From Sphingobacteriales bacterium (lineage in GTDB: Bacteria > Bacteroidota > Bacteroidia > Sphingobacteriales > Sphingobacteriaceae), in NCBI GenBank assembly GCA_025353765.1, contig JANXOD010000041.1:87502-125589 (forward strand): a stretch of DNA of 38,088 nucleotides. The letters are read 5' to 3'. Position 1 is the first letter of the stretch. Each line of letters begins with the position of its first letter. The translations under genes were made by a program, and so were the position numbers. Under the pieces are notes generated by a model. The model saw nothing but the letters and a program-made list of their open reading frames with translations. It was not told where the DNA came from and made no database searches. Positions 1 to 38,088 of the stretch are shown one piece after another.

Positions 1-186
1 AAATTGTTGCACCTCCTCTTAAACCACAATGGTTACTACAAGTATTTGCTTCAGTTGGACAGGATACATTAGTTCCTGGCGGCTTAACATATCCTCCTTG
101 TATTTTACTCATTTCTTCGTTTGTCAAGTTTGAAATTTTCTCTTTTTTAACTGCAATTTTGCAGTGTCTAAATTAATCGTTTTTAT
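1..186 (-). pseudogene. Decayed lanthipeptide-type precursor (runs off left edge)
   Basis: This is a fifth copy of the RiPP precursor family seen at 413-550 and 2047-2921. The leader is still readable (KTINLDTAKLQL, then ISNLTNEEMSKIQGG), followed by a core with CPTEANTCSNHCGLRGGATI before the window ends. Two lesions break it. The codon at 184-186, where the sister copies have ATG, is ATA. The A-run in the leader has six A where the sisters have seven, so the frame shifts and a stop follows within a few codons. No other start codon in the shifted frame lies upstream of the GG site. The promoter-like box upstream is kept. The 3' end is outside the window, so further damage cannot be judged. 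A rare ATA start plus a sequencing slip is possible but needs two coincidences. Confidence 0.75.
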
Positions 187-215
187 CTTTTTATTAGTTT
201 TAGTTAATCAAAGAC

Positions 216-223
216 TAAATATA
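216..223 (-). promoter_or_regulatory. Promoter-like -7 box of the dead precursor
   Basis: On the minus strand this reads TATATTTA, one base from the Bacteroidota -7 consensus TAnnTTTG. It lies 30 bases before the former start codon. The same box followed by GTCTTT and ATTAAC precedes the 413-550 copy at the same spacing, so the whole 5' region is duplicated with the gene. A TTG lies about 16 bases further upstream. Confidence 0.4.
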
Positions 224-347
224 GTTGCAATTGAAGTGGCAATAAAACAATTTATGTAGATTTTTTGTTATTATCGAAATAAATATCTTTGATAGTTTTA
301 AGGTGGGTAATAGTTACAATATGTTTTTTTGGAGATTAGAAAATAAA

Positions 348-397
348 AGTAATAAAGAAGCCTATTGGTTATATAACCAATAGGCTTCTTTATTACT
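348..397 (-). terminator. Terminator after the 45-aa precursor
   Basis: This is a perfect 50-base palindrome (25-bp arms, centre between 372 and 373) whose core pairs AAGAAGCCTATTGGTT with its complement. It begins 15 bases past the stop codon of the minus-strand gene at 413-550. Because it is symmetric it could work in both directions. The following minus-strand bases are T-rich. Confidence 0.75.
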
Positions 398-412
398 AAA
401 AAAAGAAAAGAA

Positions 413-550
413 TTAGAAACAAATTCTTCGAGAGTTAGAGGTTAGTTGAAGTGCACCACCTTGTACTTTAGTCATTTCTTCTTTTGTTAAGCTAGAAATT
501 TTCACTTTTTTTAACTGCAATTTTGCAGCGTCTAAATTAATTTTTTTCAT
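413..550 (-). CDS. Small RiPP (class I lanthipeptide-type) precursor, 45 aa
   Basis: This is a 45-residue peptide of the Bacteroidota GG-leader precursor family. The leader begins MKKINLDAAKLQLKK and ends EEMTKVQGG at about residue 32, a double-glycine cleavage site like those of the other copies here. The predicted core is only 13 residues (ALQLTSNSRRICF), with one Thr, two Ser and a single Cys near the C-terminus, so at most one thioether ring could form. The core is unlike those of the other four copies, which is usual for RiPP families where leader and core evolve separately. It lies downstream of the LanC-like gene with its own promoter-like box and a strong terminator, so it may be its own transcription unit. 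The family call rests on the leader; modification of so short a core is inference. Confidence 0.75.
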   Translation of the reverse strand: MKKINLDAAKLQLKKVKISSLTKEEMTKVQGGALQLTSNSRRICF

Positions 551-579
551 CTTCTTATTAGTTTTAGTTAATTAAAGAC

Positions 580-587
580 TAAATATA
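580..587 (-). promoter_or_regulatory. Promoter-like -7 box of the 45-aa precursor
   Basis: The minus strand reads TATATTTA, 30 bases upstream of the ATG at 548-550, followed by GTCTTTAATTAAC as in the other copies. This differs from TAnnTTTG only in the last base. No clear TTG -33 element is seen. Confidence 0.4.
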
Positions 588-669
588 ACTGTAATTAAAG
601 TAGAAATAACATTATTAATGTAATTTATTTGTTACTATAGAAAATAATTTTCGAAAAATAAAAATTCTA

Positions 670-1866
670 TTAATCATTCAGCATAAGGCAATAATCCCAA
701 CTGAAATCGCTGGTAAGGTAACTCAATAACACAAGTCCTATTCCTGCCGCACCCTCCAACAGGCCATAGTCATTTTCAAAAGTGCTAGTAACAGGGTTGT
801 GTTGTTTATATCCTGCTACTCCATCCTCATAAGTGGCAAAATCAAGGGTTTTTTGTATCCAAAAGTCACAAGCCTGTTTAAAAATGGAGTCTTTTGTATA
901 ATGCCACATTTTATTATAGATATGGGCAATCCCAGCAGCACCATGGCAAATACTGGCATCCATTACTCTGGCTTCAGCCAGATCTTGCCTTTTTGTAGAA
1001 TGTACTAATACCTCTAATGAAAAATCTCTTGTTTTTTGATCGTTAAAAAGAAGCCCTGCCTGATATAATACATAACCTATGCTTAAATCGCCATAACACC
1101 AGGCCAGGCGGCTTGGCGTATTTATTTCTTTATTAACTTCTACAGAATATGGAAAGTAGCTTGAGCTTTTGTCTTCGTTGGTATGTGTTGTTAGATAATT
1201 GATAATATCTTGCGCCATTAACCTGGCTTCTGTAGCACAAACATTTTGCTTATAGCATTGCATACAAAACTTGAGAATGCTGGGTATTCCATGTGAGAGC
1301 CCCAAATTAATTTGAATAGGATCAAATTGCTTTTTTTCGGAATCATAATTAGGAATAGTTATTTTTTCTGTGCTCTTATTAGCCAATAAGTTAAGAAGAA
1401 CAAAAACACGGGAATAAAACTCAGTAAACAAGCTGCTTTTTGCATAAAGCAAATGATAAGCAATGCCTGTTGCTCCATGAAGAAAATCATAATTATCATT
1501 TTCTAATAGGCTTAAAGCAGTTTTAGCTAATTCATTATCATCTTCGCATAAAAACTCCCAATCTTCTTTATCTATCAGTTCATTTTTATATAAAAAAGTA
1601 AAAAACCAGTTGATACCGGCTTTCCCACTGCTAAAAGTGGGATAAGTATAATTATAAAGAAGTGCATCTTCGGCAATTTGTTGAAGAGTATCTTGTTGAA
1701 TCTCGTTTTGAGATTCAATATTACTTGTTACACTAAGATATTTTAAGTACATGAAGTTATAGAGAGCCTCACCAGCTTTTCCTCCAATTAAAGATAAAGA
1801 GGGTGAGGGGTCTTTGGACAGTTCAGAATAAATTTTACTTAAAATAGGTTCTATGAGTTTGTTCAT
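670..1866 (-). CDS. LanC-like lanthionine synthetase (cyclase)
   Basis: This 398-aa protein is a LanC-type zinc cyclase, which joins Cys thiols to dehydrated Ser/Thr in precursor peptides to form lanthionine rings in the cytoplasm. The family's repeats of the double alpha-barrel are visible: HGATGIAYHLL near residue 130, GLSHGIPSIL at 189-198, WCYGDLSIGY at 256-265, CHGAAGIAHIY at 307-317 and GLLEGAAGIGLVLL near 368. The zinc ligands Cys257, Cys307 and His308 and the catalytic-type His192 are all present, so the enzyme looks active. Its length fits stand-alone LanC rather than a LanM fusion. Precursor genes lie on both sides on the same strand. No LanB dehydratase is in the window, so a partner must lie outside, most likely to the left. 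The start ATG follows an A/T-rich leader with no Shine-Dalgarno, as usual in this phylum. Confidence 0.9.
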   Translation of the reverse strand: MNKLIEPILSKIYSELSKDPSPSLSLIGGKAGEALYNFMYLKYLSVTSNIESQNEIQQDTLQQIAEDALLYNYTYPTFSSGKAGINWFFTFLYKNELIDKEDWEFLCEDDNELAKTALSLLENDNYDFLHGATGIAYHLLYAKSSLFTEFYSRVFVLLNLLANKSTEKITIPNYDSEKKQFDPIQINLGLSHGIPSILKFCMQCYKQNVCATEARLMAQDIINYLTTHTNEDKSSSYFPYSVEVNKEINTPSRLAWCYGDLSIGYVLYQAGLLFNDQKTRDFSLEVLVHSTKRQDLAEARVMDASICHGAAGIAHIYNKMWHYTKDSIFKQACDFWIQKTLDFATYEDGVAGYKQHNPVTSTFENDYGLLEGAAGIGLVLLSYLTSDFSWDYCLMLND

Positions 1867-1996
1867 TTTATTTTAAACTAAGGTGTTATGATATGTGAGC
1901 TTTGTCAATTGTTTTCTTCTTAATTTAAATTACACATTTATATCCGTTTCTAATCATAAAACTAATAATTTAGCAAAACACAGAATTGAAAGACAT

Positions 1997-2027
1997 AAAA
2001 AAACCCATCGCTTCCGACAGGCTTTTA
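1997..2027 (-). terminator. Terminator after precursor 2047-2241
   Basis: On the minus strand AAAAGCCTGTCG and CGATGGGTTTT pair with some G-U wobbles around a GAAG loop, followed by a T-run. It lies about 20 bases past the stop codon and separates this precursor from lanC. Confidence 0.65.
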
Positions 2028-2046
2028 AATTTTATTGAGTGATGTT

Positions 2047-2241
2047 CTATTGCACAACAACACTACCGCAACTAATATGGCAACCATTGCTTGTCCAACA
2101 TATTGTATTACTTGGGCAAGGGTATGTCTTTCCTGGATAAATAGAGCCTCCCACTATCCAAGTCATTTCTTCGTTTGTCAAGTTTGAGATTTTTTCTTTT
2201 TGCAACTGCAATTTTGCAGAGTCTAATTTCATTCTTTTCAT
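2047..2241 (-). CDS. RiPP (class I lanthipeptide-type) precursor, 64 aa, four-Cys core
   Basis: The leader starts MKRMKLDSAKLQLQKEKISN and reaches a double glycine at about residue 32 (EEMTWIVGG). The predicted 32-residue core is rich in Ser/Thr and has four Cys (PCPSNTICWTSNGCHISCGS), the best lanthipeptide-like core in the locus: up to four thioether rings could form with the LanC-like enzyme at 670-1866. The leader ends TWIVGG where the sisters have SKIQGG or SNVQGG, so the peptidase site is a little different. It has its own terminator. The start is the ATG at 2239-2241; a second ATG three codons in is possible, but the sisters support the first. The ring pattern cannot be read from sequence. 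Confidence 0.8.
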   Translation of the reverse strand: MKRMKLDSAKLQLQKEKISNLTNEEMTWIVGGSIYPGKTYPCPSNTICWTSNGCHISCGSVVVQ

Positions 2242-2303
2242 CTTTTTATGCTTAATAGTTTTGAAAAAAGTTTTTCTTGTATAATGCTTTTTTAAGTATA
2301 AAA

Positions 2304-2337
2304 TATAAAAGCCCGCTAGTTTTTATGTAGCAGGCCC
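2304..2337 (-). terminator. Terminator after precursor 2363-2581
   Basis: On the minus strand GCCTGCTA pairs with TAGCGGGC (one G-U pair), with a loop of about nine bases and then TTTTATATTTT. It lies about 25 bases past the stop codon. Confidence 0.7.
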
Positions 2338-2362
2338 TAATATGTTGTTAACATAAATTTAA

Positions 2363-2581
2363 TTAATAGCCTCCTTTTAATGGATTTGGATTGATATAAA
2401 TTGTTCCTCCATTACGTGGGCAAGCTTGGGTATTACATTTATCATCACCCGTTTGTGCTCGTTCGGTTGTATGTGTTACAATTCCTCCTCCCTGTATTTT
2501 ACTCATTTCTTCGTTCGTCAAGCTTGAAACTTTCTCTTTTTTTAACTGCAATTTTGCAGAGTTTAATTTAATTCTTTTCAT
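2363..2581 (-). CDS. RiPP (class I lanthipeptide-type) precursor, 72 aa
   Basis: The start is taken at the ATG at 2579-2581, giving the family leader MKRIKLNSAKLQLKKEK; a longer frame adds 17 residues upstream that none of the sisters has. The leader ends EEMSKIQGGG near residue 33. The core has many Thr in its first half and two Cys (KCNTQAC), then GGTIYINPNPLKGG and a final Tyr. That 14-residue tail is identical in the precursor at 2700-2921, while the middle of the core differs, so the two arose by duplication. The gene follows that one on the same strand, with a terminator between them. Product and modification are inferred from leader and neighbours. Confidence 0.8.
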   Translation of the reverse strand: MKRIKLNSAKLQLKKEKVSSLTNEEMSKIQGGGIVTHTTERAQTGDDKCNTQACPRNGGTIYINPNPLKGGY

Positions 2582-2643
2582 TTTGTAAAGCTTTATCGAA
2601 TTATTGGAGTTCTTTATAATATAAAAGAACAATTGGAAAATAC

Positions 2644-2676
2644 AAAAGCCTGCTGTTGTATATATAACAGACTTTT
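2644..2676 (-). terminator. Terminator after precursor 2700-2921
   Basis: On the minus strand AAAAGTCTGTT pairs with AACAGCAGGCTTTT with a small bulge, ending in a T-run. It lies about 25 bases past the stop codon. Confidence 0.6.
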
Positions 2677-2699
2677 AGATTTGATTAACTCAATTGTGA

Positions 2700-2921
2700 T
2701 TAATTACCTCCTTTTAATGGATTTGGATTAATGTAAATTGTTCCTCCAACAGCTGGGCAATTATTACTGCATCTTACATTTTCACTTTGTTGTAAGCGAT
2801 TCGTAACTGTTAAAACTACTGAGCCTCCACCTTGAACATTGCTCATTTCTTCATTTGTTAGTTTTGAGATTTTCTCTTTTCGTAACTGCAATTTTGCAGA
2901 ATCTAATTTAATTCTTTTCAT
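2700..2921 (-). CDS. RiPP (class I lanthipeptide-type) precursor, 73 aa
   Basis: This is the first gene of the minus-strand locus. The leader MKRIKLDSAKLQLRKEKISK ends EEMSNVQGGG near residue 33. The core has Ser/Thr residues in its first half, two Cys in CSNNC, and the tail GGTIYINPNPLKGG followed by Asn. Cores here, at 2363-2581 and in the decayed copy at the left edge share the pattern Cys, three or four residues, Cys, about three residues, then GG and an Ile, so this looks like one product class with a fixed C-terminus. A promoter-like box with a TTG 18 bases upstream precedes it (2954-2961). The family call rests on the leader and the LanC-like neighbour. Confidence 0.8.
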   Translation of the reverse strand: MKRIKLDSAKLQLRKEKISKLTNEEMSNVQGGGSVVLTVTNRLQQSENVRCSNNCPAVGGTIYINPNPLKGGN

Positions 2922-2953
2922 TTTGTTTTCGGTTTTGTTTGTTAATTAAAGAT

Positions 2954-2961
2954 TAAATATA
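2954..2961 (-). promoter_or_regulatory. Promoter-like -7 box of the first precursor
   Basis: The minus strand reads TATATTTA, preceded by TTG at a distance of 18 bases and followed by ATCTTTAATTAAC. It starts 33 bases before the ATG. The downstream bases match those in front of the copies at 413-550 and 1-186. Confidence 0.45.
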
Positions 2962-3418
2962 CTTATTCTTTATAATTAGCAATGATTTATTTTGTAATAA
3001 TTTTGTTACTTAACCAAAATAATTCTTTTGTTCAAAAAAATATTTTTTATGTTTAAACATGCACTTTAGTTAAATTAAATGAGTGTATCGGCTAATTAAT
3101 ATATTTAATCCTGTAATATGTATTTTATTGTTAGTTAATACGTCTTATAAAACGTATCGGGTTTAGGAAGAAAAATATTTTCAAGTAAAGGTAAAAATAG
3201 CTAATTGTAAAACTCAAAATCTCTCTTATTATATAAATTTACTTAGTTATCTATTGTAAATTTCCTGTAGCTCTCAGCCAAAAATAAATTAATACAGCAG
3301 GAGTTTATCAAAATACTTAATGTAGAAATTTTTATTACTTTAGCTAAATATATATTCTAAAATATTTTCTTTTTGAAAAATATTTGTCTTCTAATTTATA
3401 TTTTAATTTTCTAAAAAG
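2962..3418. other. Divergent intergenic region, very A/T-rich
   Basis: This gap of roughly 460 bases separates the minus-strand RiPP locus from the plus-strand prenylation operon. It must hold the operon's promoter, but I see no exact TAnnTTTG box, no convincing small reading frame, no RNA gene and no clear repeat in it. Confidence 0.6.
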
Positions 3419-4207
3419 TTGAATTATATACTATATCCCAAGAGCTACAAAAATGCTACTCCTTTAGATGTATACAATAATGTATGTCTTCTAAATAGTC
3501 ATGATAAGAGTAATGAAGTATTTTTTAATATGCCAATTACAAGCTCCGGAGCGAGGAGATTAATACCAAAGGACGAAAAGCCGAGCCGTAATCGAATTAT
3601 AGAAATAGCATTGCAAAATATTAACGTCGCCCAATGCTTAATTACAGCTGCTGCAAAGTATTTGCCTGATTATGCAGCTATAGGTAGCTCGGTTGATTTT
3701 GGCTTGTGGGAAGGTTGGGGAGAGATGGAATATATGAAATACTGGTTCTATCATATATCTGGTATTGGGGTATCTGCAGCCAAGAAATTTGAAGATGATA
3801 TTAAAAATAGAGAGCATATCAATCATACAGTTATGAATGATTATGCACAGTGTCATCATGATAGAGAAGTACTATATGAACAACTCCTCCATACATTTTG
3901 CCAATCTATTAAAGATAATGACATAAAAGTTAACCCGGTCGGCCGTATGATAGCATTGCCAGATGCAGTTAATTCACTTGGTTGCCGTACTGAAATACGT
4001 TTAGCGCAATTTTTAGGAATTAATATATCCATACTTCAACTTGATACTAAACATGATAAATTCGAGAATTTAGAGTGCCATATTATATGGAACAAAATTT
4101 CTGAAGTTGACGATACCTTTTTAATCCCAAAGCTAGAACATGATGGTTCAAAGCTTATACATTTTACAAAACTATCTATGGATTCATTGCAAACAATTAA
4201 TTTTTGA
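3419..4207 (+). CDS. Unrecognised 262-aa protein, weakly nucleoside deoxyribosyltransferase/N-glycosidase-like
   Basis: I do not recognise this protein with confidence. Near the N-terminus EVFFNMPITSSGARR (33-47) looks like a beta strand and phosphate-type loop. Near the C-terminus a stretch at 178-206 has the spacing IALPDAVNSLGCRTE, then LAQFLGINISIL. That recalls the pattern of nucleoside 2-deoxyribosyltransferase-like folds (Asp, small residues, Gly, catalytic-region Glu, then Ala, Gly and a hydrophobic strand). The middle has many aromatic residues. There is no signal peptide or membrane segment. The start is TTG, the only option that keeps the first strand; an in-frame stop lies five codons upstream and the first ATG is at residue 38. 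It is followed 20 bases later by the isopentenyltransferase gene, so a role on a nucleotide or its base is plausible. The fold assignment is inference. Confidence 0.5.
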   Translation: MNYILYPKSYKNATPLDVYNNVCLLNSHDKSNEVFFNMPITSSGARRLIPKDEKPSRNRIIEIALQNINVAQCLITAAAKYLPDYAAIGSSVDFGLWEGWGEMEYMKYWFYHISGIGVSAAKKFEDDIKNREHINHTVMNDYAQCHHDREVLYEQLLHTFCQSIKDNDIKVNPVGRMIALPDAVNSLGCRTEIRLAQFLGINISILQLDTKHDKFENLECHIIWNKISEVDDTFLIPKLEHDGSKLIHFTKLSMDSLQTINF

Positions 4208-4227
4208 TGATATGAATAGTTTTTAAC

Positions 4228-4959
4228 ATGAAAAAAATACCGAGATTATTTATTATAACGGGGCCTACTTGCACAGGTAAAACAGCCGCTGTTAATGCTC
4301 TGCTAGAGAGCAATAAAAAAACGCATGTAATTTGTTTTGATTCTTGCCAAATTTACCAGGATTTTGCAATTGGTACAGGAAGAGCAGATGCTTTATTTTC
4401 GGAAAGATCCCACTTGTATGGATACCGTGATTCGCGTAAGGCGCTGTCGGTTTCAGAATATATAGAGGATTTACTGGCAAAGTATCACGAAATTATAAAC
4501 CAAGGTGGACTTCCGTTTCTCGAAGGAGGATCTCGTAGTTATATGAAGGCTTTATGCGAATTAGAAAAAGAAGGAAAAATTTCCTTGGTTATTGTTGGTT
4601 TAAAACCACCTAGTGACACATATATAAATACTTGCTTTGTAAGAAGAACAGAGGGATTTGTAGAGGAAGGTATCTTGGAAGAAATAGAGCAAAATATCAA
4701 CAAGGAAATGGGAGAGTCATTTCTTATGAGGAATTATGAAGTTTATCAGCCATTCGTACAATATTTACAAAAAAAACTAAGCCTGGAGGAGGCTAAACAA
4801 CTGGTTATACAACGAATGAAAGAAATGCATGAAGATCAATACAATACATTTAGAAGAATGCTTAATATTTCATGGTTAACTGTTACTGAGCCTAATTGCT
4901 TAGATATTTTAACAGCTATTTTTGATGAGCATGTTTCAGAGCTATATCAAATTGCTTAA
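4228..4959 (+). CDS. Isopentenyltransferase of the IPT/MiaA superfamily (short, IPT-like)
   Basis: This 243-aa P-loop protein is a prenyltransferase that would move the dimethylallyl group from DMAPP to an adenine N6. Residues 12-19 read GPTCTGKT, the P-loop form of adenylate isopentenyltransferases (Ipt/Tzs) rather than the usual MiaA form GPTAVGKT/S. Asp38 in CFDSCQIY fits the catalytic Asp, IGTGR at 48-52 recalls the TGSGR of Ipt, and FLEGGSRSYM near 96-105 matches the Ipt EGGS loop. The C-terminal half has MiaA-like features (GLKPP, then GILEEI, then FRRM). At 243 aa it is close to Ipt (about 240) and shorter than MiaA (about 300), and it lacks room for the tRNA anticodon-binding insert, so a small nucleotide acceptor is more likely than tRNA. 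The neighbouring IPP isomerase would supply DMAPP. Confidence 0.8.
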   Translation: MKKIPRLFIITGPTCTGKTAAVNALLESNKKTHVICFDSCQIYQDFAIGTGRADALFSERSHLYGYRDSRKALSVSEYIEDLLAKYHEIINQGGLPFLEGGSRSYMKALCELEKEGKISLVIVGLKPPSDTYINTCFVRRTEGFVEEGILEEIEQNINKEMGESFLMRNYEVYQPFVQYLQKKLSLEEAKQLVIQRMKEMHEDQYNTFRRMLNISWLTVTEPNCLDILTAIFDEHVSELYQIA

Positions 4960-4971
4960 AGATTTTTACAT

Positions 4972-5988
4972 ATGAAATCATCGTCAAATATAATTGCAAA
5001 TAGGAAGAGCGAACATATTGATACAGTTCTTACTAAAAATGTGCAAGCTGTAAAAAGTGGGTTATTTCAGTTTAAGCTTCCTTATAGCACATTGCCAGAA
5101 GTTAACTATAATGATGTAGATTCTGGCATAGATTTCTTGGGGAAAAAATTAAGTTTCCCTTTTCTCATTTCCTCTATGACTGGAGGACCAGAGGAAACCG
5201 GATTCATAAACAAAAATCTTGCAAGTGCTGCCGAAGAAATGAAAGTAGGATTGGGGTTGGGATCTATGCGTGTTGTTTTAAAACATCCCCAAACCTCAAA
5301 AAGCTTTGATGTACGGCAGTACTGCCCTTCAATCCCTTTATTCGCAAATATTGGCTTAGTTCAATTAAATTATGGTGTGGGAGTTGATGAAATCAATTAT
5401 CTGATAAAATTATTTAAAGCCGATGGTATATTCTTACATGTCAATCCTATTCAGGAAGTTATACAACCAGAGGGTGATACAAATTTCGCAGGCTTGTTAG
5501 ATAAGCTGGCTTCCATTATTGATAAGATTGATGGGCATGTTATATTGAAAGAAGTAGGAACCGGTTTTGATCAGCAAACTGCTCAACAACTTAAAAATAT
5601 TGGTGTAAAATGGATTGATGTTTCGGGCATGGGTGGTACTTCATGGACATTGGTTGAGGGACATCGAAGGGATGATGACTTAGGTGAACTATTCAGAAAT
5701 GAGGGCTATACAACAGTCGAGTCTTTAAAAGCTTTAGTAAAAGTGGAAGGGTTAAATCTTATAGCCGGCGGAGGATTGAGATCAGGGCTAGATATAGCGA
5801 AGGTACTCATGCTTGGAGCAGAGGTAGCAACTGCTGGTACTCCTTTATTAAAACCGGCCTTAGAAAGCGTGGATCAATGCATTCATGTTATAAATCAATT
5901 AAAAAAAGAATTGCAAATTTCTATGTTTATTGCAGGAGTAAAAACCATTCATGAGCTAAAGAGCAAATCTTTAATTTTCATCAACTAG
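4972..5988 (+). CDS. fni: Type 2 isopentenyl-diphosphate delta-isomerase
   Basis: This 338-aa enzyme is the FMN-dependent isomerase that interconverts IPP and DMAPP. Family motifs are in order: RKSEHID near residue 11, SSMTGG near 67, GLGSMR near 98 (usually GSQR), HVNPIQEVIQPEGDTNF near 161 with the Gln and Glu that bind substrate and Mg, DVSGMGGTSW near 216, and AGGGLRSGLDIAK followed by ATAGTPLLK for the flavin phosphate. It starts 12 bases after the isopentenyltransferase and shares its strand, so the two are almost surely co-transcribed. That context suggests dedicated DMAPP supply for prenylation. The GSQR to GSMR change is odd but conservative in place. No signal peptide is present; the enzyme is cytosolic. 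Confidence 0.9.
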   Translation: MKSSSNIIANRKSEHIDTVLTKNVQAVKSGLFQFKLPYSTLPEVNYNDVDSGIDFLGKKLSFPFLISSMTGGPEETGFINKNLASAAEEMKVGLGLGSMRVVLKHPQTSKSFDVRQYCPSIPLFANIGLVQLNYGVGVDEINYLIKLFKADGIFLHVNPIQEVIQPEGDTNFAGLLDKLASIIDKIDGHVILKEVGTGFDQQTAQQLKNIGVKWIDVSGMGGTSWTLVEGHRRDDDLGELFRNEGYTTVESLKALVKVEGLNLIAGGGLRSGLDIAKVLMLGAEVATAGTPLLKPALESVDQCIHVINQLKKELQISMFIAGVKTIHELKSKSLIFIN

Positions 5989-6391
5989 ACATTATTTATT
6001 CTTCAATATCTCCTGGTAACTTAGACAATTTTAAAATCTAAAAGATAATTTTTATAATTGACGAAAAGTTGGTGATGGAGTTTGTATAGGCAATTATTTA
6101 TGCTATTTGTGATCGAAAGCTCATGCAAGCTTCATAATTTTTTGCTCATAGCAAATTAAGCCAATATTAATTCTGCATTAGTTAATACTAACTCTGTATC
6201 ATTTTTATTACAGTTAATTATTTATCGTTTTTTTGTATTTACTTTCGTTAAGTAATTTTTTGATTCAAAATTTAGAAAACAAATTCCCTTATATCGTATA
6301 AATATATTTATTTAAATAAATATATTCTTAATATAATATATTAATTATTATAGAGAAATAAAATAATTTCATCCATAACTTAATTTGCTTT
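5989..6391. other. A/T-rich intergenic region before the T9SS cargo genes
   Basis: About 400 bases without a gene. I see no clear terminator for the prenylation operon. A perfect all-A/T palindrome lies at 6301-6326 and TACTTTCG at about 6241 is a weak -7 candidate. No small coding frame or RNA gene is evident. Confidence 0.55.
6301..6326. repeat. 26-bp perfect A/T palindrome
   Basis: AATATATTTATTT is followed directly by its reverse complement. It lies 66 bases before the start of the first T9SS cargo gene. It could be a protein-binding site or simply a low-complexity coincidence in a region that is almost all A/T. Confidence 0.4.
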
Positions 6392-8134
6392 ATGATTATA
6401 AATTTACTTAAATCAAGAATCAAGAGAAATATTTTTATTGTTTTTGTATTTCTCTTAAATTTTACTTTTTTACCAGATTCAACTCATGCCCAGTTAAGCA
6501 AAAGCTGGGATAAAGATTTTGGTGGATTGGCAGGAGGAAATAACGATCAATTTACCACTACTATTCCAACTCCGGATGGTGGATATCTTTTAGCAGGATC
6601 TTCTAATTCTAATCAGAGTTTTTTTAAAATATCTAATTGTAAGGGTAATTTTGATTTTTGGATTATTAAAATATCTGCTACAGGTGTTTGGCAATGGGAT
6701 AAAACATTTGGAGGAACCCAAGAAGATTTGTTGCAATGCATCAGCAGGACAGCGGATGGTGGATATCTTTTAGGAGGTTCGTCTAAATCAAACATACTCG
6801 CTCCAGATAAAAGCCAAAATTCATTTGGAGATCGTGATTTTTGGATTATTAAAATTGATGCCAATGGAAACAAACTCTGGGATAAAACCTTTGGAGGAAC
6901 TGGCGCAGATGAATTAAGAAGTATTGTACCAACAGCAAGCGGTTTTATATTGGGTGGTTATTCAGATTCCAATTCAGGCGGAAGCAAAACCGAAAATAGC
7001 AAAGGAGCAACAGACTATTGGATTGTTAGTATAGATAACAATGGTAATAAGCTCTGGGATAAAACTATTGGTGGAAATGGAAATGATTATCTTCTTACAA
7101 TGATTCCTTATTCAAATGGACTATTACTTGGTGGTTATTCATATTCTAATATAAGCTCTGATAAAAGCCAGTCATCTCGAGGTTTAGAAGGAAATTCAGA
7201 TTATTGGGTAGTTAAAGTAGATAATTCTGGGTCAAAAATATGGGATATTACTTTAGGCGGCTTTGGCGATGAAACACTAAATGCCATGATAGGAACCCGG
7301 GATGGTGGTGTTCTTCTTGCCGGGCATTCCTTTTCGGGAAAAAATGGAGATAAAACAACCGATAATTTTGACCCCAATAATACCGGAGATTTTTGGGTGG
7401 TAAAAATCATTGAAAATACTCTCAAAAATGGAGCTATAGAAAAATGGGATAAATCATTTGGAGGAAATGACCATGATCTTTTATATGATATAATAGGAAC
7501 CAGCGATGGAAATTACCTCTTAACAGGGGCATCAATTTCTGGTGTAAGTGGAAATAAAACGTACACTAATAAAGGTGGCTATGACTATTGGATTGTGAAA
7601 ATGGACCCTAATGGGAATAAAATATGGGACGTAGGGTATGGAGGTAATAAAGATGAGTATGCACAAAAATTAGTTGCAGTTTCTGATGGTTATCTTTTGG
7701 GAGGATATTCTCAAACTGCTATTAATGGAGATAAAACACAAAATAACTTAGGAGGTAATGATTATTGGGTAATAAAGTTATTGCCTACAAGCACATTTAG
7801 CCTGGTAAATACCATGTCTGGGATGTCTGGAAATTACTTGGAGCAATATAACCTTAAGGAGACTGCCGATTCTCCTTTGCCTGAAAAGCCACTCCTTTAT
7901 CCTAACCCTGCCACAGAACAAGTCACATTAGCTGTGAGTATTTTAGAAAACACACTGGTAGATATTTCTATAATCAATTCCATAGGAGTTCCAGTTTATC
8001 TCTCTTCAGAGATCGGCAAGAGTAAAAACTATATTAAAACTATGGATGTCTCAGGCCTTGCAGCCGGAACTTATTCTGTAAGGATAGATATGGGCATATA
8101 TAGTATTATACAGCAATTAATAATTGTTAAATAA
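6392..8134 (+). CDS. Secreted T9SS cargo with propeller-like repeats
   Basis: This 580-aa protein has a signal peptide (hydrophobic IFIVFVFLLNFTFL, cleavage near THAQ at about residue 34), then about seven repeats of 55-65 residues, and a T9SS type A sorting domain in its last 80 residues (starting LLYPNPATEQ, ending QLIIVK). Each repeat has the theme DGGYLLGGSS, a GDK-type turn, DYWIVK, DGNK and WDKTFGG, which suggests a beta-propeller. It would be exported by Sec, crossed through the outer membrane by T9SS, and attached to the surface or released. No enzyme motif is seen. It is the first of three such genes; the next starts 36 bases after its stop, so an operon is likely. Its sorting domain is less like those of the other three cargos here. 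Confidence 0.85.
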   Translation: MIINLLKSRIKRNIFIVFVFLLNFTFLPDSTHAQLSKSWDKDFGGLAGGNNDQFTTTIPTPDGGYLLAGSSNSNQSFFKISNCKGNFDFWIIKISATGVWQWDKTFGGTQEDLLQCISRTADGGYLLGGSSKSNILAPDKSQNSFGDRDFWIIKIDANGNKLWDKTFGGTGADELRSIVPTASGFILGGYSDSNSGGSKTENSKGATDYWIVSIDNNGNKLWDKTIGGNGNDYLLTMIPYSNGLLLGGYSYSNISSDKSQSSRGLEGNSDYWVVKVDNSGSKIWDITLGGFGDETLNAMIGTRDGGVLLAGHSFSGKNGDKTTDNFDPNNTGDFWVVKIIENTLKNGAIEKWDKSFGGNDHDLLYDIIGTSDGNYLLTGASISGVSGNKTYTNKGGYDYWIVKMDPNGNKIWDVGYGGNKDEYAQKLVAVSDGYLLGGYSQTAINGDKTQNNLGGNDYWVIKLLPTSTFSLVNTMSGMSGNYLEQYNLKETADSPLPEKPLLYPNPATEQVTLAVSILENTLVDISIINSIGVPVYLSSEIGKSKNYIKTMDVSGLAAGTYSVRIDMGIYSIIQQLIIVK

Positions 8135-8169
8135 TCCAATCTCAATTAAATATTAATCCTAAAAATGAA

Positions 8170-9948
8170 ATGAAAAAGTCACTTTTTACAATTGGTATAA
8201 TAGCTTTAGCTATAAATGGATTTGCAGCTACTCCACCATTGACTAAAACATGGGATAAAGTAATTGGAAGTAGAGGCTTAGACCGGCTACAATGTGCTAA
8301 TCCTACTAAAGACGGAGGGTTTATTCTATCTGGTTTGTCAGATACAGGTCCTGGGGGAGTTAAACCGTTTAAAGGTTACGGGGGGACAGATATTTGGGTT
8401 GTTAAATTGAAAGCTGATAAACAAACTATTGAATGGCAGCAAATATTTGGTGGCATAAATGATGAAGGAACAGGAGGATGGGATTTTCCTGGCTCTTACA
8501 TAGAACAAACAACTGATGGTGGCTATATTTTTGGGACTTCTTCTGAATCAGGCATCGGGGGAAATAAAACAACTGCTAATAAAGGCAATAAAGATTATTG
8601 GATATTGAAGCTAGATCCTTTAGGAAATATAACTTGGCAGAAAGATTTTGGAGGAAATAATTCAGACCAATTTAGTATTGTTCATGAATTAAGAGACGGT
8701 TATATTATAGGAGGAAGTTCTAGCTCCTCTGTTGGAGGAGATAAAGGCTCAAGTCCTTATGGTGGAGCTGGGGACACAGATTATTGGGTAGTAAGACTTG
8801 ATAAATCAGGCAATAAAATTTGGGATTATACTTATGGAGGCAAGCAAGAAGATTACCTGACAAGCATGTTAGTGCTTAATAATACCGGCCACATATTATT
8901 AGGTGGAAATTCATCATCACCTGCCTTAAAAGGCAATAAAACAGCTCTTAGCAAAGGAGGATCTGATTATTGGGTTCTAGAAATAGATGATAATGGTGCA
9001 ATATATTGGGATCAATCTTATGGTGGAAGCGGAGACGAGTTTCTTACAGACATGGATGTGGATTACAAAAACCCTGAAACGGGTGAGGCATTGTTATTAG
9101 CGGGAACATCAAAATCCGATATCTCAGGAGATAAAACCGAAAAAAATAGGGATAATTCATTGCAAACAGATGATATATGGCTGCTTAAGTGCGATATATC
9201 AGGTGCAATTGAGTGGGATAAAACATTCGGTGTATCCTATTTTGATGATGTTAAAGATGCTAAGTTTATGCCAGACCACAATATTATTGTAGGAGGTAAT
9301 ACCTCGGCTGATGGTGGTTGGGGTGGATTTGAGTGGGGCGCAGGAACTGACAAATCTCAACCTAACATTGGAAGTACAGGAAACACTGATATTTGGATTC
9401 TTAAATTAGATGGTTCAACCGGAAGTAAAATATGGGATCAAAGTATTGGTACTACAGGATATGATTTATGTACAGCGATATGGTTAACTAGTGATAACGC
9501 TTTTTGGATTGGTGGCTTTACATCTGAAGATAATAATTTTACAAATGCTAATCATGATCGATCGCAAACGCTTTACGGAAGCACAGATTTTTGGATTTCT
9601 TTGTGGAAACCTACCAATTTGATAGTAGCTATTCCATGGGATCCTACTGTAACAATCGCTTTCCAGCAAACTGATCCCACGACTTTAAAAGAGCAAAGCT
9701 TACGTGTTAGTATTTATCCAAATCCTACTCAATCTGAACTTAATATTGAAACTTTTATATCCGAAAAAGGAGCTTTAGATATTCAAATAATTGATCCATC
9801 GGGAAGAGCTATTTATTCAGAAAAGGAAGAAGTTGAAGCAGGTCTTTATCAGCGAACACTAGAAATACGTGATTACCCCGCAGGTGTATATTACCTTAAA
9901 ATAACTGGTATTAGTGGTGAACGAACTCTCAAATTTATAAAAGAATAG
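8170..9948 (+). CDS. Secreted T9SS cargo with propeller-like repeats, paralogue of the previous gene
   Basis: This 592-aa protein has a signal peptide (MKKSLFTIGIIALAINGFAA), about seven repeats built like those of the gene before (WDKVIGS, DGGFILSG, DYWILKLD, WDQSYGG) and a C-terminal T9SS type A domain from SIYPNPTQSELNIETF to TLKFIKE. The repeats mark it as a paralogue of 6392-8134, but the sorting domain instead matches the genes at 10036 and 24804, so passenger and sorting module have different histories. The start is the ATG at 8170; an ATG five bases earlier runs into a stop at once. Surface or extracellular location is expected; the function is unknown. Confidence 0.85.
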   Translation: MKKSLFTIGIIALAINGFAATPPLTKTWDKVIGSRGLDRLQCANPTKDGGFILSGLSDTGPGGVKPFKGYGGTDIWVVKLKADKQTIEWQQIFGGINDEGTGGWDFPGSYIEQTTDGGYIFGTSSESGIGGNKTTANKGNKDYWILKLDPLGNITWQKDFGGNNSDQFSIVHELRDGYIIGGSSSSSVGGDKGSSPYGGAGDTDYWVVRLDKSGNKIWDYTYGGKQEDYLTSMLVLNNTGHILLGGNSSSPALKGNKTALSKGGSDYWVLEIDDNGAIYWDQSYGGSGDEFLTDMDVDYKNPETGEALLLAGTSKSDISGDKTEKNRDNSLQTDDIWLLKCDISGAIEWDKTFGVSYFDDVKDAKFMPDHNIIVGGNTSADGGWGGFEWGAGTDKSQPNIGSTGNTDIWILKLDGSTGSKIWDQSIGTTGYDLCTAIWLTSDNAFWIGGFTSEDNNFTNANHDRSQTLYGSTDFWISLWKPTNLIVAIPWDPTVTIAFQQTDPTTLKEQSLRVSIYPNPTQSELNIETFISEKGALDIQIIDPSGRAIYSEKEEVEAGLYQRTLEIRDYPAGVYYLKITGISGERTLKFIKE

Positions 9949-9954
9949 AAATAT

Positions 9955-9991
9955 ATAATTGATAGAATACAGATCGTATTCTATCAATTAT
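9955..9991 (+). terminator. Hairpin between two T9SS cargo genes
   Basis: A 16-bp perfect stem (TAATTGATAGAATAC with its complement plus one outer pair) around the loop AGATC, directly after the stop at 9948. There is no strong T-run, so it may be a weak terminator or an mRNA-processing or stabilising hairpin that tunes expression of the next gene. Confidence 0.55.
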
Positions 9992-10035
9992 TAGAAAATG
10001 TTACACACAATAAACTCACATTAAAATAAAAAATA

Positions 10036-11763
10036 ATGAAAACGAAACTTACTCTTATCATTTTATTTATTAATCTTCTTTGTCTTTTCACTTTCGATGC
10101 CAAAGCCCAATGGCAATGGGTGGATAAGGCTGGCGTTGGTTCTTTAGGTGACAGTCGTACAACAGCACTCGTTACAACTAAAAATGGAGATACGTATGCT
10201 ATAGGAGAATATAACGACGATATCACGGTGTTCCAAAACTTTGTTCTTAAATCTGCTGGTTATGGCACACGGAGTCCTTATGTTATAAAATATAATACAA
10301 ATGGAACCGTCAAGTGGGCATCAGGAATAATAACTTCAGGAGTTGGCTATGGTACTGCTATCGCTATTGATGAGAAAGAAAATGTTTACGTAACAGGATC
10401 ATTTACCGGTAAAGCCTACTTTGATAATAATTTTTGTTTATATAATGCAGGAAATAGTGCAGCCATGTTTATGGCAAAATATGATAAAGACGGCAACTTT
10501 TTATGGGCACAAAAACAAGATAATGTTTACCCTTATGGAATTGCAGTAGATAAATTTGGGAAAATAGATGTTACAGGAACTTATTTAGGTCAACTACAAA
10601 TTCAAAATACTTTTTTATTGTCACAAGGTTCTTCGGATATTCTTGTAGCACAATATGATAATGATGGTAAATTCTCATGGGCACAGGGAGCTGGTACAAA
10701 AGCTGAAGATTATGCCCTGGCTATAGCAACAGATAATCTCGGTAATATATTTATAACCGGAAATATTTCAAATGGTATGGCTAATTTTTCAGGACTGTCT
10801 TATGATAACTCAAAAGCTAACAAAGCGGCAACATTTTTAGCAAAATATGATTTAAAGGGGAACCCTAAATGGATAAGAACAGCTATAAGTTCAGAACCTA
10901 CGTCAAAATCAAGAGGAGCAGGAGTAGCATGTGATGAATTTGGAGATTGTTATATAACAGGTAGTTTTAATTTTAATATTAATTTTGGACAAAACATTGT
11001 TCTTGCTGGCGATGCTGACGATGATATTTTTACTGCGAAATATTCGACTGCAGGGAAAGTTATTTGGGCAAATTATGCAGGAGGACATACCAATCTTGGT
11101 GATATTCAACTGTTGGACGATGAAGGCTTGGGAATTGCCATTGATAAATCAGGTAGCGGTAATGTATTAATTACAGGTTATTTTGAAAGCAATGCGAAGT
11201 TTGGAAATCAGTCACTTATTTGCCAGGGAGAACAAGATATTTTTGTTGCAAAGTACGGTTACAATGGAGATTTTAAATCAGTTGTAACAGCTTTTGGTTA
11301 TTCTATACAAAAGTCTGCATGTATTTCAACTGATGCTTATAATAATTTTTATATTGGAGGGCGCTTCGCTGATGATGCTTATTTTGGATGGTCATTGTAT
11401 GTTGTAGGTAACCCTGGTTTGTATAATGCATACATTGGGAAATATCATACTTCAAATGAACAAAATCTCCCTTTAATAAATAGTGGAGAAACTTCAAGCA
11501 GTATAAGTGCAAGTTCGCGAATAAGCATTTATCCTAATCCTGCACAGTCAGAACTTAATATTGAAACTTTTGTATCCCAAAAAGGAGCTTTAGGTATTCA
11601 AATCGTTGATCCATCTGGAAGAGTGGTTTATTCAGAAAATAAAGAGGTTGCCTCAGGTATGTATCAAGAAAAAATACAGATACGAGATTATCCTGTTGGT
11701 GTTTATTATCTTAATATAACTGATGCCAGCAGTAAACAAACCATTAAGTTTGTGAAAGAATAA
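10036..11763 (+). CDS. Secreted T9SS cargo with SBBP-type propeller repeats
   Basis: This 575-aa protein has a signal peptide (LTLIILFINLLCLFTF, cleavage near DAKAQ) and eight or so repeats in the style of SBBP beta-propeller repeats (GYGTAIAIDEKENVYVTGSF, FMAKYDKDGNFLWAQ). A T9SS type A domain runs from SIYPNPAQSELNIETF to the end (TIKFVKE). The repeats differ from those of the two genes before, but the sorting domain is nearly that of 8170-9948. It is third in the cargo cluster, 87 bases after the previous stop and behind a hairpin, and it ends at a strong terminator. It would be a surface or secreted protein; I see no catalytic motif and cannot name a ligand. Confidence 0.85.
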   Translation: MKTKLTLIILFINLLCLFTFDAKAQWQWVDKAGVGSLGDSRTTALVTTKNGDTYAIGEYNDDITVFQNFVLKSAGYGTRSPYVIKYNTNGTVKWASGIITSGVGYGTAIAIDEKENVYVTGSFTGKAYFDNNFCLYNAGNSAAMFMAKYDKDGNFLWAQKQDNVYPYGIAVDKFGKIDVTGTYLGQLQIQNTFLLSQGSSDILVAQYDNDGKFSWAQGAGTKAEDYALAIATDNLGNIFITGNISNGMANFSGLSYDNSKANKAATFLAKYDLKGNPKWIRTAISSEPTSKSRGAGVACDEFGDCYITGSFNFNINFGQNIVLAGDADDDIFTAKYSTAGKVIWANYAGGHTNLGDIQLLDDEGLGIAIDKSGSGNVLITGYFESNAKFGNQSLICQGEQDIFVAKYGYNGDFKSVVTAFGYSIQKSACISTDAYNNFYIGGRFADDAYFGWSLYVVGNPGLYNAYIGKYHTSNEQNLPLINSGETSSSISASSRISIYPNPAQSELNIETFVSQKGALGIQIVDPSGRVVYSENKEVASGMYQEKIQIRDYPVGVYYLNITDASSKQTIKFVKE

Positions 11764-11785
11764 GGTAATTATCGGATATTTAAAT

Positions 11786-11821
11786 AAAAAGCCGTTTTGC
11801 TAATTAGCAAAACGGCTTTTT
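11786..11821 (+). terminator. Strong terminator after the T9SS cargo cluster
   Basis: A perfect 36-base palindrome with 18-bp arms (AAAAAGCCGTTTTGCTAA and its complement) ends in a T-run, 22 bases past the stop at 11763. The flanking A-run means it could also act on minus-strand transcripts. Confidence 0.85.
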
Positions 11822-11913
11822 GCTTTTATAAAAAGATCAGAAAGGTAAATAATTGTACCTCTGCCTACTTTTAAAATTTCTTGAAATTCAACAAAAAATA
11901 AATCTTGAAGAAA

Positions 11914-13344
11914 TTAGGATTGACAAAAGAATTGATCATTAAAATTTACCAGGAATAATTCTTTTGTAGTACGGGTAACGGCTGTATATAGCCATCTCAA
12001 AAAATCGGTATTCATCATTTCATCTGTTATATAACCCTGATCAATAAAAACGGCATCCCATTGTCCACCCTGAGCCTTATGACAGGTTACAGCAAAAGCA
12101 AATTTGATTTGCAGGGCATTATAATAGGGATCTTTTTTGAGTTCCATATTACGTAAACGTTTGTTTTCAATATGCTTATAATCTTCTGATACGGCTTCGT
12201 ATAAACGTTTGCTTTCTAAAGTAGATAAGCTGGGTGTTTCTGTATAAAGTGTATCCAGCATTACTTTGCATGTTAGTGGCTCTTCATCCGGGAAATCGAT
12301 CAATTCTAAAACAACTTCAGCAAATCTAAAACCATACTGTTCATGTACATTTTTCACTTTACGAACACATGCAATATCTCCATTGGCAATAAAACCTCCA
12401 TTATTTTCATCAGGTTGCAGCCAATAATAGTTATTTCTAACTACCATAATTAAATCACCACCCGTTAATTCTTCTTCGCGGTAAAGTATCCGATTACGGA
12501 TGTTTTGGTTAAATGCATTCGCATTTTTATTGGAACGGCAAATGACCAGTGTATTATCCATGCCATATTTGCTATACGAATAATTTAACCCTTCTACCAG
12601 ACGTTCGCCAGTCATACGGTAAATATCAGAATAGCCTTTGATGTTGAACTTTGGAAAAATCTGTGTTTCTGTACGGATAAGTTCCCTAATTTCTGTCGCA
12701 TTTTGGAGAATACCAGATTGTTTTTCCTGGCGCACAACATCAGTTAGTTCATAGCTAAATACTTCTAAATCGAAATTCTGTTGTAATACTTTCATATCCA
12801 AAGCCGCACTATAAGATGAGCCAACTGGAGGCAGTTGAGCAGTATCTCCCACTAACATTAATTTGCAGTTTTTATCATTATAAACATAACTCACTAAATC
12901 CTGCAAAAGACTTTTTCTGCTATATTCACTACTTTGATCTGAAATCATAGATGCTTCATCTACAATAAAGAGCGTATTTTCTGAAAGGTTTTCGCCTAAT
13001 GTAAAACTCATATCGGGTGTCATCGCTGATTTTTTACGATAGATCCTTTTATGAATGGTAAAGGCTTTTTTCCCCGAATAGTTACTGATCACTTTTGCAG
13101 CTCTTCCGGTAGGAGCCAGCAACACAGATTTGATGGCAATTTTGGGCAAAACTTTAACCAATGCACTGATCAGTGTAGTTTTACCTGTTCCGGCATATCC
13201 TTTAAGCAAAAAGCATTCATTGTTATTTAATGCCTTTAGAAATTTTTGCAAAATGCCAAAAACCTCTTGCTGCTGTGCTGTAGGAGTTTTGCCAAATTGC
13301 TGTTCTAATAAAATATGAATATCATTCATGTTTGCAAATTGCAT
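11914..13344 (-). CDS. RecD-like ATP-dependent DNA helicase (SF1)
   Basis: This 476-aa cytosolic helicase belongs to the RecD/Pif1-like branch of superfamily 1. Motif I (GYAGTGKTT) lies near residue 49, motif II (LFIVDEASM) near 150, motif III (GDTAQLPPVGSSY) near 182, and the C-terminal UvrD_C_2 part has VTCHKAQGGQWDAVFID and LYTAVTRTTKELFLV. All ATPase motifs are intact. It would unwind DNA during repair or recombination. It is much shorter than RecD2 (about 700 aa) and lacks an N-terminal HhH region, as do many Bacteroidota homologues. The start may instead be the ATG five codons later (13329), which gives the more usual N-terminus MNDIHILLEQ. It converges on the T9SS cluster and is divergent from the DUF3822 gene. 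Confidence 0.85.
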   Translation of the reverse strand: MQFANMNDIHILLEQQFGKTPTAQQQEVFGILQKFLKALNNNECFLLKGYAGTGKTTLISALVKVLPKIAIKSVLLAPTGRAAKVISNYSGKKAFTIHKRIYRKKSAMTPDMSFTLGENLSENTLFIVDEASMISDQSSEYSRKSLLQDLVSYVYNDKNCKLMLVGDTAQLPPVGSSYSAALDMKVLQQNFDLEVFSYELTDVVRQEKQSGILQNATEIRELIRTETQIFPKFNIKGYSDIYRMTGERLVEGLNYSYSKYGMDNTLVICRSNKNANAFNQNIRNRILYREEELTGGDLIMVVRNNYYWLQPDENNGGFIANGDIACVRKVKNVHEQYGFRFAEVVLELIDFPDEEPLTCKVMLDTLYTETPSLSTLESKRLYEAVSEDYKHIENKRLRNMELKKDPYYNALQIKFAFAVTCHKAQGGQWDAVFIDQGYITDEMMNTDFLRWLYTAVTRTTKELFLVNFNDQFFCQS

Positions 13345-13462
13345 AATCTGGCTGATGTTGTCTGCACATAAACCAAAAATATTAGATATGTATTCGTACT
13401 TAAATTGTAATTTACGCCTTTATTAAAATCATCATTTTAGAATAGAAAATTAAATTGCTTTA

Positions 13463-14317
13463 ATGAATAATACAATCCGTCTGATAGATGAACATTTCGA
13501 ATCACAGCATTCGGGGAAATGCGATTTGCTGATTCAAGTAAATGCTACTTATATTTCGTATGCGATTATTGATAAAGGGCAGGATCAATTAAGAGTATTA
13601 TGTCAAACTACTTTAAATGGTGAAGATGGGAATAAATTATCTGTAATTGAAGGGATTGATCAGCTACTACAAACCGAATCTCATTTAAAATATCATTTCC
13701 GGAAAATAAAAATCAGTGTTGAAACTTTCAAATTCACATTTATTCCTTCCGAACTTTATATCAATTCAGATCTTCCTGATTATACCAAATTTATTCAATC
13801 CATTAGCGAAACGGATGTTTTGGTAACTGATATTAAATCGGCCCAAATTAAGAATGTGATAGCTATTCCGGCAGATCTTAAAAATAAATTAAACTCCAGT
13901 TTCTATGAAGTTTATTTGTTTAATCAGGCCAATTCTTTTATTGAAGGAGCAAAAAATCTTCATAATCCATCTGTTCATAGTCAACTATTTTTAAACTTTA
14001 GTACAGAAATTTTTGAAGCAGTTTTATTCCAAGATTCTAAACTTGGGTTTTACAATATATTCAATTATCATAATGCAGATGAATTCAATTATTTTCTATT
14101 GAATATGATGCAACAATTGGATGTTGATAAAGATAAAACTCTGATAACACTTGCCGGAGAGATTATTGAGAGCGATGAAATCTATAAACGGATTGAAAAA
14201 TATTTTAGTGAAATAACATTTGCAGATAGTAAACTACTTATTCATCAATCTGATTTATTTAAGGCTATTCCATCTCAACTATTTTTCTCATTAATGAGTC
14301 TTAATTTATGCGAATAA
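13463..14317 (+). CDS. DUF3822 family protein
   Basis: This 284-aa soluble protein matches the DUF3822 family of Bacteroidota, whose members look like an actin/ASKHA-type fold with no proven function. Features seen include DLLIQVNATYISYAIID near the N-terminus, VHSQLFLNFSTEIFEAVLFQ in the middle and an acidic C-terminal half. There is no signal peptide or membrane helix. It overlaps the start of rsmD by 10 bases, and this gene order is common in the phylum, so translation is likely coupled and a link to ribosome assembly is possible. The family name comes from the neighbourhood and general look; there is no catalytic motif to confirm it. Confidence 0.7.
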   Translation: MNNTIRLIDEHFESQHSGKCDLLIQVNATYISYAIIDKGQDQLRVLCQTTLNGEDGNKLSVIEGIDQLLQTESHLKYHFRKIKISVETFKFTFIPSELYINSDLPDYTKFIQSISETDVLVTDIKSAQIKNVIAIPADLKNKLNSSFYEVYLFNQANSFIEGAKNLHNPSVHSQLFLNFSTEIFEAVLFQDSKLGFYNIFNYHNADEFNYFLLNMMQQLDVDKDKTLITLAGEIIESDEIYKRIEKYFSEITFADSKLLIHQSDLFKAIPSQLFFSLMSLNLCE

Positions 14318-14841
14318 TTGGAGGAAAATTAAAAGGTTTACGTTTAAATCCTCCAACAAATTTACCGGTAAGGCCTACTACCGATCTGGCTAAAGAAGCT
14401 TTATTTAATATCCTCTACAATCAATATGATTTTGAACAGATCCGTGTGCTTGATCTGTTTAGTGGCACCGGAAATATTTCATTAGAGTTCGCATCTCGCG
14501 GAGTAAATGAAGTGGTAGCTGTTGATCGTGATTTTGGTTGTTTCAATTACTTAAAAACAGTTGCGAAGCAATATCAATTAGAATCTATAAAACCGTATAA
14601 GGCTGATGTATTTAAATTTTTAGAATCAGAGCCTGAACCTTTCGATTTGATCTTTGCCGACCCACCTTATGATTTGCCTCAAATAACAGAAATAGCATTA
14701 AAGGTATTTGAACGGAATCTGGTTAAGCCCGAAGGTTATTTAATTGTGGAACATCCCAGTATGAAAAAATTAGATAACCATCCTAGTTTTAAAGAACAGC
14801 GTAAATACGGATCTTCTTCCTTTAGCTTTTTTAATGGCTAA
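14308..14841 (+). CDS. rsmD: 16S rRNA (guanine966-N2)-methyltransferase RsmD
   Basis: This 177-aa SAM-dependent methyltransferase would methylate G966 of 16S rRNA in the assembling small subunit. The N-terminus MRIIGGKLKGLRL and VRPTTDLAKEALFNIL are family hallmarks. The SAM loop VLDLFSGTGNISLEFASRG lies near residue 47 and the catalytic FADPPYDLP near 116. The length fits the family. Its ATG lies within the last codons of the DUF3822 gene (10-base overlap), so the two form an operon. Confidence 0.92.
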   Translation: MRIIGGKLKGLRLNPPTNLPVRPTTDLAKEALFNILYNQYDFEQIRVLDLFSGTGNISLEFASRGVNEVVAVDRDFGCFNYLKTVAKQYQLESIKPYKADVFKFLESEPEPFDLIFADPPYDLPQITEIALKVFERNLVKPEGYLIVEHPSMKKLDNHPSFKEQRKYGSSSFSFFNG

Positions 14842-14919
14842 ATATAAAAATTGTATCTTCTTTTTGCTTGATCTGATCATTCTTTATTTCGTTTATTAAA
14901 AAAATCAAAAACATTTTGT

Positions 14920-14965
14920 ATTTCATTTATATATTTAGATATTTGTCTAAATATATAAATGAAAT
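14920..14965 (+). promoter_or_regulatory. Inverted-repeat operator covering the start of the ArsR-family gene
   Basis: Twenty-base arms (ATTTCATTTATATATTTAGA and its exact complement) flank the six-base spacer TATTTG. The right arm ends inside the ATG of the regulator gene at 14964. The length and symmetry suit a dimeric winged-helix repressor, so self-repression by the adjacent gene product is likely. Confidence 0.65.
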
Positions 14966-15218
14966 GAATGATATTTTCAAAGCTCTAAATGATCCCTCAC
15001 GAAGGGAAATCTTAAAAATGCTGCGAAAATGCGATATGACAGCCGGTGATATTGCTGCTAAATTTGATATGACTGCACCAAGTATTTCGCATCATCTTGA
15101 TAAACTAAAACGTGCCGGACTTGTAACAACTGTAAAGCAGGGACAGTTTGTACTTTACTCCATTAATACCACAATTGTGGATGATTTACTTCAATATATA
15201 CTAACTCTCAAAAAATAA
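14964..15218 (+). CDS. ArsR/SdpR-family winged-helix repressor
   Basis: This 84-aa protein is a small winged-helix regulator. MNDIFKALNDPSRREILKML is the typical SdpR/ArsR start; the recognition region reads MTAPSISHHLDKLKRAGLV near residue 40 and the wing follows (KQGQFVLYSI). No metal-binding Cys pair of the ArsR type is evident (one Cys, in RKCDMT), so metal sensing is unlikely. The start is set at the ATG at 14964, since a longer TTG-initiated frame would only translate the operator. The next gene, four bases on, encodes an SdpI-like membrane protein. In the Bacillus SdpR/SdpI system, SdpI both gives immunity and holds SdpR at the membrane; a similar circuit is inferred here. Confidence 0.88.
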   Translation: MNDIFKALNDPSRREILKMLRKCDMTAGDIAAKFDMTAPSISHHLDKLKRAGLVTTVKQGQFVLYSINTTIVDDLLQYILTLKK

Positions 15219-15222
15219 AACC

Positions 15223-15882
15223 ATGAATAAATACCTTAAAGAATCTGTTTTATGGGCTTTTTTAATATTGCCCTATATTTATCTTATAAAAATTTGGGAT
15301 CAGTTGCCAGACAAAGTACCCACTCATTTTAACATAGAAGGCAATGCAGATGATTGGTCTAGTAAGACTACTTTCTTATTCATTTCAGGTGCATTAGGTA
15401 TAGGAATTTACTTTTTAATGCTGATTATTCCTGTTCTTGATCCAAAAAATAAAATTCAGCAAATGGGTGAGAAATATTACATCTTACGTTTTACGATTAC
15501 ATTTTTTATTTCACTCTTAACAATCTATCTCTTACATATAAGTAATACGAGTAGTTTAAAAAATCCCAATATATTATTTGCTTTAATAGGTATGTTATTT
15601 GCCATTCTGGGGAACTATTTTCAAACAGTAAGGCCCAATTACTTTATTGGAATCCGTACTCCATGGACATTAGAGAACGAACAAGTATGGAGGAAAACGC
15701 ATCAATTAGGTGGACGCTTATGGATGGCAGGAGGAATACTTATTGCTATATTTTCTTTTAGTATTAGCAATAATCACATACTTACCATTACGTTTAGCTC
15801 CATATTATTCGTTATGGTAATTGTACCTGTTGTTTTTTCTTACACTGAATTTCAGAAAGAAAAAAATCTATTAAACCAATAA
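15223..15882 (+). CDS. SdpI/DUF1648 family membrane protein
   Basis: This 219-aa integral membrane protein has about six hydrophobic segments. The N-terminal DUF1648 signature is clear (LPDKVPTHFNIEGNADDWSS near residue 29) and the SdpI signature follows near 138-165 (NYFIGIRTPWTLENEQVWRK, then HQLGGRLWMAGG). In Bacillus, SdpI protects against the SdpC toxin and captures the repressor SdpR at the membrane. Here it follows an SdpR-like gene by four bases, so the same signalling pair is likely, although no SdpC-like toxin is in the window. Its stop overlaps a possible ATG of the next frame (TAATG), so translation of the hydrolase may be coupled. Confidence 0.9.
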   Translation: MNKYLKESVLWAFLILPYIYLIKIWDQLPDKVPTHFNIEGNADDWSSKTTFLFISGALGIGIYFLMLIIPVLDPKNKIQQMGEKYYILRFTITFFISLLTIYLLHISNTSSLKNPNILFALIGMLFAILGNYFQTVRPNYFIGIRTPWTLENEQVWRKTHQLGGRLWMAGGILIAIFSFSISNNHILTITFSSILFVMVIVPVVFSYTEFQKEKNLLNQ

Positions 15883-15908
15883 TGCTACAATATATAAACA
15901 CATACAAA

Positions 15909-16859
15909 ATGAAAAAAAGTAAAATACTAGTTGCTCTATTACTTATCAATGTTTCAGTAAACGCAGCTATAAAAAATGATAGCACTTATACTGAGACAAA
16001 AATTACTTTGCATACTCAAACAGGAGATATATTCGGGGCCTTAACAATACCCAAAAAGTATAACAAACTTCCTGTCGCTTTAATGATTGCAGGTTCAGGA
16101 CCTACAGACAGAGATGGAAATAATCTAATGATGAAAAACAATTCATTGAAAATACTGGCACTTGAATTAGCAAAAAATGGTATAGCAACATTGAGATACG
16201 ATAAAAGGGGAATTGCCGAGAGTAAGGCAGCCGGGAAAAGCGAAGCAGATCTCCGCTTTGATGATTATGTTAACGATGCAAAAGAATGGATACAACTATT
16301 AAAACAAAATAAGCAGTTTTCACAAGTTGTTATTATTGGACATAGTGAAGGTTCTTTAATTGGTATGATAGCCGGGGCAAGTGCAGACAAATATATTTCT
16401 ATTGCAGGGGCAGGCCAATCGGCAGATAAAATATTGAAAGCACAATTGAGTACGCAACCAAAAGAAATTCAGGATTTATCCTTTCCGATTCTTGATAGTT
16501 TAAAAAATGGGGAAAAGGTTAATAATGTTAAGCCAATGCTTTTTTCACTTTTTAGGCCGAGTGTTCAACCCTATATGATTTCGTGGTTTAAATATGATCC
16601 TCAAAATGAAATTAAGAAGCTATCTATTCCTATACTTATTTTACAAGGTACAAATGATATTCAGGTATCAACAGAAGATGCAAAACGACTTTCTACCGCA
16701 AATCCAAGAGCACATTTAGTTCTTATTGAAAACATGAATCATATCCTCAGAACTGTTAAAGGTGACAGACAAGAAAATTTAAAGACTTACTACGATGCAT
16801 CTTTACCAATTTCAAAGGAATTAATAAAGAGTATTTCGGATTTTATACTCAAAGACTAA
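15909..16859 (+). CDS. Secreted alpha/beta hydrolase
   Basis: This protein of about 316 aa has an alpha/beta-hydrolase fold and an N-terminal signal peptide (MKKSKILVALLLINVSVNAA). The oxyanion-hole segment is IAGSGPTDRDGNN, the nucleophile elbow is GHSEGS (G-x-S-x-G) near residue 140, the acid is likely the Asp in LQGTNDIQV, and the His is in NMNHIL. The layout resembles EstD-type esterases of Bacteroidota and BAAT-like hydrolases; the substrate is unknown. The start is taken at the ATG at 15909 because it opens directly with the signal peptide; an ATG at 15882 that overlaps the previous stop would add nine residues. It is third in the sdpRI operon, which could mean a role in envelope stress or toxin handling; that is a guess. 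Confidence 0.85.
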   Translation: MKKSKILVALLLINVSVNAAIKNDSTYTETKITLHTQTGDIFGALTIPKKYNKLPVALMIAGSGPTDRDGNNLMMKNNSLKILALELAKNGIATLRYDKRGIAESKAAGKSEADLRFDDYVNDAKEWIQLLKQNKQFSQVVIIGHSEGSLIGMIAGASADKYISIAGAGQSADKILKAQLSTQPKEIQDLSFPILDSLKNGEKVNNVKPMLFSLFRPSVQPYMISWFKYDPQNEIKKLSIPILILQGTNDIQVSTEDAKRLSTANPRAHLVLIENMNHILRTVKGDRQENLKTYYDASLPISKELIKSISDFILKD

Positions 16860-16916
16860 CATACGATATCCGCCATTCTAAACAAATATAGCTGGATTTT
16901 TATAAATATATAAGGC

Positions 16917-17137
16917 TTTTATTGACATATAAAATAGTTTTATAAGCACATAAATTGATTATATAGATATATAAATTAGTTTTATAGACACATAAATTGT
17001 TTTTATAAGTATATAGACTGGTTTCATAGACATATAAATTGAGTTTATAGATGTATAAATTGATTATATTGATATATAAGCGGGTCTTATAGACACATAA
17101 ATTAGTTTTCTAGATATATAAACTAGTTTTATAAATG
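16917..17137. repeat. Degenerate 21-bp tandem repeat array, about 10.5 units
   Basis: Units start at 16917, 16938, 16959, 16980, 17001, 17022, 17043, 17064, 17085, 17106 and a partial at 17127; every step is exactly 21 bases. The consensus is close to TTTTATAGACATATAAATTG plus one base. Single-base changes differ from unit to unit but there are no indels, so spacing is kept while sequence drifts. Twenty-one bases are two turns of B-DNA. A further decayed unit may lie at 16896-16916. On the minus strand the frame would read a heptapeptide repeat, but stops in two units argue against coding. Confidence 0.85.
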
Positions 17138-17435
17138 TACTTATAGACTAATTAAGTATAGTTTAGACCTACGCCAAGGAGGAAAGTCATTTTTATATAT
17201 AGATATGAGTATTGTGGCATCAGGGTTTAAGTTTTAACTTTACTGTGTGTAATCATGTTTAATTGGAAATTGATGCAAAGAATTTTTAAAATATGCTGAT
17301 CTGGCCTTCAAATTTGGTTGGAATGGCATTAGCAAATGATAAACAGCTAAACAAAAGCAATTGATGCCTTCTCCCTCTCTTTCGCAGAGGGGTGGAGTGA
17401 TACTATAATTAAACAGTTAAATACATTCATACTAA
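17138..17435. other. Intergenic region before coaD
   Basis: About 300 bases without a gene. It holds a short REP-like hairpin (17367-17400). I see no coding frame, no RNA gene and no exact -7 box. Confidence 0.5.
17367..17400. repeat. REP-like palindromic element
   Basis: CCCTCT and AGAGGG flank CTTTCGC, inside a C-rich then G-rich stretch that is unlike its A/T-rich surroundings (starts CCTTCTCCCT, ends GGGGTGGAGTGA). Similar hairpins are scattered in Bacteroidota intergenic DNA. Whether it recurs in this genome cannot be seen here. Confidence 0.4.
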
Positions 17436-17897
17436 ATGAAAATAGCCCTTTTCCCAGGTTCTTTCGATCCGGTTACCAAAGCACATGTGGATATATTAAA
17501 ACGATCTGTTTCTTTATTCGATAAAGTTGTCATAGGTGTCGGATTAAACAGTAATAAACCCGCCTTTTTAGATCCCGAGACCCGAAAAAAAATGCTTGAG
17601 GCCGTATTTGCTTATGAACCTAAAGTAGAAGTGTCGCTTTACGAAGGATTAACCGTTGAGTTTTGCAAAACCATTGGTGCATTATACATGATACGCGGCA
17701 TACGTACCGTTTCCGATTTCGAATATGAAAAAGCCATTGCCCAGATGAACCATGCTTTAGTCCCAGAAATTGAAAGCATATTTATTGTAAGCAAACCGGG
17801 CTATTCATCCATAAGTTCTACTATTGTACGCGATATTTTAAGAAATAATGGAGATATAAGTCAATTTATCCCTAAAGAAGCCCTTGAATTTTTATAG
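17436..17897 (+). CDS. coaD: Phosphopantetheine adenylyltransferase
   Basis: This 153-aa cytosolic enzyme transfers AMP from ATP to 4'-phosphopantetheine, the fourth step of coenzyme A synthesis. The nucleotidyltransferase motif GSFDPVTKAHVDIL opens the protein; the usual family form is T-x-G-H, here TKAH, with the His kept. MIRGIRTVSDFEYE near residue 88 and the second ATP motif YSSISSTIVRD near 126 are intact. The length is typical. It converges with the NUDIX gene, nine bases apart. Confidence 0.95.
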   Translation: MKIALFPGSFDPVTKAHVDILKRSVSLFDKVVIGVGLNSNKPAFLDPETRKKMLEAVFAYEPKVEVSLYEGLTVEFCKTIGALYMIRGIRTVSDFEYEKAIAQMNHALVPEIESIFIVSKPGYSSISSTIVRDILRNNGDISQFIPKEALEFL

Positions 17898-17906
17898 TAA
17901 ATATTC

Positions 17907-18518
17907 TTAATATTCAATAAACTCAATTAAGTCTCGTATTAATGGAAAAGTATTTTGTTTTACGAGTGCAAAATCACCAGCCGCTAACCAACGGGCATCA
18001 GTTATACCCTCTTCTAATTGCGGTGTTAACACTTTCTGATTATCTGCCCTCATCCAATACCAAGTCGTTTTTTTAAGAATTATTTTTCCACGCATTTCAT
18101 ATAGGTGGTAAGTAGTGCAAATTTTATTTCTGGCCTTAGTTATTTTTATACCACACTCTTCTTCCACTTCTCGCACCGCTGCTTTCTTAGTTTTTTCGCC
18201 ATTATCCAGCTTGCCTTTAGGTAAATCCCATTTACCTTGCCGGTAAATAAATAAGTATCTGTTTTCTTCATTACTAACTAAACCACCCGCAGCTTTAATA
18301 AGCTTTAACGATTTTTTTATTCGCTTAAACAATAGCCCTACATTTGCTGTTAAAAGCAAATATGTGGCGGCATTGTTTTTAGTTTTTATATCCTCATAAA
18401 ATAATTGAAAATCAAAGTTCTGTGTTTCAACTTCCTGGGAGTTCGCTAAATTACCAGGGTCAGATTCTGCAAGGATTAAAACTTTTTCGTCAATATAAAT
18501 TTTATAAATTTGTTTCAT
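17907..18518 (-). CDS. NUDIX hydrolase
   Basis: This 203-aa protein has the NUDIX box GKLDNGEKTKKAAVREVEEE followed by CGI near residues 100-122, matching G-x5-E-x7-REU-x-EE-x-GU, so metal and catalytic Glu residues are present. About 70 residues precede the NUDIX fold (YKIYIDEKVLILAE at the start), as in a Bacteroidota subgroup. The reaction would be hydrolysis of a nucleoside diphosphate linked to another group; the substrate is unknown. Its start codon overlaps that of pyrE on the other strand by two bases (18517-18518), so the promoters of both genes must lie inside each other's coding sequence. Confidence 0.9.
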   Translation of the reverse strand: MKQIYKIYIDEKVLILAESDPGNLANSQEVETQNFDFQLFYEDIKTKNNAATYLLLTANVGLLFKRIKKSLKLIKAAGGLVSNEENRYLFIYRQGKWDLPKGKLDNGEKTKKAAVREVEEECGIKITKARNKICTTYHLYEMRGKIILKKTTWYWMRADNQKVLTPQLEEGITDARWLAAGDFALVKQNTFPLIRDLIEFIEY

Positions 18519-19176
18519 GGTTAATAAAAGTGAGATTGAACAGAAAATTGCTGAATTTTTGCTGCAAATTAAAGCAATTAAATTGCAACCCGCTAATCCT
18601 TTTACATGGGCATCCGGATGGAAATCTCCAATTTACTGTGATAATCGTATAACACTCTCACATTCAACCATACGCACTTATATTCGTCAAAACTTAACTT
18701 CCTTAGTGCAGGAAGAATTTGGGTCTGTGGCTTTAGTTGCCGGTGTAGCTACAGCTGGCATTCCCCAAGGTATTTTAGTAGCGCAAGAATTGGGCTTGCC
18801 CTTTGTTTATGTACGTTCAAAGCCAAAAGATCATGGTACAGGTAATTTGATTGAAGGCGAATTTTTTGAAGGACAACGTGTAGTGGTTATAGAAGATTTA
18901 ATATCTACAGGGAAAAGCAGTTTGCAGGCAGTTGCAGCTTTACGCGATGCAGGTTGTGAAGTAGCAGGACTTGCAGCCATCTTTAGTTATGGCTTAGATA
19001 TTGCTAAAGAAAATTTCAAAAAGGCAAAGTGCCCGTATTTTACTCTTTCAAATTATGATGCATTAATAGAATATGCATCAAATCATAATTTAGTTTCTGC
19101 CGATGATTTGCAATTACTTCGCAATTGGCGTAAAAACCCATCAGAATGGGGTAACACAATCCAAAAAATAGTTTAA
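18517..19176 (+). CDS. pyrE: Orotate phosphoribosyltransferase
   Basis: This 219-aa type I phosphoribosyltransferase converts orotate and PRPP to OMP in pyrimidine synthesis. AIKLQPANPFTWASGWKSPI near residue 19, VYVRSKPKDHGTGNLIEGEF near 106 (catalytic loop) and the PRPP motif VVVIEDLISTGKSS near 126 are diagnostic. The length fits. Its ATG is interlocked with the ATG of the divergent NUDIX gene in the sequence CATG. The SRPBCC gene begins two bases after its stop, so the two are an operon. Confidence 0.95.
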   Translation: MVNKSEIEQKIAEFLLQIKAIKLQPANPFTWASGWKSPIYCDNRITLSHSTIRTYIRQNLTSLVQEEFGSVALVAGVATAGIPQGILVAQELGLPFVYVRSKPKDHGTGNLIEGEFFEGQRVVVIEDLISTGKSSLQAVAALRDAGCEVAGLAAIFSYGLDIAKENFKKAKCPYFTLSNYDALIEYASNHNLVSADDLQLLRNWRKNPSEWGNTIQKIV

Positions 19177-19178
19177 TC

Positions 19179-19571
19179 ATGACGATCTTAGAAAGTAAAG
19201 TCACTGTAAATAAACCAGTAAATAGCATATATATGTTTCTTGCTAATATGAATAATCACCAGCAATTAATGCCTCCGGATATTCATAATTGGTCATCTAC
19301 AACAGATGAAGCTAAATTTACCATTCAAAATATGGCTAAATTGGCTCTAAAAGTATCTAATCGTATAGAAAATAAAGAAATTGAAATTAATCCGTCAGAA
19401 GCAGCACCTTTCCCTTTAAACCTTAAATGGACCTTATCTGATAATGGAGATGGAACTACAGGCGCCCAACTCACTATTTCAGCCGAACTGAATATGATGA
19501 TGAAAATGTTGGCCAGCGGTCCCTTACAAAAATTGGCAGATTATCAAACAGATAAATTAAAAATGATCTAA
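19179..19571 (+). CDS. SRPBCC (START-like) family protein
   Basis: This 130-aa protein has the SRPBCC ligand-binding look: an N-terminal ILESKVTVNKPVNSIYMFLA strand and helix, a central set of strands, and a long amphipathic C-terminal helix (LNMMMKMLASGPLQKLADYQ). There is no signal peptide. Members bind hydrophobic ligands or help membrane and cofactor chemistry; no specific role can be read here. It starts two bases after the pyrE stop and must be co-transcribed with it, an arrangement seen in relatives. Confidence 0.8.
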   Translation: MTILESKVTVNKPVNSIYMFLANMNNHQQLMPPDIHNWSSTTDEAKFTIQNMAKLALKVSNRIENKEIEINPSEAAPFPLNLKWTLSDNGDGTTGAQLTISAELNMMMKMLASGPLQKLADYQTDKLKMI

Positions 19572-19758
19572 AGAAGATTTTAAACGCCCAATCAACACCT
19601 CTTTATTACAAACACTATTCTCCCTTAAACTGTTAATAATTCAAGTTAACCTCCTGAAAAAGAAGCCAATTCGTCATTATTAATTATTTTATATGGCAAT
19701 ATTTCCGATATAGCCTTTAAAATAAGTCTGGCAAATTCTTTGACGGAACGTCAATACT

Positions 19759-22378
19759 ATGAATTTGAACAACTTTACCATCAAAGCACAGGAAGCCATC
19801 CAAAAAGCTTCCGAAATAGCTTCCGGCAATCAGCAACAAGCTATTGAAACCGCACATATTTTAAAAGCATTACTGCTTGTAGATGAAAATGTAATCGGAT
19901 ATCTCTTAAAAAAGCTAAACGTAAATGTTAGCCGACTGCAAACCGTATTAGATGCTCAAATAGAAAGTTTTTCTAAAGTTGCCGGAGGCGAGGTTTATCT
20001 TTCATCCAGTGCCAATAGTGCCTTGCAAAAAACACAAGCCTATCTCAAAGAATTTAAAGATGAATTTGTTTCTGTTGAACATATTTTATTAGGGGTTTTA
20101 GCTGCGGGAGATAAGGTTAGTTCCATTTTAAAAGATGCCGGTGTTAATGAGAAGGATCTTAAAAAGGCTATTATTGAATTACGTGGAAATAGTCGGGTGA
20201 CCGATGCGAATGCCGAAGCTACCTATAATGCCTTAAATAAATATGCCCGAAACTTGAATGAATATGCAGAATCTGGCAAACTGGATCCGGTTATAGGCCG
20301 TGATGAAGAGATTAGAAGAGTTATTCAGATCCTCTCGCGTCGTACTAAAAATAATCCTATATTAATTGGCGAGCCCGGTGTTGGTAAAACTGCTATTGCA
20401 GAAGGTATTGCATTTCGCATCATTAAAGGAGATGTGCCTGAAAGTTTAAAAACAAAAACAGTTTATTCGCTGGATATGGGTGCACTCATCGCGGGAGCAA
20501 AATATAAAGGTGAATTTGAAGAACGCCTAAAAGCCGTAGTCAAAGAGGTTACGCAAAGCGATGGCGAAATTGTCCTGTTTATTGATGAGATTCATACATT
20601 GGTTGGAGCCGGGGGGGGGAGAAGGAGCAATGGATGCTGCAAACATTCTAAAACCTGCTCTTGCCCGTGGAGAACTTCGTGCCATCGGCGCAACAACATT
20701 AAGTGAATACCAGAAGTTTTTCGAAAAAGATAAAGCATTGGAGCGACGTTTCCAGAAAGTAATGGTAGATGAACCCGATACACAGGATGCCATTTCTATT
20801 CTTCGCGGACTCAAAGAGCGTTATGAAACCCACCATAAAGTGCGGATTAAGGACGAAGCTATTATTGCTGCCGTAGAATTATCCCAACGCTATATTTCAG
20901 ATCGTTTCCTTCCGGATAAAGCTATTGATTTAATGGATGAAGCTGCTTCTAAATTACGTTTAGAAATGGATTCTGTACCCGAAGTAGTGGATGAAATCGA
21001 ACGCAAGATCATGCAGCTGGAAATTGAGCGTGAGGCCATTAAACGTGAAGGCGACGATAAAAAGGTAAAAGAACTGAGTGAGGAAATTGCCAATCTGGCT
21101 AATGAACGGGATTCTTTACGAGCTAAATGGCAAGGCGAAAAAAATATTGTGGATGCCATCAACACGAAATCTGAGCAAATTGAGACCTTTAAATTAGAAG
21201 CTGATCAGGCAGAACGGGCGGGCGATTATGGCAAAGTAGCCGAATTACGTTATGGCAAGATTAAAGAAACACAGGATGAAGTTGAGCAACTGAAAAAAAA
21301 ATTAGCAAAAATTCAGGGTGATGGGCGAATGCTAAAGGAGGAAGTTACTGCCGAAGATATTGCCGGAGTAGTTTCCCGCTGGACCGGAATTCCGGTTACT
21401 AAAATGATCCAAAGCGAACGCGAAAAATTGCTTCATATGGAAGAAGAGCTGCATAAACGTGTAGCCGGCCAGCATGAAGCCATAGAAGCTGTTTCGGATG
21501 CCATTCGCCGTTCACGTGCAGGTTTACAAGATAAACGTAAGCCTATCGGATCCTTTATTTTCCTGGGAACAACCGGTGTAGGTAAAACTGAATTGGCAAA
21601 AGCATTAGCAGAATATCTCTTTAATGATGAACATGCGATGGTTCGTATAGATATGAGCGAGTACCAGGAACGTCATGCGGTTTCCCGCCTGATCGGTGCG
21701 CCTCCAGGATATGTGGGATATGATGAAGGCGGACAATTAACGGAAGCTGTTCGTAGAAAACCTTATTCTGTCATCCTGTTGGATGAAATTGAAAAAGCAC
21801 ATCCGGATGTATTTAACATTTTATTACAGGTTTTAGATGATGGCCGTTTAACGGATAATAAAGGTCGTGTAGTCAATTTTAAAAATACGATCATCATCAT
21901 GACTTCTAATATTGGTTCTCATTTGATCCAAGAGAATTTTAGCGAATTGGATGAAGATAACCGTGATGAAATCATTGCAAAGACCAAAAATCAGGTGTTT
22001 GAATTACTAAAGCAAACCATTCGCCCGGAGTTTTTAAACCGTATTGATGAGCTGATCATGTTCACTCTTCTTAATCGCGATGAGATACGTGAGATTGTAC
22101 AACTGCAATTTAATAACGTACAGGATACCTTGGCGGAGATGGGTATTCAGCTTGATATTAGTGAAGAAGCTCTGGATTGGTTAGCACAATTGGGTTATGA
22201 TCCACAATTTGGTGCACGCCCTTTAAAACGTGTGATCCAAAAACGTATTATGAATGAATTATCCAAAGAGATCTTAGCCGGAAAAATAGATAAAGACAGT
22301 AAAATTAAGATTGATGTATTTGATAATCACTTTGTGTTTATAAATGTAGATGCTGAAAAAGAGAAAGCTAACATGTAA
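19759..22378 (+). CDS. clpB: ATP-dependent chaperone ClpB, interrupted by an apparent +1 frameshift
   Basis: Two frames together encode a full ClpB disaggregase (872 aa after removing one base), which pulls apart aggregates together with DnaK. In order: the N domain (1-145), NBD1 with [13 protein letters not shown] and [14 protein letters not shown], the coiled-coil middle domain (about 400-530), and NBD2 with [14 protein letters not shown] and [11 protein letters not shown], ending in the small C domain. At 20611-20619 there are nine G where [15 protein letters not shown] needs eight, so the first frame (19759-20706) leaves the ClpB sequence at about residue 288, just after Walker B of NBD1, and ends 28 codons later. 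Everything after the run is intact and conserved, which points to a sequencing or assembly slip or a very recent or phase-variable change. The start ATG opens the usual N-terminus [20 protein letters not shown]. Confidence 0.9.
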
Positions 22379-22404
22379 TATAGCTGCATTATATTTTGTT
22401 AAGA

Positions 22405-22433
22405 GCCGTTCTGCCATGTAGGGCGGCTTTTTT
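22405..22433 (+). terminator. Terminator after clpB
   Basis: GCCGTTC pairs with GGGCGGC (two G-U pairs) around a nine-base loop and is followed by seven T. It lies 27 bases past the clpB stop. Confidence 0.8.
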
Positions 22434-22441
22434 AATGCTGC

Positions 22442-22700
22442 TGAATACTATTTTAGATTTAAATTACCCGTTTGGCCAAAAACAGATCTATTTTGGGCTC
22501 CACCTTCTGCCTGATTAAAACACAGACCTGTTTTAAGTTCAAATATCTTGCGTAGCTAAACAATAGGTCTGTTTTAAGTTCAAACTTTCTTGTGTGGTCA
22601 CAAAACAGATCTGATTTAGATTCAAAATTCTTTCACGGCCAAAAAACCGACCGATGCAAGGCTTAGACTATCTTTTTGGCTCAAAAATCAACTGTTGCAG
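22442..22700. repeat. Degenerate 41-42-bp tandem repeat array with a palindrome in each unit
   Basis: Units start at about 22471, 22512, 22553, 22595 and 22637, with partial units before (22442) and after (22679). Each has a near-palindrome such as ACAGATCTGA, ACAGACCTGT or ATAGGTCTGT, then TTTTAAGTTCAAA or a variant, then a T/C-rich tail. The fifth unit is more decayed. The spacing is about four helical turns. The array fills the gap between the clpB terminator and the M1 peptidase gene. Confidence 0.75.
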
Positions 22701-22769
22701 AAATACGAAAAATTATCTAGTATATCCATTTTATCAATAAATTTAGCCTTGTTAAGAAATAGCCTTATT

Positions 22770-24371
22770 ATGAAATTAAAATTAGCATCACTCTTACTTA
22801 TTCTATGTTTTACAATACAAGTAAAAGCACAAAATAAGCATACCTATAACCCGGTTATTGATGTACAGCATTATGATTTTAAGCTTTTGTTAAATGATAC
22901 AAATGATACCTTAAAAGGAAATGCAACTATTATTGTGAAGTTTAGGCAGACGGCATCCAGTTTTTCATTGGATCTTATTAATCTTACTGCATCTGGCAAT
23001 GGAATGGTCGTTTCTGAAGTGAAGGAAAATGCAAATAATGTATTTTATACTCATAAACAGGATAAACTTCAAATTGAGTTAAAATCGGCAAGTAAGCCGG
23101 AAGAAACCAGAAGTTATCAAATTGTATATAAAGGTATTCCGGCAGATGGTTTGATTATTTCGAAGAATAAATTCGGGCATCGTACCCTTTTCGGGGATAA
23201 TTGGGCTAATCGTGCCCGTAACTGGTTGCCTTGCGTAGATCATCCGAGTGATAAAGCTTCGGTTGAGTTTGAAGTAACTGCTCCTGAACATTACCAGGTG
23301 GTATCAAACGGAATCAAAATAGAAGAAAGTAACTTGGAAAACTATCAAAAATTCACTCATTGGAAGGAAGATGTTCCTTTAGCCACCAAAGTAATGACCA
23401 TTGGTATGGCCGATTTCGCTGTAAATATTGCCGGTAAGGTTGCCGGAATTCCTATATCCAGCTGGATCTATTCTGAAGACAAAGAAAAAGGATTCGTAGA
23501 TTATGCGCCTGCGACAGAAATCCTTCCCTTTTTTATCAAACAAATAGGTCCATACCCTTATTTAAAACTGGCTAATGTGCAATCGAAAACGAAATTTGGT
23601 GGAATGGAAAATGCGGGAGCTATTTTTTATTCGGAAAGATCTGTAAGTGGCAAAAATAAGATACATGGGCTATTAGCACATGAAATTGCACATCAATGGT
23701 TTGGTAATTCGGTTACAGAAATGAATTGGCTACACGTATGGCTGAGTGAAGGTTTTGCAACCTATATGGAAAATGAATATTTGGGACATGAGTTTGGTCG
23801 GGATTCGCTCATTTTTTTATTAAAAGAGCAACGGAAAAAAGTAATTGATTTTGAGAAGCTACGGTTTACACCTGTTGTTGATTCTTCTTCTGTTACTAAT
23901 TACATGGATCTGTTGAATGCCAACTCGTATGAAAAAGGGGGCTGGGTTTTGCATATTCTTCAACATAAAATTGGAGATGATTTATTTTGGAAAGGTATTC
24001 AATTATATTATGCTACTTATAAAGGTAAGAATGCTACTACAGAAGATTTGCAGTATATTTTTGAACAGGCATCTGGGTTAAATCTGAGCAGCTTTTTTCA
24101 ACAATGGTTATATACTGCCGGAACTCCCCAATTAACTATTACCTGGAAATACAATCAGCAGAAGAAATCAATTGAAGCAATAGTTATGCAAGAACAAACC
24201 GGGAAGCCATTTTCTTTTCCACTTGATTTGAAGATAGGCGATACTATTAAAACTATCCAAATTAGTAATCGGGTTAGTCATATTAGTTTTACAGTTAAAA
24301 CTAAACCGGCTGAAATCATTATTGACCCAAACACAAATTTATTGTATAGTGGCAGTGTAAAAGGAAATTAA
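22770..24371 (+). CDS. Secreted M1 family metallopeptidase
   Basis: This protein of about 533 aa is an M1 (gluzincin) peptidase. It has a signal peptide (MKLKLASLLLILCFTIQVKA), an N-terminal beta domain, the exopeptidase-type motif GGMENAGAIFY near residue 278 (GAMEN in aminopeptidase N), the zinc motif HEIAHQW near 302 with the third ligand Glu in SEGFATYME, and a C-terminal strand domain. The set of catalytic residues is complete, so it should trim N-terminal residues in the periplasm or outside. It is shorter than the 850-aa PepN type. The start is the ATG at 22770, because the longer TTG-initiated frame at 22695 would translate repeat DNA and hide the signal peptide. Confidence 0.9.
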   Translation: MKLKLASLLLILCFTIQVKAQNKHTYNPVIDVQHYDFKLLLNDTNDTLKGNATIIVKFRQTASSFSLDLINLTASGNGMVVSEVKENANNVFYTHKQDKLQIELKSASKPEETRSYQIVYKGIPADGLIISKNKFGHRTLFGDNWANRARNWLPCVDHPSDKASVEFEVTAPEHYQVVSNGIKIEESNLENYQKFTHWKEDVPLATKVMTIGMADFAVNIAGKVAGIPISSWIYSEDKEKGFVDYAPATEILPFFIKQIGPYPYLKLANVQSKTKFGGMENAGAIFYSERSVSGKNKIHGLLAHEIAHQWFGNSVTEMNWLHVWLSEGFATYMENEYLGHEFGRDSLIFLLKEQRKKVIDFEKLRFTPVVDSSSVTNYMDLLNANSYEKGGWVLHILQHKIGDDLFWKGIQLYYATYKGKNATTEDLQYIFEQASGLNLSSFFQQWLYTAGTPQLTITWKYNQQKKSIEAIVMQEQTGKPFSFPLDLKIGDTIKTIQISNRVSHISFTVKTKPAEIIIDPNTNLLYSGSVKGN

Positions 24372-24406
24372 AACTTCATGACTGCTTTTTCTCTGTCATG
24401 AAGTTT
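24371..24406 (+). terminator. Terminator after the M1 peptidase
   Basis: A perfect 12-bp stem (AAACTTCATGAC and its complement) with a 12-base T/C loop begins at the last base of the stop codon and is followed by a T-rich stretch. Confidence 0.75.
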
Positions 24407-24430
24407 ATTGTTTTAAGTTCAAAAGAGAAT

Positions 24431-24670
24431 TTAGACTTGTGAATTAGCCTTATCAGCAATATTAGTAGCTTTATCAGATAAGTTATCCAACTTATCTTTT
24501 ACTCCTCTTTTAATAGATTCTCCGGCTTTTGTAGCTTTATCTATTAGATCCTTACCGATCAAATCATGACATAATTCTTTGCCACTTGAAGTTCCGAATA
24601 AGTAATAAGCCGCAGCTCCGACTGCCAGCCCGGCCAGCACCCATGAAGCAATTTTAGAGTTATCAGTCAT
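24431..24670 (-). CDS. YtxH-like small membrane protein
   Basis: This 79-aa protein has one N-terminal membrane segment (IASWVLAGLAVGAAAYYLFG, residues 7-26) followed by a Lys/Asp-rich amphipathic helix with repeated DKA-type motifs (IDKATKAGE, SDKATNIADKA). That is the layout of YtxH/DUF883-like proteins, often stress-induced and bound to the inner membrane. There is no known biochemical role. It converges on the M1 peptidase gene and lies downstream of the S74 cargo gene but behind a terminator. Confidence 0.75.
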   Translation of the reverse strand: MTDNSKIASWVLAGLAVGAAAYYLFGTSSGKELCHDLIGKDLIDKATKAGESIKRGVKDKLDNLSDKATNIADKANSQV

Positions 24671-24744
24671 ATCTGTAATTTAAAATGTGTGTATGATTAT
24701 ATATTTAGAAATAATCAATTCTATTTAAAATTGTTTTAGATAAA

Positions 24745-24783
24745 TAAAAAAAGCGACTACTCAATATATGAGATGATCGCTTT
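24745..24783 (-). terminator. Terminator after the S74/T9SS gene
   Basis: On the minus strand AAGCGATCATCTCA pairs with TGAGTAGTCGCTT with one bulge around ATATA, then a T-run. It lies about 20 bases past the stop at 24804. Confidence 0.75.
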
Positions 24784-24803
24784 CTTCAATAAGATTCATT
24801 AAC

Positions 24804-26471
24804 TTATTCTTTCACAAACCTGGTAGTTTGTTTACCGCTGGTATCAGTTATTTTAAGATAATAAACGCCAGAAGAATAATCCCGAATCTGTATTTTTTTC
24901 TGATAAAGGCCTGCTGCAGCTTCTTCTTTTTCTGAATAAATAATTCTTCCTGATGGATCAGTTATTTGAGTATTTAAGGCTCCTTTTTGAGATACAAAAG
25001 TTTCAATATTAAGCTCTGATTGGGTAGGGTTGGGGTAAACCTTAGCTGGCAAAGTTGATTCTTTTTTTATAGTATTAGGATTGGATGTGGCAGTAGGATC
25101 AACAGACATGGAAGACTGAGGCAAAATGCTGGATATTAACCTTTCTAATTCCGTAATTCTATCTTCAAGCTTTTTGGTTTTATTGCTTTGTTGTTCAATA
25201 ATGATTTGTTGCTCTTGTACAGCTTTTACGAGAGGAACTACAAATTCTGCATAACGAATTCCATAAAGAGCATTTGGGTTGGTTGGAACATCCACGCCGC
25301 TAAAATCAAAACCGCTCTCTTTGGTTATTTTTTCTACTTCCTGAGCTATAAAGCCGCTCTCCCGGTGTTTGGCAGCATATTCGTAGCTGGCTTGTTTCAT
25401 TTTCTGTAGTTGAGCATCTTCTGTACCGGAGGCACTTTTCCGACCTTGATCATAAAAATTATCTATACCTGGCACATCAACTATATAGGTAACAGGTCTG
25501 AGTTTGTTAATAAAAGCAAGTCCTTCTACATTTTCCTTGACCTCTTTTTTAAAGCGCCCATCACTCAATTTTGTAAAATTCACCGCTCCACTTATTGAAG
25601 TCACTGTTGTATTGCCTATTCTTACCTTATCACTGGCATCTACGATGGCTCCAAAGCCAATAGCAGTAGCATTGTTTAGTATAATTTTTTCGTTGGGAAT
25701 TACATCTGCATTAAATCCTAAAGCTGTATTATAATTGCCTGTAATATTATGATAAAGTGCACTTTCTCCCATAGCTGTATTATACCACCCTGAAGTATTG
25801 GAATAAAGTGACTGGTTTCCCTGAGCTGTATTACTACTACCTGAAGTATTATTATACAAAGCACTTACACCTATTCCACTATTATTATCACCGATTATAT
25901 TATTATGAATTGCATCTTTTCCTTGAGCTGTATTATTATGACCTGTAGTATTAGAAAAAAGTGCATCTTTTCCTTGAGCACTGTTATTGTAACCTGTGGT
26001 ATTGAATACAAGTGCGGCTCGTCCCACAGCTGTATTGTAATCCCCTTTATTGGAATAAAGTGCCTGATATCCCTGAGCCGTATTGCTATTACCTTTGGCA
26101 TTTAGAAAAAGTGCTTTTTCTCCCTGAGCTGTATTATAACTACTATTCGTATTGGAAGCAAGTGCATTCTCTCCCATAGCTGTATTAAGACTACCACTCG
26201 TATTTAAAGCAAGTGCATTCTCTCCCATAGCTGTATTATACCATCCGGTGGTACTGGAAGCAAGTGCATTTACTCCGAGACTGGTATTATTCGTAAGAGG
26301 GTTTATCTCCCCTGCTGGTAAATTATTGACTCTGAATTTTAGGGGAGCATTATCTGAAGTACCAAGGAAATTAGTGGAAGTCGTGCCGCTATTCCCAGTT
26401 AAGCTCCAATTTTGTGCATTAGCAAAAGACGTAATTGCAACCGCAATTATTGTGATAAAATAATTTTTCAT
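24804..26471 (-). CDS. T9SS cargo with head repeats and S74 chaperone domain
   Basis: This 555-aa protein has a signal peptide (ITIIAVAITSFANAQ) and a low-complexity passenger of about 15 short repeats built on NTAMGENALA, NTAQGYQALYSN and the like (residues 60-260), similar to YadA-type head or trimeric fibre repeats. An S74 intramolecular chaperone domain follows from SDGRFKKEV near 300, with the Ser-Asp-x-Arg-x-Lys pattern used for self-cleavage in phage tail spikes, and GFIAQEVEKI. Then come a coiled coil (about 415-445) and a T9SS type A domain (VYPNPTQSELNIETF to RFVKE). It is probably a trimeric surface fibre. If S74 cleaves itself, it would separate the fibre from the sorting domain. 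A good -7 box precedes it. Confidence 0.88.
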   Translation of the reverse strand: MKNYFITIIAVAITSFANAQNWSLTGNSGTTSTNFLGTSDNAPLKFRVNNLPAGEINPLTNNTSLGVNALASSTTGWYNTAMGENALALNTSGSLNTAMGENALASNTNSSYNTAQGEKALFLNAKGNSNTAQGYQALYSNKGDYNTAVGRAALVFNTTGYNNSAQGKDALFSNTTGHNNTAQGKDAIHNNIIGDNNSGIGVSALYNNTSGSSNTAQGNQSLYSNTSGWYNTAMGESALYHNITGNYNTALGFNADVIPNEKIILNNATAIGFGAIVDASDKVRIGNTTVTSISGAVNFTKLSDGRFKKEVKENVEGLAFINKLRPVTYIVDVPGIDNFYDQGRKSASGTEDAQLQKMKQASYEYAAKHRESGFIAQEVEKITKESGFDFSGVDVPTNPNALYGIRYAEFVVPLVKAVQEQQIIIEQQSNKTKKLEDRITELERLISSILPQSSMSVDPTATSNPNTIKKESTLPAKVYPNPTQSELNIETFVSQKGALNTQITDPSGRIIYSEKEEAAAGLYQKKIQIRDYSSGVYYLKITDTSGKQTTRFVKE

Positions 26472-26506
26472 TTAAGTAGTTGATTTAATAATAACTATTA
26501 GTTTAT

Positions 26507-26514
26507 CAAAAATA
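26507..26514 (-). promoter_or_regulatory. -7 box of the S74/T9SS gene
   Basis: The minus strand reads TATTTTTG, an exact TAnnTTTG, 36 bases before the start codon. No clear -33 TTG is seen at the usual spacing. Confidence 0.5.
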
Positions 26515-26985
26515 ATAATATTATTTTAAATTGCCTATTTATTATTCTTAGAGATAACAATTAATCGTAAAGAGTAATAATAATGTTACAATTATTACTC
26601 TTACCGTTTCAATCCTGTTCTAATATAGAATATGAGGCATAGTAAATTAAAATAGAAGTGGCTACCCCAATTGTGAAATAGCCCTTGCTAAAGTAAGTCC
26701 TTAGCTTATTCTTTCACCAAAACTTAATGATTGTTCGGAAATAACGTAAAGTATTCAACTAATTTAACATTCTTTTCCTTCTCCATTTTCCTGATTTGTA
26801 TTTGACCTTTGTATAGAAGAGACCAGAAATAGATTACCTCCCGAATGTTATTCTTGGAATCTATCCCAAATCATTACCGGGCTTTCACTTGGATTATTCT
26901 CTTCCAAATTTTTAGCATCCTAAGATATTTCAGATATATTGGAGGTTCAAGAGATTAAACTATAATTCAAATAACTTTAAATAAA
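26515..26985. other. Intergenic region between the S74 gene and ssrA
   Basis: About 470 bases with no intact gene. It holds a decayed sorting-domain remnant (26706-26847). The rest shows no RNA gene or repeat that I can support. Confidence 0.5.
26706..26847 (-). pseudogene. Decayed remnant of a T9SS sorting domain
   Basis: Read on the minus strand, this ends ATTAAGTTTTGGTGAAAGAA then TAA. That matches the 3' end of the cargo gene at 10036-11763 (ATTAAGTTTGTGAAAGAATAA) except for an extra TG. Further upstream CAAATACAAATCAGG resembles the codons for KIQIRD, and TTCGGGAGG followed by TCTATTTCTGG resembles those for PSGR and IYS. Indels break the frame throughout. It suggests that another cargo gene once stood here. 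The match is by eye and patchy. Confidence 0.45.
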
Positions 26986-27017
26986 AAATCCATTTAGTAT
27001 TTATACTAAATGGATTT
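26986..27017 (-). terminator. Terminator of ssrA
   Basis: A perfect 15-bp stem (AAATCCATTTAGTAT with its complement) around TT, followed on the minus strand by TTTATTT. It lies 20 bases past the tmRNA 3' end. Confidence 0.85.
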
Positions 27018-27036
27018 CATTATTTATTATTAAAAG

Positions 27037-27402
27037 TGGAGCCGGAGAGATTCGAACTCTCGTCCAAACATGGGACAAATTATGCTTTCTACATGCTTAT
27101 CTGTTATTAAATTGTCGGGAAGGGGAAGGTTAACCGCTTACCTGTACCTTCTTCCGTAGGTGTTTTTGTCTCGTCGGGTTATCACACCATTAAACCCAGA
27201 CCAGTTCTGTTGTTCGATGCTCCTGATGCTAAGTAACAGAACAAAACCTAGCGGAACAAAAGCTTACTTAATTCTAAATTAAGCAGCTAAGGCGTAGGTA
27301 TTTTCGCCAATTATAATGTGAAAGTTCAGATTAAAGCGCTAGACTCACAATGCGCTGCATGCTTACATACGTATCTCCATCCTGTCAATTCCGGTCGGCC
27401 CC
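27037..27402 (-). ncRNA. ssrA: Transfer-messenger RNA (tmRNA)
   Basis: The RNA is 366 bases and rescues stalled ribosomes together with SmpB. On the minus strand the 5' end GGGGCCG pairs with CGGCTCC just before the encoded CCA at 27037-27039 (one G-U pair). The T-arm GAGAGTTCGAATCTCTC lies next to it, as in tRNA-Ala-like ends. The tag frame begins with the resume codon GGC and reads GENTYALAA before TAA. Pseudoknot stems are expected in the stretch after the tag but I did not fold them. It has its own terminator and stands alone between the S74 gene and the aminotransferase. Confidence 0.95.
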
Positions 27403-27441
27403 GGGTTTACTATTTGCATTAAAATGCAATACAAAGATAGC

Positions 27442-28671
27442 CTAATTTAGGCTATCTGCCAACTTTAGACTGCCAATTAATCTTCCCGGATACTCCTGTA
27501 ATGCTTTTTCCAGGCAGATCATGGCATTTTTTAAATCTTCTTTATTTAAAACGTATGCCAAACGGACTTCATTCTTACCGGCATTTGCTGAACTGTAAAA
27601 ACCAGTAGCAGGTGCCATCATTACCGTTTGTTTATTATATTCAAATTTTTCAAGCATCCACTGGCAAAACTTATCCGAATCGTCAATAGGTAATCGGGCT
27701 ACCACATAAAAAGCTCCACCCGGATTAGGGCAATAAACGCCTTCTATGTTATTTAAAGCCTTAACTAAAATGTCTCTACGCTCTGTATATTCTTTGTTCA
27801 CAGCATCAAAATAGCTTTGTGGGGTATCAACAGCGGCTTCACCTGCTATTTGTGCTACCATACCGGGACTTAAGCGGGCTTGTGCAAATTTTAAGGATGC
27901 TGCTAAAACTTCTTTATTTTTGGTGATCATGCAACCCAAACGGGCACCGCAGGCACTATATCTTTTAGAAACAGTATCCATTATTACCACATTTTCTTCC
28001 AGCCCTTGCAAATGCATAGGAGAAATAAATGATTTGCCATCGTAACAAAATTCCCTGTAAGCCTCGTCAGAGAAAAGAAACAAATCATATTTTAAACATA
28101 AATTTTTAAGCGCTTCCAGTTCTTGTTTCGAGTATAAATAACCTGTAGGGTTGTTAGGATTACAGATTATAATAGCTTTAGTCTTCGTCGTAATAAGCTT
28201 CTCAAATTCGCTAACTTCTGGTAACGCAAACCCATTTTCAATATGAGACAATATAGGTTTCACAACCAGATCACTCATACATGCAAAACCATTATAGTTT
28301 GCATAAAATGGTTCTGGAATAATAATTTCATCCCCCGGATTTAAACAAGCCTGCATGGCTATGGTAATCGCTTCAGAACCGCCATTGGTAACCAATATAT
28401 TTTCAGGACTAATATTATAATTAAGCTTGTTATAATACTCAGTCAGTTTTTTGCGATAAGATAATGTCCCTTCAGATGCTGTATAAGCCCAAACCTTAAA
28501 ACTTATATTTTTAATAGCATTGAGCATACCTTCGGGTGTTTCTATATCCGGTTGGCCAATATTTAGATGATATACTTTTTTACCATCACGTTTTGCCTGA
28601 TCGGCATAAGGCGTTAATTTACGTATAGGTGAGGCAGGCATATGCTGCCCTTTGCGGGAGATTTTTGGCAT
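27442..28671 (-). CDS. Class I/II PLP-dependent aminotransferase
   Basis: This 409-aa cytosolic enzyme is an aspartate-aminotransferase-fold (type I) protein. Substrate and cofactor features are in order: HLNIGQPDIETPEG near residue 37, TNGGSEAI (cofactor phosphate) near 95, NPNNPTGYLYS near 170, SDEAYREFCYDG near 202 and the PLP Lys in DTVSKRYSACGARLG near 232. The donor is probably aspartate or another amino acid; the sequence does not decide which. The start is the ATG at 28669-28671; the TTG three codons upstream is a less likely choice. It lies between ssrA and the DUF1573 gene on the same strand, behind a terminator. Confidence 0.9.
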   Translation of the reverse strand: MPKISRKGQHMPASPIRKLTPYADQAKRDGKKVYHLNIGQPDIETPEGMLNAIKNISFKVWAYTASEGTLSYRKKLTEYYNKLNYNISPENILVTNGGSEAITIAMQACLNPGDEIIIPEPFYANYNGFACMSDLVVKPILSHIENGFALPEVSEFEKLITTKTKAIIICNPNNPTGYLYSKQELEALKNLCLKYDLFLFSDEAYREFCYDGKSFISPMHLQGLEENVVIMDTVSKRYSACGARLGCMITKNKEVLAASLKFAQARLSPGMVAQIAGEAAVDTPQSYFDAVNKEYTERRDILVKALNNIEGVYCPNPGGAFYVVARLPIDDSDKFCQWMLEKFEYNKQTVMMAPATGFYSSANAGKNEVRLAYVLNKEDLKNAMICLEKALQEYPGRLIGSLKLADSLN

Positions 28672-28683
28672 AATGTACAAAAA

Positions 28684-28714
28684 TAAAAAAACCCCTCCGA
28701 TTGGAGAGGTTTTT
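28684..28714 (-). terminator. Terminator after the DUF1573 gene
   Basis: On the minus strand AAAAACCTCTCC pairs with GGAGGGGTTTTT (one G-U pair) around AATC, followed by a T-run. It lies between the stop at 28741 and the aminotransferase start. Confidence 0.85.
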
Positions 28715-28740
28715 ACAAAATTTTATTATGATAATATTAT

Positions 28741-29160
28741 CTATTTAGATTTATCAACTGCTGTTACTTTAGTATCTGCCGCTACCACCTCACCTTTAAT
28801 ATACAATAGTTTTACAGGTGTTCTGGCATTTGATTTAACTGTTACAGCTTTTGCAAATGAAGGTTGAACTACCGCAGCATTAAATGTTAATTTAACAAAA
28901 CCGCTTTCTCCTTTTTTCACAGGTGTTTTTGTGAAATCAGCAATTGTGCATCCACATGTCGGTTCTACTGTAGAAATAATTAAAGGCTCTACACCAACAT
29001 TAGTAAATTTAAACTCAACACTAACCGGTTTTCCTTGAGGAATTTTTCCGAAATCATGCGTTTCTTTTTCAAATTTAAACTCTGCTTTATTATCAGTTTG
29101 CATGGCAGTAAAAGCAATAAAGCCCAAAACTACTGCGCATAATGTTATTATTTTTTTCAT
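28741..29160 (-). CDS. DUF1573 domain protein, exported
   Basis: This 139-aa protein has a signal peptide (MKKIITLCAVVLGFIAFTAM) and one DUF1573 Ig-like beta domain: FEKETHDFGKIPQGKPVSVE near residue 30, FTNVGVEPLIIST and the typical PTCGCT near 69. Such proteins are common in Bacteroidota, are periplasmic or surface-bound, and have no assigned reaction. It is a single gene with a good promoter and its own terminator. The acidic and Lys-rich tail after KGEVVAADT has no recognisable motif. Confidence 0.88.
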   Translation of the reverse strand: MKKIITLCAVVLGFIAFTAMQTDNKAEFKFEKETHDFGKIPQGKPVSVEFKFTNVGVEPLIISTVEPTCGCTIADFTKTPVKKGESGFVKLTFNAAVVQPSFAKAVTVKSNARTPVKLLYIKGEVVAADTKVTAVDKSK

Positions 29161-29181
29161 TTTTATGATCGATTAGTTAAA

Positions 29182-29210
29182 CAAATATAAACTATATTTT
29201 TAAGTTCAAA
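29182..29210 (-). promoter_or_regulatory. Promoter of the DUF1573 gene
   Basis: On the minus strand TTTG (29207-29210) is followed after 17 bases by TATATTTG (29182-29189), an exact TAnnTTTG. The start codon lies about 22 bases after the box. This is the best Bacteroidota-type promoter in the window. Confidence 0.7.
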
Positions 29211-29349
29211 AACTATTCCAATTATATAATTATAGCCATTGTTAAATTAATATTGGAGTGAATTTATAATTTGTATACTTCATTATATAAATTTTGTTGG
29301 CTGTACATGAAATTTTTCAGCATAATCTAAATTTAAACTGATGTTTTGT

Positions 29350-29357
29350 TATTTTTG
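29350..29357 (+). promoter_or_regulatory. -7 box of the 2-oxoacid dehydrogenase gene
   Basis: TATTTTTG is an exact TAnnTTTG and lies 18 bases before the start codon at 29375. No convincing -33 TTG is seen. Confidence 0.5.
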
Positions 29358-29374
29358 GAAACATAAGAAATCGT

Positions 29375-31792
29375 ATGTCAGCAACAGAAGTAAAAGAAAT
29401 AAATGAGTTTGATTCTTCGGAATTAAGTTTTGATGTTTTCAAAAGCATTATTATCAGTGATTATAAAATTGCCTATGAAAGTCGTCAGGCTAGTTTATTA
29501 GGACGGAAAGAAGTTCTGACAGGGAAAGCCAAATTTGGAATTTTTGGTGATGGAAAAGAAGTAGCTCAGTTAGCGATGGCAAAAGCCTTTAAAAAAGGTG
29601 ATTGGCGTTCAGGTTATTACCGGGATCAAACGTTTATGTTTGCTTCAGGGATGTTGACTATCAGCGAATTCTTTGCCCAACTATATGCAAATCCTGATTT
29701 AAATGCAGATCCTTCATCCGCCGGAAGGCAAATGAACTGCCATTTTGCCACCCGAAGTCTAAATGAAGACGGTAGTTGGAAGGATCTTACAGCAATGAAA
29801 AATTGCTCATCAGACATATCACCAACCGGGGCACAAATGGCACGTTTGGTAGGTTTGGCTTATGCATCAAAATTGTACCGTAACAATCCTGGACTTGAAT
29901 ATTTAAAGAATTTTTCAGCTAATGGTAATGAAGTAGCTTTTGGTACCATCGGCAATGCATCTACATCAGAAGGTGTATTTTTTGAGGCTATTAATGCTGC
30001 TGGAGTTTTGCAAATACCCATGGCGGTTTCCATTTGGGATGACGCTTTCGGAATTTCCGTTCCTGCAGAATATCAAACCACCAAACAAGATATTTCTGAA
30101 ATATTAAAAGGATTTCAGCGGGATGAAAAAGGTGAAGGATATGAAATTTTTAAAGTGAAAGGCTGGGATTATCCCGGTTTATGCGAAACGTATGGAAAAG
30201 CCATTCAGATTTGTCGCGAGCAGCATATACCCGTCATGATTCACGTAATAGAAATGACACAGCCTCAAGGCCATTCTACTTCAGGTTCTCATGAGCGTTA
30301 TAAAACGAAAGATCGTTTAGGTTGGGAGTTGGAGTATGATTGCATGATTCAAATGCGCAATTGGATGATTGAATCTGCTATTGCCACTGATGAAGAATTA
30401 GCAGAGCTTGAAAATGAAGCCAAAGTCTATGTGCGTGACTGCCAGAAAAAAGCATGGGAGGATTTTAATCAGGGCATTAAAAATGAAGCAGAAAGAGCCA
30501 TAGAACTACTTGCTACAATTCCCAATAATGATGTTAAAGCAATCACTCAAACTTTAAAATCTACTACAGATCCTTCCCGTAAGGATATCATAAGTACAGT
30601 TAGAAAAGCAATCAGGCTTTTAAATAATGATCAATCTGATGCTAAATCCGGTTTAATAACCTGGTATAAAGCACAACATGATGACAATTACGATCGCTAT
30701 AATTCAAAGCTTTTTACTGAAACAGCAGAAAGCCCTTCCAATATCTCGGTAATTGCTGCTGAGTATGATGGAGATTCTAAATTTTTGGATGGGAGGGAAG
30801 TGCTTAATGCTTGTTTTGATGCCAATTTTGCACGTGATCCACGTATTGTTGCCTTTGGTGAAGACGTTGGGCAGATAGGGGATGTAAACCAGGGATTTTC
30901 GGGATTACAGGAAAAATATGGTAATCTTCGAATTTCTGATACCGGAATACGGGAAATGACCATAGTTGGTCAGGGGATAGGTTTAGCGATGCGTGGATTA
31001 AAACCTATTGTAGAGATTCAATACCTGGATTATCTATTGTTTGCTCTTAATATTTTAAGTGATGATTTGGCCACTTTAAGTTACAGAACCAAAGCTGGAC
31101 AAAAAGCACCTTTAATTATTCGCACCCGGGGTCATCGTTTAGAAGGCATCTGGCATTCCGGTTCACCAATGGGGATGATTTTAAGTTCCTTACGTGGCAT
31201 ACATGTATGTGTGCCCAGAAATATGACACAGGCCGCAGGAATGTACAACACACTTTTGCGTGCCGATGAACCTGCATTAGTGATCGAATGCCTGAATGGT
31301 TATCGTCTCAAAGAAAAACTGCCAGCTAATATTGGTGATTTTATGATCTCTTTGGGTAAAGCTGAAATTGTACGCGAAGGGGCTGATATGAGCATTGTTT
31401 CCTACGGTTCTACCTTGCGTGTAGTGCAGGAAGCAGCTGAGGAATTAGGAAAATTAGGTATTTCAGTAGAAATTATTGATCCGCAAACACTTTTGCCTTT
31501 TGACCAAGATCAATTGTGTGTACAATCACTGAAAAAAACTAATAAGCTGTTAGTGGTAGATGAAGATGTTCCGGGAGGAGCTTCTGCGTACATTTTGCAA
31601 CAAATATTGGAAATACAAAAAGGATATTATCATTTGGATGGCCAGCCAAGAACACTTACAGCTAAAGCACATCGTCCGCCTTATGGTTCAGATGGGGATT
31701 ATTTCACTAAACCTTCGGTTGATGATATCATCGAACTGGTTTATGAAATGATGAGTGAAAGCAATCCTGAGAAGTTTCCTAAATATTTATAA
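29375..31792 (+). CDS. Fused alpha/beta E1 component of a 2-oxoacid dehydrogenase
   Basis: This 805-aa protein joins the E1 alpha and beta parts of a branched-chain-type 2-oxoacid dehydrogenase, which decarboxylates 2-oxo acids with thiamine diphosphate and passes the acyl group to E2 lipoyl domains. The alpha half (about 1-400) has the ThDP-region segment NASTSEGVFFEAINAAGV near 195 and HSTSGSHERYK near 310. The beta half (about 450-805) has VAFGEDVGQIGDVNQGF near 494, the central EIQYLDYLLFA region and a transketolase C-terminal domain (IIDPQTLLPFD, VVDEDVPGG). The fused form is common in Bacteroidota. Genes for E2 and E3 are not in the window. It converges with aroC, 25 bases apart. Confidence 0.92.
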   Translation: MSATEVKEINEFDSSELSFDVFKSIIISDYKIAYESRQASLLGRKEVLTGKAKFGIFGDGKEVAQLAMAKAFKKGDWRSGYYRDQTFMFASGMLTISEFFAQLYANPDLNADPSSAGRQMNCHFATRSLNEDGSWKDLTAMKNCSSDISPTGAQMARLVGLAYASKLYRNNPGLEYLKNFSANGNEVAFGTIGNASTSEGVFFEAINAAGVLQIPMAVSIWDDAFGISVPAEYQTTKQDISEILKGFQRDEKGEGYEIFKVKGWDYPGLCETYGKAIQICREQHIPVMIHVIEMTQPQGHSTSGSHERYKTKDRLGWELEYDCMIQMRNWMIESAIATDEELAELENEAKVYVRDCQKKAWEDFNQGIKNEAERAIELLATIPNNDVKAITQTLKSTTDPSRKDIISTVRKAIRLLNNDQSDAKSGLITWYKAQHDDNYDRYNSKLFTETAESPSNISVIAAEYDGDSKFLDGREVLNACFDANFARDPRIVAFGEDVGQIGDVNQGFSGLQEKYGNLRISDTGIREMTIVGQGIGLAMRGLKPIVEIQYLDYLLFALNILSDDLATLSYRTKAGQKAPLIIRTRGHRLEGIWHSGSPMGMILSSLRGIHVCVPRNMTQAAGMYNTLLRADEPALVIECLNGYRLKEKLPANIGDFMISLGKAEIVREGADMSIVSYGSTLRVVQEAAEELGKLGISVEIIDPQTLLPFDQDQLCVQSLKKTNKLLVVDEDVPGGASAYILQQILEIQKGYYHLDGQPRTLTAKAHRPPYGSDGDYFTKPSVDDIIELVYEMMSESNPEKFPKYL

Positions 31793-31817
31793 GTTTTGTA
31801 TTAAACACAGATCTTCA

Positions 31818-32918
31818 TTACAGTTTAGCTACTTTATTCCTTAAATAATGATCTGCTAAAACCAGTGCAGCCATTGCCTCAACAATAACCACAGCACGCG
31901 GTACCACACAAGGATCATGGCGGCCTTTGCCTTTTATTTCTGCGGTTTCGCCGGATGAATTTACGGTATTCTGATTTTGCATTATGGTAGCAACAGGTTT
32001 AAATGCCACTCTAAATGTGATATCCATCCCATTAGAAATTCCACCCTGAATACCGCCGGAGAAATTAGTTAAGGTTTTGTAGCCTTGTTTTGAGTTTTCC
32101 CCAGAAGGGATTGGAATATCATTATGTTCTGATCCTTTCATTTCTGATCCGGCAAAACCTGATCCATAATCAAAACCATGAACCGCGTTTATACTTAGCA
32201 TCGCCTTGCCCAGATCAGCATGTAGTTTATCGAAAACGGGCTCACCTAAACCAACCGGACAGTTTTTTATTATACAGGCGATCTTTCCTCCAATAGTCTC
32301 TCCGGCTTTACGGATGTGTTCTATTCGTTCAATCATTTGATTTGCTGTAGCCGGATCAGCACAACGAACAATATTGCTTTCTCTGATTTCAAGCAAATCG
32401 ATTAATGAATGAAGATCCAAATTAGGAGCATCAATATTTCCAACAGAAGAAACATGAGCGAAAATTTCAATGCCTGCCTGTTTTAATAACAGTTTAGCTA
32501 TTGCTCCGGCTGCAACTCGTGCCGCTGTTTCACGTGCCGATGAGCGCCCGCCACCGCGATAATCCCGGTTTCCATATTTAGCATAGTATGTAAAATCTGC
32601 ATGAGATGGGCGATACGTATCTTTTATATGTGAATAATCCTGTGAGCGTTGATCCTCATTCGGAATAATCATTGCAATAGGTGTACCTGTGGCTTTCCCT
32701 TCAAAAACTCCCGAAAGTATTCTCACTAAATCACTTTCCTTTCGTTGTGTAGTTATTCTGGATTGACCGGGTTTTCTCTTATCCAGTTCTGATTGAATAA
32801 CCTTCAAATTAATTTCCAGATTAGAAGGACATCCATCAATGATTACGCCAATGGCTTCACCATGCGATTCTCCAAAAGTAGTAATGCGAAATAATTGTCC
32901 AAATGAGTTTCCTGCCAT
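31818..32918 (-). CDS. aroC: Chorismate synthase
   Basis: This 366-aa enzyme makes chorismate from EPSP with reduced FMN, the last shikimate step. [20 protein letters not shown] opens the protein; [14 protein letters not shown] near 105, [20 protein letters not shown] near 121 and the C-terminal [20 protein letters not shown] are diagnostic. The start is the ATG at 32916-32918, since a longer frame to 32984 adds 22 residues that no AroC has and overlaps repeat DNA. The length is then typical. Confidence 0.95.
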
Positions 32919-32926
32919 TTTAGATA

Positions 32927-33028
32927 GATTTGAGATGTGATGAGAGGTGAGATATGAGAAGAAATCTTTTAAAAGATTCAACAAGTTGCTTTGGTTTTAA
33001 AAAATCAAAAAGTCTCATATCTCAAATC
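32927..33028. repeat. Imperfect inverted repeat of GAGATATGAGA type
   Basis: GATTTGAGATGTG and GAGATATGAGA at 32927-32960 face TCTCATATCTCAAATC at 33013-33028. Between them lies the 16-base palindrome AATCTTTTAAAAGATT. It looks like a small REP- or MITE-like element just upstream of aroC. No mobile-element gene is linked to it. Confidence 0.4.
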
Positions 33029-33082
33029 TAATATCTTTATACTAAATCTAGTATAACTCCTGTATTTATCTTAATTATATAT

Positions 33083-33090
33083 TATTTTTG
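33083..33090 (+). promoter_or_regulatory. Possible -7 box before the 105-aa gene
   Basis: TATTTTTG matches TAnnTTTG and lies 69 bases before the GTG at 33159. No -33 element is seen, and the leader would be long. Confidence 0.3.
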
Positions 33091-33158
33091 AAAACAGGCT
33101 GAATCTAATAGCCAGTCTGAGTGAGTAGAAACTAAATGTATTTATTCAATCTAAAATT

Positions 33159-33476
33159 GTGATTAAATTTCAGCAAATAGAATTAAAAGCTAAACGGGAT
33201 CTTCTGAAGATATCTAAAAATATTATTGCACTTGTAAATAATAAGCACATCGGGAAAACTGTTATTTTATTTAAAACTGACCGAAATGAAGTAAGCATTT
33301 CTAGTGAGTTATTGAAGATTTTATCAAAACTTAAAGGCAGCAATACGGAATATCTAATTTTAACAAACAGTTTGACTTTAGAAGGTATTACTATTCTTCA
33401 TGAAAAGAAAATAGAATATATTACCCGTTCTGATTTTGGCTGGACCGATGAAAGTTATATATCCATAAAAGAGTGA
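33159..33476 (+). CDS. Unrecognised 105-aa protein
   Basis: I do not recognise this protein. It is soluble, with no signal peptide, and alternates predicted helices and strands (IELKAKRDLLKISKNIIALV, then KTVILFKTDRNEVSIS, LLKILSKLKG, EYLILTNSLTLEG). The pattern is that of a small alpha/beta domain. The start is a GTG; no ATG occurs in this frame, which lowers confidence in the exact N-terminus. It sits between aroC (divergent) and rpiB, 74 bases before the latter on the same strand, so it could belong to the rpiB operon. Confidence 0.6.
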   Translation: MIKFQQIELKAKRDLLKISKNIIALVNNKHIGKTVILFKTDRNEVSISSELLKILSKLKGSNTEYLILTNSLTLEGITILHEKKIEYITRSDFGWTDESYISIKE

Positions 33477-33550
33477 AGTTCATGGCTGAAAAGGAAAATT
33501 GGTTAATAGATTGAAAGCATTCAAATAAAATAAATCATACATTTGAAATA

Positions 33551-33982
33551 ATGAATAACATAAGTATTGCTATCGGTGCAGATCATGCAGGATTTGAATA
33601 CAAGCAAATGCTGCTGGCGTTTTTAAAAGATTATGCTGTTAAAGATTTCGGCACATTCAGTCCCGACTCTGTGGATTATCCGGATTTTGCCCATCCTGTA
33701 GCAAAAGCTGTAGAAAATGGTGAGTATAAGATTGGTATTCTCATCTGTGGAAGCGCAAATGGTGTGGCTATAACTGCTAATAAGCATCAGGGCATTCGGG
33801 CGGCTATCTGCTGGACGGAAGAAATTGCCCAGCTTGCCCGTAATCATAATGATGCTAATATTCTTTGTATCCCGTCAAGGTTTGTGTCTAAAGAATTGGC
33901 GCAAACAATCACTCAAAAATTTTTAACTTCTGAGTTTGAAGGTGGACGTCATGCTAATCGTGTAAACAAAATATCCTGTTAA
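33551..33982 (+). CDS. rpiB: Ribose 5-phosphate isomerase B
   Basis: This 143-aa cytosolic enzyme interconverts ribose 5-phosphate and ribulose 5-phosphate. The RpiB/LacAB signature is present: AIGADHAGFEYK at the N-terminus, SVDYPDFAHPVAKAV near 40, ICGSANGVAITANKHQGIRA near 65 with the catalytic Cys, HNDANILCIPSRF near 98 and GGRHANRV near the end. The length is typical. It lies 27 bases before the M28 peptidase gene. Confidence 0.95.
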   Translation: MNNISIAIGADHAGFEYKQMLLAFLKDYAVKDFGTFSPDSVDYPDFAHPVAKAVENGEYKIGILICGSANGVAITANKHQGIRAAICWTEEIAQLARNHNDANILCIPSRFVSKELAQTITQKFLTSEFEGGRHANRVNKISC

Positions 33983-34009
33983 AAATAACCCGTATAAACA
34001 TATTAAAGA

Positions 34010-35613
34010 ATGAACAAACAATCAATCGGCTTATTCATTGTACTGTGCATTTCGCTACATACATTTGCTCAAAACTCAACAGCACAGAAATATGCAAGGC
34101 AAATAACTGCAGACGGAGCCAGGAAACATCTAAGCATTATTGCTTCTGACGAATTTGAAGGTCGCGAAACCGGGAAGCCGGGTGCCGAGAAAGCTGCAAA
34201 TTATATAGCTAATGAATTTAAGAAACTTGGTTTAAATGCACCTGTTAATGGCTCGTACTTTCAAGAAATCTCATTAACAGAGACTTCTTCTGAAGTAAAA
34301 TCATTTTTAGTGAATTCTGTTCCTTTAATTAATGGTAAGGATTTTTATTTTTCCAATATATCGGATGCAAAAATTATTGATTCAAAAGAAATAATTTTTA
34401 TAGGTTATGGAATAGATGCTGATACCTACAGTGATCTTAAAAATACTGACATTACCGATAAAGTGGTATTGTTGATTAACAAAGGCGAGCCCACAAAAGA
34501 TGGTATATCTGCCATCACAAAAACAACTGAGGCATCAGATTGGAGTCGCTGCTCTAAACGCATTAGATATATACAAAGCAAAAATCCTGCTTTGATACTG
34601 GCCGTAAGCCCAGATGTTGCCCCCTTTCTTGAAAAAAATCCGGATTATGTTACAGTTGCTGGTGGACGTTTATCACTTAAAAAAGATGCATCCACTGTAG
34701 CAAAAAAATTGCCTTCAGCTGTGGCAAATATTACCATAGCAGTGGCCGATCAAATTTTAAAGCAAGCTGGTACAACTTACGAAGCTCTCAAAGCCAGTAT
34801 TGATAATAATTCTGTCCCGCAAACACAAACTATAGAAGTAAATTTCAGTTCCACTTTTGGCCCTAAAACGAAAGATGTAAAAGCTGTAAACGTATTAGGT
34901 TTCTTGCCAGGAAGCGATCTTAAAGATGAAATAGTGGTATTTTCAGCTCATTATGATCACCTAGGTTTAACAAGCAGTGGTACAGATAAAGTGAATAATG
35001 GTGCTGATGATGATGGCTCTGGAACTACAGGAGTTTTAGAAATTGCAAAGGCTTTTACAGAAGCTAAAAAAGCAGGTAAAGGCCCCCGAAGGAGCATTTT
35101 ATTTTTAACGGTTGCCGGTGAAGAGAAAGGATTATTGGGTTCAGAATGGTATTCAGAACATCCTGTTTTCCCATTAGAAAAAACCATAACCGATTTAAAT
35201 ATTGATATGATTGGCCGTACCGATACGATTATAAAGGTAAAGCTGATTCTGCAAATTATTGCTATCTGATTGGCTCTGATAAGCTAAGTACAGATTTGCA
35301 TAAGATTAGTGAGCATGCAAATGCAACCTATACCAAATTAAGAATTGATTATAAATACAATGATCCTAAAGATCCGGAACAGATTTATTATCGTTCTGAT
35401 CATTATAATTTTGCAAAACATGGCATTCCCATTATTTTTTACTTTAATGGAGTACATGAAGATTACCACAAACCCAGTGATGAAATAAGCAAAATCAATT
35501 TTAATTTGCTTGCAAAGCGAGCTCAATTAGTTTTTTATACCGGTTGGGATTTAGCTAATCGCGATCATAAACCTGTAGTTGATGTTAAAAATAATATGTC
35601 GGAAAGTAGATAA
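34010..35613 (+). CDS. Secreted M28 family metallopeptidase, interrupted by a frameshift
   Basis: A signal peptide (SIGLFIVLCISLHTFAQ) is followed by a PA-like insert and an M28 di-zinc peptidase domain (534 aa when restored). Zinc ligands seen: His in FSAHYDHLG, Asp in NNGADDDGSG, the Glu pair in AGEEKGLLGS, Asp in NIDMIGR, and the final His in RSDHYNFAKHG. The frame breaks at about 35233: GATACGATT is followed by ATAAAGG where CATAAAGG would keep frame, so one base is missing. The upstream frame stops at 35269, and the downstream part (with KGKADSANYCYLIGS and the last ligand) is intact but out of frame. As written, the product would lack the last zinc ligand. It is either a recent mutation or a sequence error. 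Confidence 0.85.
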
Positions 35614-35645
35614 TTATCTATTCTAATCAGAACGAATAATTATGG

Positions 35646-35683
35646 AATAAGAAAAGGATCCACTATCGGATCCTTTTCTTATT
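35646..35683. terminator. Bidirectional terminator
   Basis: A perfect 16-bp stem (AATAAGAAAAGGATCC with its complement) around ACTATC, T-rich on both strands. It sits between the convergent M28 peptidase and lipoprotein genes and can serve both. Confidence 0.85.
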
Positions 35684-35705
35684 TTCACAGGTAAATATAC
35701 TTTTA

Positions 35706-36398
35706 TCATTTGCCATAAATAGCACCCTTACTAACAATACGACGTGTACAATATTTAATAACCTCATCAGGAGAGTACTTCCAGTCAGCATCGCTGCTTT
35801 TAGTTAATCTGCTTACTACTGTATGATTATTGACATCAGATAGGGTAACTTCACAATTTATAGAATAGGTTTTGCTAACACTACTGCCAATACCCCCAAC
35901 GTTATCTTTTTCCATAGCCTTATTAAAAATCGAAGTGGCAATTCCAACTCCTAAAGATTCAACATCAGACATGATACGATTTTTCTTAACACGTATGCGA
36001 ATTACAAGGTCTGCCCCCAATAGTTTTCCTAAACTATCCGCACTCATTGCCCAGCTATTTCTGGTACTAATATTGAGATTACGGAGGCGGGAATTTACCT
36101 GATCTACATTAATTAGCTCTGTGGGCTTTTGCTTTTTTCCGGGATTTGTAGAATGATATAAATATTCACTATACAGCATATTTTGTATAGAGATGCTTTC
36201 GGTTTCTTCCATTGTCCTCTTCTTCTGTTCGGTATAATCTTTCGGCCAACGGCCAGTATATTCTACCTCTACGGGTAAAATTGCTACCTTTTTCTCTTGC
36301 AAATTAGTAGTTTTTAAATAAGGTTCATTATTATAAACTTCATGGCTGCAAGCCTGCATTAATAATAATCCGAGTGATAAGAATAAATATTTTTTCAT
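35706..36398 (-). CDS. Putative lipoprotein, 230 aa
   Basis: The N-terminus MKKYLFLSLGLLLMQACS has a lipobox (MQAC, Cys17), so the mature protein is probably a lipid-anchored envelope protein. After a short linker come a strand KVAILPVEVEYTGRWP, a helical part, and a central ADLVIRIRVKKNRIMS, then SINCEVTLSDVNNHTVVSRL and a C-terminal helix with YCTRRIVSKG. The layout (strand, helix, SxxxLGxxLGADLVIR) recalls CsgG/GNA1162-like envelope proteins, but I would not name a family on that. It is a single gene, convergent with the M28 peptidase. Confidence 0.75.
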   Translation of the reverse strand: MKKYLFLSLGLLLMQACSHEVYNNEPYLKTTNLQEKKVAILPVEVEYTGRWPKDYTEQKKRTMEETESISIQNMLYSEYLYHSTNPGKKQKPTELINVDQVNSRLRNLNISTRNSWAMSADSLGKLLGADLVIRIRVKKNRIMSDVESLGVGIATSIFNKAMEKDNVGGIGSSVSKTYSINCEVTLSDVNNHTVVSRLTKSSDADWKYSPDEVIKYCTRRIVSKGAIYGK

Positions 36399-36568
36399 GT
36401 TCTTAATTTATTTGACAAAAACTATTGCTCCAAAGATATGACACCATGAATAAGAGGTTCCCCTATTACCCATTAAAAAAATTAGTATATGCAAAAATCA
36501 GCAAAAATATTGTTATTCATTGTAAAACTAAATATAGCTTCTATTCCTATTTTTTTTAAATTCGCGTA

Positions 36569-37960
36569 ATGACTGATTTCGCATCTGATTTTCTAAAAGC
36601 ATCTCAAACCAAATCATTTGATTTAGCACATCGTAGCATCATCAACAATAACATTGGAAAATATAATGTTGCTGTTGAACGTGGCCTCTCAAAATTTGCT
36701 AATCTGGAAAACTCCAAGCGAAAAGCTCATGTAGTGAAATGGAAAGTGATGGAAAACCTGGATAAACTTTTACCGGAGTTTGAAACGAACTTCCAGCGCA
36801 AAGGCGGGAAAGTAATTTGGGCAAATGATGCTGGAGAAGCTAATAAAGAGATTCTCAATATTATTAAAAAAGCAGGTGCAAAAACGGTTATAAAATCTAA
36901 ATCAATGGTTACTGAAGAAATTCATTTAAATGAATTTCTGGAGCATAACCATATCGAAACTTTAGAAAGCGATCTGGGAGAATATATTGTTCAATTACTC
37001 GGGCAAAAGCCATATCATATTGTAACACCAGCTATGCACCTCAGCAAGGAGGATATAGCTAAACTTTTTCATGGAAAATTTGGTACCTCTATTGATGCAA
37101 CACCAGAACAGCTAACACTTAAAGCCCGTGAGTTATTAAGAGAGAAGTATACATCTGCTGATATTGGAATAACCGGAGGCAACTTTTTAATTGCCGATAA
37201 TGGAAGCATTGCGCTTACGGAGAATGAAGGCAATGCCCGTCTTACTACAACTTTTCCCAAAATTCATATTGCCATTATTGGAATTGAAAAAATTATCCCA
37301 TCAATAACTGATCTCGATTTATTCTGGCCATTATTGTCAACACATGGTACAGGCCAGAATCTTACGGTATACAATACTATTCTGGGCGGACCTCGTCAGG
37401 AGAATGAAACAGATGGGCCGGAAGAGATGTATGTTATTTTATTAGATAACGGACGTACAAATTTGCTTGCAGAAAAAGATCAGCGACAAGGATTATACTG
37501 TATCCGTTGCGGTGCTTGTTTAAATGCCTGTCCGGTTTATAAGAATATTGGCGGACATACGTATGAAACTACTTACAGTGGGCCCATTGGATCAATTATA
37601 ACTCCCCACATGCAGGGCATGAAGGATTTTAAACATCTGAGTAATGCTTCCAGTTTATGCGGAAAATGCTCTGAAGTATGTCCGGTAAAAATCGATATTC
37701 ATAAAATGCTACTGCTCAACCGCCGTGATGCTGTGACAGATGGTTTAACAACCAAATCAGAAAATATTGGTTGGAAAGCCTGGAAAATGGGAATGATGAA
37801 ACGTAAGATGATGGATATGCTTGGCGGAAACTGGAAGATGCGTTTAATAAAAATATTTTTTAAAAAGAGCTGGGGGAAAAATCGAAACCTTCCGCTAGTA
37901 GCCTCAAAATCTTTTAGCAAACAGTGGGAAGAAAAGAATAAAGGCGTAATTACTATTTAA
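36569..37960 (+). CDS. lutB: LutB-type iron-sulfur protein of L-lactate utilisation
   Basis: This 463-aa protein matches LutB/YkgF, part of the LutABC system that oxidises L-lactate. The N-terminal LUD domain (about 60-290) has IGITGGNFLIADNGSIALTE near 210 and LTVYNTILGGPRQ near 270. Two 4Fe-4S sites follow: CIRCGACLNACPVY near 311 and CGKCSEVCPV near 363. A C-terminal basic helix region ends the protein. lutA and lutC are not in view; the next gene is a VOC-family frame 12 bases on. The length is typical. Confidence 0.92.
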   Translation: MTDFASDFLKASQTKSFDLAHRSIINNNIGKYNVAVERGLSKFANLENSKRKAHVVKWKVMENLDKLLPEFETNFQRKGGKVIWANDAGEANKEILNIIKKAGAKTVIKSKSMVTEEIHLNEFLEHNHIETLESDLGEYIVQLLGQKPYHIVTPAMHLSKEDIAKLFHGKFGTSIDATPEQLTLKARELLREKYTSADIGITGGNFLIADNGSIALTENEGNARLTTTFPKIHIAIIGIEKIIPSITDLDLFWPLLSTHGTGQNLTVYNTILGGPRQENETDGPEEMYVILLDNGRTNLLAEKDQRQGLYCIRCGACLNACPVYKNIGGHTYETTYSGPIGSIITPHMQGMKDFKHLSNASSLCGKCSEVCPVKIDIHKMLLLNRRDAVTDGLTTKSENIGWKAWKMGMMKRKMMDMLGGNWKMRLIKIFFKKSWGKNRNLPLVASKSFSKQWEEKNKGVITI

Positions 37961-37972
37961 AATAATACATCA

Positions 37973-38088
37973 ATGATGCTTAAAGGACTAAAAACCATTA
38001 TTTATCATGTAAATGATTTGGAAGCTGCAAAGCTATGGTATTCAACTATTTTTGATATTAAACCCTATTTTGATGAACCATATTATGT
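37973..38088 (+). CDS. VOC (glyoxalase/bleomycin-resistance) family protein, cut by right edge
   Basis: The first 38 codons are visible: MMLKGLKTIIYHVNDLEAAK, followed by WYSTIFDIKPYF and DEPYYV. The pattern of a first strand with a possible metal-ligand His and then LEAAKLWYSTIFD is typical of the VOC fold. The start is one of two adjacent ATGs (37973 or 37976). It follows lutB by 12 bases and may share its transcript. The reaction cannot be told from this part. Confidence 0.8.
   Translation, partial: MMLKGLKTIIYHVNDLEAAKLWYSTIFDIKPYFDEPYY

What the first reader, a model, noticed from the sequence alone, without database searches (positions are those of the whole stretch)
3419..5988. Three-gene operon that may make a prenylated adenine (cytokinin-like) compound
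A short isopentenyltransferase with Ipt-type motifs (GPTCTGKT, TGR, EGGS) sits 12 bases before a type 2 IPP isomerase, and both follow a 262-aa protein with weak nucleoside-N-glycosidase-like spacing. Together they give DMAPP supply, prenyl transfer to a nucleotide and possibly release of the base: a complete small pathway with no LOG-type phosphoribohydrolase in sight. The lack of a tRNA-binding insert in the transferase argues against plain MiaA. The first gene would be a new partner for this chemistry. Isopentenyltransferase and isomerase are called from motifs; the pathway and the role of the first protein are inference.
Basis: partly seen in the sequence, partly recalled or inferred. Interest (0 to 1): 0.78.

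Follow-up and report, generated by a model that had tools for sequence, protein, structure and literature searches.

The report
Unusual prenyl-adenine operon, new wiring
A small set of three neighbouring bacterial genes looks like a home-made pathway for a plant-hormone-like prenylated adenine, built from a tRNA-modifying enzyme that has lost its tRNA-binding part and, possibly, a base-releasing enzyme different from the usual one.

Summary
The three ORFs are real, co-directional and tightly spaced. ORF3 (4972-5988) is a type 2 IPP isomerase (355.6 bits, cut-off 281.3), the only one over the cut-off in 60 genomes, own included. ORF2 (4228-4959) is a MiaA-kind prenyltransferase that lacks the tRNA-binding insert and much of the basic C-terminal strip but keeps P-loop, Asp38 and Arg140. 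It resembles MiaA (PDB E 6e-17), not adenylate IPT Tzs (0.14), and has Ser where reviewed bacterial AMP-IPTs have Arg. A separate full-length miaA exists. ORF1 (3419-4207) is an orphan; its only family match is nucleoside 2-deoxyribosyltransferase (PHROG 355, E 3e-4 to 1e-3) over one stretch carrying S-x-G-x-x-x-E with the spacing of nucleotide hydrolases DNPH1 and MilB. Structure prediction did not settle its fold. Two LOG-family genes lie elsewhere in the genome. With a class I lanthipeptide cluster the operon is absent from the matching stretch of eight congeners. Best reading: DMAPP supply, prenylation of a free adenine nucleotide, base release by a non-LOG N-glycosidase; the last two steps are inferred. 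No second operon was found.

The parts
3419..4207 (+). ORF1, 262 aa, TTG start; orphan protein, possible nucleotide N-glycosidase of the nucleoside 2-deoxyribosyltransferase (NDT) superfamily
   Evidence: only family match phrog_355 at E 9.8e-4 whole, 3.2e-4 C-terminal half; none in Pfam, NCBIfam or PADLOC
3974..3994 (+). ORF1 residues 186-192, S-x-G-x-x-x-E; proposed phosphate-binding Ser/Gly and catalytic Glu192
   Evidence: S186, G188, E192 invariant in an alignment with six NDT/DUF4406 domains; same spacing as DNPH1 Ser87/Gly89/Glu93 and MilB Ser97/Gly99/Glu103
3515..3544 (+). ORF1 residues 33-42, EVFFNMPITS; falls on the first strand 'iYiAGPmTg' of the superfamily in two alignments (weak)
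   Evidence: MAFFT alignments A1 and A4; not reached by any profile match
4228..4959 (+). ORF2, 243 aa; insert-less MiaA-type dimethylallyltransferase
   Evidence: PF01715 in two stretches (profile 1-73 and 150-242), TIGR00174 81 bits (cut-off 148.65), alignment to nine MiaA-type proteins
4261..4284 (+). P-loop GPTCTGKT, ORF2 residues 12-19
4339..4344 (+). Asp38-Ser39: putative general base, followed by Ser as in MiaA, not Arg as in bacterial adenylate IPTs
   Evidence: residue roles from PMC8234997 section 5
4558..4563 (+). point where the about 73-aa MiaA insertion (tRNA-binding) domain is missing
4816..4851 (+). MKEMHEDQYNTF, ORF2 residues 197-208, in place of the basic TRxxAKRQxTWF strip of MiaA
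4972..5988 (+). ORF3, 338 aa, type 2 isopentenyl-diphosphate delta-isomerase
   Evidence: TIGR02151 355.6 bits, cut-off 281.3; alone over the cut-off in 60 genomes, own included
670..1866 (-). LanC-like cyclase of the neighbouring class I lanthipeptide cluster (context, not part of the pathway)
   Evidence: PF05147 128.8 bits
2047..2921 (-). three lanthipeptide precursor genes (2047-2241, about 2363-2581, 2700-2921); context
   Evidence: leader families on the middle one; ORFs; repeat copies

Best explanation
A three-gene cassette, probably acquired horizontally, that makes a free N6-prenylated adenine compound. ORF3 turns IPP into DMAPP in a cell whose relatives lack this enzyme. ORF2, a MiaA derivative that has lost its tRNA-binding domain, moves the dimethylallyl group to N6 of a free adenine nucleotide or nucleoside. 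ORF1, a nucleotide N-glycosidase of the deoxyribosyltransferase superfamily (DNPH1/MilB type), cleaves the prenylated nucleotide to the free base, doing what LOG does elsewhere. Shown by sequence: identity of ORF3, and kinship and domain loss of ORF2. Weakly supported: superfamily of ORF1. Inferred: acceptor of ORF2, reaction of ORF1, product and its role.
For: ORF3 is over the TIGR02151 cut-off, 1 of 60 genomes over the cut-off, 1 of 201 family genomes at E<=1e-30 (own included in both), in a genome with IspH, so extra DMAPP supply is its likely purpose. ORF2 keeps P-loop, Asp38 and Arg140, lacks the insert, and has Glu202-Asp203 where all nine compared MiaA-type proteins have Lys-Arg; a full-length miaA is there for tRNA. 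ORF1: the only match in four profile libraries is NDT; a home-made NDT profile gives it 9.5 bits against at most 3.8 for 500 shuffles and 4.1 for 107 other stop-free frames; S-x-G-x-x-x-E as in DNPH1 and MilB. DNPH1 binds N6-isopentenyl-AMP (Ki 3.3 and 2.0 uM, rat and human). A prenyltransferase and an IPP isomerase gene that were linked when acquired and serve a cytokinin-driven disease are known in P. savastanoi.
Against: The ORF1 match covers only about 27-37 residues; the hit is too weak to appear at E<=1e-4 in the genome search with phrog_355; single-sequence AlphaFold pLDDT 32; a model aided by NDT rows has mean pLDDT 50 and no fold match at E<=0.001; forced global hhalign of ORF1 to NDT has 1% probability. 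ORF2 has Ser39, not Arg, next to the base. DNPH1 is inhibited by, not shown to cleave, ribonucleotide cytokinins. In P. savastanoi idi was not needed for cytokinin production in culture; trans-zeatin even rose without it (abstract). No second operon was found to test linkage. Two LOG-family genes exist elsewhere, so ORF1 is not needed for release. No CHASE receptor domain was found in the genome.
Confidence: 0.4

Rival explanations
1. ORF2 still prenylates an RNA: a trimmed MiaA acting on a small or unstructured RNA, or a subset of tRNAs through a partner such as ORF1. ORF3 supplies DMAPP.
For: MiaA-like active site including Asp38-Ser39; sequence closest to MiaA; ORF1 is unassigned and could be an RNA-binding partner (its best PDB sequence hit, E 0.0064, is named Nonstructural RNA-binding Protein 34, but E was 0.52 for a sub-stretch).
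Against: Whole insertion domain missing and basic strip changed; a full-length miaA already exists.
Confidence: 0.15
2. The cassette makes a prenylated nucleoside or tailored metabolite other than a cytokinin base, possibly working with the adjacent lanthipeptide cluster, with ORF1 as a transglycosylase rather than a hydrolase.
For: Lies with LanB, LanC and precursors in a stretch that eight congeners lack, with seven precursor-type repeats; the NDT superfamily includes transferases and antibiotic-pathway enzymes such as MilB.
Against: No tailoring or export gene was seen next to ORF1-3, though not every neighbour was scanned (8170-9948 was not); divergent orientation; lanthipeptide genes and cassette could be separate acquisitions.
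Confidence: 0.17
3. ORF1 has nothing to do with nucleotides; the NDT match is a chance local likeness and ORF1 is only a neighbour of an ipt/idi pair. The pair's product is released by the genome's LOG proteins.
For: Short match only; no fold support; two LOG-family genes with PGGFGT motifs in the genome.
Against: The one family of 38,880 reported (E<=10, though HMMER's filters drop most matches above about 0.1) is the one predicted beforehand; catalytic spacing as in DNPH1 and MilB; 20-nt gap in one operon.
Confidence: 0.22
4. A standard bacterial adenylate IPT of the Tzs/Ptz kind plus idi, as in gall-forming bacteria.
For: PF01745 matched over positions 2-203 of 233 in one stretch, 44.4 bits; ipt/ptz/tzs genes appear among weak plasmid hits, ptz at E 2e-3 and the others shown at E 0.3 or worse, one covering 81% of ORF2; ptz and idi precedent.
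Against: The genome's own MiaA scores higher on PF01745 (49.0 against 44.1 bits); Tzs E 0.14 versus MiaA 6e-17; Asp-Ser, not Asp-Arg.
Confidence: 0.06

Closest known systems
MiaA (tRNA dimethylallyltransferase, TIGR00174/PF01715)
   Same: Core motifs, P-loop, Asp38-Ser39, GGS, Arg140; best sequence match
   Different: Lacks the about 73-aa tRNA-binding insert and the TRxxAKRQ strip; 81 bits against a cut-off of 148.65; 18 of 57 columns invariant in nine MiaA-type proteins kept
Plant adenylate isopentenyltransferases (AP-IPT; hop 3a8t)
   Same: IPPT domain with the middle missing: profile 74-149 absent here, about 75-140 in Arabidopsis AP-IPT according to PMC6071968
   Different: Distant in sequence (E 0.044); Ser39 where the hop enzyme has Lys
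Bacterial adenylate IPTs Tzs/Tmr/Ptz/FasD (PF01745)
   Same: Short, insert-less, PF01745 matched through position 203 in one stretch
   Different: MiaA-like by score, no Asp-Arg pair
ptz/idi of Pseudomonas savastanoi
   Same: Prenyltransferase and IPP isomerase genes linked when first acquired, both needed for full tumours (PMC7472798 abstract and section 11)
   Different: In pv. [quoted passage not shown] no N-glycosidase-like gene in what I read; idi not needed for cytokinin production in culture
DNPH1 (Rcl) and MilB nucleotide N-glycosidases
   Same: S-x-G-x-x-x-E spacing
   Different: ORF1 has no detectable match outside this stretch and about 140 residues between the putative first strand and the motif
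LOG cytokinin phosphoribohydrolase
   Same: Proposed reaction
   Different: ORF1 has no match to PF03641 or any Pfam family; LOG-family genes are elsewhere

Membership tests
Type 2 IPP isomerase | TIGR02151 score over the curated cut-off, full length | tested here: met
   355.6 versus 281.3 bits, residues 10-336 on profile 1-336 of 338
MiaA | TIGR00174 score over the cut-off | tested here: not met
   81 versus 148.65 bits
MiaA | tRNA-binding insertion domain | tested here: not met
   missing between residues 111 and 112
MiaA | P-loop and catalytic Asp | tested here: met
   G12, T14, G17, K18, D38 kept
Bacterial adenylate IPT (PF01745) | PF01745 over cut-off, along most of the profile | tested here: inconclusive
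   44.4 bits (cut-off 20), 2-203 of 233, but the cut-off does not separate: 262 of 296 phylum genomes have a match over it, in the printed rows mostly N-terminal matches in frames of about 300 aa taken as MiaA
Bacterial adenylate IPT (PF01745) | Arg after the catalytic Asp (contacts AMP phosphate) | tested here: not met
   Ser39; rule from PMC8234997 section 5
Bacterial adenylate IPT (PF01745) | prenylation of AMP | not testable with these tools
   needs an enzyme assay
NDT superfamily nucleotide N-glycosidase (DNPH1/MilB) | S-x-G-x-x-x-E catalytic motif | tested here: met
   S186, G188, E192
NDT superfamily nucleotide N-glycosidase (DNPH1/MilB) | profile match over the whole domain | tested here: not met
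   only residues 178-214 at most match
NDT superfamily nucleotide N-glycosidase (DNPH1/MilB) | flavodoxin-like alpha/beta fold | tested here: inconclusive
   models of low confidence; no fold match at E<=0.001
LOG | PF03641 match | tested here: not met
   ORF1 has no Pfam match reported at E<=10, and the own-genome search shows none on this contig

The most novel reading that the evidence does not exclude
A further, separate origin of a free-nucleotide prenyltransferase, made in bacteria from MiaA by loss of the tRNA-binding domain (the architecture that plant adenylate IPTs also have), coupled in one operon to a new cytokinin-releasing enzyme of the DNPH1/MilB kind in place of LOG, giving a complete prenyl-adenine pathway in a lineage where none is described in the papers I read.
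Probability: 0.28. Interest if true: 0.75.

Novelty: new variant of a known kind. Interest (0 to 1): 0.52.

Why it matters
If true it shows that tRNA modification enzymes can be turned into hormone-type synthases more than once, and it gives a candidate for a LOG-independent one-step release of cytokinin bases; my searches listed no such enzyme. Both halves can be tested with two small proteins and commercial N6-isopentenyl-AMP. It would also point to prenyl-adenine as a signal or weapon in a bacterium with type IX sorting tails, next to a lanthipeptide cluster.

Tried and rejected
Homologue searches that led nowhere. ORF1 in genome contigs (7 stretches matched a pattern, none confirmed) and viral contigs, plasmids and phages up to E 10 (one unrelated weak hit each), 60 relatives (own only). 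In 395 phylum genomes two weak hits besides the own one: E 9.8e-5 over 48 residues inside a 1049-aa frame (about 0.04 expected over 395 genomes; I read its DNA and went no further), and E 0.007 in a frame with a stop. ORF2 in viral contigs (8 stretches, none confirmed). ORF3 in genome contigs: 44 stretches matched peptide patterns, none confirmed; the patterns were stretches of one protein, not the conserved ones, so this is a blunt negative. ORF3 in plasmids: 162 records with a match, 60 rows listed, identity at most 39.9% in those rows, neighbours not examined.

PF01745 as a test for short IPTs was rejected: it does not separate them from MiaA. In the rows printed there (the table was cut) ORF2 was the only match running to profile position 203; the others printed end at 121 or before.

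ORF1 structure: the single-sequence model is useless. A second model with 23 phage NDT rows reached pLDDT 77-85 in the ten-residue blocks 151-210 only; it is partly circular, since the rows were NDTs, so I do not count it. Foldseek: of 256 PDB matches the 50 listed include no NDT and are led by adenine phosphoribosyltransferases at E 0.27 or worse; of 145 viral matches the 50 listed include two named as deoxyribosyltransferases, at E 0.59 and 2.0.

Bacteroidota-type promoter motif (recalled, not from a call) on the + strand upstream of ORF1: none in 2901-3500. No Rfam match at gathering score in 1-8000. No tRNA gene in L166; transposases and other mobile genes were not searched for. PADLOC: ORF2 gives a weak mad8 match, 17.9 bits, read as the shared P-loop.
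Full report
What is there. Three ORFs on the + strand, 3419-4207, 4228-4959 and 4972-5988, with gaps of 20 and 12 nt. Their codon index (0.69-0.70) lies at the low end of 14 reference genes of the window (0.67-0.78). ORF1 starts with TTG; the frame is open only four codons further up (266 against 262 aa), so its true start is close to that place.

ORF3. TIGR02151 (type 2 IPP isomerase) 355.6 bits over a cut-off of 281.3. Of 60 genomes, the own one and 59 relatives, it is the only one with a match over the cut-off; 55 others have weaker matches at E<=0.001, nearly all to the C-terminal third of the profile, read as other FMN or TIM-barrel enzymes. With the protein as query at E<=1e-30, 1 of 201 genomes of the family, the own one. 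The genome has IspH, so it probably makes IPP and DMAPP by the MEP route, and the isomerase is an addition.

ORF2. Pfam IPPT matches in two stretches, profile 1-73 and 150-242, with the middle missing; MiaA profile 81 bits, below its cut-off. Against solved structures: MiaA 2qgn 6e-17, 2zm5 5e-11, hop adenylate IPT 0.044, Tzs 0.14 (that the 2ze5 entry is Tzs is recalled and agrees with PMC6071968, which names 2ze5 as the Agrobacterium IPT). Aligned with nine MiaA-type proteins (the genome's own and eight from other genomes, taken as MiaA from their matches and lengths), 57 columns are invariant in the nine; ORF2 keeps 18, changes 25 and lacks 14. Kept: P-loop, Asp38, Ser39, Gln41, Gly100-Gly101, Arg140. 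Lost: the insert of about 73 residues between residues 111 and 112, and Lys-Arg to Glu202-Asp203; the 15-residue strip has net charge +1 against +3 to +6. PMC8234997 (passages) describes the small insertion domain as one side of the tRNA cleft, so loss of tRNA binding is a fair inference. The genome has a full-length miaA elsewhere (273.9 bits). In section 5 of the same review, bacterial adenylate IPTs have Arg after the catalytic Asp; ORF2 has Ser, as MiaA does. So ORF2 is MiaA-like, not Tzs-like, and its acceptor is open. PMC6071968 (passages) says that the Arabidopsis adenylate IPTs lack about 75-140 of the IPPT profile; ORF2 lacks 74-149: the same architecture. No tree was built.

Rarity. 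ORF2 as query at E<=1e-14 in 395 phylum genomes: 2 with a match, the own one and a match of 106 residues in a 307-aa frame, taken as MiaA. Weaker short IPTs would have been missed at that limit.

ORF1. No family in Pfam, NCBIfam (both E<=10) or PADLOC (E<=1). In PHROGs one family, phrog_355 nucleoside 2-deoxyribosyltransferase, E 9.8e-4 for the whole protein and 3.2e-4 for the C-terminal half, residues 178-214 of ORF1. A profile built from 18 NDT/DUF4406 domains, run on 611 sequences, put ORF1, its C-terminal part and its stop-to-stop copy in the first three places: ORF1 9.5 bits; best of 500 shuffles 3.8; best of 107 other stop-free frames 4.1. hhalign local: probability 45%, pairwise E 2.2e-4; forced global: 1%. 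The stretch holds S186-x-G188-x-x-x-E192. In DNPH1 Ser87, Gly89 and Glu93 contact phosphate and ribose (PMC3834327, passages); in MilB Ser97 and Gly99 bind substrate and the E103A protein is inactive (PMC4081090, passages): the same spacing. The alignments also put EVFFNMPIT (33-41) on the first strand, but no profile reaches there. Structure work failed to decide. I give ORF1 as an NDT-superfamily protein about 0.5.

Link to the chemistry. DNPH1 binds N6-isopentenyl-AMP with Ki 3.3 (rat) and 2.0 uM (human) (PMC3834327 section 22), as an inhibitor; that an enzyme of this superfamily hydrolyses it is not shown in what I read. MilB cleaves a ribonucleotide monophosphate in an antibiotic pathway. 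The genome also has two LOG-family genes, with PGGFGT sequences, so a LOG route cannot be excluded. No CHASE domain was found in the genome.

Context. Left of the operon, on the - strand, lies a class I lanthipeptide cluster: LanB (PF04738, PF14028), LanC and seven copies of a 138-nt repeat, four of which lie on a listed precursor-like ORF. Right of it are three large proteins in a row, 6392-11763; two were scanned and carry type IX sorting tails. The helicase left of the island was found in 13 of 15 same-genus genomes examined besides the own one; stretches from 9 of the 13 were fetched. In eight of the nine the DEAD helicase and the conserved block from the RecD-like helicase to the ClpB-like gene stand 3-7 kb apart, with the block inverted, and none encodes LanB, LanC, the three precursors, ORF1-3 or the three large proteins at E<=1e-5; the ninth ends too early. 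So operon and lanthipeptide cluster lie in a stretch not shared by these eight; whether they came together is unknown, and absence was tested for these stretches, and genome-wide only for ORF1 and the isomerase.

Known parallels. ptz and idi of P. savastanoi were linked when first acquired and both are needed for full tumours, but idi was not needed for cytokinins in culture (PMC7472798, abstract and section 11). R. fascians has an ipt with a LOG gene in the fas operon (PMC8234997, passages). PMC6071968 places IPT-domain genes in Actinobacteria, Cyanobacteria, Proteobacteria and Dictyostelium (passages). My paper searches (listings only, apart from the five papers named) listed nothing like this operon; most subscription papers are not held.

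Verdict. Real operon; isomerase certain by sequence; transferase a domain-deleted MiaA relative; first gene a plausible but unproven N-glycosidase. The pathway claim stays an inference at 0.4.

Noticed in passing
window 670-2921 (-) and L166 1266-8466: Class I lanthipeptide cluster with one LanB, one LanC and seven copies of a 138-nt repeat, four of them on a listed precursor-like ORF: a large precursor set.
   Followed up: partly
window 6392-11763 (+): Three consecutive large proteins, the two scanned with type IX sorting tails, absent from the matching stretch of eight congeners; internal repeats of about 60 codons.
   Followed up: partly
L166 824-1028: Short repeat array (21- and 42-nt steps, CATTTGGA units) just past the 3' end of the LanB gene.
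   Followed up: no
window 11914-22378 versus L157-L162, L164, L165: The conserved block from the RecD-like helicase to the ClpB-like gene is inverted relative to eight congeners; the island lies at the boundary.
   Followed up: partly
L166 5850-5899: Perfect 25-nt inverted repeat with no loop, between precursor repeat copies.
   Followed up: no
L041 1501-1644: 48-residue likeness of ORF1 residues 85-132 (AIG..GLW.GW...YM) to part of a 1049-aa frame in another genome, E 9.8e-5; about 0.04 expected by chance over the 395 genomes searched.
   Followed up: no
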